From Flectonema sp. DT1601 (taxonomy: Eukaryota > Euglenozoa > Diplonemea > Diplonemida > Diplonemidae), in the NCBI GenBank assembly GCA_964019425.1, contig OZ025825.1, forward strand, positions 807,433 through 871,432: DNA of 64,000 nucleotides, read 5' to 3'. Positions 1 to 64,000 of the stretch are shown here, piece after piece; the stretch's first letter is position 1, and every line of letters starts with the position of its first letter. The position numbers and the translations under genes were made by a program. A model generated the notes under the pieces. The model worked only from the letters and a program-made list of their open reading frames with translations. It ran no database searches and was not told the origin of the DNA.

Positions 1-1289
1 GAAGAACGTGTTTTTTTTATTCATCAAAAGTTGCATTCTGTTTGCTTTTTTGTTTTTTTTTTAGCTTTCCTTATTTTTTTAAAAAAAAAAAAAAAAAAAA
101 TTCTTCACAATAGTTTTTCTTGTCTTTGCTTTCCGATACTTGTTCTTTTATTGAGTACCATCCTTTTACAGTAAGAAAGGAAAGAACAAAAGGGAAGAAG
201 AATTTGTTTGTGCGCAACCGGAAACAAGCCTATAAAGTAAGGGTGTTAACGTTACGCTGCCACAATTCTCTTTCGCTCGTAAAACATGTCTTCGAGATGA
301 AAAAAAACTTTTATCACCTTGGATGGTTGATATTAGATATTCAAGTTTGATTTAAGTTAAACACCGACACCTGACTGCGATAAAAAATAAATTTAATAAA
401 ACCGTATCCCTGTTTTTCTTAATTTTATTAAACAGGTAATTATTTATTAAAAAAAAAAAAATGTTGTTATTTTATTTTATTTTTTAGTTTTTTTTAAAAG
501 TCCGCCATAAAAAGAAGGAAGAGATATATAACTGTTTTTTTTTTTTGCATCCCTTTGAGGTATATAGCTGGACAAATGTTTTCTTGGTGTTTTCATAATT
601 ATTATTATTTTTTTTTTTTTTGTACAACTAAGTTGAATCTGTGAGACTCAAATTGGTGTTCGATCGTTTTTTTATAAAAAAAAAAAAAAAAAAAAAAAAC
701 TTCATTTCATCACCACCAAGATGATAAAATGTGAAGGAAAAGTATTTGTGTTATTTTTTTTCAGAAATACATGGCTACAGACACCTCTTCAGTTTCTAAG
801 TAGTGTTTTATTTTTTAGTAATTGTGGTAATTAAATAAATCATAACTACCTCATATTTGAGAGGTTGGGTTTTTTTTCCCTTAACAAGAAGTGTTTTTTC
901 TACCACTTTCTGTGCGAACATTGTGCAACAAAAGCTTAGCAATGTAGTGGTTTGGGGGGGAGCTAGCAAATATCTGTTTCCTTCTCTCTTGTTCTTTGTT
1001 TTTTCTCATTATTTTTATTACTTCATTTTTTGAGTGCTTTTATTAAGTTAACAAGTTTAAAAAAAAAAAAAAAAAAAAAAAGACTGCTAGAATTGCATTA
1101 TACAACTAGTGTTTTTTTTTTTCTTCTTAATTTTCTGTATTTATAAAAAACAGAGTGTAAAATACGGGATATAAAAAGTCTCCAAAATCTCCAAAAAAAA
1201 AATGCATCATTAAGGGGTTCCGGAAAATTTTTTTGTTGACTTTCTGGTGTCCAGCTCAGGCAAAATTCCTACGGTTGGTTTTTTGTACC

Positions 1290-1436
1290 AAGGCTGTTAG
1301 GATTAAGCTCGGTCTCAAATCGAAACGATTTCTGTTTGCAGAAGTAGATTAACTTGTGCATACCAACCCAGTGACGGTTGGATAACTATGTCCTTAAGGT
1401 TGAGGTTACCTCATATTTAGAGCCCCGCCTACGTAC
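1290..1436. repeat. Degenerate dispersed repeat, copy 1
   Basis: It shares blocks in the same order with 44838-44962: an 'AATCGAAACGATT' core, then 'ATAAC(T/C)ATGTC', 'GGTTGAGGTT(A/G)C' or its variant, and 'TCATATTTAGAGCCC'. Spacing varies by small indels. The second copy lies just after a decayed piggyBac-like transposase, so this may be the 3' end of the same transposon family. That link is inference from one pair. Confidence 0.5.
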
Positions 1437-3712
1437 CCACAAATAACGTTGAGAGATGTCGAATACGGATACAGAGACCAGGACAGAGCAGCTTGATGCC
1501 GTCAGCCATATTGAGCAGGACAGTCTAGAGAAGATAGACAGCCTGAGAACGCAAAGGGTAGAGGCGCACACCAAGGGTGTTCAACATGGCAGCCAGGGAA
1601 TACCATGTACAGGGGCCACAAGGCTCCTTTTTTTTCAAAAAATTGTGATTGCTGAAAAAATTCATGCCCATGCTCCATCTTTTTTATTTCCAAAAAATTA
1701 TATTCCAAGTTTTCTATACACCATGTTTTTTTTTATAAATACCATACATACTAAAAAAAAGAAAAAATAAAAGTCAAAATATTTTTTTATTTGTTGTTTT
1801 CCTTTGCGATCTTAGTCATTAGTTTCATATCATTGACCATGGGTAAAACTTCCTGTTCTTTTTTTTTTTTAATTTATTTAATTCTTTTTCATAGAATTCA
1901 GTTTTTTGTTGTTCATTTATTTTCATTCATCCTTTTGATTAAGAGGAATAGTAATATATTTATTGTTATTTTACAAAGAAACGTAGAGGGGGGGAGAAAA
2001 CGTTTATTCTCTTCGGTGATGAACCGGGATGTGTAAAACCAAAATATGGGGCTGACCCGAGAAGCCAGAAGTCTTTTCTTAGTGTCTTTGCTCTGTATAA
2101 TAGTTTGTTAGTTTTTTTTTACCGAAAAGATGAGCGTTTTCTTTTTTTTTCTTAAAACCTTTGTCTTCTTAGCTTCTGCGATTCGTATTTTTCTTTTAAT
2201 ATTATTAAGCGCCTCCAAATGACTTTTTTTTCCCTGAGCTATATATATTTATATTGTCTTATCATTCTGGGAGAACAAAAAACTTACAAAAAAAAAAAAA
2301 AAAAAAAAAAAGTGTAATTTTTTCAGATTAGACTCAAATATACATTTGTGTTTTCTATTAATAAATAAAAATATTTTTCTTTTTTTTTTTTTTTTGTAAG
2401 TTACAAACGAACAAATATACGACTGCGACTATCCTGCTAACTATCGAACATTTCGTAGTTATGAAATGCTGTAGTACAAAACCTGTAAACCCCCCCAGGT
2501 AGTTATAAACCGAGCGAGCTGTCTATCTGGAAGAATACTATTTTTAATTTTTTTTTTTTTTTTGTAAGTATTTCGAAATGCGCTGTTTTTTTCCTCTGTA
2601 ACTCTTTTTTTATTGTATTCCCCCTGCTTAATTAATTTTTTTTTTTTGTTTTTTTTTAAAGCACACTGTCTGCTCGCGTGGGCGGTGGGTTTAGGTAGTC
2701 AATTATTCCAGGTTATTCTACCGCCTCTTTTCGTCTGTCTCACAGATGCTGGTTATAACTGTACCCTGTGAGCTTTTCCTGGCTTTTGGCTTCCTAGGCT
2801 CCGTAAATAAATAAATAAGCTTGTTTTTGTTGAAATTTTTTCTTCGAATTTTTTTTATCCAAGCTCCAGATTCCTCACGTATTAAAAAAAAAAACAAAAA
2901 TGAGGTCCTTTTTTTTGATTAGTTTCTTAGCTTACGGGAAACTGGAGAACAAGGATTATTCCTTACATGAAAACTAATAAGCAATTATTGTCTAGGGATT
3001 ACCGATTTCTGAGACACATTAATCACTTTTGACTGACTATTCTGCTGTGAACTTATTTTTTTACGTTTTTTCACAATTTTTTTTTTTTTAATTTTTCTGT
3101 TGTTAATTTTTAAGGAAGTCTCCAAAACATTTTTTTTTTTGAAAGGGAAGATTGAATGGAATGTTTTTTTTTTTTTTTTTTTTTTGTTCGTCAAAAAAAA
3201 AATACAAGTAAAGACCCTTGTTTCCCATAAAATTCTTACCACGTATTCGCACCCTTCAAATACTACCAGTGCTACATGGCAACATGTTCATTTTCTTACT
3301 CCCTCCCATCATTTAATTTTTTTTAAATTTACCGACAAACTCCTATCTAGTTGTTGAGGTATTTAAAAAAAAGAAAACCTAACTATAGTACCCCTCTGTC
3401 ATGTTTTTATGACTTCTCTTCGTATCTAAAAACCCCCTCGGGAAGGCGGTCCCAGGTCTATGTTGCTCTGACACTCGATAGCCCACTCCGAGGTATACAT
3501 TTCTTTTTGATTGCAGCTCTTTTATTTTTTTTTCTCTCTTCCCCGTAGGAGCAAAAATTTTTTTAAAAAAAAAAAAAAAAAACTGGTGAGAGGCTCAACC
3601 AGATAATGTATTGAATAGCAAAAAAAGAAATAGTAAAATGATGGCCTCAGTTCGATTCTCTCAATGGCCAATTTCAATTTCAAAAAACTAAGTCTTTTCA
3701 GATGATCAGTTT

Positions 3713-4125
3713 TTAAAAACATCTGTGTGACTTCGCGCCATCGTTTTTGTAATGGTGAGAGGTCATCGGATGCAATAGTACTGATCAATCTTTGCAAGCA
3801 ATTAAAAAAAAATAATAGATAATAAAGAAATGCTCATATTTAACAAGGCAACAAGTTTAATATCGGCGTTTCTTTCATAAGGTATCTGTGGAGCTTCGCG
3901 CCTTCGTTTTTGTAATGGTGAGAGGTCATCGGATGCAATAGTACTGATCAATCTTTGCAAGCAATTAAAAAAAAATAATAGACAATAAAGAAATGCTCAT
4001 ATTTAACAAGGCAACAAGTATAATATCAGCGTTTCTTTTGTAAGGTATCTGTGGAGCTTCGCGCCTTCATTTTGATGGTGAGAAGGCTTTTGTGGATGCG
4101 CTTGTTGATCTCGCTTCGCAAGCAA
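3713..4125. repeat. 163-bp tandem repeat, about 2.5 copies
   Basis: The landmark 'TCTG(T)G..CTTCGCGCC' recurs at about 3721, 3884 and 4047, giving a period of 163 bp. Copies 1 and 2 are nearly identical, while copy 3 diverges after about 40 bases. On the minus strand the unit reads without stop as a Leu-rich peptide (containing SDDLSPLQKR), so it may derive from a coding sequence. No complete gene is visible. Confidence 0.7.
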
Positions 4126-6762
4126 GAAAAACCCAACCAACAACAACCAACAACAACAACAATAACAAAACAATAACAAAATAAAAAAATGAAAAACTAA
4201 AAAATGCTCTTTTCCCTTCCCAATTAGGAATTGTTGGAAGAAAAAAAAAACTACACACCGTTTTTTTGTTTTTTTTTATATTGGACTAAGTTTCTTTTAA
4301 TTGTCGTAAATTGCTATTCTTCGCTATGCTAAGAATGAGAACAGACGGTATCAGTCCATTGTCGCTTTACAAGTAAAACGGTCATTTTCAAGACCAAGAA
4401 ACGCCTGTCCTCGTTTTAGAAGAATTAGTGTTCCTAACCATATGCGACTCTCACTCTTGACCTGCAATTATTCTTTAAGCTGTAGCCAGCTGTATTTATG
4501 ATTCTTCCTTTACTACTATCTGTTGTAAATATAGTTTTCGTTATTCTTAGTTCTTACTTTACGAAAGTCTCAAAGTAAATAGTTTGAAGATTTCCTTACC
4601 TCACTTAAAGCTCCCTTTTTTATGTGTTGAGCTCAAAGTGTAACTATCCTGCTTTTCTTTTTTGTACAAATAATAGGTCAGGGAAGATTTAGCAGCTGTT
4701 GCTAGCAATGTTGTTGTCGTCATACTTCAACAGTGAAAGAGCAAACAGTGGCCTCAGCTCTGTCGTTGTAACAAATTTACTGAAAACTTAGCTTTTTTTG
4801 GTAGGTGTTATTATTTTTTTTCACTTCCCCTTCAGTGATCCAAAATTTTTATTACCTCCTAAAGGTGGTTGATCTCTGTTGCTTACTAGCCTTTCGTAAA
4901 GGAGATTTCTCTGTTATATCCTACCACTCCCTCATTACATTGTTAAACTACCCCCGCCCCCGCCTTTGAATCGGTTTGTGTGGAAATTCACGAATTCGAG
5001 TTCTTTGCCTCAAGTTATACCTAAGAAATATGTTTCTTGAAATACTGCATACTTTGGTACCCTAACTCTGATCCACCTTGTAGGGTTATTAATCTCACCC
5101 ATCGTTCTGTATTGGTGGGAATGATTTTTTTTGTTGTTAATATAGTCATTGAAAAAAAAAAAAGAAATAAATTAAAAAAGAAAGATACAAACACAATAGT
5201 CATTGTCTTGGTCTACTGTAGTCGTTCGTGATTGGAACGTAATCATCACCAGGCGGTGAGTGGGTGGCATCATTTTCTTTTCTTAAAGTAAATACCCTTA
5301 CTAACTCTTTTGAACACACCGAGTACTTTGTTAATACGAAATAATCATTCCAACGATGTGCATCTGGGAATATCCGTGGAAGGAAAAAATGCTAAGAAGC
5401 TGTAATTCGTTTATCCGTTTTTTTTTTTTTTTTTTTTTTTTTGTTTGACGAAAATGAAACGAGAGGTTTTGCGAGGATACATCAAGCTACAATCCTGCAG
5501 AGACCTGACTGTTTTTTTTTTTTTTTTTAAATTCCCTCACATCTTCCTGATCCGTGCTTGACTTTATTTCACATACTCTTAAAATTGAAAAGAGTGAATT
5601 TTGTTGTTGTTTTTATTTTATTTTTTTTTTACCTGTAATTCTTTTTCTGTCGGCGTATTCTTTTTTTTTTTTTTTTTGCATGTCAAGTAAAAATATGCAA
5701 TACCCATGCATGTCTGTCTGTATGACGGCGTGAATTTTTTTTTTAAAAAAAAAAAAAAAATTAATATCAACGCTTTTTTTTTTTTTTTTTTTTTTGCTCC
5801 TCGTTATCATAGCACTTTTGGTTTCTAAAACTCAGATTTAATACGAAGGCTTATTACATACCCGACAAAAGATAAGGAAGAAGAATGAAAAAAAAAAAAA
5901 AAAAAATGTTGTAAAATGCTACTTTCGCTACTTCTCGTTGGTTTAAAAAAAAAAACAAAAAAAAAAAAAAAAAAACTAATTTGTTTTTTTTTATTTTTTG
6001 TTTTTTTACTTCTGTATATATCACGAGAATCGATAAAATTACGGAGACAACAAAAAAAAAAAAAAAAAAAAAAAAAAGAAAAAGAAAAAGAAAAAAAGAA
6101 GAAACAAGCCTAATAATGCAAGTTGGTTGCCTGTATTCTGTGCGCATGTTCAACAAAGAGCGTTTTATGATTTATAATAGTCTCGACATAGAACATGTGC
6201 AATGCAATGGTTTTTCATTCGAATAGTTTTTTTTTTTCTTTTTTTTTTTTCTTGTCTTCTGTCTCTCTTTGTTTGAATAATTTATTAATGTTGTCTTGGT
6301 CTCCTTGTTCCCTCTTCTCTCCCTTCTTCTTTTTTTTTTTTTGTTTATTTTTTTTTTTTTTTTGTTTTCTCCTCTTCATTTATGATAACTCTCAAATCAA
6401 TCAGAAAAAAAAAAAAACATAATAAAAATTTGAGAACGAAAAACAAAAAACAAAATATGCGCAAGTGAAAATCTCCCCGCCCCCGACCCTTCTGAAAAAA
6501 CAAAAAAAAAATAAAAACAAAAAACATTTCAATATCAAACCTTTGAAACAAAAAAAAAAAGAAGAGAAAATCCCCCCCCTCTGCTGATTGTACGGCTTCC
6601 TGGTTGTGTTCTTGGGATATTAAATAGAGTTGGAGAACAATAACAAGAAAATCGTTTTATCTCACATTTGACATTCAGGTTATCATCAGCACAGCACATG
6701 GGATTGTGATGTTTGTTATTTTTTCTATTTGATTTTTTTTCTTCTTTTCCAGTCAGTAAAAG

Positions 6763-8973
6763 ATGTCCGAAGTGTTGTCGAGTGGCGGAGAAGCCGTCAC
6801 TGCAGCACCAACCCCTCGTCTTGATATTAACAAGTATCGATCTGATGGAGGTGGAAGATCTCTTCCTGCTATGAGAGAATGTGCTGAGGCAGGTCGACTC
6901 GATTTATTAGTTGCGCAAGTACTCGCAGAGGGAGAAGAACGTTTACATGACAACAACCAGGAGGGAGGCGGATGTGTTCACCAGGCAGCAAAGAATGGAC
7001 ACACCACTATAATTGATTTCCTACTAGAGAAGCGAGTAAATATAAATTCACCGGCATATGGAACTGGCATGACTCCATTGATGTTCGCTGCGGGGGCTGG
7101 ACAAGATGTTGGAACCATTCGTCAACTCATTACTTTTGGTGCTGATGTAGCACTTCTCGACAATTTAGGAAAGTCAGCTTTAACATACGCCTTAAACAAG
7201 CCGTTATTAGCTCATCTGTTTTCTGTAAAGGGTTCTCCTGTATCGGATATTGATCTCTCTCATTGTATTGTATCACAGAATACTGAGGGGATTATTTATC
7301 TAATGGAAAACCACAGGCATGTTTTTGACTTGTCTGACTTACCAAATACAAATTCTCTAAAAGTGCAAAAAGTATTAGCACATTTTGAACCAAGTCTTTA
7401 CCCAACAGTAACCGGAACACTTGAAACTGATAACACAAACTTACCAAACCTTTTAAAAAAAGATAAGATTTTAAGAGCATTGGCAGCAGCAATTCTTCCC
7501 AACCTGAGTTTTGCTGTTGCTGCCTTACTACCTGGAGTTTTTGGTTTTGTAGCACTCGCTGCTAATCTTTACGGAGTACAAGCCGCAACCTATAAAGCAG
7601 CAAAAAGTAGAAGTCCGGATCCAGGTCTGGCTGGATGGTATGCCGGGGCATTAATATTTGGTAGTGGTGTTCTGGTCACTCAAGTGTTTCCTCACGTTGA
7701 TGCTCCGAGAGCGAAGTTAGCCTGGGAGATGGTAACGCTGATGATGTTTTATTGTTACGTGAAAGCAATGATTGCTGATCCTGGAGTAATTATTTCAACA
7801 AAAGAAAGTAGAAAACAATGTCTCGACTACATTCAAAACGGATACGACATTGAGTACACAGACTTCTGTCCTACTACTATGGTAAGAAAACCAAATCGAT
7901 CAAAATTCTGCTCCACCAGTAAGAAATTAGTAGCTCGTTTTGATCACTACTGTGTGTGGACCAGCAATACTATTGGTGCTGGAAATCACAGACCATTTTA
8001 TATGTTTACGGTATTTCAAGTTATCAGTCAGTTTCTGGTGTTGTACTTTTCGTTATCATTCTTGAAATTATCATCGTTAGAATCTTACGCATTGTGTGAC
8101 GTTCTCGACTACTTCTTTGATACGAAGAGATCCTTAGTAACCTACTTCCTGTTTCTTTACAACATAGCAGTCATTTTATTTATATTAAGTGTCTTTGTTA
8201 TTCAGTCTTGGTACATAACTCGTAACGTGACGTCTAATGAGATTTGGTTCTCAAAGAGGTATTCTTGGTGTTTTAATATCGGTCAGCGTACATACACACT
8301 CTATAATAGAGGAGCTTATGAAAATTGGAAGGAATTTATTTCTGGAAAGTTTGAGGCGGGTTTTGAACCTCCTCCGATTGAGCAAAACTCATATTTGAGA
8401 GGTGTGTTGTCGAAGTATGAAAGTTATCAAGTGACTGATGGTGATGCTCAACTGTTTGCTAAACAACATCTTCAGGCGGTTGATATGGAAACTCCTCAGG
8501 TAGCTATTGATATGAGTGGTTCAGGTTCAGGTGTTAATATGCAACCACCACCACCACCACCTCCACCACCTGCTCCTACTCCACAGGTTGACACTGGATC
8601 GTCAAATTGTGTTGATGAAGAAACTGGTTTTGTTTATCCAATTCAACTTAAAGAAAAGATTCTTTCTCTTTCATTAGAATCTCGTCGTAAACTCGCTCGT
8701 AAGCAGCAAGCAGACTTTCAACAACATAATGTGATTGATGAATCTGGTAAGGTATCTCTTCCTACTCAACCTGATCAGGATGCTCTTCTGACATCAACAG
8801 CAAAGTTCCATCAGGAAACTATTCATCGATCTCAACCAGATGACATCTCACAACCTCCTCCAGTACTTCGTACGACAGAAGACACCACTGATATGACTCC
8901 AGGTGCTATTACTCGTAATGCTGGAGGTGCTCAGCTTCGATCTGCAAGTGTAAGAGTTAGGAAAGCTGAGTGA
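6763..8973 (+). CDS. Ankyrin-repeat DHHC-type protein S-acyltransferase (HIP14/Akr1-like)
   Basis: A predicted membrane enzyme that attaches palmitate to cysteines of client proteins, probably at Golgi or endosomal membranes. The 736-residue protein has ankyrin-type repeats at about residues 30-170 (for example 'GGGCVHQAAKNGHTTIIDFL'), then hydrophobic segments near 235-265, 290-310 and 320-340. The cysteine-rich domain carries D394-H-Y-C397, followed by two more membrane segments and a TTxE-like TSNE motif. The DHYC form and the loss of several zinc-binding Cys/His positions (FCPTTM, KFCSTSKK, NTIG) match what is known of the Akr1 branch, which stays active. A poly-Pro stretch lies near residue 590 in a low-complexity tail. 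The start is the first ATG after a pyrimidine tract ending in AG at 6752. It is intronless and the first of the one-strand gene series. Confidence 0.9.
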   Translation: MSEVLSSGGEAVTAAPTPRLDINKYRSDGGGRSLPAMRECAEAGRLDLLVAQVLAEGEERLHDNNQEGGGCVHQAAKNGHTTIIDFLLEKRVNINSPAYGTGMTPLMFAAGAGQDVGTIRQLITFGADVALLDNLGKSALTYALNKPLLAHLFSVKGSPVSDIDLSHCIVSQNTEGIIYLMENHRHVFDLSDLPNTNSLKVQKVLAHFEPSLYPTVTGTLETDNTNLPNLLKKDKILRALAAAILPNLSFAVAALLPGVFGFVALAANLYGVQAATYKAAKSRSPDPGLAGWYAGALIFGSGVLVTQVFPHVDAPRAKLAWEMVTLMMFYCYVKAMIADPGVIISTKESRKQCLDYIQNGYDIEYTDFCPTTMVRKPNRSKFCSTSKKLVARFDHYCVWTSNTIGAGNHRPFYMFTVFQVISQFLVLYFSLSFLKLSSLESYALCDVLDYFFDTKRSLVTYFLFLYNIAVILFILSVFVIQSWYITRNVTSNEIWFSKRYSWCFNIGQRTYTLYNRGAYENWKEFISGKFEAGFEPPPIEQNSYLRGVLSKYESYQVTDGDAQLFAKQHLQAVDMETPQVAIDMSGSGSGVNMQPPPPPPPPPAPTPQVDTGSSNCVDEETGFVYPIQLKEKILSLSLESRRKLARKQQADFQQHNVIDESGKVSLPTQPDQDALLTSTAKFHQETIHRSQPDDISQPPPVLRTTEDTTDMTPGAITRNAGGAQLRSASVRVRKAE

Positions 8974-9371
8974 TCCTTTTGTCATCACCCGAACGGTACA
9001 TCACACGATCTCGATATGAAGAACGTCTTATGTTCTCATTTGATACGCTACCAAAGTTATGAAAAATTACTAATTACTATAACAAGTTGTTGTTAAGAAG
9101 AGTTATTAGTTTAGACTTCACTACTAGAAGGTAGTCTTGTACTTCTTTAGTTCTGCTCTCCTCTATTTTTGCAGAATTGTTGTCTCAATAGCTGTCTGGT
9201 TATCAGTAGGTCTTTCGATTCTTTTTATCGGTCAGTGACTTGCTACTTGGAGCAGTCAAATTTAAATTTTATTTGTTTTCTTAAAGTGTGGGGGTCCGTT
9301 TCCTGTGTTTTTAAGAACCTTTCTGATAAACAATAGATATGGAGAAGAAAAAAAAATACAAAAAAAAAAAA
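8974..9371. other. Intergenic, 3' region of the palmitoyltransferase gene
   Basis: AT-rich non-coding DNA ending in an A-rich stretch that borders the inverted-repeat unit. No feature is recognised. Confidence 0.5.
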
Positions 9372-9418
9372 GGGAAAACCTCTAATTCAACAAAAATAGT
9401 TTGCGAAATCGCCAACTC
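9372..9418 (+). repeat. Left 47-bp terminal inverted repeat
   Basis: Its reverse complement occurs at 10514-10560 with two substitutions. The outer end starts GGGAAAACC. Confidence 0.85.
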
Positions 9419-9522
9419 CCTACAAAAAAAAGTTGTCCACCAGGACTCGAACTTGACCCAAAAATTTGGCTTGCGGCGGGTTTTTTGTTTTTTAGCCTAC
9501 CAAGCGGGAAGAGTGCAAGGGT

Positions 9523-9559
9523 GGCTTGCGTCCGCCAAATTCTTGGCGGGACGCAAGCC
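9523..9559. repeat. GC-rich hairpin
   Basis: GGCTTGCGTC...GACGCAAGCC forms a near-perfect stem of 16 pairs with a 4-base loop and one bulge. A C7/G10 run pair just downstream could extend the fold. The role is unknown. Confidence 0.75.
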
Positions 9560-9647
9560 CCCCCAACCCCCCCAAGGGGGGGGGGAGCCCCTAATAAAAG
9601 CCCGCCTGTTCCGTACAAAGTCCAACTTGAAAAAACAAATTTGCAAC

Positions 9648-9649
9648 TG

Positions 9650-9681
<32 letters not shown>

Positions 9682-10032
9682 TTCTAATCAAAGACGCGCA
9701 TGAATGGACTAATGAGATTCCTTCTGTCCCTACCTACTATCTGGCGAACAGCAGTCAAGGGAACGGACTTGAAACTGTCAGCGGGGAAAGAAGACCCTGT
9801 TGAGTTTGACTCTAGTCGGGTGTAGTTATAGGTGGGAGGTTTACCAACAATGAAATACCACTACTCTTATCGTCGCTTTACTTATCCAATGATGGGGGAA
9901 CGGCAGCTGCCTCTTCGGAGGTTAGGGTTTCGGACTCGTAGCTTTTCCGATTCCAGCGACAAACGGGCTTCGGCTCGACCCCTCGTTTGGAGACACCAGT
10001 CAGGTGGGGAGTTTGGCTGGGAGGGGCCACAT
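9648..10032 (+). pseudogene. Partial 28S (LSU) rRNA fragment
   Basis: The stretch opens with the universally conserved eukaryotic 'GACTCTCTTAAGGTAGCC' (the classical R2 and I-PpoI target region). It continues colinearly through 'GACGCGCATGAATGGA', 'AAGAAGACCCTGTTGA', 'GAAATACCACTACTC' and 'CAGGTGGGGAGTTTGGCTGG'. These are nuclear-type 28S landmarks, not mitochondrial ones. The expected helix after 'GACTCTAGT' is shortened. Only about 385 bases of this region are present, so it is a fragment, not an rDNA unit. Confidence 0.85.
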
Positions 10033-10067
10033 TGCGGCTTCTAAGTCACGAAACCTACATCAATGAT

Positions 10068-10130
10068 GAGGATCGTTAAGCCACATTTCTAAAGGTCAGG
10101 CTTTTACTAACGTGAGAATTTCTGTTCTCG
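10068..10130 (-). pseudogene. 28S rRNA piece in inverted orientation
   Basis: Read on the minus strand it gives GAGAACAGAAAT...GTAAAAGCC...TGTGGCTTAACGATCCT. This resembles the 28S segment that should follow the preceding fragment, with an internal deletion. It lies in the expected order but on the opposite strand. Assignment is by eye and moderate. Confidence 0.5.
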
Positions 10131-10308
10131 ATGGTTCGAATGTGTCTGACAAAAATTACCTAATTTGGAATGCTGCTTGAAGTCTGGTGAATTTTGGTTG
10201 GAGGTCTTAGTCTCACTGGTGAACTGCACAGTAACATTTTAAAGTGATCGATCACACGGGAGGGGTCTTGGTGATTTATTGCAACGGGAATATGTCTCAA
10301 CTCGACCA

Positions 10309-10325
10309 GTGGGTGATCAATCCGC
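10309..10325 (-). pseudogene. Short 28S rRNA piece in inverted orientation
   Basis: The minus strand reads GGATTGATCACCCACTGG, close to the conserved 28S 'GGATTGTTCACCCACTAA' block. A fuller copy of that block occurs at 16582-16617. The match is short but specific. Confidence 0.45.
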
Positions 10326-10377
10326 CCTTTGACTATGTTTTGGTCACATTTTCCGTCATTACGAAAAAGAGAAAAAA

Positions 10378-10452
10378 GGATGTCACGGGGTTCGAACCCG
10401 AGACCTCCGGGTCATGATTCGGCGGTCATAACCAATAAACCACCGGAGCTCC
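10378..10452 (-). pseudogene. tRNA-like sequence, probably a degenerate tRNA
   Basis: The minus strand has a convincing T arm (GGTTCGAACCCC), a D-arm-like 'TTTATTGGTTA' and a 7-base 3' acceptor strand, followed directly by a T run. The 5' acceptor strand pairs at only 5 of 7 positions, and I could not fold a proper anticodon stem around a CAT-containing loop. A pseudogene or tRNA-derived tail is more likely than a working gene. Confidence 0.45.
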
Positions 10453-10513
10453 GAAAATTCTGAAAGTTTTCCCGTCATGTTGGGTTGTTTCGAGCGGTTA
10501 AAATTTTTGTGAT

Positions 10514-10560
10514 GAGTTGGCGATTTCGCAAACTATTTTTGTGGAATTAGGGGTTTTCCC
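10514..10560 (-). repeat. Right 47-bp terminal inverted repeat
   Basis: It is the reverse complement of 9372-9418, 45 of 47 bases matching, ending in GGTTTTCCC on the + strand. Confidence 0.85.
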
Positions 10561-10751
10561 AAAAAAAAAAGTGGTGAGTTAAAAAAAGTAAAAAAGACAA
10601 AAAAAAAAAACAAAAAAAAATCATATGAAAAAAAAAAAAAAAAAAAGAGAACAGAATACCAACCCTGAGTATGTTTTTTATAAAACAGTTTTTTTTTAAA
10701 AATGTAAAAAAAAATTTATAAAGAAAAATACTATTTTTTCACTTAAAAGGT

Positions 10752-12032
10752 ATGCTGGGAGCACCACCATCGGTACTCTACACGAACATGACGACTGTGA
10801 CTTACACAGAGTCGGCTGCTGACCAGTCGAAAGGATTTGAAGTAATTCCTCTCCTATCATTCTTAGCACTTACGATTGGTATATCGATTCTTGCAAAGAT
10901 TGTGAGAAGTAGGATTGGATTGCGAACATGTGGATGGGTAGACGTTCCTCATTTTCTAAGACTGTTGACTCTTTCGATGGCGTGGTTTGCAGTAAGTGTC
11001 CCTCTAACACTTTATAATAAATGGTTCAACCACACTCTGTATGGTGGTTTAGCTTATCCCTTGGCACTCACTACTATTCACATGGTTACTAAAGGATTAA
11101 TAGCTGTTTTGATACTAAAGATTTATTATAAAGAAAATCTTTCATCTATTGAATTAAAAAATTTTATTGACGGAGCTCCAGTTGGTCTGAGCACTGGTCT
11201 TGACATTGCGTTTACGATATGGAGTTATGTCTATATCGATGTTTCGATGGCAACAGTCATTAAAAGTACAAGTATGATATTCACGTACATCATTTCAGTT
11301 TGGTGTAAGCTTCAAATCCTACGATTTGACGTAATTTTATCGATGGTTTCAATTTTTATTGGAATACTATTATATATGATTGGAGATTTAAAACAAGAGA
11401 GTGTTCAAGTTGGGTTCATTTTGTCGTTAAGCGCCACCATCATGAGCGCAACCAGATGGTCGCTTACTGAAGTTCTCCTTAAGAAAATAACATCAAAAAG
11501 CAACGCGATCAGTAATTATAAAACACTTTTGTTTATTAGTCCATCAGCTAGTTTAGGACCTTTGATAATGTCGTTGGTACTTGAGAGGAAGAAATTAGTG
11601 AACGAACCGTTTATGACGTCGCCTGAAGAGAGTCTCATGATTTTATTTATCGCGTCTTTGGGTGGTATTGCCGCGGTTGCTTTGTTATTTTTTGAGTTGC
11701 AGCTTGTTCATGTGGCCAACGCTGTTACTTTAGCTGTGATTGGTCATTGTAAAGAAATAACACTGATAATCATGGCGATTGTTATATTCTCTGAGGAGAT
11801 GACGATTATGAAATTCATCGGAGTTGGAATCGCAATATCAGGAACCTTCGCATATTCTTATCTAAAATCTGTTTCAAAACATGACTTACTACGGGCAGCT
11901 CTATTCCCTTTTCAACATCTTGAAGAAGGACAGGCAGGCAGTCAGTCGGCATCTGTTACTAATCAATCATTCACAAGTAGTGAAATGATAGAAGTTAGCG
12001 ACAGCAGACATGATGGTGATGCTATAGAATAG
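10752..12032 (+). CDS. Triose-phosphate/nucleotide-sugar transporter family protein (SLC35C2-like)
   Basis: A predicted multi-pass carrier of the drug/metabolite transporter superfamily that would move sugar phosphates or nucleotide sugars across Golgi or ER membranes. The 426-residue protein has about ten hydrophobic helices between residues 28 and 375. Family signatures are 'SVPLTLYNKWFN' near residue 85 and the C-terminal half with 'NAVTLAVIGHCKEI', typical of the TPT domain. The acidic C-terminal tail is cytosolic-like. The substrate cannot be read from sequence; similarity to the SLC35C2 group is from overall pattern. It is intronless, with the ATG two bases after a pyrimidine-rich stretch and AAAAG. 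Confidence 0.85.
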   Translation: MLGAPPSVLYTNMTTVTYTESAADQSKGFEVIPLLSFLALTIGISILAKIVRSRIGLRTCGWVDVPHFLRLLTLSMAWFAVSVPLTLYNKWFNHTLYGGLAYPLALTTIHMVTKGLIAVLILKIYYKENLSSIELKNFIDGAPVGLSTGLDIAFTIWSYVYIDVSMATVIKSTSMIFTYIISVWCKLQILRFDVILSMVSIFIGILLYMIGDLKQESVQVGFILSLSATIMSATRWSLTEVLLKKITSKSNAISNYKTLLFISPSASLGPLIMSLVLERKKLVNEPFMTSPEESLMILFIASLGGIAAVALLFFELQLVHVANAVTLAVIGHCKEITLIIMAIVIFSEEMTIMKFIGVGIAISGTFAYSYLKSVSKHDLLRAALFPFQHLEEGQAGSQSASVTNQSFTSSEMIEVSDSRHDGDAIE

Positions 12033-12047
12033 GGTTGATCATATTTA

Positions 12048-12083
<36 letters not shown>

Positions 12084-12696
12084 AAATAATAACAATCATC
12101 CACAAAAGTAGATACCAAAAAAAAAAAAAAAAAAAAAAAAAAGAAATGAGATATTTTGTTGTTCCTTTTTTTTTTTTTTGTGTGAAATTATATTGAATCA
12201 TTATTATCTTTATTCACTCTTATTGGTGTAAACCATTTTTTAGAAAATCCGAAAATAAGAAGGCAACACAATCTCTTTGTTGTGGTTAATATTCTTCTCT
12301 CTCTCCGTTGTTGGTGATTAAGTTAAACTAATATTTTCATCATTATAACCAAAAAAAAAAAAAAAAGTTTAAAGGGAGAGAGATAACTAAGATGTTATTA
12401 CCTGCGAAACTTTACTGAGTACGTATGCCCAGCAGGAAAGCTAAAAAAGATAAATGAAATTTTAAAAAAAAAAACTGAAAGAGGTACTCGGGGGCAGAGA
12501 TATAGTACCAATTCACATATTAGATAACTCGTGTATTGAAAGCTATCTATCCCCCTTTTTTATTTTATTTTATTTCTTTTCTGATTGCCGAAGAAGGTCA
12601 TGCGGCACAAACAATACGGTTCGTCTTCTTAATTCTGATCTGTTAACATGAGTAGATTATAAAAAATTAAAAAATTCAATTTTTTTTTCCCCCCCA

Positions 12697-12727
<31 letters not shown>

Positions 12728-12871
12728 TCATTCTCAGAAACGAAGACACCGTCTTTCATGGTCGATAGAATGAATCGAGACAGGGAGTACAGTTGTAGTC
12801 CAGTTTTTTTTTTTTTTAATGCTTACACGACTATTCAGAATAAAATCATAACAACAAAAAAAATAAAATAA
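12033..12871. other. Intergenic, homopolymer-rich
   Basis: It consists of A and T runs up to about 24 bases with no gene. It ends with a T-rich tract and 'CTATTCAG' (AG at 12837-12838), a likely splice acceptor for the next gene. Confidence 0.6.
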
Positions 12872-13345
12872 ATGATCCGTTGGCTGCTAACAATATTACT
12901 AACGACATATGAAGTGTGTTGTGTTTATATTGAATCGCCTTATAATATAATGGGAAAAGTTGATTATTCAACAGCGCAATTTGGATTACCATATCTGACT
13001 GTGAGACGTGATGTTGGAGAAGTGATGATGGCAGTGCCGTACAGAGCTTGTCGAGAATTGAGAAATAAATCAAGCATGAAAGGGAAAATATGTCTTGTAA
13101 AAAGAGGAGATTGCACCTTCACACTAATGGCTGAGTTCTGTGAAGCAGCAGGTGCTATGGGTGTGTTGGTTGTGAATAATGAAACCGATTCTATGACTTC
13201 AATGATGAGCGGATCCTCTTCCGTTACTTTACGAACAGCAATGATTCCAAAACAAACTGGAGACGCGATCATATCAGAAATAGAAAGCGGAGAAGAGGTG
13301 ATCGTTAAACTGGGATACAGCATTGCTGGTACTCCTTACTTGTAA
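12872..13345 (+). CDS. Secreted protease-associated (PA) domain protein, PRADC1-like
   Basis: A small secretory-pathway protein consisting almost only of a PA domain, a fold used for substrate or cargo recognition in proteases and vacuolar sorting receptors. The 157-residue product starts with a hydrophobic signal-like segment (residues 3-20). It shows the PA core 'GKICLVKRGDCTFTLMAEF' at about residues 71-89, then 'AGAMGVLVVNNE' and 'IPKQTGDAIISEI'. No protease domain or membrane anchor follows, and length and layout fit PRADC1/PAP21 proteins. The ATG lies 34 bases after a pyrimidine tract with AG. The next gene begins about 180 bases downstream in another frame, so a fusion is unlikely. Confidence 0.8.
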   Translation: MIRWLLTILLTTYEVCCVYIESPYNIMGKVDYSTAQFGLPYLTVRRDVGEVMMAVPYRACRELRNKSSMKGKICLVKRGDCTFTLMAEFCEAAGAMGVLVVNNETDSMTSMMSGSSSVTLRTAMIPKQTGDAIISEIESGEEVIVKLGYSIAGTPYL

Positions 13346-13522
13346 AAATATAATAGGAAAAGGTTTTTGGAGAACAGTTTTTTAGAGACCCTTGAACAAA
13401 GTTTTATCAAACAGAAGTAAAAAAAAGTCTTTAATTAACAATTCTATTCTGAAGTAGGTAACACAAATAATAATAATAATAATGACTCAAACAGTCAGAT
13501 ATCACAAAGTAATAACAAAGTG

Positions 13523-15370
13523 ATGTCTTGTTCTCATCACTGTGAGAGACAAGGTTGTACCAAACAATGTGTTGGTAACTGTGATGACAAGAAGACTCAC
13601 TCATGTGAAGGCATCCACTACTGTAATGAACTATGCAGCTGTGATACAAAAACAGGAGGCTACTGTGACGTTATTTGGGATGACAATGGCAGTCTACGAC
13701 CCGCTCAGAGAAGATGTCGTCGAATAATTCTACCGAACGAAGAATGTCACAGCGGTCTACACAAATGTACTTTAGAAGCAACAGATTCCCATCTGTGTTG
13801 TGTTCCATGTCCGATGTGTAGACATCCTTGTTTACTAAAATATAATCATTCGGGTAAGCATCAGACTCAACATGGAGTAGTTAGTATTCCTCACATCTCA
13901 CCTGATGATAGAAATCTTAATAAATTAACTTGTAAGGATATGTGTTTATCTCTTGGAGAAGGTCATTGCCATTACGTTTCATTCGGAACTGGAATAACAC
14001 CATCGGAAGACATGCTTGGATTTGATTTGACTGATCACAATAGTTTTTGGTCGAAATGGAATGATCCTTGTGAAGAAACAGATCATCAGATTGTAATGTC
14101 ACAATGTCGTCAGCAATGTCAACATTGTACAGAACCTTCAGGTTGTAGTCTTGGAGTCTTACACAGTGGATGTCATAGTTTTTATTGTACTCATTCGAAG
14201 AATATAATATTTCTAATCGACTATTCAAAAAGTTCTGAAGAAGATAACAAAATCTCACAAATCAGGAATACCGTCTCATCAGTGTTATCACACAGGGCAG
14301 CCTGTACTGATGTCTACTCGACTGTCTTATTTAACACTCGAACTGTTACGACAGTTGAACGCAAGCGTCGAAGCGAAATTAATATCAAAAAACAGACATC
14401 TGATAATCTTCCTGAAGGAGGAACGAAGTACTCGTTGGGACTCGAAAAAGCAAAGCAAATCATCTCCGGAGTTCCAAAGAAACTAAAGTCTGCTTCGGTT
14501 GTGATTCTAATTTCTGATGGAAAGAGTTCGAAGAGATCTGGAATTATAAAACCTGTAGTCACTGCACACAATTCTATTGAAAGTGAGCTTCTTGATCAAC
14601 AAGTTCCTATTCACTGCGTTGAGCTATCAGCGAAGGGAAGGTTTTACTCAAAAATGATTAGACTTGCTGAGCTGACGGGAGGAACAACAGTTCGCGATAA
14701 TAATTTAACACCGATGTTGGATGCGTTGGATTGTTCTTTTGATCCAGGGAGGACAGAGATAAAGACGTCGATAAGTAAAAACTCTTCAACACAAAAAGTT
14801 CGAAAACATTTACGAAGACTTTCAATGACGTTGGTGTCTGTTCACACTCCTGGTTTTGGATTTAAATCAGAAATATGTGACGTTTCTTTAATTGATGCGG
14901 AAGTCTCTTACATCAGAACTTTGACTGTAATGTTGTCAGAGAAACATTCTTCAATAAAATTAATTAAAAATAACATCACAGAAATCATTTCAATCCACAG
15001 CTCACTACTTGGTGTGTACAGAGCTCATACTGAAAGTAATTTATTTGTTGGTGTTCTTAAAATGTTAGAAAGCCTAAGTAGTAGGATAGTTTCTGTGTAT
15101 TCGGAATACATTTCTTCGTTTCAGAGATTGGTGGAGTCTGTTTCAGATAACAGCAACTTGCAGTTGTTGGTCACAGCGCCTGTTCAGCGACTCCCTAAAT
15201 TTAAATTATCATTTTCAAATTCATATCGAAAATGTGTTAAAAATAAGAAAAACTCAACCAAAACTAATAACTCCATCAACGAAGAAGATGATGAAATAGT
15301 TATCAAAGAGTGCGAAGAGAAAGTGAGAGAACTACTTTTAGCAATTGAAGGTAACTATCGAAGGTTGTAA
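13523..15370 (+). CDS. Cys-rich N-terminal region plus von Willebrand A domain protein
   Basis: The 615-residue protein has a Cys/His-rich first third (residues 1-220) with many paired cysteines (for example CVPCPMCRHPC), probably zinc-binding or disulfide-rich. A VWA domain follows at about residues 228-410. The metal-ion-dependent adhesion site looks intact: D233-x-S-x-S, a GGT around residue 295 and an ISDG aspartate near residue 332. The last 200 residues are partly helical with no known domain. No signal peptide is visible, so an intracellular role is likely. Similar zinc-finger/VWA architectures are known as uncharacterised proteins in several protists and fungi. I start it at the first ATG in frame. 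Confidence 0.7.
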   Translation: MSCSHHCERQGCTKQCVGNCDDKKTHSCEGIHYCNELCSCDTKTGGYCDVIWDDNGSLRPAQRRCRRIILPNEECHSGLHKCTLEATDSHLCCVPCPMCRHPCLLKYNHSGKHQTQHGVVSIPHISPDDRNLNKLTCKDMCLSLGEGHCHYVSFGTGITPSEDMLGFDLTDHNSFWSKWNDPCEETDHQIVMSQCRQQCQHCTEPSGCSLGVLHSGCHSFYCTHSKNIIFLIDYSKSSEEDNKISQIRNTVSSVLSHRAACTDVYSTVLFNTRTVTTVERKRRSEINIKKQTSDNLPEGGTKYSLGLEKAKQIISGVPKKLKSASVVILISDGKSSKRSGIIKPVVTAHNSIESELLDQQVPIHCVELSAKGRFYSKMIRLAELTGGTTVRDNNLTPMLDALDCSFDPGRTEIKTSISKNSSTQKVRKHLRRLSMTLVSVHTPGFGFKSEICDVSLIDAEVSYIRTLTVMLSEKHSSIKLIKNNITEIISIHSSLLGVYRAHTESNLFVGVLKMLESLSSRIVSVYSEYISSFQRLVESVSDNSNLQLLVTAPVQRLPKFKLSFSNSYRKCVKNKKNSTKTNNSINEEDDEIVIKECEEKVRELLLAIEGNYRRL

Positions 15371-15658
15371 AGAAAAAAGAATCGTTGTTACTGGCCACTC
15401 TGATGCTGTTTTTTTTTTATTTTATTTTTATGTTTGATTCATTTTATTTAATTCTGATTCATCTCAACTTGCCTGTTTTTTTTTGTTACCAATTTAGGTA
15501 CCAACACGTTCCTCATTACTGACTCTCTTTCATCATAAACTTCTACCAACACCACAGTTAATATGATGGAGGAGGTTTTTATTTAATTAGTTCGGTAGTT
15601 TTATTTTATTTCTTGTTCCAGGCCAGCCTTCCCCCTCACCCAGGGGGGGTCTCAAAAC

Positions 15659-16528
15659 ATGGCAGTTGATCCCCAGCTTGCGAATGATAGAGCGAGACTG
15701 ATCTTAACCATTCAAAGACAAACAGAAACACTTGATAAGCTACACAGCGCTTTGAGAGATAATAAAGAACGTCTTACTGCTGCGGAGACGAGTAATAAAC
15801 ATTTAGAAAATGAGAATAGAGGACTGCTGGAACTTCGATTAGAGAACGCTGACTTTAGAAGAGAATTGGGAATGCTTCAGTCGATGGTTGAGGATTTCCA
15901 ACGTAGACAAGAAGAGTTAAAAACAAGAGAACAGCTATCTTTGGATCAACAGGCTGAGATTCATGTAACTGAATCGAAGATAAAAGACTCTCAACTATTC
16001 AAACTGTCGGAGGAGGTTACTTTACTTCGAAGATCTGTTTCAGAGAAAGACAACAGAATCTCTCTTCTTGTTGAGAAGATGACGATGGTGAATCCACCTG
16101 ATGTTGAAATCAAACTTGAGATCGAAGACATGCATCAAAAGATGATTGAACTTCAACAGGAATTAAAAATGAGAGCAGAGCAAGTCCGAGCAGTCACCGC
16201 GCAGTCTGACCATCTAAAGAGCAGCTTAGTAAATGCTAACGAGGAACTTCAATTAAAGACCGAAACTATTCAGGCATTAGAAAGAGAAAACAAAGCTCTT
16301 CAGAAGAATGTCAGCCAACTTATTCGTCAGGTTCATGTTAACAAATCGACTGGTGGTGGTGGTGGTGGTGGTGGTGCTTCACATCTCACTCCTATTCTGA
16401 ATGAAGCAACTGCTGTGTTGTCGACACCTCTCCCGCAACCACCACTTTCACCTTCTAGGATAACAAATGGAAATCTTTATTCAACTATGTCACGAATTGA
16501 GAATTATCGTAATCAACGTCGAAACTGA
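15659..16528 (+). CDS. Coiled-coil protein of unknown function
   Basis: The 289-residue product is almost entirely heptad-like coiled coil from about residue 10 to 225. A run of nine glycines near residue 237 and a Pro/Ser-rich tail follow. No enzyme motif is visible. The ATG lies 36 bases after a clear pyrimidine tract and CAG (15621-15623). A scaffold, tether or cytoskeletal role is possible but unproven. Confidence 0.7.
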   Translation: MAVDPQLANDRARLILTIQRQTETLDKLHSALRDNKERLTAAETSNKHLENENRGLLELRLENADFRRELGMLQSMVEDFQRRQEELKTREQLSLDQQAEIHVTESKIKDSQLFKLSEEVTLLRRSVSEKDNRISLLVEKMTMVNPPDVEIKLEIEDMHQKMIELQQELKMRAEQVRAVTAQSDHLKSSLVNANEELQLKTETIQALERENKALQKNVSQLIRQVHVNKSTGGGGGGGGASHLTPILNEATAVLSTPLPQPPLSPSRITNGNLYSTMSRIENYRNQRRN

Positions 16529-16853
16529 CGACCACACCACGTTCAGGATTCCCAGTCAGCATTTTGAATTGTTTTTAATACAACTCACGTTCCCTGTTAG
16601 TGGGTGAACAATCCAACCCTTAGACAATACTGCTTGTCTAGGTTAAGAAGAGCCGACATCGATTACGTCGCTCTTCTGGTAACTTCTCTAACAGAGTTGA
16701 GCAATGACACTAATGGTCCTCAACGCTCTTATTGGTGGTATATTTCATTTTATTTCATCAAATGACGGGTCGTTGTCTAACCTGTTTGTGTAGTTGGGTT
16801 GCAGTGAGCAGTTCTCGAATCGATACGTTGCTTTTAGAATCGGCAGCAGAAAA

Positions 16854-16884
<31 letters not shown>

Positions 16885-17961
16885 CCGCATTAGATTTCAT
16901 CTGTTTATTTTAGTTTTAAAAAGTAATAATTTTCGCAGAAACACGGGTGCTTTTGTGGGTGAATTTAGTCTCCCTTTACTGTTGGGATTATTTATATTGC
17001 ATCTTAAGAACAAAAAGGGTGCGTTAAATTAGATTGGTACCTTCCTCGCAAAATGGCAGTAATTAGCGTAAATGGTGATTGAATTGTCTTTCACTTTAAA
17101 CTTTTATGATTTCTGAGGGGGAGGGGAATTGAGTTATTGTCTTTACTCCGTGTATTTCAAACGTTTCTCCTTTTGTAGTTTTTTTTTATAACTATTCATG
17201 TGAGAGCAGTTAATGTGTACCAACCAAGGCTTACACAACACGCTTTACAGTTGCTAGTTATCTGAAGGGGTTTTTTTTTTTTTTTTTTTTTTTGTGTGTT
17301 CCGTTGTTATTTTTTTTTCCCTTACATCAACAATACAAAACCAATACAAATCAGTGTTTTTATCACCAAAAGAGATGTTCGTATTGGATAGCAGACTCTT
17401 TGACTGTTATTCCGATTCTTAGATTTAACTTTTGACTAAAACACAGAAAGGCGGTGATACCATCGCACCAATGCGCTCTTTCATGAGTCGTTTACTCCGA
17501 CAGAGAGAAGCAGGTCAGTCTGCTGCTTTCTCGATAGAATTATTGTGTGTGTTGTTCCCTTTTTTTTTTTTTCTTTCCATTTCAATGTATTTACTAAAAG
17601 TCTTTCCCCCTGATCGTTATTTGTTTAGATTTTCTTTTTTTTTTTTTTTTTTTTTTTTCTTAAAAGAAGTGCCTTTAAGGCTAATAAAAGCAAAAAAAAT
17701 CTTTAAGGGAGGGGAAGAAAAAGAAATCAGGGAAAAAAAAAAAAAAAAAAGTTTGAAAAAATAGAATAATAATTGCTCGTTTATTGAATTTCAGTATAAT
17801 TAAACATCACCTCAATTCCTCGTTTTAGTTCACTTTCAGACGAGTTTTAAATTTTATGATGTTCACTGCTGCTGTTGTTTGATGTGGTGTATTATGTGAG
17901 TTCGATTATTCATTATCTTCCTCTCAGTGTACACTTTTAGAAAACACCAATTCATTCAAAA
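16529..17961. other. Long intergenic region with a 28S rRNA fragment
   Basis: Apart from the rRNA fragment listed separately, this is AT-rich with T runs up to about 23 bases. A short open frame from 17471 looks like chance. It ends with a pyrimidine tract and CAG at 17925-17927 before the next gene. Confidence 0.5.
16582..16715 (-). pseudogene. Partial 28S rRNA fragment, domain V region
   Basis: The minus strand carries 'AGAAGTTACCA', 'GATGTCGGCTCTTC' and then 'GTTGGATTGTTCACCCACTA' and 'CAGGGAACGTGAG' in normal 28S order. The last block is nearly identical to the eukaryotic consensus. The flanks are not rRNA. It overlaps in content the short piece at 10309-10325, so the genome holds several separate 28S fragments. 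Confidence 0.75.
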
Positions 17962-18211
17962 ATGTTGAAGACTCCAGCAACAAAGAAACCAGGATGCCCA
18001 GCTATTGCATGTGTTCAGGTATGTTGGTTAATAGGGTTGAAAGGGAAACAAAAATGCAAAAAAAAAAAAAAAAAAAAAAAAACAGACTTGTGACGCGAAA
18101 TTTCCAGCACCAGGCCCACCAAAGGTATTCGGCGCTGGTATTAACCAACCTTCAGCACATGCAACTGACAAGCAGGTGATGAACAACGACATGCCTGAGA
18201 CATTCTTCTAA
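17962..18211 (+). CDS. Small two-exon gene, 60-residue unknown protein
   Basis: Exons 17962-18018 and 18086-18211 join in phase 0 to give a 60-residue product rich in Pro and Ala with three cysteines, starting MLKTPATKKPGC and ending DMPETFF. The intron (67 bp) has a GTATGT donor and an AACAG acceptor. These match the introns of the S3a and sorting nexin genes, which supports the model. Unusually, the acceptor is preceded by a run of over 20 A rather than pyrimidines. A pyrimidine tract and CAG lie 35 bases before the ATG. I do not recognise the family. Confidence 0.65.
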
Positions 18212-18516
18212 GCACTTGTGGAGGAAAAATAAAAAAACCGAAAGAAAAAGAAGACGGGAAAGAAAAAAGAAGAAAAAAAAGAGGGAAGAGGCTCTTTTTT
18301 TTTGATTTTTTTAAAATTTATGAAATAACATTACACACAAACAGTTTGCCAAGCTGGACTGCAGAAAGTGTCGATTCCAATCTTAACTATTTAAGTTATT
18401 TCAACCCAGTCAGAAACAACAACAAAAAGAATGAAAACACTCAGCAGGGTTTGAAGTTTAGAATCAATTTGAGTATTCGAAAATTATTTATTTTATTATT
18501 CACCAGATTGGAATAA

Positions 18517-20166
18517 ATGGAAGGTGTTGAACCCCCGCCCACAGAATCGAAGAATGTGTACGAGCAGTGGAGAGACTTCGACTTTGAGGATAGTCTTTCT
18601 TCATTCCAAAGTCGATATGAAACGATTGTTACAAACATATCGAACTCTGCTGATGAGAAACGAGAATTAGTAGTTTTCGTCAAAGAGTTTACTACGAAGG
18701 TACAGAAGCAAGACACGTGTGATCGAAAAGACATTGAAAAGGTTTTGGGATTTTTTAAGGCGTTTTTCGCGAGATTACTCGAACGATCGAGTCTTGCTGA
18801 AGAAGGTTTTCAACAACTGTACAGTCGATTTGGTCAGCTACCAAATCCGACACCAGTTTTATTGAATGCGATGATAGTGTCCAGTGAGAATAATAAATTA
18901 GAAACACAAGTGAGAGCAGCAGAACACCTCCAGTCATCACACGAAGAGTCTCAAACTAGAAATCAAGAACAGCAAAAGTTGGTTGAATCACTTCGTGAGA
19001 ATCTGGATAAAACAATGTTGGGTGGACGTGAATTGGAAACTGCGATTGAAATTAAAAACAGAGAAATCACTCAACTGACTACTCAACTACAACAACAACG
19101 CGACGTCCTTACAGTTCTGGAGACTCGTAATGATGACCTCAGTAATCATCTTTCAACGATTCAACAAACTCAACTCAGAGAGACAGAAATATCACAAGAA
19201 GAGAACCTCCGACAAGCAGACACCATAACAGAGCTTCAGAGTGAACTGGATTCTCTTCGTCAGCAAACATCTCCAACAGACACGTCAATAAAACAAAATT
19301 CTGAATTAGAATCACAACTAAACTCAACAGAACTACAACTTGAAGAAATAAAATTAAACCTAACATCAGTACTCACCGATAAGACTAGTCTTGAATCACT
19401 CGTAGAGGTAAAGAATGAGGAGATTAAACAATTAAAAATAAGTCAACACAACATAAACAACACCCACTCAAGGTCATTAAAAACAATAAGAGATATGGGA
19501 ATTGAGACTTCTTTAGTTGATGAAGGTGGTGATATTATTCAAGTCGTCCTCACTTTAGAAAAGAAACGAAAAGACGTTCTAAACCAACTCCGAGACAAAA
19601 CAGAAGAACTCATCCGAATGGAGGCCACCACTGATAAGTTAATTGAAAATATTAAAAACTTAACAACTTCACTAACAGAGAAGGAAGAACATCTTATTAC
19701 TATAACTCAACAGCTTGGATCAATAAAACAAGGTGGCGATGACTTTAATTTCAGCAGCCTCATTCAACAAGAAAGTGGCATCCCATCTGCACCCGGAAGT
19801 GAGGCGGTGGCGCTGCTAACGTCACAAAGAGAGCAATTGAAAGACAAGGTGACTCTTCTGGAAAAACAGCGCAACTCCACAATCTGCGAATTAGATAATT
19901 TAAAGAGAGCAGTTAAACTACAAAACGTTAGCAACAATCTAATCACTTGTGTGTCCAGTTCGAAACCGTCTTCACAACCATCTGCAGCCCAACCTTTTCG
20001 ATCATCTTTTGACAGCTTTGCCTTCCAACTAATTAAACAAATAAACAGCAATGCTTACACCAGAATACTAATCGTATCGTATGTTGGAGTGTTACACTTT
20101 CTGGTATTCGCAATTTGTTATTATGTTGCCTACGATTATAAATCTGTTGGGAAGAACAGTTTTTAA
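18517..20166 (+). CDS. CASP-type golgin (CUX1/CASP family), tail-anchored Golgi coiled-coil protein
   Basis: A Golgi membrane protein of the CASP family, which takes part in vesicle tethering and intra-Golgi traffic. The 549-residue protein has the conserved CASP N-terminus ('VYEQWRDFDFEDSLSSFQSR', and 'FFKAFFARLLERS...EEGFQQLYSRF'). A long coiled coil spans about residues 125-485, and one C-terminal membrane span ('YVGVLHFLVFAICYYVAY', about residues 514-533) is followed by a short tail. This is the family's layout, though shorter than animal CASP (about 680 residues). A CACCAG acceptor-like site ends 10 bases before the ATG. It is intronless. Confidence 0.85.
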   Translation: MEGVEPPPTESKNVYEQWRDFDFEDSLSSFQSRYETIVTNISNSADEKRELVVFVKEFTTKVQKQDTCDRKDIEKVLGFFKAFFARLLERSSLAEEGFQQLYSRFGQLPNPTPVLLNAMIVSSENNKLETQVRAAEHLQSSHEESQTRNQEQQKLVESLRENLDKTMLGGRELETAIEIKNREITQLTTQLQQQRDVLTVLETRNDDLSNHLSTIQQTQLRETEISQEENLRQADTITELQSELDSLRQQTSPTDTSIKQNSELESQLNSTELQLEEIKLNLTSVLTDKTSLESLVEVKNEEIKQLKISQHNINNTHSRSLKTIRDMGIETSLVDEGGDIIQVVLTLEKKRKDVLNQLRDKTEELIRMEATTDKLIENIKNLTTSLTEKEEHLITITQQLGSIKQGGDDFNFSSLIQQESGIPSAPGSEAVALLTSQREQLKDKVTLLEKQRNSTICELDNLKRAVKLQNVSNNLITCVSSSKPSSQPSAAQPFRSSFDSFAFQLIKQINSNAYTRILIVSYVGVLHFLVFAICYYVAYDYKSVGKNSF

Positions 20167-20335
20167 TTTTAATAAAATTCCCCCTCCTTGCCTTAACTGG
20201 AACTGATTTGTTGAATTGATCCTATCTTCTGTTCTATCTTTATTGTGATATCTTACTGTTGGTTATTTTAGTACAAAATGTATATTTGTGATTATATTTC
20301 TCATTCCTAAACGCAGACAAAAGACATCAAACAAT

Positions 20336-23300
20336 ATGAGTGATAGCGAAGATGACCGCAAGCACATCGATCCGAGTGAGGAGGTCGATGTCGGAGAAGA
20401 TCCATTCAGCAAACCAGCACCTCCAAAACCTAAGAAAGTTGAGGAGGAAGTTGAAGAAGAGAAAGATATCTCTGTTGAACAACCAGAACCAACTAAAGCA
20501 CCAGTAGAATCAACAATCCAAAGAGAAGAACCTGGATCAAGAGAAGGAACCATTAGAGTTGCTGATCCGATTGTAGAGGCAGTTGCGGGAATTTCAAAAT
20601 TCCAATTCAGAGTAACCGATCCAAAGATGACAATGCCAGAGAAAGCAACCGACCTTGGATATTGGATTTATCACGTAGTCACTAAATGTGAACTTCCAGG
20701 ATGGGGAAAGAACCTTCGCGTCCCTCGCAGATACAGCGACTTCGTCTGGCTACGTGACGCTGTCTGCTACGACAACGCTGGTTGTATTATACCTCCTCTT
20801 CCTGAGAAGAATGTAAAGGGGCAGATCGAAAAGATTGTTCTCAGTGACGTATGTCTTTTAAAAGTTTTCTTCATCAAAACCTATCCAGTTCGGTAAGTCA
20901 AATAAAAACAGGCTGATCTTTTGTCGTACCGTCAGCGTGCGATGACTAAATTTCTTTCAGCACTCGCTGTTCATAAATACGGAAAGGAAAGCGAACATCT
21001 TCGGGCTTTCTGTGAGAAGGAAACAAGTGATTGGGAAGCATACAAAACTAGTCACAAGAGAACAGTTGAAGAAAGAACTGCAACTACTTCAGGTGGAGCT
21101 ATGTCAAGTATGGTTCAGAAGGGTAAGGAAGGATGGTTTAAGATGTGGAAAAAGAAGGGAGCCGAACAGACTGCCACTGCCGCGGTATGTGTTTCGTATT
21201 AGTTTGAAGTCTTTTAAAACTCATCGGTCGCAATGGTTGGGAGGCACCCTCTCAAATGGTGCAAAGCTCCCCGCTGGTCGTACCGTATAGCAAGTTGATA
21301 GGGTTCTTCGGGACCTTGTCATGTTACGTATATTCCATATTCCAACTTCTATGCTCAGTTGGGCTATTATGAAGTTTGGGACAACCATGCGTGATACAGT
21401 TTTTTTGAATATTGCTTGTTGTCGGAAATACAATTCCCTTTTACACGCACATGGGGGTTTGTGACGAGGGAGGGTGTTCCCGATGCCCTCAGTGACTCAA
21501 ACCATGTGCAAGACTTGTTCTTTCCCCAAATGAGATTGGATTTGAAGAACTAAAATACGATAGTTAAAACCTTCTCTTTGTACTCTCCCGATGAGAGATT
21601 CCCTTTACTGAAGTACATTTGAGAAAAAGATGCCAACGACATCTTTTTCTCAATAGCCCACGGGATCTTTCCTGTTGCGACTGAAGTGGTGCAGCTGGAG
21701 GTCGTCCAGCTATCTTCCCCCCTGGACGACTACTTGACTTACTTCACCATCAGTCCACCAGTCGGGTTTGTTGCAGTTGGTGATGAGCCATTCTAAGCTT
21801 TTTCGTAAAGCTAGTCCTCCATCATTTGCACATGGCTGCTGCTGAATGGGCAGTCGTTGAACATGGGATTGCTGTTGCTGCATCATTGCCTCCATTATCA
21901 TTCTTCCGTCTGGAATATCCGCACTAACGAGGCTGCAGTACTCGAAGCTCTTATCAGGGAATACCCTTTCCTTCCACAACTTATCCCACTAGCTGCACCA
22001 GCTGTTCGGCCAAGACATTGTCTGGCTTGCAGGTCCTAACTCTGGAGTCTGCGAACACGATCGACTTGGTCCTTTGCAACAATCCAGCACATGGGGGTTT
22101 GTGACGAGGGAGGGTGTTCCCAATTCCCTCAGTGACTCAAACCATGTGCAAGACGCTAATGATTTAAGCAAACTCTTCATCTTCCTGGAAGGAGGTTGTC
22201 TATTCCCCACCTCATTCTCTCACAGTAAGGATGATTTTAACCGACTCCTGAGTAGCTTTTCGCTGCATTGCAGATACTGATACGAGTCAAAAGTGCAGGA
22301 TCAACCACCTGAACAAATTCTGTTTGCCTTCTCGCTTGAGTTGTCTTCTGTCTTGAGCCTCTTCAAAAGGAGTATTGCACGCCGCCTCCGACTAACCCAT
22401 TTGGAGTGATAACGGTGACTTGTCCTCTCCAAGACTTCGATAATTTATTTTTGTTCAGATCTCCAACTCGGTCGCAATGGTTGGGAGGCACCCTCTCAAA
22501 TGGTGCAAAGCTCCCCGCTGGTCGTACCGTATAGCAAGTTGATAGGGTTCTTGCGCTCGCTCCAGTGCTGAATTAGCTGTCTGGCCGACGTATATTACTT
22601 TGCCGTCGGAGCGCCTAAACAGTGCATAGATTACACCGCGAGAAGTGCGGGTTGTTTTCCGCGGATTTTACGACGAGAGAAGTTTCTTCTTAGAAATGAC
22701 ATCCTTTGCCTATTGCAGCTCAGGACCTTGTCATGTTACGTATATTCCATATTCCAACTTCTATGCTCAGTTGGGCTATTATGAAGTTTGGGACAACCAT
22801 GCGTGATACAGTCTTTTTGAATATTGCTTGCTGTCGGCAATACAATTCCCTTTTACACGCACATGGGGGTTTGTGACGAGGGAGGGTGTTCCCGATGCCC
22901 TCAGTGACTCAAACCATGTGCAAGACTTGTTCTTTCCCCAAATGAGATTGAATATGATGAGGTAATCTCTTTATGTAACTGTCTTGACTGGAGGTTGTTT
23001 TGATTTGGTTAAGATAAGATCACAAGAAGGATGTGAAAGCTAATTCCCTTTTACACGCACATGGGGGTTTGTGACGGGGGAGGGTGTTCCCGATGCCCTC
23101 AGTGACTCAAACCATGTGCAAGACATCTCGTACTGAATGTGATGTGATGTTCATTAGTCTTCAGTAGTGAATAATATTAAAACAAAACAAACAGGAATCT
23201 GAAAAGAATCTGAAGCTCGAAGATCGTAAAACATACGCCAAGAACATGGAGGATGCGCTCAGTCTCGCGCAGGACAGATTAAAACGTCACATCGACAACA

Positions 23301-23854
23301 GAACTGGTATTTCAAAATCTTTGTCTGAGTTGTCGTCCTTTCTCTGTTCGACTGGTGAGTTGGAATCTACAGCTGATCAGAATTTAGGTTCTGATTTGAA
23401 GAACAGCGGAACGTACACCAACCTCCTGAGTAAACTTGCACAAGCTCAGGCTGCGAAGGAAAACATGCAAGTACTCGAAGTACTGAAGTACTACATTGGT
23501 TGTTATGTTGCTATCAAAGAAGAAATCAGAAGAATTCAAAGAATGCAAGTCACTATGAAAGTTTGTAAAGAAGATGTCGATTCAGCAAACGCAGCTCTTA
23601 CGAAGGCTGCCGGTACAAAGATGGCAAAGGCAGAACAAAACAAGGGAATTGCAGACCGTAAGTACAAAGACGCCAAAGAACGCTATGAAAAAGCCTGTAT
23701 CCTCTTCGACGAGGAATACGCTGATTTCCACGCGAACAAGAAAAGAGACTTTAAAAAAGTTCAGCAGACATTCGTCCAGCTACAAATTCAGTTTGGAAGA
23801 CAAACCGAAAAACTTGACCACGCTCCTATCCAGCCAGCTGTCTTTGGCCAATAG
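20336..23854 (+). CDS. PX-BAR sorting nexin, SNX1/SNX2/Vps5-like (3 exons)
   Basis: A retromer-associated sorting nexin that binds endosomal phosphoinositides through its PX domain and bends membranes through a BAR domain. Exons are 20336-20848, 20912-21184 and 23195-23854. All junctions are phase 0 with GTATGT donors and ACAG acceptors, and the product is 481 residues. An acidic, Pro-rich N-terminus is followed by a PX domain (about residues 90-200, with 'RVPRRYSDFVWLRD' and 'PPLPEKN'), then the BAR region to the C-terminus 'PAVFGQ'. The start is the ATG of MSDSEDD, 20 bases after a CAG. The second intron is about 2 kb, far larger than any other here, and is filled with repeats and transposon remnants. 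Confidence 0.9.
21224..21514 (-). repeat. Composite dispersed repeat, copy lacking the GIY-YIG core
   Basis: Modules A (21224-21308), B (21311-21447) and C (21448-21514) recur at 22468-22552, 22723-22859 and 22860-22926. Here A and B are directly joined, with the 170-bp segment that encodes the GIY-YIG motif in the other copy missing. Confidence 0.85.
21448..21514. repeat. 67-bp imperfect palindromic module, copy 1
   Basis: Begins CACATGGGGGTTTGTGAC and ends GACTCAAACCATGTGCAAGAC, so its ends can pair as a fold-back. Other copies lie at 22088-22154, 22860-22926 and 23058-23124. Confidence 0.85.
22088..22154. repeat. 67-bp imperfect palindromic module, copy 2
   Basis: Same module as 21448-21514 with a few substitutions (CAATTCCCTC for CGATGCCCTC). 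It stands alone without modules A and B. Confidence 0.85.
22468..22926 (-). mobile_element. Composite dispersed repeat containing a GIY-YIG endonuclease remnant
   Basis: On the minus strand the stretch around 22480-22665 translates to 'GVIYALFRRSDGKVIYVGQT' followed by 'ANSALERAQ', the GIY-x-YIG core with the conserved Arg region of these nucleases. It ends soon after at stops and has stops upstream, so it is a fragment. GIY-YIG domains occur in Penelope-like retroelements and homing endonucleases; the parent family cannot be decided here. Modules A, B and C of the repeat flank it. Confidence 0.65.
23058..23124. repeat. 67-bp imperfect palindromic module, copy 4
   Basis: Same module with one G for A change, preceded by a short piece of module B (AATTCCCTTTTACACG). 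Confidence 0.85.
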
Positions 23855-24488
23855 ACAACTATTGGTTTTGTTTGGGACTTCTAACTTTATAATAAAATAA
23901 TCGTCAAAAGGCCATTTCATTGTAGGCCTTTGTACCAACACATCTGATTGTCTGCAGGGATGTTTCGTCATCTCGTTGACGTTGAGAAGAGCTTTCCCTG
24001 ATGGAGTGTTCTTCAATTCGTGTTTTTAAGTTATCTGAAGTAAGTTGCGCGCAATAACTTTGAAGCCGCAGCCAGCAGAACGCTTACCTCTCTTGTATGT
24101 GTGAATGAGTTCTGAACTGAATTTGCAGAAGGAAAAAAAAAAAAAAAATAATAATAACAATAACAATAACAATAACAACAACACGCATTCGTAGTGCGCT
24201 GAGTTAAAAATCTAATTTTACGAAATTTTGTGTTCAGAGAGGTTTAAAAAGGACAAAAAAAAAAAAAAAGAAGAAAAGAATATAGAAAAAGAAGAAGAAA
24301 GAACTTCAGCTCCCTACAAAAATAGGATTCGAAAATATGAATGATTCTTGCTCAATGTTTGGTGCTTTATTTCAACTCAAATAGAAGTCTTCATGTGTCA
24401 TCCCCCGACCTGAAGTCGAGTCAAAGAGTCGCAAAGAAAATTGTTATCTTTTTTTCTAGTGTTCTATAGTAAATATGAGTTGGAATGT

Positions 24489-24531
<43 letters not shown>

Positions 24532-24726
24532 CCCCGAATTCCCCCCCGCTGCGTGAGGATTTAAGAAAAAAAATAAAAAAAAAAAATGAAAAAAAAATAG
24601 TAGTTACTGTCTTGTAATGAAATGTTGTTTGACACCCAAATCTGAGCTAATCATTTCCGGAAAAGTAAATTTTATTTTTTTATAAAGGAAAAAAAAAAAA
24701 AAAAAAAAAAACACACATCTAAAAAA
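23855..24726. other. Intergenic, low complexity
   Basis: A/T runs up to about 34 bases and an AAT/AAC microsatellite near 24150-24180. No gene is seen. Confidence 0.6.
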
Positions 24727-25383
24727 ATGTTTCATCGAACAGTACTTCGACTTCACAAACAGCGAATAGCAGTATTCGGAGCAACGATGGATCCTCCAAC
24801 AGCAGGTCATATGTTGTGTATTGGTGAACTAATTAATGGAAAGCATGCTGACAAAGTCTTAGTCGTCCCTTGTGGTGATAGAGAAGACAAGTTAACTATG
24901 AGTAGATACCATCACAGGTTGGAATTAACTGAGCTGTCAGTGAATGGATATTTTGGAAAGACAGATAAAATAGTAATAGAGGACATCGAACGTGATCAAC
25001 CAAAAGGGTTTGCGACTTATGATTTATTAAAGTTACTGTCGACTAAGTATAGCGATTCTAAATTATCATTTATTGTTGGATCCGATTGGTTAGAAAACAG
25101 TTCATCAATTGTTGAATGGCCATCTTTAGAAGGAAAGACTGGAGATAAACTTATTGCGGAATTCGATTTCACTGTCGTTCCGAGACCAGGATACCCTCAT
25201 CCATCATCTCTTCCTCTTCCAAGTGATCGATTTAAAGTCGCTTCTGACCTGATTGGAGCACCTCTCTCATCGACGTATATCAGAGAGAGCATACGCAATG
25301 ATACATCGATATATGGACTTGTTCATCCTTCTGTGATTAAATATATTGAAAATCATAATCTCTATTCACCTTTAAAGTGTTAG
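24727..25383 (+). CDS. Nicotinamide/nicotinate-nucleotide adenylyltransferase-like enzyme
   Basis: A predicted enzyme that joins nicotinate or nicotinamide mononucleotide to ATP to make the NAD precursor or NAD. The 218-residue protein has the nucleotidyltransferase signature 'GATMDPPTAGH' (residues 18-28, family pattern GxFxPxHxGH). The phosphate-binding second motif 'SSTYIRESI' begins near residue 181. Between them are 'RLELTELSV' and 'SFIVGSDWL', as in NadD/NMNAT proteins. Thr takes the place of the usual first His of the H-x-G-H element (PTAGH), which is worth noting. The ATG follows an A-rich leader. No pyrimidine-AG acceptor is obvious, unlike its neighbours. Confidence 0.8.
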   Translation: MFHRTVLRLHKQRIAVFGATMDPPTAGHMLCIGELINGKHADKVLVVPCGDREDKLTMSRYHHRLELTELSVNGYFGKTDKIVIEDIERDQPKGFATYDLLKLLSTKYSDSKLSFIVGSDWLENSSSIVEWPSLEGKTGDKLIAEFDFTVVPRPGYPHPSSLPLPSDRFKVASDLIGAPLSSTYIRESIRNDTSIYGLVHPSVIKYIENHNLYSPLKC

Positions 25384-25729
25384 AAGTACTCTGACTACTG
25401 TAATTGAATACAACAACAAGGGAGTCTATCCTATCCATAAGTAGGGAAATATAATAAATATTTTCCAGACTGAACTGCAAATAGCTTTGTAACCAACACC
25501 CACTAACACATAAATAACACAGCAAGTCAACGTGCTGTAGTTTTGTTTGTTTTGTTAAGAGCGATGCTTAAGCACCTCTAAACCGATTTAAGATCTGCGA
25601 CCGAAGATGCAACACTTTGCTCCTCCTTTCCTCGTATTGTGTTGCTTTGATTTGAGGTGCTGATGATGGAATAGCTCACAAGTTTTAAAGTTTATTCTCG
25701 TTACCCCCATCAGAGCTTCTCACCACAAA
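25384..25729. other. Intergenic, upstream of the first L3 gene
   Basis: No gene. It ends with a pyrimidine-rich tract and CAG at 25711-25713, from which point the sequence is identical to the second L3 copy. Confidence 0.6.
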
Positions 25730-26914
25730 ATGTCTCACCGTAAGTTCGAAGTACCACGTCACGGTCATTTGGGTTACCTCCCACGTAAGAGATGTCGTCA
25801 CATCAGAGGACGTGTCAGATCATTCCCAATTGACGACGCTGCTCAGGAGCCACACTTGACCGCGTTCATGGGATACAAGGCGGGTATGACCCACATTGTC
25901 CGTGAGCTTGACAGAGCTGGATCCAAGATGCACAAGAAGGAGGTCTGCGAGCCAGTCACCATCCTTGACGTCCCAGAGATGGTTGTTGTTGGTATCGTCG
26001 GATACAAGCCAACTGCCCGTGGTCTCCGTGCCGTCACCACCGTGTGGGCCCAGAAGCTTGGAGAGGCGATGCTCCGTCGTTACTACAAAAGCTGGTTCTC
26101 ATCGAAGCAGAAGGCTTTCACCAAGTACGTTGCTGACTACGAGAAGAACGCTGCCAGCAGAGAAACCACCTTCGGACGCATGGCCAAGCACGCGACCGTT
26201 CTCCGTGTGTTGGCACACACCAGCCCAAGCGCCTTGAAATTGGGAAGCAAGAAGGCTCAGGTCTGTGAGATTCAGATCAACGGAGGAGACATGGCGCAGA
26301 AGATCAAGTACGCCCAGTCCCTTTTGGAGAAGAAGGTGACCGTTGACCAGGTTTTCACTGAGTCCGAGAGATGTGATGTTATCGGAGTCAGCAAGGGTCA
26401 CGGTATGGAGGGTGTGACCCACAGATGGGGAGTCAGCAGACTTCCAAGAAAGTCTCACAGAGGTCTTCGTAAGGTTGCCTGTATTGGAGCATGGCATCCT
26501 TCCAGAGTCTCGTACTCTGTTGCCCGTGCTGGTCAGAACGGATTCCATCACCGTACTGAGTTGAACAAGAAGATTTACAAAATCGGAGTTGAGGCTGCCA
26601 AGGCTGAGAACGGTAACGCCACCACCTCAATCGACATCACCGGAAAGGACATCACTCCATTGGGAGGATTCCCTCACTACGGAGTTGTTAACAACCAGTA
26701 CGTCATGTTGAAGGGTTCATGCCCTGGACCAGTGAAGCGTGTCATCACCCTTCGTCGTCCACTTGCCCCACAAACCAGCAGAGCTGCTCAGGAACAAATC
26801 GACTTGAAGTTCATCGACACCTCATCCAAGATGGGACACGGTCACTTCCAGACCCAGACTGAGAGAGCAAAGTTCATGGGACTCCGTAAGAAGGACATCC
26901 AGAAGCAGGCATAA
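25730..26914 (+). CDS. RPL3: 60S ribosomal protein L3 (uL3), copy 1
   Basis: A core protein of the large ribosomal subunit that reaches the peptidyl-transferase centre. The 394-residue product starts [20 protein letters not shown], the hallmark N-terminus of uL3. It contains the conserved '[16 protein letters not shown]' and the histidine-containing '[20 protein letters not shown]' loop. Length is normal for the family (about 390-405). Codons end strongly in C or G, as expected for a highly expressed gene in an AT-rich genome. It is intronless. The encoded protein is identical to copy 2, with only a few synonymous changes in nearly 1.2 kb. Confidence 0.97.
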
Positions 26915-28167
26915 ACACTTAGCTGATGAGGTTGGTGTTGTGGTATGTAATCCGTCACATTTATTTAGATCTAGTCTTGCCCCTCCCAGCCTCCACATTC
27001 GGAAGAAGGCTATGACCAAAGTTAGCGGGACCAACCACTTGCTCTGGGGTACCTCGGTAGCGTTCAGCAGTATTGTGATCCGACTCGTGGATCTCGCTTC
27101 CATCAAATATGTAATCCGTTACATCCACAGCCGCGTTACCAATCCAAGGGGAATGGTCCTCACATAAATCCTTCGACGTACTAGCTAACAGGCCAGAACC
27201 GAGAAAAAACCCACATACTGATGCGTTTGCCATGGCTTGCAAGTCTATACTATATATATATAATAATGTACTCCATTGTGTAGTATATTATGGTTGCTAT
27301 CTTAGCTATTCTATAACGGAGCTTTATATTTTGTAATTTTTTTTAATTCCAAGATTTAACCTTCATTACTTACTTTAGTATTATAAAGGTTTATTACTGT
27401 TTCTATTGTGAAACTTATCACCCTTTTGGGTATGCCCATTCTCAACCAGGTATTTGGTAATCACGTTAATCTCTTATATAATTCTCTCTGAGTTGGGTGA
27501 TTCACGGTTTAAACTCGTTAGACCTTACGATACGGTCGTTCTTTTTTTTTTTTTTTTTGCATTTAACAAAGTATTGTAGGAACGAAAAATAATGTTGGGC
27601 AGCACACGTAAACCTCCTTTAGTTTTATCAGTTTAAGTCGGTTCACGGGGGGTTTCGTGACACAAACAAAAACATCACAACAAAGTGTTCTTTTGACTAA
27701 TAATAGTTTAAGATAAAAGTCAATTTTTTTTTTTTTTTTTTTTTAAAATCTATCTTAGATGATAAAGTGAACAACAAGTTCTGAAAACAAAACAAAACCA
27801 AAACAGTACCTCATTGTGAAGTGCACAAGTAGTCCGCTGTAAACAATGGCACATAAAGCCGCAGCGGGGGGGGTGGTAAGCTCTTATGAAAAGAAAACAT
27901 TAAAAAAAAAAACATTCAAAAAAAATAAAAAGAGTCTTTGATATCAGATAATGTAAAGCGTCACCCAACAGTTATTTATTATTTCCTTCTTCAGGTGAAC
28001 TGATGACTGATATCAGTTGTCAGGTTGTGTTGTTCAGGTGGCTCTCATTACGGATCTGTTATTGTTGTCGCTTTGTAATGATGTCACGTGGTAAGATGCG
28101 TCCACTTTGTTACTCTCTGTTTTCTTGTTGTATGCTCATTCTCTTCCCCAGAGCTTCTCACCACAAA
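26915..28167. other. Intergenic between the L3 copies
   Basis: The first 34 bases are still identical to copy 2, then sequence diverges completely. A minus-strand open frame (27233 to 26961) encodes 90 residues of non-repetitive protein-like sequence ('ENDIFDGSEIHE'-like acidic stretch) that I do not recognise; it may be a transposon or gene remnant. The rest is AT-rich with T runs. Confidence 0.45.
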
Positions 28168-29352
28168 ATGTCTCACCGTAAGTTCGAAGTACCACGTCAC
28201 GGTCATTTGGGTTACCTCCCACGTAAGAGATGTCGTCACATCAGAGGACGTGTCAGATCATTCCCAATTGACGACGCTGCTCAGGAGCCACACTTGACCG
28301 CGTTCATGGGATACAAGGCGGGTATGACCCACATTGTCCGTGAGCTTGACAGAGCTGGATCCAAGATGCACAAGAAGGAGGTCTGCGAGCCAGTCACCAT
28401 CCTTGACGTCCCAGAGATGGTTGTTGTTGGTATCGTAGGATACAAGCCAACTGCCCGTGGTCTCCGTGCCGTCACCACCGTGTGGGCCCAGAAGCTTGGA
28501 GAGGCGATGCTCCGTCGTTACTACAAAAGCTGGTTCTCATCGAAGCAGAAGGCTTTCACCAAGTACGTTGCTGACTACGAGAAGAACGCTGCCAGCAGAG
28601 AAACCACCTTCGGACGCATGGCCAAGCACGCAACCGTTCTCCGTGTGTTGGCACACACCAGCCCAAGCGCCTTGAAATTGGGAAGCAAGAAGGCTCAGGT
28701 CTGTGAGATTCAGATCAACGGAGGAGACATGGCGCAGAAGATCAAGTACGCCCAGTCCCTTTTGGAGAAGAAGGTGACCGTTGACCAGGTTTTCACTGAG
28801 TCCGAGAGATGTGATGTTATCGGAGTCAGCAAGGGTCACGGTATGGAGGGTGTGACCCACAGATGGGGAGTCAGCAGACTTCCAAGAAAGTCCCACAGAG
28901 GTCTTCGTAAGGTTGCCTGTATTGGAGCATGGCATCCTTCCAGAGTCTCGTACTCTGTTGCCCGTGCTGGTCAGAACGGATTCCATCACCGTACTGAGTT
29001 GAACAAGAAGATTTACAAAATCGGAGTTGAGGCTGCCAAGGCTGAGAACGGTAACGCCACCACCTCGATCGACATCACCGGAAAGGACATCACTCCATTG
29101 GGAGGATTCCCTCACTACGGAGTTGTTAACAACCAGTACGTCATGTTGAAGGGTTCATGCCCTGGACCAGTGAAGCGTGTCATCACCCTTCGTCGTCCAC
29201 TTGCCCCACAAACCAGCAGAGCTGCTCAGGAACAAATCGACTTGAAGTTCATCGACACCTCATCCAAGATGGGACACGGTCACTTCCAGACCCAGACTGA
29301 GAGAGCAAAGTTCATGGGACTCCGTAAGAAGGACATCCAGAAGCAGGCATAA
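28168..29352 (+). CDS. RPL3: 60S ribosomal protein L3 (uL3), copy 2
   Basis: The same 394-residue protein as copy 1, with all uL3 signatures. The two genes match from the CAG at 28149 through 34 bases after the stop, with about four synonymous differences, then diverge. Identity therefore starts at the presumed splice acceptor. I start it at the ATG shared with copy 1; an upstream in-frame extension is unsupported because it diverges from copy 1. Recent duplication or gene conversion is implied. Confidence 0.97.
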
Positions 29353-29765
29353 ACACTTAGCTGATGAGGTTGGTGTTGTGGTATGTGATGTTTGTTATAT
29401 TTAAGAATCTCAAACAGCAAAAATCTAATATCACTTCAAACAGTTCTACATGAGGACAGCCTACCTGTTGCTATCGCATTTAGTCATTAGCTAAAATCTC
29501 CTCTCCAAAAAAAAAAAAAAACTTTTTTCATTCCGCGGACCCCTCCAGAGGAGTTCGATTTGCATTTTTTTTCCATTTTACTTTTCTTCGCTCGATCAAA
29601 AACAGGATATTGTACTCTTGATGGTTTCTTTATATTATCTTCTTGTACAGGTTGAAGGAAAAACATAAAGTAAAGAAGAAGAATTATTCTAATTTAGTTA
29701 GTTGGTGTTTGACTTCCCAAATAATTAGAGATTTTGTTTCATCAGCAGGACGACGAAAACATAAA
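29353..29765. other. Intergenic between L3 copy 2 and the LRR gene
   Basis: No gene. Possible acceptors end at 29650 (TTGTACAG) and 29748 (CAGCAG). Confidence 0.5.
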
Positions 29766-31535
29766 ATGCAAGTTTCAATTACTTGTCCAGATTCAGGATT
29801 TCCGGATGTTATTTACACAGTGACAACGGATTCACTTGTTAGTGATGCATTACAAACAGCTGCTGATGAGTGGGATGCTGACGCTGATCTTTTTGAGATT
29901 TCGTTTGCGGGAACACGACTTCCAGCAGCTAGTCGGCTGGTGTCACACGGGATTGAGGGAGATTCACTATTAGACGCATCGATGGTGAGGGTGTTCGGGA
30001 TGGAATGGTTCACAGATGTAGACAAAAGAGCGAAGATTCCCCTCAGAGTTGATGTTTGCTACCTGGATACTCCTACATTCGCAGTGGATGGCAGACCTGT
30101 TTTTATGAGTGAATGGCTACCAGATGATACTAATCTTGCATTTATCAATCCAAGCACTTCAATTACCGCTGTTGGAAATAACTTTCTACGTCACCGTCGA
30201 GCCATTACGACCCTCAACCTGTCAGGTCTCAGCAATGCTGCCTCGATTGGGGATGCGTTTATAGCAAAGTGTTCATCCTTAACAGATTTAGACATCACAG
30301 CATTGTGTAACGTTTCATCTATTGGTTGTGATTTCTTATGTCGTTGTTCAGCTATGGAAACTCTGGACTTATCAGGTCTTTATAGTATTGTTTCTATTGG
30401 TAAGTACTTTCTAGGCTACTGTTCAAACATAACTACGTTGGACTTGTCAGCCTTCAGCAACGTTACTTCAATTGAAAAATATTTTTTGTATTGTTGTAGT
30501 TCTATTCTAACCCTTAACTTGTCAGGTCTTCGTAATGTGACGTCGATCAAAGAGTATTTTCTAGGACAGAATTTTTCAATTACATCTCTCGATTTATCAG
30601 AGTTGCGAAACGTTTCGACAATCAAAGGAGATTTTCTTCGAGGTTGTTCATCAATTGAGTCTTTACATTTATCAAAAGCAACTGAGATCAATCAAATTGG
30701 TCATTCTTTTCTTCAAGGCTGCTCATCTTTGACATCCCTGGATGTATCTTTGCTTAAGGTTAATAATTATAAAATTAGTTTCTTACGTGATTGTTCGTCA
30801 ATAACAGAATTAGACTTGTCAAGTCCGAGTAAGGTTAAAATTATTGAGGGTTTTGTTTTTTATAATTGCTCATCAGTTACTTCTGTTAACTTGTCGGGTC
30901 TCACAAGAGTGAAGTCAATAGACGAGTATTTCTTGTACTGTTGTTCGTCTGTTGGGACTTTGAATTTATCGAGTTTTAAAAGTCTTCGTTCTGTTGGAAG
31001 TCATTTCTTACACGGATGTTCGTCAGTTACTAATTTAAACTTAGACATGAGAAATCTTACATCTGTTGGTGATTATTTTTTGTATCGAAGTTGTAGATTG
31101 ATGACGTCTTTGGACTTGTCGAGTCTTACCAATCTTGAGCACATTAAAAATTATTTCATCGTCGATTACTCAAACCTCACGACGATAGATCTCTCAGGTT
31201 TTTGTAACGTAAAGTCAATTGGAAAACATTTCCTAAGTGATTGCTCATCACTGACAATACTGAACTTATCATCCTTAGTTAACGTGAAGAGTATCGAGGG
31301 TTATTTTCTGTACCGTTGTTCCTCCATTACGAACTTAGACTTAACAAGTCTCAGTAATGTGATTTCTGTTGGAGAATACTTTTTAGGAAAGTGTTCTTCT
31401 ATTAAAAATCTTAATCTTTCAGCACTCAACAGTGTTGTACGAATTGATAATAATTTCCTTTTTGGATGCCCAGCCATCACATCACCCGAACGTGATGTAT
31501 TCTTAGCAGCAACTACACAAACAGGAGAAAAGTAA
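29766..31535 (+). CDS. Ubiquitin-like N-terminus plus BspA/TpLRR-type leucine-rich repeat protein
   Basis: The 589-residue protein begins with a ubiquitin-like region (residues 1-80, starting MQVSITCPDSGF). About 16 tandem repeats of 23-24 residues follow, with the pattern C-S-S-I-T-x-L-D-L-S-x-L-x-N-V-x-S-I-G-x-x-F-L. This resembles the BspA/TpLRR class that is common in protists with expanded LRR families. The repeats run almost to the C-terminus. No signal peptide or membrane anchor is visible, so an intracellular protein-binding or ubiquitin-pathway adaptor role is the simplest guess. The start is the first ATG in frame, 17 bases after a CAGCAG acceptor-like site. Confidence 0.7.
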   Translation: MQVSITCPDSGFPDVIYTVTTDSLVSDALQTAADEWDADADLFEISFAGTRLPAASRLVSHGIEGDSLLDASMVRVFGMEWFTDVDKRAKIPLRVDVCYLDTPTFAVDGRPVFMSEWLPDDTNLAFINPSTSITAVGNNFLRHRRAITTLNLSGLSNAASIGDAFIAKCSSLTDLDITALCNVSSIGCDFLCRCSAMETLDLSGLYSIVSIGKYFLGYCSNITTLDLSAFSNVTSIEKYFLYCCSSILTLNLSGLRNVTSIKEYFLGQNFSITSLDLSELRNVSTIKGDFLRGCSSIESLHLSKATEINQIGHSFLQGCSSLTSLDVSLLKVNNYKISFLRDCSSITELDLSSPSKVKIIEGFVFYNCSSVTSVNLSGLTRVKSIDEYFLYCCSSVGTLNLSSFKSLRSVGSHFLHGCSSVTNLNLDMRNLTSVGDYFLYRSCRLMTSLDLSSLTNLEHIKNYFIVDYSNLTTIDLSGFCNVKSIGKHFLSDCSSLTILNLSSLVNVKSIEGYFLYRCSSITNLDLTSLSNVISVGEYFLGKCSSIKNLNLSALNSVVRIDNNFLFGCPAITSPERDVFLAATTQTGEK

Positions 31536-31799
31536 ACTGCTGTTTAACCTACACTGCTTCCTTTAAATTTTTAGAGGGTGCTCTTAACTTTTATTTGTTG
31601 GATCTGAATTGATGAATCGAACCCGCAACCTGATGTTGTTATTCGACTCAATTGAGTCTTTTCATCTCATCATCAGGTGATGTGGTTTGATGTGATTTAG
31701 TAGTCTGTTAGGTGTTGTAGAATAGCAAGTAGTAATTTAAATTAAAAAAAAGTATTTCATTCTCCCTTCAGCATTAATCACAAAAAGGAAAAACTAAAA

Positions 31800-32492
31800 A
31801 TGGCACTTCGCTCTATTGTTATGTTACTGGCAGTTGGTGTTTGCCTTGGAGCTGATAAGGTGAAGGTGGACTTTTATGCTGAGGCACTTTGCCCGTACTG
31901 CAAGCAAGCCATGGCTGGGCCAGTTAACCAAACCTTGACAGCTTCTGGTGTTTTGGCAATTATGGATTTCGAGTACGTCCCGTGGGGTAATGCTTACTTC
32001 ACTACATCTGAATGTGGAGGTAAGAAGGGACAGTACGACTCAACTGTTCGTGATTGTTGGGACAAGGACTGCGGTGCCAATCCAAAGGCTGACTGTTTCA
32101 CAGGAGACCTCGTCTGCCAGCATGGAGACGGAGAGTGCTACGGAAACAAAGTTGAAACCTGCGCCAAACACTTTGCTGGAAACCAGACTATGGGTTACAT
32201 GCCATTTACTTACTGCTTTGAAATTGTTCACGGTGCATCAAAGGACAGTGTGATGCCATGCGCTGCCGCAACTGGAGCCGACGGATCAAAGATTGCCGCC
32301 TGTGCTGACAGTGACACTGCTATCAAGTTGAACCACGTTGATGCTGTGAAGACTGCAATGATCCCTGGAGGACACCCTGGAGTCCCTTACATTATTGTTA
32401 ATGGTGTTCCTCTCTCAAATGTTGATGACCTGTTGAAGACTGTCTGCTCTGAATATAAAGGACAGAAGCCTTCTGGATGCCCTTCGGTATAA
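31800..32492 (+). CDS. GILT-family lysosomal thiol reductase
   Basis: A secreted or lysosomal thiol reductase of the gamma-interferon-inducible lysosomal thiol reductase family, which reduces disulfides of proteins in acidic compartments. The 230-residue precursor has a signal peptide (residues 1-18), the active-site C31-P-Y-C34 and the GILT signature 'CQHGDGECYGNKVETCAKHF' at about residues 103-122. Many further cysteines and two or more N-glycosylation sequons are present. Length is typical. The ATG lies 29 bases after a clean CTCCCTTCAG acceptor. It is intronless, with moderately optimised codons. Confidence 0.95.
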   Translation: MALRSIVMLLAVGVCLGADKVKVDFYAEALCPYCKQAMAGPVNQTLTASGVLAIMDFEYVPWGNAYFTTSECGGKKGQYDSTVRDCWDKDCGANPKADCFTGDLVCQHGDGECYGNKVETCAKHFAGNQTMGYMPFTYCFEIVHGASKDSVMPCAAATGADGSKIAACADSDTAIKLNHVDAVKTAMIPGGHPGVPYIIVNGVPLSNVDDLLKTVCSEYKGQKPSGCPSV

Positions 32493-33013
32493 TACCCCTC
32501 GCGGTGTTTAATTCACTTCTTTCCCACACCACTCACTATACAAGGTTGCAAGCCGTTTTTGTGTTCTTTTTTTTGTCCCCTACCCATCGGGGAAGAAATC
32601 TGAATGGTCTTTACGACCAGAAACGATTCTACGGAATACACGCTCTCTAAATTACGTGAATTTCGTACCCTTTTCTATTTTTAATACTTTTGAATTTATG
32701 AGTTGCTTGTTACGGAGCTACTGCCCGACGCACAACTGCAGTCATGAGACGCTCTTGTTGCTGTTCTACTGCAGTACGCAATTCGCATCGGACAGGAAGC
32801 TCCTCCTCATTGCAACTGGCCTTCTTGGTCATACCGCGTACTCGTCGTCTTTGATTGAATCCGTCAGTTTGTTGGCGGGACGATTTTTGTGAATTAACGT
32901 TTTTCAAGTTGAACCAACAGATATCGTAGTTTAACTTGTTTTGATTTCTCCATTAGTGTGAAGGATGACTTGATAATTCTCTTCTTAACTTAGCACTTAC
33001 ACTTGTTAACAAA
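32493..33013. other. Intergenic after GILT
   Basis: No supported gene. A 65-residue minus-strand frame (32907-32710) reads like charged coiled-coil protein but has no recognisable domain. A pyrimidine tract ending in TAG lies at 32993. Confidence 0.4.
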
Positions 33014-33262
33014 ATGCTTCGGTTAGACTCGCGCACCATTCCCGGAATGGGAGGCAATCCAAGTAGTGGAGGAGGAGCATCCGGAACCGCTTCAGCAGCT
33101 GCCCGGGTTGCGGCTGCGAATTCGCAGCGGCAGGCGCAGAAGAAGGAAAATCAGCTGATCTCTGGTATCGATGATTCTTCTTCTGTTAAAGATGTTTCTA
33201 TTCACGGAAGTCATTCATCAGCTTTCAAGATGAATGATCACAGCGAGCAATGGTTAATATAA
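33014..33262 (+). CDS. Small hypothetical protein, 82 residues
   Basis: It opens with an ATG 21 bases after a CTTCTTAACTTAG acceptor-like site. The product starts MLRLDSRTIPGMGGNPSSGGG, continues with an Ala/Gln-rich part and ends MNDHSEQWLI. It is low-complexity in part, but placement, strand and leader match the neighbouring genes. It could also be the first exon of a longer gene, but no clear donor is seen before the stop. Confidence 0.45.
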   Translation: MLRLDSRTIPGMGGNPSSGGGASGTASAAARVAAANSQRQAQKKENQLISGIDDSSSVKDVSIHGSHSSAFKMNDHSEQWLI

Positions 33263-33577
33263 TTATTTTAGTAGTCTAAGTCAGTCTTTACACTCCGTCA
33301 CGAACGCGACTTGGAACTTGTCCAGCTACCTCCAAATACATGCTGAGGAATATATTAGCGCACTCGTCAGATCTTACACGGCAGGCAGGTTTTCTAACAT
33401 TTCATCGGTGTTCAGTTTCTTTTTGAAAATCAGACTCAGCTGCGAGTTATTAAAATGTATTTCTGTCAGTACAGGTTTCACATGTGAAGAAGTCGTATTG
33501 TTTGTCGCATTCAAAACTTTTATTTTCGCATCTCTCAAAGTAACGTCATCTCTTCAACAGATATTTGTATTGTCGAA
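33263..33577. other. Intergenic
   Basis: No gene seen. It ends in CTCTTCAACAG (to 33560), a likely acceptor for the next gene. Confidence 0.5.
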
Positions 33578-34837
33578 ATGTCGAACAGGTTGCTCACTAT
33601 AACTTCGCACATTAAGAGTGCAGAACCTCCAACTGTGCCAACTGCTGCTGTCACAGTCACAGTATGTGGAGGTGGAAATGCAGCGCATGTGATGGCGGGA
33701 GACTTAGGCAGTAGGGGGTACACTGTTAATTTATATCTTCCATTTAGAGATGAGGCTGAGCGATTTAAAGCTGCCTTACCCAGCCGCGGATTGAAGATAA
33801 ACTACACAACTAAAGGAAGAGTTTCCTACTCAAAGCCTGGGAACATATCAAAGAATGCTGAAGATGTCATCCCTGGCGCTAAGTTTATCTTTATTCCACT
33901 TCCTGTGTTCGCTCATGAACCAACTCTAATGAATATTGTTCCTCATTGTGATGATGATGCTGTAATCGTTGCTTTACCAGCAACGGGTTGCTTTGATTGG
34001 ACCGCAACAAAAGTCTTTAAGAAACTCGGAAAGTGTGTCACCATCGCTGGTATTGCTCCACTTCCATATGTCTGTCGTATCGCAACGTACGGTGCAGAAG
34101 TCAATCTAATGGGAATTAAACATAAAGTAGGAATGGCTACCTTACCTTCAAACAGAATACACGACGTCGCTAATGTTGTCGAAGAGGTGATCGGACTCAA
34201 AGTAGAAAGATTTCCATCATTTGTTCCAATTACTTTAACTCCAACTAATCCAATTATGCACACGGCTCGTTTGTACGGCATGTTCGTTGGTGCAGGAAAC
34301 TGGAGAGATAGAAAAGGATACCCAACTATGATAAAGTTCTACGATGACTGCGATGATGTCAGCAACGAATGGATCCATCGCTTGAATGATGAAAACCAAA
34401 AGATTGCAGCTGCTATTGAGAAAGCTATCCCAGGATGCACTGGAGGAAAGATTCGAAGTATCACCGACTTTTTGAAGTGGGCTTACGGACCAGATATTAC
34501 AAACTGCGATACAGCAGGTGATTGCTATCGTTCTAATAGTCAGTTTAGAGGAGTTGGTTCTCCAATGCTTGAAGTAGCCCCGGGATACTTAGTTCCTGAT
34601 TTTAAGAATCGATACTTCGCAGAAGACTTTCCGTTTGGATTACTAGCGAACAGAGGACTTGCTGAACTACTTGGCGTTCCTACTCCAGACATGGACACAG
34701 TTATTGAATGGGCTCAGAAAGAGATGGGCAAGCAGTGGATTGTTGACGGAAAACTCAATCCAAATGAAAAGCCTCAAATGACTCCTCAAGCCTTTGGCTT
34801 CAGTCTTGAAGACATCAGAAAGATGTATTCTCTCTGA
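33578..34837 (+). CDS. Opine/octopine dehydrogenase family NAD(P)-dependent oxidoreductase
   Basis: A predicted cytosolic enzyme that reductively joins an amino acid and a 2-oxo acid (for example arginine and pyruvate), regenerating NAD under low oxygen. The 419-residue protein has an N-terminal Rossmann motif (G31-G-G-N-A-A-H37). The family's C-terminal opine-dehydrogenase domain begins near residue 210 ('TLTPTNPIMHTARLYG', with the conserved Asn-Pro and His). The sequence 'RYFAEDFPFGL' near residue 345 is also typical. Substrate specificity cannot be read. The start is the first ATG, 18 bases after a CTTCAACAG acceptor-like site. It is intronless. Confidence 0.85.
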   Translation: MSNRLLTITSHIKSAEPPTVPTAAVTVTVCGGGNAAHVMAGDLGSRGYTVNLYLPFRDEAERFKAALPSRGLKINYTTKGRVSYSKPGNISKNAEDVIPGAKFIFIPLPVFAHEPTLMNIVPHCDDDAVIVALPATGCFDWTATKVFKKLGKCVTIAGIAPLPYVCRIATYGAEVNLMGIKHKVGMATLPSNRIHDVANVVEEVIGLKVERFPSFVPITLTPTNPIMHTARLYGMFVGAGNWRDRKGYPTMIKFYDDCDDVSNEWIHRLNDENQKIAAAIEKAIPGCTGGKIRSITDFLKWAYGPDITNCDTAGDCYRSNSQFRGVGSPMLEVAPGYLVPDFKNRYFAEDFPFGLLANRGLAELLGVPTPDMDTVIEWAQKEMGKQWIVDGKLNPNEKPQMTPQAFGFSLEDIRKMYSL

Positions 34838-35588
34838 TGGCGTTGGTTACATTTCGTACATTTGATTAAAATTAATTTATATTCCTCTCTGTTTTTTCTT
34901 CCCCTTGAATGTAGTGCTTTGCTACACAAGCGTCTGTTTGAAAATTCAGAAAAATAAAATTTCGACGTTCCAATGACCCAGTACATACATCTACTTATTC
35001 CCACTCGCTATTGCGCGAAAGTGATGAAAACCTTATTTTCCCTTTTTAACTATTGCGGCTTTGTGCACAAAGACGCAGCGGAATAGGTGCCTGTGGAAGA
35101 AAACCTTGCGGGTACTTTCATTCTGTGTGAACTATACTATCGTATTTTAGGCGATTGAAGTCTGCATCGTGTGAATGCGCGACTTAAAGAATCGATCGCG
35201 TTCTTGTTTTATTTTCATAGCACTGTTTGTTTACGTTTTGAAAAACTGAAAGGAAACAAATATCCTCCTCTGTGGACCAGTGCCCGGTGCGTGCAGCGGG
35301 AGCTTCGTTCCCTTTTAAAGCCTGCACACACACACTGAAATACTAATAAAGATAACACTGCAGTAACTCGGCGGTTCTTAGCTCAACTAAGAAGATGATA
35401 CGCCAGTTACATTGGAATCTGTTGCGTTGAAGAGCTCGTTACTTATTATTACAAACAGGAGAATAACATTACAAACATTATAATCCACACGCTTGGTGCT
35501 CTCATAGATAGCTCCTTCATAAAACTCTTTATTTTATTACATTAGAGTCCACACATATGTGGATCGTCGCTTAGTAAAAAAGGAAACG
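34838..35588. other. Intergenic, 750 bp
   Basis: Moderate-complexity DNA without a supported gene. A TTACATTAG acceptor-like site ends at 35545. Confidence 0.5.
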
Positions 35589-37309
35589 ATGCCAGTACTG
35601 GGAAGGCAACAGCAGCGGAAAGTGTTTCGGTTGAAATGTCTGGCTGCTGTCATTCTGGTGGCGTTTGCGATGTTGGGTGTGATCTTTGAAATGAGTTTCG
35701 ATATAAGTGATGACGGTATTGGAAAGCTCACACCGATACCGCAGGTAGAGGTAAAGGAGCACCTGGTAGTCACTACGGAGCGCCCGGTGGTTACTACAGA
35801 GCAGCCCAAGAAAACGACAACTGCGTCGTCTTCATTTGGTTCTGAGGCGATTGGTGCTTTGGGTAAGTTGGGTGTGAGTTCAAAGTTACCAGAAAAGTTA
35901 CAAAAGGGATCTCATCTCTGCAGTCAGTGCCTTCCGAAGAATCCTATCGACCTCCCCGCCTTCTGCTCTCAAACTGAATCCGAAATGCGACTCAGCAACG
36001 ACCTCCATTTTGAATCCAATCAGCGAGTTACAAGTGAGGACATAGACATCCCAAAGACACACACTATGATTTATGTTGCTATCGGTTCTTCCTTACATGG
36101 TGTGAATGGATCAAGTGGTGGGAGACAAGACTACGTATTTGAAGCAATAAAACAATGGAGACTATTCAACAACCCTGATGAGAGTCATGTTATTCTCGTG
36201 GTTTCAGATGAGTTCGCGACAGAAGCGACCACTTTGACCAAAGCTCGCGAGTTGTCTGTTGAAATTGTTTCTGAAAAAGACATCCCTGTGACACCTTTCT
36301 GGGAACGTTATTTAAAAGTATTTTATATTCAAGGATACATGCATCCTGGTGGTTCTCGTAAAACTGGTAATAAAGATTTCAACAGACTGGTCATGCAGAG
36401 ATTTCATGTCCTTCACGCTTTGATAAAACACAGAAACTTAGAACATGTTGTCCACACTGAGAATGATATTATGGTTTACTCACGATGGGCAGACCAGGTT
36501 ACTCCAATTATTAAATGTGGTATGCAATTAGCGAGTACATTCGCATCCCCAAAAGGAGTAATTCCGAGTGTTGTGTACATTAAGAATTATCTCTCACTTG
36601 AGCACATGATTTCGTTTGTGAATGACTTGCTTACCTGCGGTGAGAAGTGTCTTGGGAAGGCAAAAGATAGTTGTCCTGCAGGTTGTACCTGGACTTCGTC
36701 AGGATCTGAAGCAAGATCTGGAGGATGTCTTCCTTCGTTTGGAATATCTTTAAATAAAGCACTCAAGATTGGTACCTATGCTAATGATATGTATGGAGAT
36801 GTCTTTTTATTTACTTTTCTAATCCTTTTCGTTAAACATTGTCGTCACAACAACCCAACACAGGACATACCTTCTCAACTACTGGCAATATTATGGAAGC
36901 TATCGTTTGTCAGCACTCCCGGCATGGGAACATCAGCCTGGTGAGAATTGTATTTACGATCAAAGACCTAATGAAATATACGGTATGTGATTATAAATAT
37001 ATTTTTGTCGATTCTTCTCCACAACAGGGAATAACGAAAAAAAGAAATAAAAAATCAGACTTGGCATCCTTCGGACAGTGGTACAGCTTCTCACCCCCAG
37101 GTCAAAAGCACCCAAAACCACCGAAGCAATATGTACAGGCAATGAAAAAAGGTCGTTTTCTTGATCCATCGCCACCTCCTTACATCGAATGGAAAACTGA
37201 TGACGAAGGCCGCAGAGTCCCCTGGTGGAAGACTTATAAAGTTCTCTCTCTTCATATCCACGGTAAGAACCTTGAAAGGTTTCGATCGGTTGACCCCATC
37301 GATCCGTAG
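35589..37309 (+). CDS. Type II membrane glycosyltransferase-like protein (3 exons)
   Basis: A predicted Golgi lumenal glycosyltransferase. Exons 35589-36790, 36864-36982 and 37059-37309 join in frame to 523 residues. The donors are GTATGG and GTATGT, and the acceptors are AACACAG and AAATCAG. Residues 17-34 are a single signal-anchor helix, followed by a Thr-rich stem and a catalytic-like domain from about residue 150. A 'TENDIMVY' motif near residue 290 looks like the DxD metal site of GT-A folds. Exon 2 reads 'TYLLNYWQYYGSYRLSALP' only if both introns are removed, and exon 3 ends 'LHIHGKNLERFRS...'. The family and sugar are not identified. The start is the first ATG of the frame. Confidence 0.7.
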
Positions 37310-37633
37310 AGGAGAGTTCACTACTGAGGGCCTTTACTTCACAAGACAAGAACAACAGCAGTTCAATAAGCTGCTGCTTATCATCGTTGAGATGACCTCT
37401 CAAGGATAAAGACAGAGATTAGAGAAGAATTAATTAATAGATTTGGTTTAAAGTTATTATTACTTTCCATTAATCAGAGTTACTGTGTTGACTCTTTTAC
37501 GACTTCTTTGACAAGTTGTTCTGAACAATTAAAACTCTCTTTTTTCACACGCAGATAGTCAATGAGAGAATTAAATTAATGTTGCCATCCGTCGTGTCAA
37601 ACCTTTCCTTAACAGCGCACTCAAATATGTAAC
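37310..37633. other. Intergenic
   Basis: An open stretch just after the stop (to 37409) reads Gln-rich peptide in another frame and may be chance. Acceptor-like sites end at 37554 and 37615. Confidence 0.4.
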
Positions 37634-38356
37634 ATGTCCACAGTTCTTATAGCAAGCATAACGGGAGGTTCTTTGTTTCTTGTTGTGATTTGTATTGCAG
37701 TCCAAGTGTGGAGGTACTTGCATGGTGAAGATATCTCCAAGAAAGGAAATAAAGTAAACCACGAGGCGGAACCAGATGAGAATGCCCCAGACGGCTACCT
37801 CGACAATCCGTTGGCGGAATTTAATATCGACATCAGTGCGAATCCAAAGACGAATACGAATACTGTTTTACTAACAAATGAAAAAGTACTTCGGCAGGTA
37901 CTCGAAGACATTGATAGCAATTCTGAAGTAACAACTTGTCCTGTTGTAGATGTCGTTGACGTCGCTGTCGGTGAACGTACCCCGGCAGCTAAAGTACTGC
38001 CACCACCTCTACTTCTGAATAAAGAAGTTCAAACCCCTCCCCTTGATATTCCTGATGACAATAGCAGCTCACAACTAAGCCAGCAGAAAGAAAATCTGAG
38101 TGAGGGTTGCACTATTGGCACGCAGACGCCTATCAAATCAGTCGAGTCTACGAGTGCACACGTCTTCGTCTTAACGTTGGCCGCAGCTGTGCAATTCGAG
38201 TCTTTTCACGCGAAGTATATTTCTCCACATATTGAGTTGTCCCCAATTCGAAATTTGAACACCTCCCTTCAGTCCATCGCGTCATTAACAACGCTCACTG
38301 TTTCTGATGAAGAGGGACCGCAGACTCCACCTCTCCAACCGAGCGCTTCAGAGTAG
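37634..38356 (+). CDS. Single-pass membrane protein of unknown function
   Basis: The 240-residue product has a hydrophobic helix at residues 4-26 right after the start, then a basic turn and a long acidic, Ser/Thr/Pro-rich, probably disordered cytosolic tail. No domain is recognised. The ATG lies 18 bases after a TTTCCTTAACAG acceptor-like site, and codon use resembles its neighbours. It could be a trafficking or signalling adaptor, but nothing proves it. Confidence 0.6.
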   Translation: MSTVLIASITGGSLFLVVICIAVQVWRYLHGEDISKKGNKVNHEAEPDENAPDGYLDNPLAEFNIDISANPKTNTNTVLLTNEKVLRQVLEDIDSNSEVTTCPVVDVVDVAVGERTPAAKVLPPPLLLNKEVQTPPLDIPDDNSSSQLSQQKENLSEGCTIGTQTPIKSVESTSAHVFVLTLAAAVQFESFHAKYISPHIELSPIRNLNTSLQSIASLTTLTVSDEEGPQTPPLQPSASE

Positions 38357-38624
38357 AGTCGCAAGACACCTAACTCAGAAAGCACGATGCTGATTGTGAG
38401 ATTCTATCCGCCTACTCCGTCAGCTTTGTATTCTGTTTCAAATTTGAGGCTTCGAATTCAGATTCAGTCAACACATAAAATATCAGCTGATAAAGTTTTG
38501 TATATTAGTCTGGCGGCGGTATTGTTTGTGTTACAGCCGCTCTTCAATAATATTCACATCTCAATTTACGTTTTTATCCTTTATTCTACCAGACGTGTTA
38601 AGTCCTAGATCCAAAAAAAAAAAA

Positions 38625-39685
38625 ATGGCCGTCGGTAAGAACAAGCGTTTGTCAAAGGGTGGAAAGAGATCGACCAAGCGTAAGCTCGGAGACACCATGC
38701 TCGGTAAGGAATGGTACGACGTCGTTGCCCCACAGACCTTCAACAAGAGACAGATCGCCAAGACCATCGCGAACAAGTCGAAGGGTACCTACCACGCAGC
38801 TGACAGTTTGAAGGGACGTGTCTTCGAGGTATGATGATATTCTGGTCATCTAAAGCGGAATTACTGTGAAATAATTATCCAATCTGGCCGAAATAATATA
38901 AAACAAACAAACAAACAAACAGGTTTGCCTCGCTGATGCCATGGAGGGAGATGACGCACTTCACAAGTGCCTCAAGTTCCAGTTGAAGGCTGAGGATGTT
39001 GAGGGACGCAGTGTTCTTACCAACTTCCACGGAATGTCGCTTACCACTGACAAGCTTCGTTCCCTTCTCCAGAAGTGGTGCACTCTCATTGAGGGATCCG
39101 CTGAAGTGAAGACCTCCGACGGATACACTCTCAGAATCTTCGCTATTGCCTTCACCACCAAGAAGAGCGGTGTATGTTTTTTATTTTATTTTCCTTTCTT
39201 GATTACAAAGTGCATTGCATTGCAAATGATAAAAAAACTTCTTCTCCAAAACAGGTTCAGGTAAAGAAGAACTGCCACTGCCAGAGCTCCCACGTGAAGA
39301 AGATCCGTGGAAAGATGGCTGCCGTGATCACCACCAACGTCCACAAGACTCCATTGGAGAAGGTTATCAAGCTCCTCCAAAACGAGGCGATGGCCACCGC
39401 TATCAAGAAGGAGTGTGGAGGAATCTTCCCTTTGAGAGATGTCTTCATCAGAAAGGTTTGTTTTTTCTTATCGACAATGTCTGATCTGTATTTGGGTTCT
39501 CTAGTTTAAACACATTCCAAGCACAACAAACACAACAGGTTAAGGTGTGCAAGGCCCCAAAGTTCGACCCTACCCGTCTCTTGGAGATGCACGGAGGAAA
39601 AGACTCCGTCCCAAAGTCGAACGAGGGACAGAAGCCAATCGTCACTGACGTTGCCCCAGTTGTTGAGGAAACCGCTGACGAATAA
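38625..39685 (+). CDS. RPS3A: 40S ribosomal protein S3a (eS1), copy 1 (4 exons)
   Basis: A small-subunit ribosomal protein near the mRNA exit. Exons 38625-38828, 38923-39171, 39255-39455 and 39539-39685 join in phase 0 to 266 residues (human form 264). It starts [20 protein letters not shown] and carries the eS1 core '[18 protein letters not shown]' and '[11 protein letters not shown]'. Donors are GTATGA, GTATGT and GTTTGT, and acceptors end in AACAG or AAACAG. Intron 1 contains an AAAC microsatellite of about four and a half units. The last residue is Glu. A CTACCAG acceptor-like site lies 32 bases before the ATG. Confidence 0.96.
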
Positions 39686-40662
39686 GCAAAAGAACACCAT
39701 TTGGATCACAAGTAAGGATTTGATTTTTTGATATCAGTTTCGACCAACGTACAAATAAAACAATCCGTTTGAATCACTTCTTTCCTTTCTCAGTTACTCC
39801 ACACAACTAATGTTCGTAGTCTCAGAACCTAAAATGATTAGTTTTTAGATTACCAAATCAAATCATTATCCAATGATTTTATTGAAAATATTTTAACTCT
39901 AAAAAGGAGACCAAAACCCGACTTTTTTTTTATAGCTTTTTGTGGCAAAAAAGGTGAAGAGAAGGCACCTCAAAAATAACCAAAATTAGACAACTATGAA
40001 ACACAGTTCTCTCCAATTTTGTAAACATCTTCGACAAAGCCCGCAAAGGTCCTTTCATCGGTTTATTCCGCAGCAGAGGTACCAGCAGATAATTCCGACT
40101 TATTCAGCAAAATAGGTCAATCTGCGAATAAACCATCGATGGGCTGTTTCTAACAAGTTGCGGTACCGACCAAGGGGTTTTCCACTTCTTCGTTCCTGTT
40201 GCTCATGATTCTTTATATCTCTTATTTAGAGACAGAAACTTGATTATGAAAACCTTTGTGGTAATTCGTATGACACAATAATATAAATCTAATCATGCGT
40301 CATTTTGTTTCTTTATCGAAAGAAAGTACATTCATGTTCCAAAAATTACGGGAGAAAACATTGAGGTTCCCCCATACCCATCAAAGTCAATTCTGTGAGA
40401 GCTCTATAGTTTGAGCATAGAACGCGGATGATAAATTTGTTTCGATAAGCCCCCCCACTCTGGGCTTTGCCAATTAAAGTACTTGCTCAAAACCCGTCGA
40501 TGTGTATGCAGCAATTCCCGGCCGTTGGTAATTGAGTACAAGATTGTGATGACAATATACAAGTGTGCGATCGGCTGCTTCAGCCAACAAATTTATTGAA
40601 ATGACGATTTGTTAACAGAACGATACTTTCAATACTTTCAGTTATCTCTAACTCATCAAAAA
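39686..40662. other. Intergenic between S3a copies 1 and 2
   Basis: About 980 bp with no gene and no similarity that I can see to the other S3a spacer. It ends in CTTTCAG at 40641. Confidence 0.6.
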
Positions 40663-41732
40663 ATGGCCGTCGGTAAGAACAAGCGTTTGTCAAAGGGTGG
40701 AAAGAGATCGACCAAGCGTAAGCTCGGAGACACCATGCTCGGTAAGGAATGGTACGACGTCGTTGCCCCACAGACCTTCAACAAGAGACAGATCGCCAAG
40801 ACCATCGCGAACAAGTCGAAGGGAACCTACCACGCAGCTGACAGTTTGAAGGGACGTGTCTTCGAGGTATGATGATATTCTGGTCATCCAAAACGTAATT
40901 ACTGTGAAATAATAATCTAATCTGCCTTTTGTGTCCCGAAATAATACAAACAAACAAACAAACAAACAGGTTTGCCTCGCTGATGCCATGGAGGGAGATG
41001 ACGCACTTCACAAGTGCCTCAAGTTCCAGTTGAAGGCTGAGGATGTTGAGGGACGCAGTGTTCTTACCAACTTCCACGGAATGTCGCTTACCACTGACAA
41101 GCTTCGTTCCCTTCTCCAGAAGTGGTGCACTCTCATTGAGGGATCCGCTGAAGTGAAGACCTCCGACGGATACACTCTCAGAATCTTCGCTATTGCCTTC
41201 ACCACCAAGAAGAGCGGTGTATGTTTTTTATTTTATTTTCCTTTCTTGATTACAAAGTGCATTGCATTGCAAATGATAAAAAAACTTCTTCTCCAAAACA
41301 GGTTCAGGTAAAGAAGAACTGCCACTGCCAGAGCTCCCACGTGAAGAAGATCCGTGGAAAGATGGCTGCCGTGATCACCACCAACGTCCACAAGACTCCA
41401 TTGGAGAAGGTTATCAAGCTCCTCCAAAACGAGGCGATGGCCACCGCTATCAAGAAGGAGTGTGGAGGAATCTTCCCTTTGAGAGATGTCTTCATCAGAA
41501 AGGTTTGTTTTTTCTTATCAACAATGTCTGATCTGTATTTGGGTTCTCTAGTTTAAACACATTCCAAGCACAACAAACACAACAGGTTAAGGTGTGCAAG
41601 GCCCCAAAGTTCGACCCTACCCGTCTCTTGGAGATGCACGGAGGAAAAGACTCCGTCCCAAAGTCGAACGAGGGACAGAAGCCAATCGTCACTGACGTTG
41701 CCCCAGTTGTTGAGGAAACCGCTGACGATTAA
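40663..41732 (+). CDS. RPS3A: 40S ribosomal protein S3a (eS1), copy 2 (4 exons)
   Basis: Exons 40663-40866, 40970-41218, 41302-41502 and 41586-41732 encode the same 266-residue protein except the last residue, which is Asp. Exons and introns 2 and 3 are almost identical to copies 1 and 3. Intron 1 differs in a short insertion (CTTTTGTGTC) and a longer AAAC tract. Similarity stops at the ATG and at the last codon, so leader, trailer and spacer are unrelated between copies. Confidence 0.96.
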
Positions 41733-42616
41733 GAAGGGGAAACTGCCTGCCAGACAAACTTGTTTTTACCAAAAAATGATTTGAATTGATGAGCTATCGC
41801 AGACCCAGTTATTGAGGGGTACGCGAAAAAAAAAAAGCAAAAAAAAAACTGGGAAAAAAAAAAAAAAAAATTGCAATGTTGTCCAATGTGTGACGCGCGC
41901 TATCGTTGACAGATTTGCTGCCGCTCTTCAATTTATCTTTACAGGATCTTAATGAAGATGCTTGAGTGTAAATAATGTCGCAAGTACTGCGACTGTCTGA
42001 GAGGCTCAGAAATTAACTCTCTTTGTTGAAGTCTTTGAATTAAATTGTTTTACTCTGCAAGTCATAACTAAGCTCCTAGCAAACATCTCGTATTGGTTCA
42101 GAAATAGCACCAAAGGGGAAATAAGATAAGAAATACAGGTTGAAGTTTTGTTCAGTTGAGGAGGTCTTTATTAAATTGGCGGTCAATGATAAATGTCCGA
42201 ATTGACAAAGGAGATCAACAAGCTTAGCCGTGGGTACTAAATATCAATCATAGGGTTGATTGAGCAAAAAAACCATAAAAAGAGTAGAAGCTACTGTCAC
42301 ATTATAATGAATCTGAGGTTATGATGATCGTCATAGCTCTCAGACTCAAAGTGATGAGCAAGATTATCTCACCGGGAGGATCTTGAAATAGTTTCGTGAC
42401 ACAATTAACCTTCAAAACTGGGTTAGATTTTCTCGATCTTTCTTCTAAGTAATTATATTTATCCTTGAGTACTACCCTTTACACTAGGAATACATCCCTA
42501 ATCATGTTGTACAATATTAAAATCTTCATCTCCATGCTCACTCTTTATACATAGATGGTGTGTTGCTTCAACATAAAACGTCTTTTGATTTCCAGCCTTT
42601 CTTTCATTCACACATC
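41733..42616. other. Intergenic between S3a copies 2 and 3
   Basis: About 880 bp, AT-rich with two A-run clusters near 41830-41870. No gene. A TTTCCAG acceptor-like site ends at 42595. Confidence 0.6.
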
Positions 42617-43706
42617 ATGGCCGTCGGTAAGAACAAGCGTTTGTCAAAGGGTGGAAAGAGATCGACCAAGCGTAAGCTCGGAGACACCATGCTCGGTAAG
42701 GAATGGTACGACGTCGTTGCCCCACAGACCTTCAACAAGAGACAGATCGCCAAGACCATCGCGAACAAGTCGAAGGGTACCTACCACGCAGCTGACAGTT
42801 TGAAGGGACGTGTCTTCGAGGTATGATGATATTCTGGTCATCTAAAGCGGAATTACTGTGAAATAATAATCCAATCTGCCTTTTGTGTCCCGAAATAATA
42901 CAAACAAACAAACAAACAAACAAACAAACAAACAAACAAACAGGTTTGCCTCGCTGATGCCATGGAGGGAGATGACGCACTTCACAAGTGCCTCAAGTTC
43001 CAGTTGAAGGCTGAGGATGTTGAGGGACGCAGTGTTCTTACCAACTTCCACGGAATGTCGCTTACCACTGACAAGCTTCGTTCCCTTCTCCAGAAGTGGT
43101 GCACTCTCATTGAGGGATCCGCTGAAGTGAAGACCTCCGACGGATACACTCTCAGAATCTTCGCTATTGCCTTCACCACCAAGAAGAGCGGTGTATGTTT
43201 TTTATTTTATTTTCCTTTCTTGATTACAAAGTGCATTGCATTGCAAATGATAAAAAAACTTCTTCTCCAAAACAGGTTCAGGTAAAGAAGAACTGCCACT
43301 GCCAGAGCTCCCACGTGAAGAAGATCCGTGGAAAGATGGCTGCCGTGATCACCACCAACGTCCACAAGACTCCATTGGAGAAGGTTATCAAGCTCCTCCA
43401 AAACGAGGCGATGGCCACCGCTATCAAGAAGGAGTGTGGAGGAATCTTCCCTTTGAGAGATGTCTTCATCAGAAAGGTTTGTTTTTTCTTATCAACAATG
43501 TCTGATCTGTATTTGGGTTCTCTAGTTTAAACACATTCCAAGCACAACAAACACAACAGGTTAAGGTGTGCAAGGCCCCAAAGTTCGACCCTACCCGTCT
43601 CTTGGAGATGCACGGAGGAAAAGACTCCGTCCCAAAGTCGAACGAGGGACAGAAGCCAATCGTCACTGACGTTGCCCCAGTTGTTGAGGAAACCGCTGAC
43701 GAGTAA
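42617..43706 (+). CDS. RPS3A: 40S ribosomal protein S3a (eS1), copy 3 (4 exons)
   Basis: Exons 42617-42820, 42944-43192, 43276-43476 and 43560-43706 give a 266-residue protein identical to copy 1. Intron 1 has the longest AAAC tract of the three (about ten units). Because introns are retained, the copies arose by DNA duplication and not by retroposition. This is the last host gene of the one-strand series. Confidence 0.96.
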
Positions 43707-44206
43707 AATTTCAACATGGCAACATCTTACCTGATAATGACGCCGTCGTGTAAGTAAATGAAGGCAACCCGCCATTAAAATCACAGGGATCATTGGCACC
43801 CCGTAGTTTACTTGATTCGAGTAAAGATATAGATTTTGTTTTAATGTTTCTTATCATATTTTCTTTTTCCAGACACAGAATACAAACAATGCAACAGCAA
43901 CCGGTGATTAAATGGAAATGTTTTTTTTTTTGTCTTCTGACAATATCTCAATTCACATAGGTCGCTGTTAAGATCAAGTGTTACATTATACCCTGGTTTT
44001 GGTTTCCAGACTCAACGATTCAAAATCAAATAACCGCTGAATGACAACACGGAAAAAGAGAGCAAGTTAGAAACATTTATTATAATGTAAAGTTTTTTCA
44101 ATTGCCAGTGGTTTATTAGGAGTTTAAAACTACCGCCTGAGGATCAACAGATCTCAATTCAAAGATATAGTACAACCCAACAGCGTACCTGGAGTCCCAG
44201 CACAAT
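43707..44206. other. Intergenic before the piggyBac remnant
   Basis: No gene is recognised. Minor AT-rich sequence. Confidence 0.4.
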
Positions 44207-44817
44207 GTGCAGCACATAAAGTTTAGGGACAACTCAAAAGGTACATGTCTTCAGCACATTGCCTCTCGAGAAAGGTTATGTGACAGCCACACGTTGGACA
44301 AAAGTAAAGAATATCCAGCAAAAGGTAAAATCGACTTACCAGTACAGATCCATCAGTACAACAAACTAATGCGTGTGTTGACCTTGTAGACAGTATCAGG
44401 GGGAGGCAGGAAGAACTCTGATGACGAAACGCTGGACCCTGAAAGTCTTTCACTGCTTGTTGAGATTTCTATTTTCAACGTTTTCACCCTTCAAAAGAAG
44501 CTGGAAAAGACGTCGGGACATATACTCAGTTCAAGAGTAGGCTGTGTTCTCAACTTATTGATAGCAGAACACCCCAAACTCGCACAGAACGTCACTACCC
44601 ACGCAAGTCCGATACTTCTAGGGACTGTGCCTACTGCAGTTCACGAATTTGTTCTTCAAAAAGAGTGAGGTCATCGATTTACTGTTCAAAATGTGGGGTT
44701 TTCTTATGCATTGATCCCTGCTTCGAACAATATCACGAGAATATTGACAAGTTTTCAGCCCCTGTTTGCAACAACCATACCTTTGCTACAGACAGTCATA
44801 CCACCGAAAAAACGTGA
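44207..44817 (+). pseudogene. Decayed piggyBac-like transposase, C-terminal part
   Basis: Three shifted frames together match the C-terminal half of DDE_Tnp_1_7 (piggyBac) transposases. In order: 'KVHVFSTLPLEKGYV', then 'LPVQIHQYNKLMR' with a broken 'VDLVDS' (family 'Y...M.GVDL.D'), then 'RWTLKVFHCLLRFLF', then 'YTQFKSRLCSQLI'. A cysteine finger follows (C-x2-C ... Y-C-x2-C-G-V-F-L-C-x3-C-F-x2-YH) ending at a TGA near 44817. At least two frameshifts and a premature stop show it is dead. The catalytic N-terminal half is not present. Confidence 0.75.
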
Positions 44818-44837
44818 AACGGAAGCTACAAAATCGC

Positions 44838-44962
44838 CATTAGTCTCGGTCCAGAATCGAAACGATTGTTGCCCGTCTGTAGAAGTGCATTCAGATTGAT
44901 AACCATGTCTTGAATGTTGAGGTTGCTTCCAGATACATAAGTGGTTCATATTTAGAGCCCAG
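44838..44962. repeat. Degenerate dispersed repeat, copy 2
   Basis: It shares ordered blocks with 1290-1436 (AATCGAAACGATT, ATAACCATGTC, TCATATTTAGAGCCC). It lies directly after the transposase finger, which suggests it is the 3' terminal region of that transposon. Confidence 0.5.
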
Positions 44963-45069
44963 AAAAGGACAACATATCCACAAAGGTTGCTGTCATTCCT
45001 TTCGGAATTGCTTCAAAGCTGCTGCACCAGAGTAAGCGGACTTGGTGTTGGGAGTCGATTTTCCAATTT

Positions 45070-45320
45070 AAACACATCTTTCTAACGAGAAGATATGTTC
45101 TGCGATTCCATTACACAATTCTTTAATGTAGTCACAAATGATTGGTGACTGCAACGGAAAGACTGACGAATGTCAAAGTCCCTCAATCGTTTCTGCCCTC
45201 TGAGCAGCAGTATATTTTTTATCATAGAGTGCGTGTTGACTTTCTCGACGTTCAATGAGACAGTGGTATGGCTGCCAAAATAGTTAGTTGTGAGTTCTTC
45301 CTTCACAACTACTATTTGGT
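45070..45320 (-). pseudogene. Degenerate minus-strand coding remnant
   Basis: One frame reads 'LFWQPYHCLIERRESQHALY' then 'TAAQRAETIEGL', a stop, and then 'SPIICDYIKELCNGIAEHIF' with further residues. This looks like protein sequence interrupted by a stop. I cannot name the family; a transposon origin is likely from the setting. Confidence 0.35.
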
Positions 45321-46370
45321 CTTTCGATAAACTGTTGAAGAATTGCCTGATCTGGTAGGCCAGTAAGACATCAAGCAAGCCAGTGTGACCCCACCGAGGT
45401 ATGAGGTGCGGTATTAAGAAACATGAACTCATGTTCACAACTACAGACTTCGGGAGGGCAAGCCAGTCTAGAGGACAACCGCGGAACCTAATGGGCTCCC
45501 TGTTACACGTGAACGTAAGAGATCACTTTCTGTGAGCAGCGTGTTCGCTGAAGCATTGGGTGTAGGAAAGACTTAACTTCTGTAACAGTTGGCAATTCAA
45601 GTTTTGGGTTCTTTACAGGTGGCACAATATCATCAAGCTGTTTCTTCTCCCCGTTGGTGCTTTTGCAGATCTGGGCATGATCTTCACCACGGCCCTCTGC
45701 TTTCAGGTTTTTATCCTGATTTCCTTCTTCTCAAAGGGAGAAGAATCTTGACTTCCTTATTTATTTTTTTTGTTGCGACTTTTTTTGTTTTCTTCCTGTT
45801 ATCCTTTTTTAATACTAAGTTAAAGATAAGACAAACCAGAACCGATAGAAAATAAAACTGATGGATAACTGTTCAGGGGGGAGTACATTCGCAAGGCTGA
45901 AACTTAAAGGAATCGACGGAATGACACCACCAGGCGTGGAGTATGCGGCTTAATTTGACTCAACACAGGGAATTTACTAGGTCAGGACAATGAAAGGATT
46001 GACAGATTGAGTCGATCCATTGTGTGGTTAAATTAAACGAGACAAATGAAGTAACAGACCAGAACAGATAGAGAAGAAGAAAGAAAAAATCATGAGTGAC
46101 AAACGATCAGTCTGATCACGATTTTTTAAAAGTTGGGGTCCGCTGAGTTGAATTACCAGGTGAGATTTGGAGTTAGCTTTTGGCTAAGGCCCTCCCTGAA
46201 GAGCAAGAACAAAAAAACTACTCACACCTGAAGAAAACATACACAAAGAACACTATCCTTTGACCTGAAGACGTCGGTGAACAAGGTGGAGCTGGATTTG
46301 ATAAAGGACAAAGGACAATAGCCGACATGTTCTTTCCTTTCAAGGCGCTGCCTCTTATTCCAAAAAAAAT
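45321..46370. other. Intergenic, no supported gene
   Basis: Mixed-composition DNA, possibly more transposon debris. Nothing specific is recognised. Confidence 0.4.
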
Positions 46371-46442
46371 AGCAGAGGTAGGTTTCGATCCTACGACCTG
46401 TGGGTTATGAGCCCACCGCGCTGACCACTGCGCCACTCTGCT
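46371..46442 (-). tRNA. Initiator tRNA-Met (CAT)
   Basis: The 72-nt minus-strand sequence folds as a full cloverleaf: acceptor AGCAGAG/CTCTGCT, anticodon stem GTGGG/CCCAC with loop CTCATAA, T stem GTAGG/CCTAC. Initiator identity is shown by the A1:T72 first pair and the ATCGAAA T-loop (A54 instead of T54), both typical of eukaryotic initiators. No intron and no encoded CCA. A T-rich run follows the 3' end as a Pol III terminator. It is the only clear host gene on the minus strand. Confidence 0.95.
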
Positions 46443-46951
46443 GCCGAAAAGCTACTTTTTTTTTTTTTTTTTTTTTGGTTACACTCGTCTGTGCTACCAA
46501 ACTCTTTGTTTTTGTTCTTTTCACTTCTATGTTTTGTCTTTCTTTAATACTTTCTTTTTAACTTAAGTCTGACAAATTGGAAAACACGGGAAACATAGGT
46601 AGGCTCCGCCTGAGGACGTAAGAAGAGCGGCAACGGAAAAAATAAATGGTCACGCGTCCTTGAAATTGGACACACGAAGCTAATTCGGTTACCATTCCTA
46701 CCATCGATAAGGAAAAACAAAGAATCGAGCATATAACTAGAGCGGTGGTCAAAGACCACTTGAACAGCCCGAAGGCCTGCCCTCAAGAGAAATTTATAAG
46801 GAGAATAGGAGAAGAAGGAGACAGGAGTGTTGGATGAGACACTGCGACAACACCGAAGGTGATGTGCAGTTACCCAACCAGGAGATGATTGATAATGATG
46901 AAAATACTAAAATAATAACAAATTGATATTGGCGACTACATGTCACCTACT
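46443..46951. other. Probable 3' region of the minus-strand retrotransposon and spacer
   Basis: The part next to 46952 is the 3' untranslated side of the RT frame. No poly(A) tail or target duplication was clearly found. A T run at 46456-46477 borders the tRNA. Confidence 0.4.
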
Positions 46952-49900
46952 TTACTTCCAAAGTCTAAGGTTAGATGTTTGTTCCATCCACCTTATGATC
47001 AACGCGAGTGATGGAAGCCACGCCAAAGTGAAGAGAGCTTCAAGGTTAGGAATTTCGTTGGCAATAATAAGTTCTCGATCGCGATCCCACTTGCCGGTCA
47101 GTGTTGAGAAGCCCAGGATTTTGAACCTGGCAGAGTCGAGTTTGGGAGATTGACATCCCTGCAGCAGGTGAACCTGTGAGGACGGTTCGCCACAAAATGG
47201 GCAGTCGATCGTCTTGCGCCAGTTCTGAATTAGCGGGTGACATCCTGTCCGGAAGTTCGCTATCCTTATCTCGTCGGCTCTTTCCATCCCAGGAGGGTAT
47301 TTAACGGAACGGCCTCTGATGAGGTGTTTGTAGCAGGTGTAACCACTCACGTTAAGCAGATCCTTTTTGATGCAGCGCTTCACATGTGATGATCGCGAGA
47401 AGTACGTGCCTTTGACTAGCACAGGTCGGATGTTCTTGTTGTGCGCTGCTTCCTTTGCAAGCGCGTCAACTTCATCGTGAAACTCGATTCCAATGTGCGA
47501 GGGGATGAATTGCAAATGCACTTTCATCTCGCACATGCGCAGGTATTCCAGTATCTTGAGGGACTCGGTATTCCTCTGTCTGCACCTTCCACCCAGCAGT
47601 TCATCCAGAAGGGATTTTGAGTCCGTGAATATCCTCACAGATTTCATTGAACGATCTTTGCTAAACACTGTTCTCAGATGTCTAGCCGCGTTCTTCAGAG
47701 CATGTTGTTCAGCCCTGTAGCTGCAGTCAGCTTGATAAAGCCTAGACGCGTAAGCAGATCGAAGGCCGCTACGTGACTTGGCAATATGAGCCGCACCGGC
47801 CGCGCCGGAAGCAGAGTAGGAGCCATCGCAGTTGATTACCATGTCGACAGGAGGCAACGTTCCAATGTACGACATGAACTTTTCTTTGTCCACCGCAGGG
47901 TTCGCGGACTTCGGAAATCCGCAGCTGTTGCTAATCCTAAGGTTCGTCGGAGATACCCAGGGTTCCATCGAGTCAGGCTGCACAAGGCACTGGCTTTCAC
48001 GCTGACTATCAGTGCCAGGGATTAGGCCAGCCCAGTAGCTTTGTGTTGAGGCGAGTCTGTTTGTATTAGGTATCCAAGTCATGGCTTTATACCGGTAGTA
48101 CGCAATTTTTGTCTGCTTTTCAATCTGACGTTTAAAAGGATACATGTCAGACTCCCACAACAGTAACTCTCTTGGCGTACACTTGCTGCATCCAGTAACC
48201 AGTCTGGCGACCTTCCTCAGTTCGAAGTCGATGCTGTCAACGCTGCTGCTTATCAGCCAACCAAAACTGTCAAGCGCATACGAGATTCTCGCGGTTACAT
48301 AAAGGTTCTTAACCATGTTAAGAGTCTTGTAGTCCAGTTCGTACGGCTGGAGGCACTGCAGAAGTGATATCCCCCTCTTTAATTCTTCGTGAATCTTGCC
48401 TACTTGTTTGTGGAAGGTGAGCCTGTCGTCGATGTGAACCCCGAGGTATTTTACTGAGTCGACTATCGGTAACAGAAAGGCAGTTTTGAATATTGTTCTC
48501 ACAACCATAATGCTGTCCTCACGAACGACGTATTGCAGCATCAAGTTGTCGAGTTCTTCTTGTGTCTTGATTGGGATTCCTCCAATTTCAAGAATAGTTT
48601 CGCCACTTTGAAGCATGGGTCTGGGTGATTTGAGATTGATATGCTTCTCGATGTCACCATAGTCAAGTTTAAGCATGCGTTCCTCAACAGATCTAGAGAA
48701 AAGCAGTTCGCGATTACACGTATCGTTTAGTACTATGCCCTTCGAGCGAACATTCATCTTAAGCGCACAGGTTTTGGAGACTGATAAGGCCATGTCGTTT
48801 TCAAAACACCATTGATCCACTTTGTCGAGTACTAACTGAGCATTCGAAAGAGCTTCTTCCATGTTTGATCCTGACACCACACATGCTGTGTCATCCGCAT
48901 ACAGAGCAGACGTCGTTGTTTCCTTCTCTAGTTCCAAAATCTTGCAGAGGTCATCAACGTAGATAAGATAGAGAAGAGGACCCAGGATCGATCCCTGGGG
49001 AACCCCCTTAGCCAGAGTACGGAATTCGCTAAAATACCCATTCGCTTCAACTCTAACCTTCCTGTTTGTAAGAAAGTCTGTGATCCATCTGATAATAACA
49101 TTCGGAACACCCATCTTTACTAATTTTAATAAAAGTATCTTATGGTTGATCCTGTCAAACGCAGCAGTAAAGTCGAATGACAAGAACACTGATCTCTTTT
49201 CTTCCATGTGGCTCCTTACGATAGCATCTACTAGAACGGTGATCTGCTCGCAGGTATTTCTCCCCTTTCTGAATCCAGCCTGTAGTGGGCTGAGCGACGA
49301 ATGTTTTGTGAGCCAGTGCATGAGTCGGTCATACACGAGCCTCTCCGCAAGTTTCCCAACAACCGAGGTGAGCGTTATTGGTCTGAAACTCTTTAGTTCA
49401 TTACGAGGTTTCCCTGCCTTGAACATGGGCTTGATTAGTCCCTGTTTCCATTGGTACGGTACTTTTGAAGTCTTCCAGGAAGTGTTAATAATTTTCAAGA
49501 GGTATTCCACTGTTGCCGGAGTGAAGTTTTTGATCATCTCATTGTGAACTCCATCAGGTCCTGCAGCCTTGCGGGTCTTCAGGTTCTTAATCGCAGCTTT
49601 AATTTCAGCCATTGTGAAATCACAGCAAATATCTATTTCATTATCACCTTCTGAGAGTGCGGGGGCCTCTAGCGATAATATTTCCGATTTCGAGACAAAC
49701 AGGTCCAAGAATGCTGATGGGAGATCGCAGTCAGAGATGTTGTTGACACTGATATCTTTACCAGCATCTTGCTGCAGTTCTTTGATCTTCTTAAACGCAA
49801 AGGCAAAGTTGTTACCCTTGTCAAGTTGATCACGTAGGTGGACACCCTTCGATTTGGTAGAATCAGGGGTTGACGTCTTCCACTTTCGTCTCCGTTTCCC

Positions 49901-50161
49901 TTTGAAAAGGAGACGTCGACGAATGAATTTAGCCGCCACTTCATGCAGTATGTTGTTAAAGAGCTTGGCATTCGCAGTTGCATCATCGGAGAGTCTTGAT
50001 TTTCTAATTCTCTTTTCGAGCATGGTCCCAAAGCAGTTCCAGTCCGTAGACTTGAAGTCCCATACAACGCGTTTCTTCGAACCTATCGTGGCCCGTGCAA
50101 GTTGGCACATGGGATCCAGTACGGTGTAGAGACACACTTTCTGTACTTTATTGACATACAC
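46952..50161 (-). mobile_element. 5'-truncated non-LTR retrotransposon, RT and RNase H (ingi/I-like)
   Basis: A continuous 1,069-codon frame lacks a proper start and an endonuclease domain, so its 5' part is missing. Near residue 110 onward it has the linker before the RT, then RT motifs 'RKAAGPDGV', 'FRPITLTSV', 'FDFTAAFDRINH' and 'ALYADDTACV' (YADD at about residue 421). A 90-residue insertion follows, then 'VKYLGVHIDDRL'. An RNase H domain has 'CDGSYS' (about 777), 'YRAEQHAL', 'IFTDSKSLLD' and 'DALAKEA', and a C-terminal zinc finger (CPFCGEPSSQVHLLQGC) ends it. The RT-RNase H-finger order fits ingi/I-type elements. The frame is intact to the stop. Confidence 0.9.
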
Positions 50162-50169
50162 AACACAAA

Positions 50170-51258
50170 ATGGCTGACTGGAATGTATCCGATGGAATCG
50201 TTGTTATTGCTGAAACTACAGAAAAAGCACTAGCTGAAGCTAACGTTAGCGCTGAAGAATTTTTGAATGAAAATAGTGAACTAAAAACAGTGTTCCATAG
50301 AGTTTTTACCTCTTTGGATTATAACAGTAGGATCCTGGGCATGTTTCGACCAGATGTTTCTGAAGTAGAGACAAACGGAAGTCTCCCCAAAATCAAAATT
50401 TTTTCTATCTTGATAAAAATAAAGGAAGAACATCAAAGGACATTCCTGAGTGTATCAGGAAGGGGTGGTATGTTTTTTAGGCTGAAAAAAGATAACCCTT
50501 TAAATAGGGTGATAAGTGTAATATGGCTGGGGAAAACGGACCTAAAAAGTGCCGTAGAAATAAACAACAAAGTGAGCAACGCATATGGCGTCGCATTATG
50601 CAGAGGGAATTATGGCGTGAGAGTAGAGAGTGCTTCCCGTGAGGAGGTGCGCAAAAGTATTGGCGTGAAATCTCTGGGGTACTTCTCAGTTGAGGGTATC
50701 CCAAAGGGACTCCCAGCAGAGAATATCGCAATTAACTTTGCGACTAAGGACATCGCTGCGAAAGCGATAAAAATAATTGACGGCAAGTGGATCGTCAAAA
50801 TAGAAGACGACTTCCTGGGAGCAGAGGACAGGATGGTCCTAGAATGGCCAGAAAGTGGTGTGACACTGCGGTGTAACCGGACAGAAAGGCCAAAGCCTAG
50901 ATCAATTACGCATACTGCAAAAAGTGAACCACAAGTAAAGTCTGGTGAGACAAAACAACAGGAAAATAAACAAGAAAATAGTGGAATTGAGAGCAAGCTC
51001 GACAAATTATTATCAATGAACGAGACATATTTTAATAAAATAGACAATATAGAAAAGAATGTTGAGTTAAGCAACAAAAGAATCGCAAACGTCGAAATCA
51101 ATGCGACGAAACAAAACAGAAACTTTGAAGTAATAGAGAAGCGTTTCAAAGAAATTGAAACAAAATTAGAAATTTTATTGCCAGGACTAGGTCAGACAGA
51201 AATTACCGGCACTACTGGTGACACTGACATGGACATGTCAAATGGTGAATATGAATGA
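50170..51258 (+). CDS. Non-LTR retrotransposon ORF1 protein
   Basis: The 362-residue product of a second, different non-LTR element. It has a globular middle (residues 60-240), a Lys/Gln-rich linker and a C-terminal coiled coil (about 275-345), a layout typical of ORF1 RNA-binding chaperones. There is no CCHC knuckle. The ATG is only 8 bases from the edge of the minus-strand element. It ends at TGA, and the same frame continues open through the whole endonuclease region. Confidence 0.75.
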   Translation: MADWNVSDGIVVIAETTEKALAEANVSAEEFLNENSELKTVFHRVFTSLDYNSRILGMFRPDVSEVETNGSLPKIKIFSILIKIKEEHQRTFLSVSGRGGMFFRLKKDNPLNRVISVIWLGKTDLKSAVEINNKVSNAYGVALCRGNYGVRVESASREEVRKSIGVKSLGYFSVEGIPKGLPAENIAINFATKDIAAKAIKIIDGKWIVKIEDDFLGAEDRMVLEWPESGVTLRCNRTERPKPRSITHTAKSEPQVKSGETKQQENKQENSGIESKLDKLLSMNETYFNKIDNIEKNVELSNKRIANVEINATKQNRNFEVIEKRFKEIETKLEILLPGLGQTEITGTTGDTDMDMSNGEYE

Positions 51259-52738
51259 CATGCGGAAAACAACCCAGCAGAACATCAGTTCTCACTCCCT
51301 CCAAAAGTCCCGAACCTAGAACCTAATATTGAAAGAACTTATGCTGACTTTAAGATAATTTCAGTAAATACAAGATCAATGAACACATCAATTGAACTCT
51401 TACGTCTTCTCGTATTTAACTATGAACCAGATGTGCTATTGATCCAAGAGACATTTTTAACGAAGGGAAAGAAAACACCTGAAATTAATGAATATACGCC
51501 ATATAGGAAAGATAGAACTCTACCAAGGCAAGTTGGGAAACCTGTTAGAGGTGGTGGTCTATTGACATATGTTCATAACAAACATAAATTCAGTGAGATT
51601 GCGATCACACAAAGTGAATGCGACTCACTAGAAATATCAGCTGTGGAAATACATTGTGAAGAACCTTTGATTATCTATAATATTTACCGTCCACCATTAC
51701 AAGTTATAAATGATACAAGGAGCCCAAATTACAATCTGGATTGCATTGATCTGAAAGGAAATATGAAAAACAACATTGTCATAATGGGTGACTTTAATGC
51801 ACATAATCACATGTGGGAAGATAAACCAATTGACGATATTAATGGTGATATCATAACAGAATGGATAAGTGAAAACAATCTTGTGTGTTGGAATGAGCCA
51901 TCAATCCCAACAAGGTTAGAGTCAATGACATCTCCAGACCTGACTCTGACAAACACTAATATGAAAATAGAATCTTGGTCTACCCTTGGAACAGTAAACT
52001 CTGACCACTCACCAATGATGATTGTTATACACAACTCATGTAAAAATGTTGACTATCAAAAAGTTAGAAAAAGTGGCTTCAACTGGGCTAAAGCTGATTG
52101 GACTAACTTCAGTGATGACCTCGAAGTGGCCTCAGAAAGAATACAAAATATTAAAATAAACGAAAGTAAAGCAAAAATATTTAAAAATGAAATATTAAAA
52201 GCAAAAAGCAAACACGTTCCGAGAATCTATGTGCGAAAACAAAGAGCAAGGAAATGGTGGAATTCTGAACTGATGGAGCAACTCCGTCATTTTGAGGAGA
52301 AACAAAAGGAAATAACTGATGACAGTGATTTAAATGACGAGAATATGTTGCTCTTAAAGAAACTTAATGAACAAATATGTGATAAAGTAAAAGAGTGTAG
52401 AGAAAGAAACATAGAAAAAAAAATCAAAGAATGTGTCACGGAAGATGGATCTCCGGACGAAGGTGGCATCCTAAAGTATATGGATGATGTAAGGAAACTT
52501 GACGGACGGTGTGAAAGAGTAGAGATACCTTTCATACATGATACAAATATGAACAAAATTCTCGACGACAAAGAAAAGGCAGATTTCTTCACTGATTTCT
52601 TCTCAAACATTGTTGGCAAAGATGTACAAACAAAATATAGACAAAACTTCAACATTAACATAAGAGATGACATAGTTCCGTTCACTCCTTCTGAGGTGAT
52701 GACACAATTGGGAAGACTACATACCCGCAAACCCGCAA
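51259..52738 (+). CDS. Non-LTR retrotransposon ORF2, APE-type endonuclease, truncated before the RT
   Basis: The frame follows the ORF1 TGA without a shift. The endonuclease is complete: 'IISVNTRS' (catalytic Asn), 'LLIQETFL', 'GGGLLTYV', 'YNIYRPP', 'IVIMGDFNAHNHMW', 'DLTLTN' and 'NSDHSPMM'. The pre-RT linker continues to 'FTPSEVMTQLGRLHTRK', homologous to the first RT motif, and is then replaced by satellite DNA. The first in-frame ATG (51379) lies after the catalytic Asn, so an intact enzyme would need stop readthrough or another start. The RT is absent. Confidence 0.85.
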
Positions 52739-52958
52739 ACCCGCAAACCCGCAAACCCGCAAACCCGCAAACCCGCAAACCCGCAAACCCGCAAACCCGC
52801 AAACCCGCAAACCCGCAAACCCGCAAACCCGCAAACCCGCAAACCCGCAAACCCGCAAACCCGCAAACCCGCAAACCCGCAAACCCGCAAACCCGCAAAC
52901 CCGCAAACCCGCAAACCCGCAAACCCGCAAACCCGCAAACCCGCAAACCCGCAAACCC
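52733..52958. repeat. CCCGCAAA satellite, left block, about 28 units
   Basis: A perfect 8-bp tandem array between the truncated retrotransposon and the YR retrotransposon. Because 8 is not a multiple of 3, every + frame reads the same TRKPANPQ peptide and no frame has a stop. Confidence 0.98.
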
Positions 52959-53361
52959 TTACCACTTGGGAACCTTGCAAATGGCAGTGTTTAATTTATC
53001 TAATATCATTTTCTCTTGTTTTCATTTCATTATTTATTGCTAGTGTCAAAAGAAGTTTGAGTTCTCAACTTCAATTGTTTTTTCTGTTTTCCGAAGGTCC
53101 GCTCATTGACAATAAGTTTGCTGCACCGACTTGGTTGCAGAAGCTGATCGTTAGACAAGCAGTCTTTCTTCAAAAGGGGACTTCCCCTAGACTATTTTTG
53201 TGATTCCGAGTGCATTCAAGCTGTTCCTGTTAAAACGGCTTTCTTAGGCTTTTCAAGTCCAGAAAAGAAATCAGATTACTTTTAAGATTTATTTTTCCTA
53301 CAATATCATTCTTTTAGCTTTATCACAGGGTTTTTCAGACTTTTACGTTAAAGTTTTGAAA
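52959..53361 (+). repeat. Split direct repeat A1
   Basis: 403 bp, starting TTACCACTTGGG and ending GTTTTGAAA. Its last base is the A of the gag start codon. Same as A2 at 58506-58908. Likely carries promoter functions; no motif is certain. Confidence 0.95.
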
Positions 53362-55166
53362 TGTCGTACGAGTTCAGCATGCCGACAAGTCTGGACAGCT
53401 TGTGGCAGCAGACCGGGTTACCCTGCCCTAAAAAGGGAAATGTAGACTTAAGAACACGGAAGGAGAGCGCACTTCGTGCGTGTGGGATGACAACCGCCGA
53501 AGGGGCGTTTTGGTGGGTACCGACGAGCCGGGTAGACGACGACTCCGCCGAGAGGTGGATGAACGACGTGCTGTTGGCACGTCTTTTGAAGACGACGAAG
53601 GAGGTAGTGAGCAGGGCATCGGCACGTGGGGTGTTTGTGCTCTTGACGGTGCTGGCCGAGAAAAAGCCAGAGGTTTTTTGTGGATATCTCGTGGAGATGT
53701 CTGACTCGCGCGGTCAGTTGGTGGTGCAAGGGGCAGCGCAGTTTTCCCACCCGCCGCCTAACTCACAACAGGTGGTGTACGATGTCGACGAGGCAGCTGA
53801 CGTAGTCATGACGGACTATGTGAGTACCGAGGAGGCCAGCGAAGTGCTGCGTGGGTTGGCGGCGAGGCACGAGAACACAGAGCAGGGGCTGGGTGGTCTG
53901 TTTCAGGCCACTCAGGAGTACGCGGTCGGGGCGGACCAACGGTTAGCCGGGGTGCAGGCTGCGACGGGGCAGGCACTGGGGCAGGTAGCACAACGCCAAG
54001 GCGCAGTGGAAGCGGAGGTACGGACACAACAAGAAAAGCTGCAAGAACAGCAACAACAACAGAAGGTGCAGGAGCAACGCCAGCAGGTGCAACACCAACA
54101 CCAACAACAGCATGCCAAGGAAGTTGCGGACCTCCGGGCACAGATCGCGTCGCAACGGGCGGAAACAATGCGGAGTGCGAAGGAATTGGCACAGATCCGG
54201 GAAGGAGTTGTAAAGGATCAGTTGGAGCAACAGCAACGACGGGGACAAGAATTGTCTGGTTTGGCGGAGCTTCGAGACTTGATGAAATCCCAGATGCAAC
54301 AACAACAACTGCAAGCGGAAGAGCTTGCGGATTTGAGACGGCAGCAGCAGCAGCATCTGCAACAACAACAAGATCAGCAACAGCAAATGCAACAGCAGCA
54401 ACAGCAACAACATCAGCTACTGCAACAACAGCAGCAACAGCAACAGCAATTACAAACATCGGCGTCGCCGCCTACCGCGGGCAGCGGGATAGGGGAATTG
54501 ACCGACGTACTGTCGAATTTGTCGGTGATGTTGGATGCCAAGAAGAAGAAGGAACCAGCCAATCCGGAATGGAGGGTTGGGATGAAGGTGTTGTGCGGGT
54601 CGGAGAGGGGAGTGATCGTGGCAGTGGAACAGGATCGCGTAGTGGCGGCGGTCCTGGGAGAGGTGAGCGGGCTCCGTCAGTTTGAACTGGGGGGCGAGGG
54701 GTGGGCCCCAGGTCACTGGGAAGAAGACAGGGAGAGATCACAGTTAAATTCAACTCAGGCGGCTGGAAACCAACAGATGTGGGCTGGATTTGCTGCGGGG
54801 GGTCCGCAGGAATGTGAGGCGCTGCAATGGGCAATCGCGAGGAGATTCGCCGGGAACGGGAAGTGGACACGGGAGAACGCGAGGAGGCTGGCGGCGCTCG
54901 CGGTGACGGTGGTGACAAGTGGACCGGAAAAATCTTCCCTCGAGATACTCAAGATGCTTGAGTATTATCGGTACCATGAGAACAGCGAGGCCGCAGCAAG
55001 GAGCTACGAAAGCAAGCTCTTGGAGGAGTCTCTCACACCCGAGACAGCCGAGGCAAGGAAGGCAGCGGAGAAGCACACAAACCGGAAGCCGTTCGTGGGA
55101 GGCAAGGTGGTGGCTGCGTCGGCGCCGAAGCCAAGTGCAAAAAACGGCCGAGGCCGGGGCTACTGA
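53361..55166 (+). CDS. YR retrotransposon ORF1, gag-like Gln-rich protein
   Basis: The 601-residue protein has a globular N-terminal third and a long Gln-rich coiled-coil region (about residues 180-375, with CAR-type repeats in the DNA). A C-terminal domain follows that begins near 'WRVGMKVLCGSERGVIV' and ends in a basic Arg/Gly tail. No zinc knuckle. It is the first ORF of the element, so a nucleocapsid-like role is inferred from position. Its start codon overlaps the end of A1. Confidence 0.75.
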   Translation: MSYEFSMPTSLDSLWQQTGLPCPKKGNVDLRTRKESALRACGMTTAEGAFWWVPTSRVDDDSAERWMNDVLLARLLKTTKEVVSRASARGVFVLLTVLAEKKPEVFCGYLVEMSDSRGQLVVQGAAQFSHPPPNSQQVVYDVDEAADVVMTDYVSTEEASEVLRGLAARHENTEQGLGGLFQATQEYAVGADQRLAGVQAATGQALGQVAQRQGAVEAEVRTQQEKLQEQQQQQKVQEQRQQVQHQHQQQHAKEVADLRAQIASQRAETMRSAKELAQIREGVVKDQLEQQQRRGQELSGLAELRDLMKSQMQQQQLQAEELADLRRQQQQHLQQQQDQQQQMQQQQQQQHQLLQQQQQQQQQLQTSASPPTAGSGIGELTDVLSNLSVMLDAKKKKEPANPEWRVGMKVLCGSERGVIVAVEQDRVVAAVLGEVSGLRQFELGGEGWAPGHWEEDRERSQLNSTQAAGNQQMWAGFAAGGPQECEALQWAIARRFAGNGKWTRENARRLAALAVTVVTSGPEKSSLEILKMLEYYRYHENSEAAARSYESKLLEESLTPETAEARKAAEKHTNRKPFVGGKVVAASAPKPSAKNGRGRGY

Positions 55167-55181
55167 CAGTCAGCTCTGGCA

Positions 55182-56627
55182 ATGCCCGATCAGGTTGGAG
55201 GGGTCCCAGCTCAGGGGGGAAACATGCCCGGCCAGGAGGCCGGAGGGGTCGTTCCTCTTGGGGTAGTGGATATTCCCAGCCAGGTTGGAGGGTTGGTGGT
55301 CACGGACCGGGTTGGGAGGGACAACGAGCCTCGAAACAACCACGGGACGGGAGGCCGTTCAGTTCCGGGGACGGGGCTGGAAAGGCTGGTCAAAACAAAC
55401 TTGCCCAAACGGATGGGGGTTGCCGCGCTTCGGGGAGTGGATATGCCTGGCCGAAGGGTCAGAGGGGTCGCACTGCCTACGGAAGTGGAGGGATCGCTCG
55501 ATATCGGGGTCGGAAGGAAAAGCCAAAAAGGTGGGGGTATTCCGGTTCAGGGAACTGGATCCCGAAGTCTGACCGAGGCGGGCTTAGCAGGAGATGCTGG
55601 GCCGCCAAGGAATCTGCAAAGACAACGACGGATCTTGGAGGAGGTGAGGGAAGGACATCTAGCTGGCGTGGGTGCGAGGATGCCTTCGGTGTTCGGACAA
55701 GTGGTTCTGGAGCATGTGGCAGGGGCCGGGGTGCGGCCGCTGGCACAGGAAGGGACGGTCGACCTCGACGAAGCGATGGAGCGGCTGGGCGACGTGGTTT
55801 CGAACATGTGGGCTGCCGAAACGTCACAGAAAAGACGCAACCTGTGGGGAAGGCTGCAGGGCTGGGCAACGTCGCAGCGGATAGCAGTTACGGCGGAAGC
55901 GGCGGCGTTGTTTGTTCTGGCAACCGGAGTCACACCGCAGGGCCAATTAAACTACGCAAAAGCGTTGTCCGGCGTGTTTCGACACTTGGGGCTGGAGCGG
56001 CAACCTCTTCTCAGCTTGGCGGCAGCGCTCCGGTCGCAAGGCGCGGCCGTTCCGGTCAAACAAGCTCGACCGATTGGGAAGGAGAGACTGCTGGGGTGGG
56101 CGAACAAGCAAACACCGGATCTGAGGTTGGCGGCTCTCGTATGTTGGAAGACTGCATCGAGGTGGGGGGAGGTACAGAAGCTGACGTCCCCTCAGTTCAT
56201 TTGGTTGGAAAAGGACGAAGTGATCATCGATTGGGGGATGACACCGAAGCATCGCCGGGCAGACCCGTATGTCGCGTCGAGATGGGTGGTGATCCAGGGC
56301 GATCTGGTGGAGGTGATAGCTCATTTGGTGAAGGAGCTGTCTCCGTTCGAGCAGCTAACGGCGGTGACGTCGGAACGGCTGGTGGATTTGTGGCGGAAAG
56401 ACCCGGACATGTGCCTCTTCACCGCACATTCTGTGAAGAGAGGGGCAGCTGGCGTCCTGATGCAAGCACTGGAGGAAGGAAAGTTGACTTCTCCGTCCCT
56501 GGTATCACGTCTTCTCAAACACACAGAAGGCGGAGAGGGAGTGTCTGCTACGACCCTCCGATACGCATCCAATCCGGTGAGTACTGCCAGGGCTATGGGG
56601 ACTTGGCGGGCGACAAAGCTGCTGTGA
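55182..56627 (+). CDS. YR retrotransposon ORF2, tyrosine recombinase
   Basis: It would cut and join DNA to insert a circular intermediate. The 481-residue protein has a Gly-rich low-complexity N-terminus (to about 160), a helical core-binding region and a catalytic domain. Candidate catalytic residues are R327 (TASRWGEV), H416 and R420 (HSVKRGAA) and the nucleophile Y461 (LRYASNP). At the usual HxxR position the fourth residue is Lys419, with Arg420 next to it. It starts 15 bases after the gag stop and overlaps the following frame. Confidence 0.85.
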   Translation: MPDQVGGVPAQGGNMPGQEAGGVVPLGVVDIPSQVGGLVVTDRVGRDNEPRNNHGTGGRSVPGTGLERLVKTNLPKRMGVAALRGVDMPGRRVRGVALPTEVEGSLDIGVGRKSQKGGGIPVQGTGSRSLTEAGLAGDAGPPRNLQRQRRILEEVREGHLAGVGARMPSVFGQVVLEHVAGAGVRPLAQEGTVDLDEAMERLGDVVSNMWAAETSQKRRNLWGRLQGWATSQRIAVTAEAAALFVLATGVTPQGQLNYAKALSGVFRHLGLERQPLLSLAAALRSQGAAVPVKQARPIGKERLLGWANKQTPDLRLAALVCWKTASRWGEVQKLTSPQFIWLEKDEVIIDWGMTPKHRRADPYVASRWVVIQGDLVEVIAHLVKELSPFEQLTAVTSERLVDLWRKDPDMCLFTAHSVKRGAAGVLMQALEEGKLTSPSLVSRLLKHTEGGEGVSATTLRYASNPVSTARAMGTWRATKLL

Positions 56628-56731
56628 GGGTTGGAACGCAACACAGCTTGGTGAGGCGGGGGAAGAGGACACGATTGCCAACGACGCCGGTGGAGAAGGC
56701 CTCGCCGTTACATGTGAGTGGTGTGCCGGTG

Positions 56732-58330
56732 ATGGATGTGGCGGGATTACGCAAACGGCTGAATACCGAATCGCAGAGGCGGTTTGACGAGGTGTGGAAG
56801 CTGACGTTTTCGCCGGAAGTGGGGAAGATAGCAAGGTCGACGGGCCGGACTGTGTTTTCGGATGTGCATGCTGGAGAGCTGGCATCGTTTGGCATAGCCC
56901 GGAAGGCGGTTGGCCCGGGTGTGTCGAGCAACGTACCGTTCACTGTGTTGGAGGAGAAACCCGAGGGCATGCGCCAGAGGTTTATTCTGTGGACGAAGGA
57001 TGCGAACAGCTGGCTGGAGGAGAAGTACACCGCGCAGGTGCCCTTGCACCATATCTCACGTTACCTGGACCAAGTACGGGAGGAATGTGGGACTACACGG
57101 GACTTTCGCACAGGCTTTTATGCGATTGAGATCCCAGAGGAAGCGCGGCGTCTCTTTCGGTTCCAGACGGAAGGGGGAAGCTGGTTTGAGTTGTGTCGGC
57201 TGCCGATGGGGCATGTGTGTGCACCGGAGATCATGCACACGATGGCGGCGGCGGCGGCTGGAGACCCGGGTTACGTAAGACCAGAGTGGCAGGCTCGGGG
57301 TGTGCGGGTTGATGTCTTCATAGACAACATTCGATACACAGGCGGCGCGGGTGAGGTTCTTGCTGCGACGGCGAATCTTGATGCGGCTGCTGAGGAATTC
57401 TGTCTGACGTGGAAGCCGGCAGACAGTAACACGGCGGAGGCGAAGTACACCTTCTTGGGGGTGGATTTCGATCACGAAGGGGCAGAGGTGAAGGTCTCGT
57501 TGAAGATCAAGCGGAGGCTGGAGGCGGTGGACCTTGGCATGGTGACGGCTGGGCAGTTGGAGTCGATGGGAGGGAGGCTGATGCATGCGTCGGCGGTGGC
57601 AGGGGAGACGCCGGGGAGGTATTGGTTTGCTCTGAAGTTCCTTCGACGCCTGGCAAACAACTTGAACGCTGGAAGGAGGTTGGTTGGAGACAGGGTACGG
57701 GTACCTGAGTCTGTGGCGGCTGAGCTGCGCGGTTGGATGGCTGGTGCGACTTCGACGAGGCGGATGCATGCTCCGTTTGATGAGCGGGAGCAGATGTTCT
57801 CGGTGTTCATCGACGCTTCGAAGAAAGGATGGGGAGGAGTCGTTGTCAACGACACGACGGCTGAAGTTGTGGTGATGGGAGACTCCTGGGACACACAAGA
57901 AAGCGAGCTGCATATCAACATCTTGGAGGGACTTGCTTTCCACAACACTGTGAAACAGATGTCGCCGGAGCTGGACGGTCGTACTGTGGCAGTATGGATT
58001 GACAACACTTCTGTGGTGGGTGTTTCGAGGAAGGGAATGTCGATCCGCTCTCAAGATTTGAATGCAGCGGTCATTGGTGCTTTAGTGGAGTTGCAGAGGA
58101 GGTCGATTACATTCTCGATCCGGTATGTGCGATCGCAGCTGAACCCGGCAGACTTGCCTTCGAGGGTAGACCCTACGACAATTAGAACTCGCAAGCACAG
58201 AGAGGAGGTCACACTGGCGGTCAGGGCTTTCTTTACTCGCGATGTGGAGGTGGCGCGTGACGGCGCATGTCCCGCGACCGGGCCTCTCCACGAGGTCCCG
58301 ACCGGGCGGCGCCCCGCTACCCCGTTGTGA
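56732..58330 (+). CDS. YR retrotransposon ORF3, reverse transcriptase and RNase H
   Basis: The frame is open from 55808, overlapping the YR gene, but that part is Gly/Arg-rich and looks like an out-of-frame reading. I place the start at the first ATG after the YR stop. The RT has 'RDFRTGFYAIEI' (first Asp), 'LCRLPMGHVCAPEIM' and a catalytic box 'VDVFIDNIRY', where FIDN replaces the common YxDD. The RNase H has all four acidic residues: 'VFIDASKKGW', 'ELHINILEGLAF', 'VAVWIDNTS' and 'LNPADLPSR'. There is no methylase domain as in DIRS-1. Expression may need reinitiation or frameshifting. Confidence 0.85.
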   Translation: MDVAGLRKRLNTESQRRFDEVWKLTFSPEVGKIARSTGRTVFSDVHAGELASFGIARKAVGPGVSSNVPFTVLEEKPEGMRQRFILWTKDANSWLEEKYTAQVPLHHISRYLDQVREECGTTRDFRTGFYAIEIPEEARRLFRFQTEGGSWFELCRLPMGHVCAPEIMHTMAAAAAGDPGYVRPEWQARGVRVDVFIDNIRYTGGAGEVLAATANLDAAAEEFCLTWKPADSNTAEAKYTFLGVDFDHEGAEVKVSLKIKRRLEAVDLGMVTAGQLESMGGRLMHASAVAGETPGRYWFALKFLRRLANNLNAGRRLVGDRVRVPESVAAELRGWMAGATSTRRMHAPFDEREQMFSVFIDASKKGWGGVVVNDTTAEVVVMGDSWDTQESELHINILEGLAFHNTVKQMSPELDGRTVAVWIDNTSVVGVSRKGMSIRSQDLNAAVIGALVELQRRSITFSIRYVRSQLNPADLPSRVDPTTIRTRKHREEVTLAVRAFFTRDVEVARDGACPATGPLHEVPTGRRPATPL

Positions 58331-58505
58331 ATGTATGGAATTCTTTGTCTGTTAGTACTTGTGGCGTAACTCCTTTTCCTCTCTCAGTTCGGATACAATT
58401 ATGATGGTGCATTATTTATTCTTGCCTTATAAATTCTTAACTTCGTTTCTCTTTATTTCCCTTTCCAAAAGTACAATTAACAACTTAAATGCCGCACGGT
58501 TCCCC
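58257..58505 (+). repeat. Split direct repeat B1
   Basis: 249 bp, starting GTGACGGCGCATG inside the end of the RT/RNase H gene and ending GCACGGTTCCCC, directly joined to A2. One mismatch to B2. Confidence 0.95.
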
Positions 58506-58908
58506 TTACCACTTGGGAACCTTGCAAATGGCAGTGTTTAATTTATCTAATATCATTTTCTCTTGTTTTCATTTCATTATTTATTGCTAGTGTCAAAAGA
58601 AGTTTGAGTTCTCAACTTCAATTGTTTTTTCTGTTTTCCGAAGGTCCGCTCATTGACAATAAGTTTGCTGCACCGACTTGGTTGCAGAAGCTGATCGTTA
58701 GACAAGCAGTCTTTCTTCAAAAGGGGACTTCCCCTAGACTATTTTTGTGATTCCGAGTGCATTCAAGCTGTTCCTGTTAAAACGGCTTTCTTAGGCTTTT
58801 CAAGTCCAGAAAAGAAATCAGATTACTTTTAAGATTTATTTTTCCTACAATATCATTCTTTTAGCTTTATCACAGGGTTTTTCAGACTTTTACGTTAAAG
58901 TTTTGAAA
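58506..58908 (+). repeat. Split direct repeat A2
   Basis: Second copy of the 403-bp A repeat, followed by a 19-bp CCCA-rich spacer (58909-58927) before B2. Confidence 0.95.
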
Positions 58909-58927
58909 GCCCACCCACCCACCCCCT

Positions 58928-59176
58928 GTGACGGCGCATGTCCCGCGACCGGGCCTCTCCACGAGGTCCCGACCGGGCGGCGCCCCGCTACCCCGTTGTG
59001 AATGTATGGAATTCTTTGTCTGTTAGTACTTGTGGCGTAACTCCTTTTTCTCTCTCAGTTCGGATACAATTATGATGGTGCATTATTTATTCTTGCCTTA
59101 TAAATTCTTAACTTCGTTTCTCTTTATTTCCCTTTCCAAAAGTACAATTAACAACTTAAATGCCGCACGGTTCCCC
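58928..59176 (+). repeat. Split direct repeat B2
   Basis: Second copy of the 249-bp B repeat. Its terminal CCCC runs directly into the satellite. Confidence 0.95.
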
Positions 59177-62100
59177 GCAAACCCGCAAACCCGCAAACCC
59201 GCAAACCCGCAAACCCGCAAACCCGCAAACCCGCAAACCCGCAAACCCGCAAACCCGCAAACCCGCAAACCCGCAAACCCGCAAACCCGCAAACCCGCAA
59301 ACCCGCAAACCCGCAAACCCGCAAACCCGCAAACCCGCAAACCCGCAAACCCGCAAACCCGCAAACCCGCAAACCCGCAAACCCGCAAACCCGCAAACCC
59401 GCAAACCCGCAAACCCGCAAACCCGCAAACCCGCAAACCCGCAAACCCGCAAACCCGCAAACCCGCAAACCCGCAAACCCGCAAACCCGCAAACCCGCAA
59501 ACCCGCAAACCCGCAAACCCGCAAACCCGCAAACCCGCAAACCCGCAAACCCGCAAACCCGCAAACCCGCAAACCCGCAAACCCGCAAACCCGCAAACCC
59601 GCAAACCCGCAAACCCGCAAACCCGCAAACCCGCAAACCCGCAAACCCGCAAACCCGCAAACCCGCAAACCCGCAAACCCGCAAACCCGCAAACCCGCAA
59701 ACCCGCAAACCCGCAAACCCGCAAACCCGCAAACCCGCAAACCCGCAAACCCGCAAACCCGCAAACCCGCAAACCCGCAAACCCGCAAACCCGCAAACCC
59801 GCAAACCCGCAAACCCGCAAACCCGCAAACCCGCAAACCCGCAAACCCGCAAACCCGCAAACCCGCAAACCCGCAAACCCGCAAACCCGCAAACCCGCAA
59901 ACCCGCAAACCCGCAAACCCGCAAACCCGCAAACCCGCAAACCCGCAAACCCGCAAACCCGCAAACCCGCAAACCCGCAAACCCGCAAACCCGCAAACCC
60001 GCAAACCCGCAAACCCGCAAACCCGCAAACCCGCAAACCCGCAAACCCGCAAACCCGCAAACCCGCAAACCCGCAAACCCGCAAACCCGCAAACCCGCAA
60101 ACCCGCAAACCCGCAAACCCGCAAACCCGCAAACCCGCAAACCCGCAAACCCGCAAACCCGCAAACCCGCAAACCCGCAAACCCGCAAACCCGCAAACCC
60201 GCAAACCCGCAAACCCGCAAACCCGCAAACCCGCAAACCCGCAAACCCGCAAACCCGCAAACCCGCAAACCCGCAAACCCGCAAACCCGCAAACCCGCAA
60301 ACCCGCAAACCCGCAAACCCGCAAACCCGCAAACCCGCAAACCCGCAAACCCGCAAACCCGCAAACCCGCAAACCCGCAAACCCGCAAACCCGCAAACCC
60401 GCAAACCCGCAAACCCGCAAACCCGCAAACCCGCAAACCCGCAAACCCGCAAACCCGCAAACCCGCAAACCCGCAAACCCGCAAACCCGCAAACCCGCAA
60501 ACCCGCAAACCCGCAAACCCGCAAACCCGCAAACCCGCAAACCCGCAAACCCGCAAACCCGCAAACCCGCAAACCCGCAAACCCGCAAACCCGCAAACCC
60601 GCAAACCCGCAAACCCGCAAACCCGCAAACCCGCAAACCCGCAAACCCGCAAACCCGCAAACCCGCAAACCCGCAAACCCGCAAACCCGCAAACCCGCAA
60701 ACCCGCAAACCCGCAAACCCGCAAACCCGCAAACCCGCAAACCCGCAAACCCGCAAACCCGCAAACCCGCAAACCCGCAAACCCGCAAACCCGCAAACCC
60801 GCAAACCCGCAAACCCGCAAACCCGCAAACCCGCAAACCCGCAAACCCGCAAACCCGCAAACCCGCAAACCCGCAAACCCGCAAACCCGCAAACCCGCAA
60901 ACCCGCAAACCCGCAAACCCGCAAACCCGCAAACCCGCAAACCCGCAAACCCGCAAACCCGCAAACCCGCAAACCCGCAAACCCGCAAACCCGCAAACCC
61001 GCAAACCCGCAAACCCGCAAACCCGCAAACCCGCAAACCCGCAAACCCGCAAACCCGCAAACCCGCAAACCCGCAAACCCGCAAACCCGCAAACCCGCAA
61101 ACCCGCAAACCCGCAAACCCGCAAACCCGCAAACCCGCAAACCCGCAAACCCGCAAACCCGCAAACCCGCAAACCCGCAAACCCGCAAACCCGCAAACCC
61201 GCAAACCCGCAAACCCGCAAACCCGCAAACCCGCAAACCCGCAAACCCGCAAACCCGCAAACCCGCAAACCCGCAAACCCGCAAACCCGCAAACCCGCAA
61301 ACCCGCAAACCCGCAAACCCGCAAACCCGCAAACCCGCAAACCCGCAAACCCGCAAACCCGCAAACCCGCAAACCCGCAAACCCGCAAACCCGCAAACCC
61401 GCAAACCCGCAAACCCGCAAACCCGCAAACCCGCAAACCCGCAAACCCGCAAACCCGCAAACCCGCAAACCCGCAAACCCGCAAACCCGCAAACCCGCAA
61501 ACCCGCAAACCCGCAAACCCGCAAACCCGCAAACCCGCAAACCCGCAAACCCGCAAACCCGCAAACCCGCAAACCCGCGCAAACCCGCAAACCCGCAAAC
61601 CCGCAAACCCGCAAACCCGCAAACCCGCAAACCCGCAAACCCGCAAACCCGCAAACCCGCAAACCCGCAAACCCGCAAACCCGCAAACCCGCAAACCCGC
61701 AAACCCGCAAACCCGCAAACCCGCAAACCCGCAAACCCGCAAACCCGCAAACCCGCAAACCCGCAAACCCGCAAACCCGCAAACCCGCAAACCCGCAAAC
61801 CCGCAAACCCGCAAACCCGCAAACCCGCAAACCCGCAAACCCGCAAACCCGCAAACCCGCAAACCCGCAAACCCGCAAACCCGCAAACCCGCAAACCCGC
61901 AAACCCGCAAACCCGCAAACCCGCAAACCCGCAAACCCGCAAACCCGCAAACCCGCAAACCCGCAAACCCGCAAACCCGCAAACCCGCAAACCCGCAAAC
62001 CCGCAAACCCGCAAACCCGCAAACCCGCAAACCCGCAAACCCGCAAACCCGCAAACCCGCAAACCCGCAAACCCGCAAACCCGCAAACCCGCAAACCCGC

Positions 62101-64000
62101 AAACCCGCAAACCCGCAAACCCGCAAACCCGCAAACCCGCAAACCCGCAAACCCGCAAACCCGCAAACCCGCAAACCCGCAAACCCGCAAACCCGCAAAC
62201 CCGCAAACCCGCAAACCCGCAAACCCGCAAACCCGCAAACCCGCAAACCCGCAAACCCGCAAACCCGCAAACCCGCAAACCCGCAAACCCGCAAACCCGC
62301 AAACCCGCAAACCCGCAAACCCGCAAACCCGCAAACCCGCAAACCCGCAAACCCGCAAACCCGCAAACCCGCAAACCCGCAAACCCGCAAACCCGCAAAC
62401 CCGCAAACCCGCAAACCCGCAAACCCGCAAACCCGCAAACCCGCAAACCCGCAAACCCGCAAACCCGCAAACCCGCAAACCCGCAAACCCGCAAACCCGC
62501 AAACCCGCAAACCCGCAAACCCGCAAACCCGCAAACCCGCAAACCCGCAAACCCGCAAACCCGCAAACCCGCAAACCCGCAAACCCGCAAACCCGCAAAC
62601 CCGCAAACCCGCAAACCCGCAAACCCGCAAACCCGCAAACCCGCAAACCCGCAAACCCGCAAACCCGCAAACCCGCAAACCCGCAAACCCGCAAACCCGC
62701 AAACCCGCAAACCCGCAAACCCGCAAACCCGCAAACCCGCAAACCCGCAAACCCGCAAACCCGCAAACCCGCAAACCCGCAAACCCGCAAACCCGCAAAC
62801 CCGCAAACCCGCAAACCCGCAAACCCGCAAACCCGCAAACCCGCAAACCCGCAAACCCGCAAACCCGCAAACCCGCAAACCCGCAAACCCGCAAACCCGC
62901 AAACCCGCAAACCCGCAAACCCGCAAACCCGCAAACCCGCAAACCCGCAAACCCGCAAACCCGCAAACCCGCAAACCCGCAAACCCGCAAACCCGCAAAC
63001 CCGCAAACCCGCAAACCCGCAAACCCGCAAACCCGCAAACCCGCAAACCCGCAAACCCGCAAACCCGCAAACCCGCAAACCCGCAAACCCGCAAACCCGC
63101 AAACCCGCAAACCCGCAAACCCGCAAACCCGCAAACCCGCAAACCCGCAAACCCGCAAACCCGCAAACCCGCAAACCCGCAAACCCGCAAACCCGCAAAC
63201 CCGCAAACCCGCAAACCCGCAAACCCGCAAACCCGCAAACCCGCAAACCCGCAAACCCGCAAACCCGCAAACCCGCAAACCCGCAAACCCGCAAACCCGC
63301 AAACCCGCAAACCCGCAAACCCGCAAACCCGCAAACCCGCAAACCCGCAAACCCGCAAACCCGCAAACCCGCAAACCCGCAAACCCGCAAACCCGCAAAC
63401 CCGCAAACCCGCAAACCCGCAAACCCGCAAACCCGCAAACCCGCAAACCCGCAAACCCGCAAACCCGCAAACCCGCAAACCCGCAAACCCGCAAACCCGC
63501 AAACCCGCAAACCCGCAAACCCGCAAACCCGCAAACCCGCAAACCCGCAAACCCGCAAACCCGCAAACCCGCAAACCCGCAAACCCGCAAACCCGCAAAC
63601 CCGCAAACCCGCAAACCCGCAAACCCGCAAACCCGCAAACCCGCAAACCCGCAAACCCGCAAACCCGCAAACCCGCAAACCCGCAAACCCGCAAACCCGC
63701 AAACCCGCAAACCCGCAAACCCGCAAACCCGCAAACCCGCAAACCCGCAAACCCGCAAACCCGCAAACCCGCAAACCCGCAAACCCGCAAACCCGCAAAC
63801 CCGCAAACCCGCAAACCCGCAAACCCGCAAACCCGCAAACCCGCAAACCCGCAAACCCGCAAACCCGCAAACCCGCAAACCCGCAAACCCGCAAACCCGC
63901 AAACCCGCAAACCCGCAAACCCGCAAACCCGCAAACCCGCAAACCCGCAAACCCGCAAACCCGCAAACCCGCAAACCCGCAAACCCGCAAACCCGCAAAC
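59174..64000. repeat. CCCGCAAA satellite, right block, about 600 units, continuing past the window
   Basis: 4.8 kb of near-perfect 8-bp tandem repeat with a single irregularity, a 10-bp unit (CCCGCGCAAA) at about 61574. The G-rich strand (TTTGCGGG) runs toward the left, opposite to what a telomere at the right end would show. The long open frames here (RVCGFAGL on minus, TRKPANPQ on plus) are a consequence of the 8-bp period and not genes. Confidence 0.98.

Follow-up and report, generated by a model that had tools for sequence, protein, structure and literature searches.

The locus examined here raises the question of what kind of element can lie within an array of 8-nt repeats that runs to the end of a contig, and of how it is inserted there. 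The window (the whole stretch of 64,000 nt analysed) contains a gag-YR-RT/RH retrotransposon (YR, tyrosine recombinase; RT/RH, reverse transcriptase and RNase H) flanked on both sides by an (CCCGCAAA)n array, and contig C46 ends at window position 64000. The array setting, the fixed orientation and the targeting by several families were absent from the first-pass annotation of this DNA. The element is very probably an apparently intact, recently inserted YR retrotransposon of VIPER/TATE type that is adapted to the terminal (CCCGCAAA)n arrays of a single-celled, diplonemid-like eukaryote.

Organization of the element

The features of the locus are listed in Table 1. The first-pass annotation had described all modules of a gag-YR-RT/RH element with A1-B1-A2-B2 repeats, a large Gln-rich gag of 601 residues and almost identical repeats (A 403 bp, B 249 bp with one change). 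The ORFs and the repeat identities bear this out: A1 and A2 are identical (403/403 nt) and B1 differs from B2 at a single position (248/249). Such figures rule out chance or misreading as the source of the repeats. The complete set, A1 at the 5' end and B1-A2-B2 at the 3' end, occurs in four of the copies checked (the window and the C72, C12 and C35 right-end copies), while that of the C15 copy is reduced by deletion. Within each of the four complete copies A1 matches A2 exactly and B1 is almost identical to B2, which fits the outcome left by reverse transcription. The layout is not DIRS-like: the long repeats are direct rather than inverted terminal repeats with an internal complementary region, and the only inverted pairs of at least 20 nt found are two of 25 nt each (76%). 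A 7-nt pair, GGTTCCC/GGGAACC, flanks the joint. In one interior family, inspection by eye picked out a candidate tRNA-like stretch within the A repeat.

Table 1. Features of the element and its surroundings (window positions)
Feature	Position	Strand	Remarks
LINE endonuclease ORF, 5' part	51379..52722	+	cut off by the array
Proximal (CCCGCAAA)n array	52723..52958	+	29.5 units, 100% matches
gag-YR-RT/RH element, complete	52956-59176	+	layout A1...B1-A2-B2
A1, left split direct repeat	52956..53358	+	first CCC common to the array
gag-like ORF	53361..55166	+	601 aa, Gln-rich coiled coil, Arg/Gly C-terminus
Tyrosine recombinase ORF	55182..56627	+	481 aa; R..K..HSVKRG..KH..RY motif set in C-terminal half
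RT/RNase H, selected part	56651..58330	+	open frame 55808-58330; motif C = IDN
B1, split direct repeat	58257..58505	+	249 nt
A2, split direct repeat	58503..58905	+	B1-A2 boundary GGTTCCCC|TTACC, the putative circle junction
C-rich spacer between A2 and B2	58906..58927	+	22 nt
B2, split direct repeat	58928..59176	+	end GGTTC|CCC joins the array
Distal (CCCGCAAA)n array	59174..64000	+	~603 units, reaching the C46 contig end (871432); C-rich strand outward

Coding capacity and selection

The element had been called complete and recent. A second copy on C72, 99.6% identical over 6223 nt, has the same three open ORFs and a sister-family copy also has all three, so that the other copies are not all defective relics. 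Comparison with the sister family (dN/dS 0.09-0.14 between the two) shows that gag (0.137, with dS at 2.1 and silent sites near saturation), YR (0.09, for 55680-56624) and RT/RH (0.12) are under purifying selection. The RT/RH frame overlapping YR has a dN/dS of 2.84 and selection begins only near the YR stop, which rules out an RT coded inside the long YR overlap. An apparent in-frame TGA in the 51% and 59-60% families is taken for the natural stop, the open frame ending at the end of RT/RH in the two members read (L109 and L110).

Profile and structure-database matches support the RT/RH assignment. In the window copy the Pfam profile RT_RNaseH matches at 4e-06, and across families RT_RNaseH and RVT_1 are each found in 9/10 at E<=1. 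Matches in the PDB are to the RT of CaMV (3.3e-05) and of Ty3 (3.2e-04). In the VIPER-like group the RNase H is nearer to that of hepadnaviruses than to those of other elements; here DNA_pol_viral_C matches 2/10 families (best E 0.019) and RT_RNaseH 9/10. The gag protein ends in GRGRGY and matches only SMC-like coiled coils.

Profile evidence for YR homology is weak. At E<=1 the phrog_1 integrase profile matches 6/10 families, with 4e-06 as the best value and 0.0011 for the window copy, Pfam Phage_integrase matches one of ten (E 0.012) and no Pfam integrase family is found in the window copy, while a second integrase scan at E<=0.1 matched an integrase family for one of five proteins. No match was found in the PDB, and the profile comparisons with Cre (E 0.14) and with Xer/lambda Int (E 0.053, aligning the wrong part) are non-significant. 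The structure model of YR is of low confidence (mean pLDDT 44) and was left out of the evidence. From the R-K-H-R-H/W-Y catalytic set of tyrosine recombinases, residues R161, K190, H250, H281 and Y295 (numbered within window:55680-56624) are invariant in 11/11 sequences. In a register taken from the non-significant Cre alignment, the canonical second Arg position is occupied by Lys253, followed by Arg254, with Lys in all 11. RT motif C likewise reads DN instead of the usual DD in 11/11. With Lys at the second Arg position and DN in RT motif C, catalysis by YR and RT/RH is putative.

Insertion joints in the terminal array

The left joint of the window copy is AAACCC|TTACC and the right joint GGTTCCCC|GCAAA, CCC being common to element and array. 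Both are explained by conservative recombination at the shared CCC without net target duplication, and no target-site duplication is present in the window or in other copies. The same joints occur in other copies and families, which are inserted at one position of the terminal array repeat. The exact right joint GGTTC|CCCGCAAACCCGCAAA was found 73 times (backwards control: 0). The left-joint pattern gave 138+86 matches, several per site (control 0), and among the matches listed it occupies 68 distinct sites on contigs C1-C46 with 13 leader spellings, a count that omits overlapping matches of one site, C41:25228 and C42:430875 (array variants or chance) and the last row (C47). It is common to seven families. 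In the 44% family the array joint ends in GATTC rather than GGTTC (C45).

Insertions show a strong directional bias. Every one of the 64 RT copies found no more than 46 kb from a contig end is directed outward; 14 others lie deeper (78 copies scored from 87 rows, 9 short N-terminal pieces being dropped). Match positions for the RT copies and both joints were transcribed by hand before counting. For right joints, 65 were scored for position and direction, 8 being left out: 62 lie <=60 kb from an end and point outward, 2 lie <=60 kb and point inward and 1 is farther in. The inward joints (2/64 of those near an end) count against the proposed mode of insertion.

Two reduced forms also occur. Short joint-to-joint units measure 510-539 and 652-676 bp; two were read, and one was identified as the A-B of the sister family (C10). 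Some other copies lack their distal part and pass directly into the array, with overlaps of 3 and 2 nt in the two whose intact sequence is known.

Near-identical copies of several families at many ends, together with the exchange of sequence among subtelomeres, could be taken to mean that segmental duplication and exchange between chromosome ends, rather than retrotransposition, distributed the end-near copies. We consider this very improbable: the same left joint is found in families that are only 43-83% alike in RT, F1 copies have different neighbours on the proximal side (at C46 a LINE fragment, at C15 and C35 other sequence), the repeats agree within each complete copy checked and the ORFs are under purifying selection.

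Polarity and nature of the array

Of 184 contig ends, 80 were sampled. The 52 that bear an array all have a C-rich outward 3' strand, and among the 27 contigs for which both ends were sampled, 10 show an array of this polarity at each end. The array repeats thus appear to run backwards relative to ordinary telomeres, since the G-rich strand, which by rule sits at the telomere 3' end (available text of PMC9498494), is at none of the 52. The other 28 sampled ends are not clean arrays, and the array is also found inside subtelomeres (e.g. C1:1863409). At 12 places it begins within unrelated sequence and has no YR joint there; in 4 the initial unit begins precisely at CCC, and in 8 the preceding letter is A, so that part of a unit may be hidden. 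These starts fit addition to broken ends without proving it, and the LINE ORF cut by the array in the window is read as an older broken, capped end. A TERT gene is present (C7). The motif (TTAGGG)4, the sole alternative searched, occurs nowhere in the assembly, and the matches listed in a literature search on the 8-nt unit and telomeres contain, by title and abstract start, no report of it as a telomere.

We give an even chance to the proposal that these are telomeres of reversed polarity, in which telomerase adds (AAACCCGC)n to give a C-rich 3' strand and the sequence has been followed as a landing site by an entire radiation of YR retrotransposons; the terminal array would then be the telomere itself. 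A little short of an even chance goes to a subtelomeric satellite to which the element homes, with an ordinary telomere beyond the assembled ends. The C-rich outward strand, contrary to the rule in PMC9498494 (available text), the 28/80 ends that are not clean arrays and the array within subtelomeres agree with a satellite. However, contig breaks in interior arrays would yield both polarities, which rules them out as the main source of end arrays when the 52 ends share one polarity and 10 of the 27 contigs bear it at both ends. The absence of (TTAGGG)4 also weighs against a satellite, although another distal repeat may be present, as do the 12 array starts, at the strength given above.

Comparison with known retroelements

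Retroelements specialised for telomeric repeats include the TRAS/SART LINEs of insects and Penelope-like elements at telomeres, which prime reverse transcription on target DNA, whereas insertion here fits YR-mediated recombination. In Ngaro, RT/RH precedes YR. Ngaro and PAT-like elements differ in ORF order from the present element, and we know of no telomere-repeat targeting among them. Their split direct repeats follow the same pattern as here (PMC6681497, available text).

VIPER-like elements are defined by gag-like, YR and RT/RH ORFs in that order (available text of PMC12278014), the order found here. The resemblance to VIPER in having YR before RT/RH, already noted in the first-pass annotation, therefore holds and extends to TATE, whose order is identical (PMC12278014). 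VIPER and SIRE of trypanosomatids have the same ORF order and repeats, and SIRE, described as the A2-B2 region of VIPER (PMC6681497, PMC12278014), is a counterpart of the solo A-B copies. A CH-box zinc finger is described for some VIPER gag proteins (PMC6681497). Telomere-repeat targeting, present here, is not among the features of VIPER described in the available text of PMC6681497 and PMC12278014.

TATE is an element of Leishmania (Viannia) and other kinetoplastids. The descriptions available (PMC6681497, PMC12278014, PMC2696322) give it the same ORF order, split repeats A1 / B1-A2-B2 (in L. braziliensis A 381 and B 294 bp) and precise insertion in telomeric repeats, with clusters at chromosome ends. 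It differs in its target, GGG|TTA against CCC|GCAAA of an 8-nt repeat, and in its hosts, kinetoplastids rather than a diplonemid-like organism. For TATE a TT duplication is reported in PMC2696322 and none in PMC12278014 (available text of both), whereas the joints here fit a conservative exchange. Also distinctive here are several families sharing one target, solo A-B copies and at least 64 end-near RT copies.

In its layout, its telomere-type targeting and the absence of a duplicated target, the element agrees with the VIPER-like (VIPER/TATE) group, as judged by structure and published descriptions; it may, as the first-pass annotation suggested, define a new lineage. It is unlikely that it represents a new order of YR retrotransposons, unrelated to VIPER/TATE and alike in layout by convergence. 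The constancy of motif C IDN and box II HS[VI]KRG throughout the 11 sequences would suit a new order, as would the scans for relatives: none in viral_contigs and, in genome_contigs, none by RT and one by YR (L140, on a Lake Erken metagenome contig). Those collections are viral and prokaryotic, so absence from them says little, and the VIPER/TATE structural traits are present in a host that, like theirs, belongs to Euglenozoa.

A possible life cycle

In the proposed cycle, transcription of the element followed by reverse transcription would yield a double-stranded circle with one B-A junction (GGTTCCCC|TTACC). YR would then exchange strands between the CCC of this junction and the CCC of an array unit, giving the left joint AAACCC|TTACC and the right joint GGTTCCCC|GCAAA without any net gain of target sequence. 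Insertions would be oriented towards the chromosome end because the array is polar. Terminal breaks may remove distal parts, and new array, probably added to the broken end by a telomerase-like healing activity, would rebuild the landing site. Recombination between A1 and A2 would produce the solo A-B copies.

Significance

The YR retrotransposon found in the literature to occupy telomeric repeats is TATE, whose own repeats were hard to describe because its copies were arranged in tandem and lay close to contig ends (PMC6681497, available text). The present genome has copies with all their parts, several families whose joints can be placed exactly, solo copies and capped breaks, which make the integration rule readable and testable. 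If the array-bearing ends are real, telomere polarity is reversed, and a telomerase RNA template of the TTTGCGGG type would be expected. An array that is the true telomere would, with its C-rich 3' strand, break the rule used for recognising telomeres, and would bear on the need for G-richness (G-quadruplexes, overhang-binding proteins) in end protection.

Structure and coding capacity of the element

The first-pass annotation described a complete, recent gag-YR-RT/RH retrotransposon (YR, tyrosine recombinase) with A1-B1-A2-B2 repeats at window positions 52956-59176, and both position and repeats proved correct. The element comprises A1, gag (601 aa), YR (481 aa), RT/RH, B1, A2, a 22-nt spacer and B2. 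Its description as complete and recent also holds. A copy on contig C72, 99.6% identical, has the three ORFs likewise open, and all three are present in the C12 copy of the sister family, so the other copies are not all defective relics. The C15 copy lost its gag start through an internal deletion and the left copy of C35 is truncated at about element position 4052. Between the window copy and the sister family, dN/dS is 0.137 for gag (dS 2.1, with silent sites near saturation), 0.09 for the C-terminal part of YR and 0.12 for RT/RH. Because the RT frame within the YR overlap gives 2.84 in the same comparison, the RT/RH product probably starts near the YR stop.

Features of the element and its surroundings (window positions)
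Feature	Position	Strand	Remarks
LSU rRNA fragment (28S)	16567-16662	minus	Rfam RF02543, 6.5e-17
LINE endonuclease ORF, 5' part	51379-52722		Exo_endo_phos_2, 3.7e-17
Proximal array (CCCGCAAA)n	52723-52958		left of element
A1	52956-53358		identical to A2 (58503-58905) over 403 nt
B1	58257-58505		1 of 249 nt different from B2 (58928-59176)
Distal array (CCCGCAAA)n	59174-64000		right of element, up to contig end

Pfam RT_RNaseH and RVT_1 were each detected in nine of ten families (E<=1), and the PDB matches of RT/RH are CaMV and Ty3 RT. In 11/11 RT/RH sequences the Asp of motif A, LPMG and the D-E-D-D residues of RNase H are invariant, while motif C reads [IV]DN in place of the usual DD in the whole sampled lineage (11/11). 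YR matched the phrog_1 integrase in six of ten families at E<=1, with 4e-06 as the best value and 0.0011 for the window copy. The residues R, K, H, H and Y are invariant in 11/11, and a further position, that of Cre's second Arg in the register of a non-significant alignment with Cre, is occupied by Lys. Several results speak against a YR: a Pfam profile matched in one of ten families (E 0.012), a second scan (E<=0.1) gave an integrase family for one of five proteins, the PDB search gave 0 matches and the structure model has a mean pLDDT of 44. The order of the motifs, the place of the ORF within the element and joints that are exact and conservative make the YR identity likely.

Insertion into the array

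The element is embedded in the (CCCGCAAA)n array. The array reads AAACCC|GCAAA and the inner B1-A2 boundary GGTTCCCC|TTACC; the left joint of the element is AAACCC|TTACC, whereas on its right side GGTTCCCC|GCAAA is found. The B1-A2 boundary should equal the junction of a circular intermediate, and a single exchange inside the shared CCC would produce both joints exactly, with nothing duplicated and nothing lost. Both joints are identical in the C72 and C15 copies, as is the left joint in C35, and equivalent joints occur in C12 and other families.

The right-joint pattern gave 73 exact matches versus 0 for a backwards control. Among the 65 on contigs of known size, 62 point outward (towards the contig end) less than 60 kb from an end, two point inward within 60 kb and one, deeper, points outward. 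The left-joint pattern (array, CC, 4-24 letters, GGGAA) gave 138 + 86 matches, several per site, and none with the backwards control. CC and GGGAA are built into this pattern, which leaves the intervening leaders as the informative feature; they show 13 spellings over the 68 distinct sites retained among the matches listed (contigs C1-C46). Seven leaders were assigned by eye, by position, to RT families: the window's (C46) and those of C12, C14, C2, C5, C16 and C45. A GGTTC right end lies at the fitting place in six of these seven; the seventh (44% family, C45) has GATTC instead before the array.

When every left joint was matched to its closest right joint, full lengths resulted, together with short units of 510-539 bp (6), 652-676 bp (4), 412 bp and 453 bp. 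The short units are read as solo copies. Two of them on a C10 stretch are each flanked by array on both sides: one of about 656 bp corresponds to A and B of the 82% family joined together (97-100% identity), and the other carries an 'AACACTC' leader.

Copies and families

A copy count had been called for, and a protein search of the host assembly (89.5 Mb, 92 contigs) found at least 78 RT places (87 rows, 9 short N-terminal pieces left out), a lower bound obtained by scoring 78 of 410 first-look candidates. Sixty-four are no more than 46 kb from a contig end, and all 64 point outward; for the other 14, two outward and 12 inward, the distance to the end exceeds 170 kb. RT identity to the window copy falls in steps of 99-100, 78-85, 59-67, 51, 46-49 and 42-44%. 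The two interior families sampled group in a clade of their own (RT 94/97, YR 86/87) that excludes the eight end-near rows, with L140, a relative from elsewhere, as a long outgroup branch. One interior family (L142, L143; C27) likewise carries split direct repeats, and its flanks, as far as examined, contain no CCCGCAAA. A tRNA-half-like stretch was seen by eye in its A repeat, where no tRNA was detected by ARAGORN (L143) or Rfam (L142, L143).

Array polarity and the telomere question

We sampled 80 of 184 contig ends (53 left, 27 right including the window's, whose base 64000 is the final base of the 871,432-bp contig C46), and scored an end as array when its outermost 100 nt held 5 or more complete units or its outermost 300 nt held 32 or more. 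The array is found at 32/53 left and 20/27 right ends. In 52/52 the outward-reading strand is the C-rich CCCGCAAA, with 0 of opposite polarity, and this is kept at both ends in 10 of the 27 contigs sampled twice (C1, C9, C12, C22, C33, C35, C47, C64, C72, C84). By eye, four of the 28 other ends carry noisy array of unchanged polarity (C4, C14 and C45 left, C88 right) and two lie inside elements (C58 and C80 right); the remainder are other sequence.

According to PMC9498494, the G-rich strand should be 3', and G-rich repeats that are internal or at a contig 5' end represent an interstitial array or misassembly. The outward C-rich strand runs against this rule: either the host breaks it, or none of the sampled ends reaches the true telomere, which would then be a different one. 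Breaks inside interior arrays, considered as the origin of the end arrays, would mix polarities, and no mixture was seen among the 52. We regard it as an even question whether the host breaks the G-rich-3' rule. (TTAGGG)4, the sole motif searched, is absent from the assembly. A TERT gene is present on C7 (L115, C7:904589-904969; PF12009, 2.5e-10); by eye it has RT motifs and perhaps an intron.

Three copies (L061, L062, L063) are cut distally with array directly after the cut, and in the two with known intact sequence copy and array overlap by AAC (3 nt) and CC (2 nt). Twelve array starts in 18 loci plus window 40001-64000 neither coincide with a YR joint nor continue an array: eight are preceded by A and four, preceded by G or T, begin exactly at CCC, detection being by whole units so that a partial first unit may hide in the preceding letters. 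Such starts in unrelated sequence fit telomerase-like addition to broken 3' ends; microhomology end joining is a possible source as well. Left of the element, the array begins directly inside a LINE endonuclease ORF without its RT half, which we interpret as an older chromosome break that has been capped.

Host and affinities of the lineage

A spliced-leader gene (L046) with a 39-nt exon lies at the right end of C16, 2 nt off the 'Euglenozoa 14' leader in the passage of PMC3795323. Because of this near match the host is, on sequence grounds, a euglenozoan. The 'Euglenozoa 14' leader is presumably that of Diplonema, the source passage itself carrying no species name. Nearly all long ORFs at 6.7-38 kb are on the plus strand; one-strand long ORFs are a trait of polycistronic euglenozoan genomes. 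The ORFs at 25730-26914 and 28003-29352 seemingly contain the same sequence, which we take to be ribosomal protein L3-like. A 1069-aa minus-strand ORF (46952-50161), by eye a non-LTR reverse transcriptase with RNase H, adjoins a tRNA gene (46370-46442, Rfam). The 28S fragment resembles what PMC10161547 reports for Diplonema papillatum, in which 28S pieces are scattered; the same paper mentions, without detail, more than 60 Diplonema ORFs resembling TATE, MULE and Helitron proteins.

The order YR before RT/RH had been likened to VIPER, rightly: kinetoplastid VIPER and TATE both have gag-like, YR and RT/RH, with A1 / B1-A2-B2 repeats and without target duplication (PMC12278014, PMC6681497). TATE targets the inside of the telomeric hexamer (GGG|TTA); according to PMC2696322 its 20-30 copies are distributed over at least 12 chromosomes, and a TT duplication is reported. 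The window element appears to work like TATE; its ORF order, split repeats and lack of duplication are VIPER/TATE traits, and by structure it would belong with them.

One relative was found elsewhere, L140, a 5.9-kb contig (CAITIQ010000216.1) from a Lake Erken MAG labelled deltaproteobacterium, which is probably a mis-binned eukaryote contig. It has gag-like, YR and RT/RH in unchanged order (YR 40%, 4e-62; RT 32% identical) and the motifs IDN and HSIKRG of the window lineage. Neither its YR nor its RT/RH had a match among the YR or RT families of Pfam, and no long CCCGCAAA array was seen in its 5.9 kb. As judged from its sequence, this relative indicates that the lineage occurs beyond this one genome.
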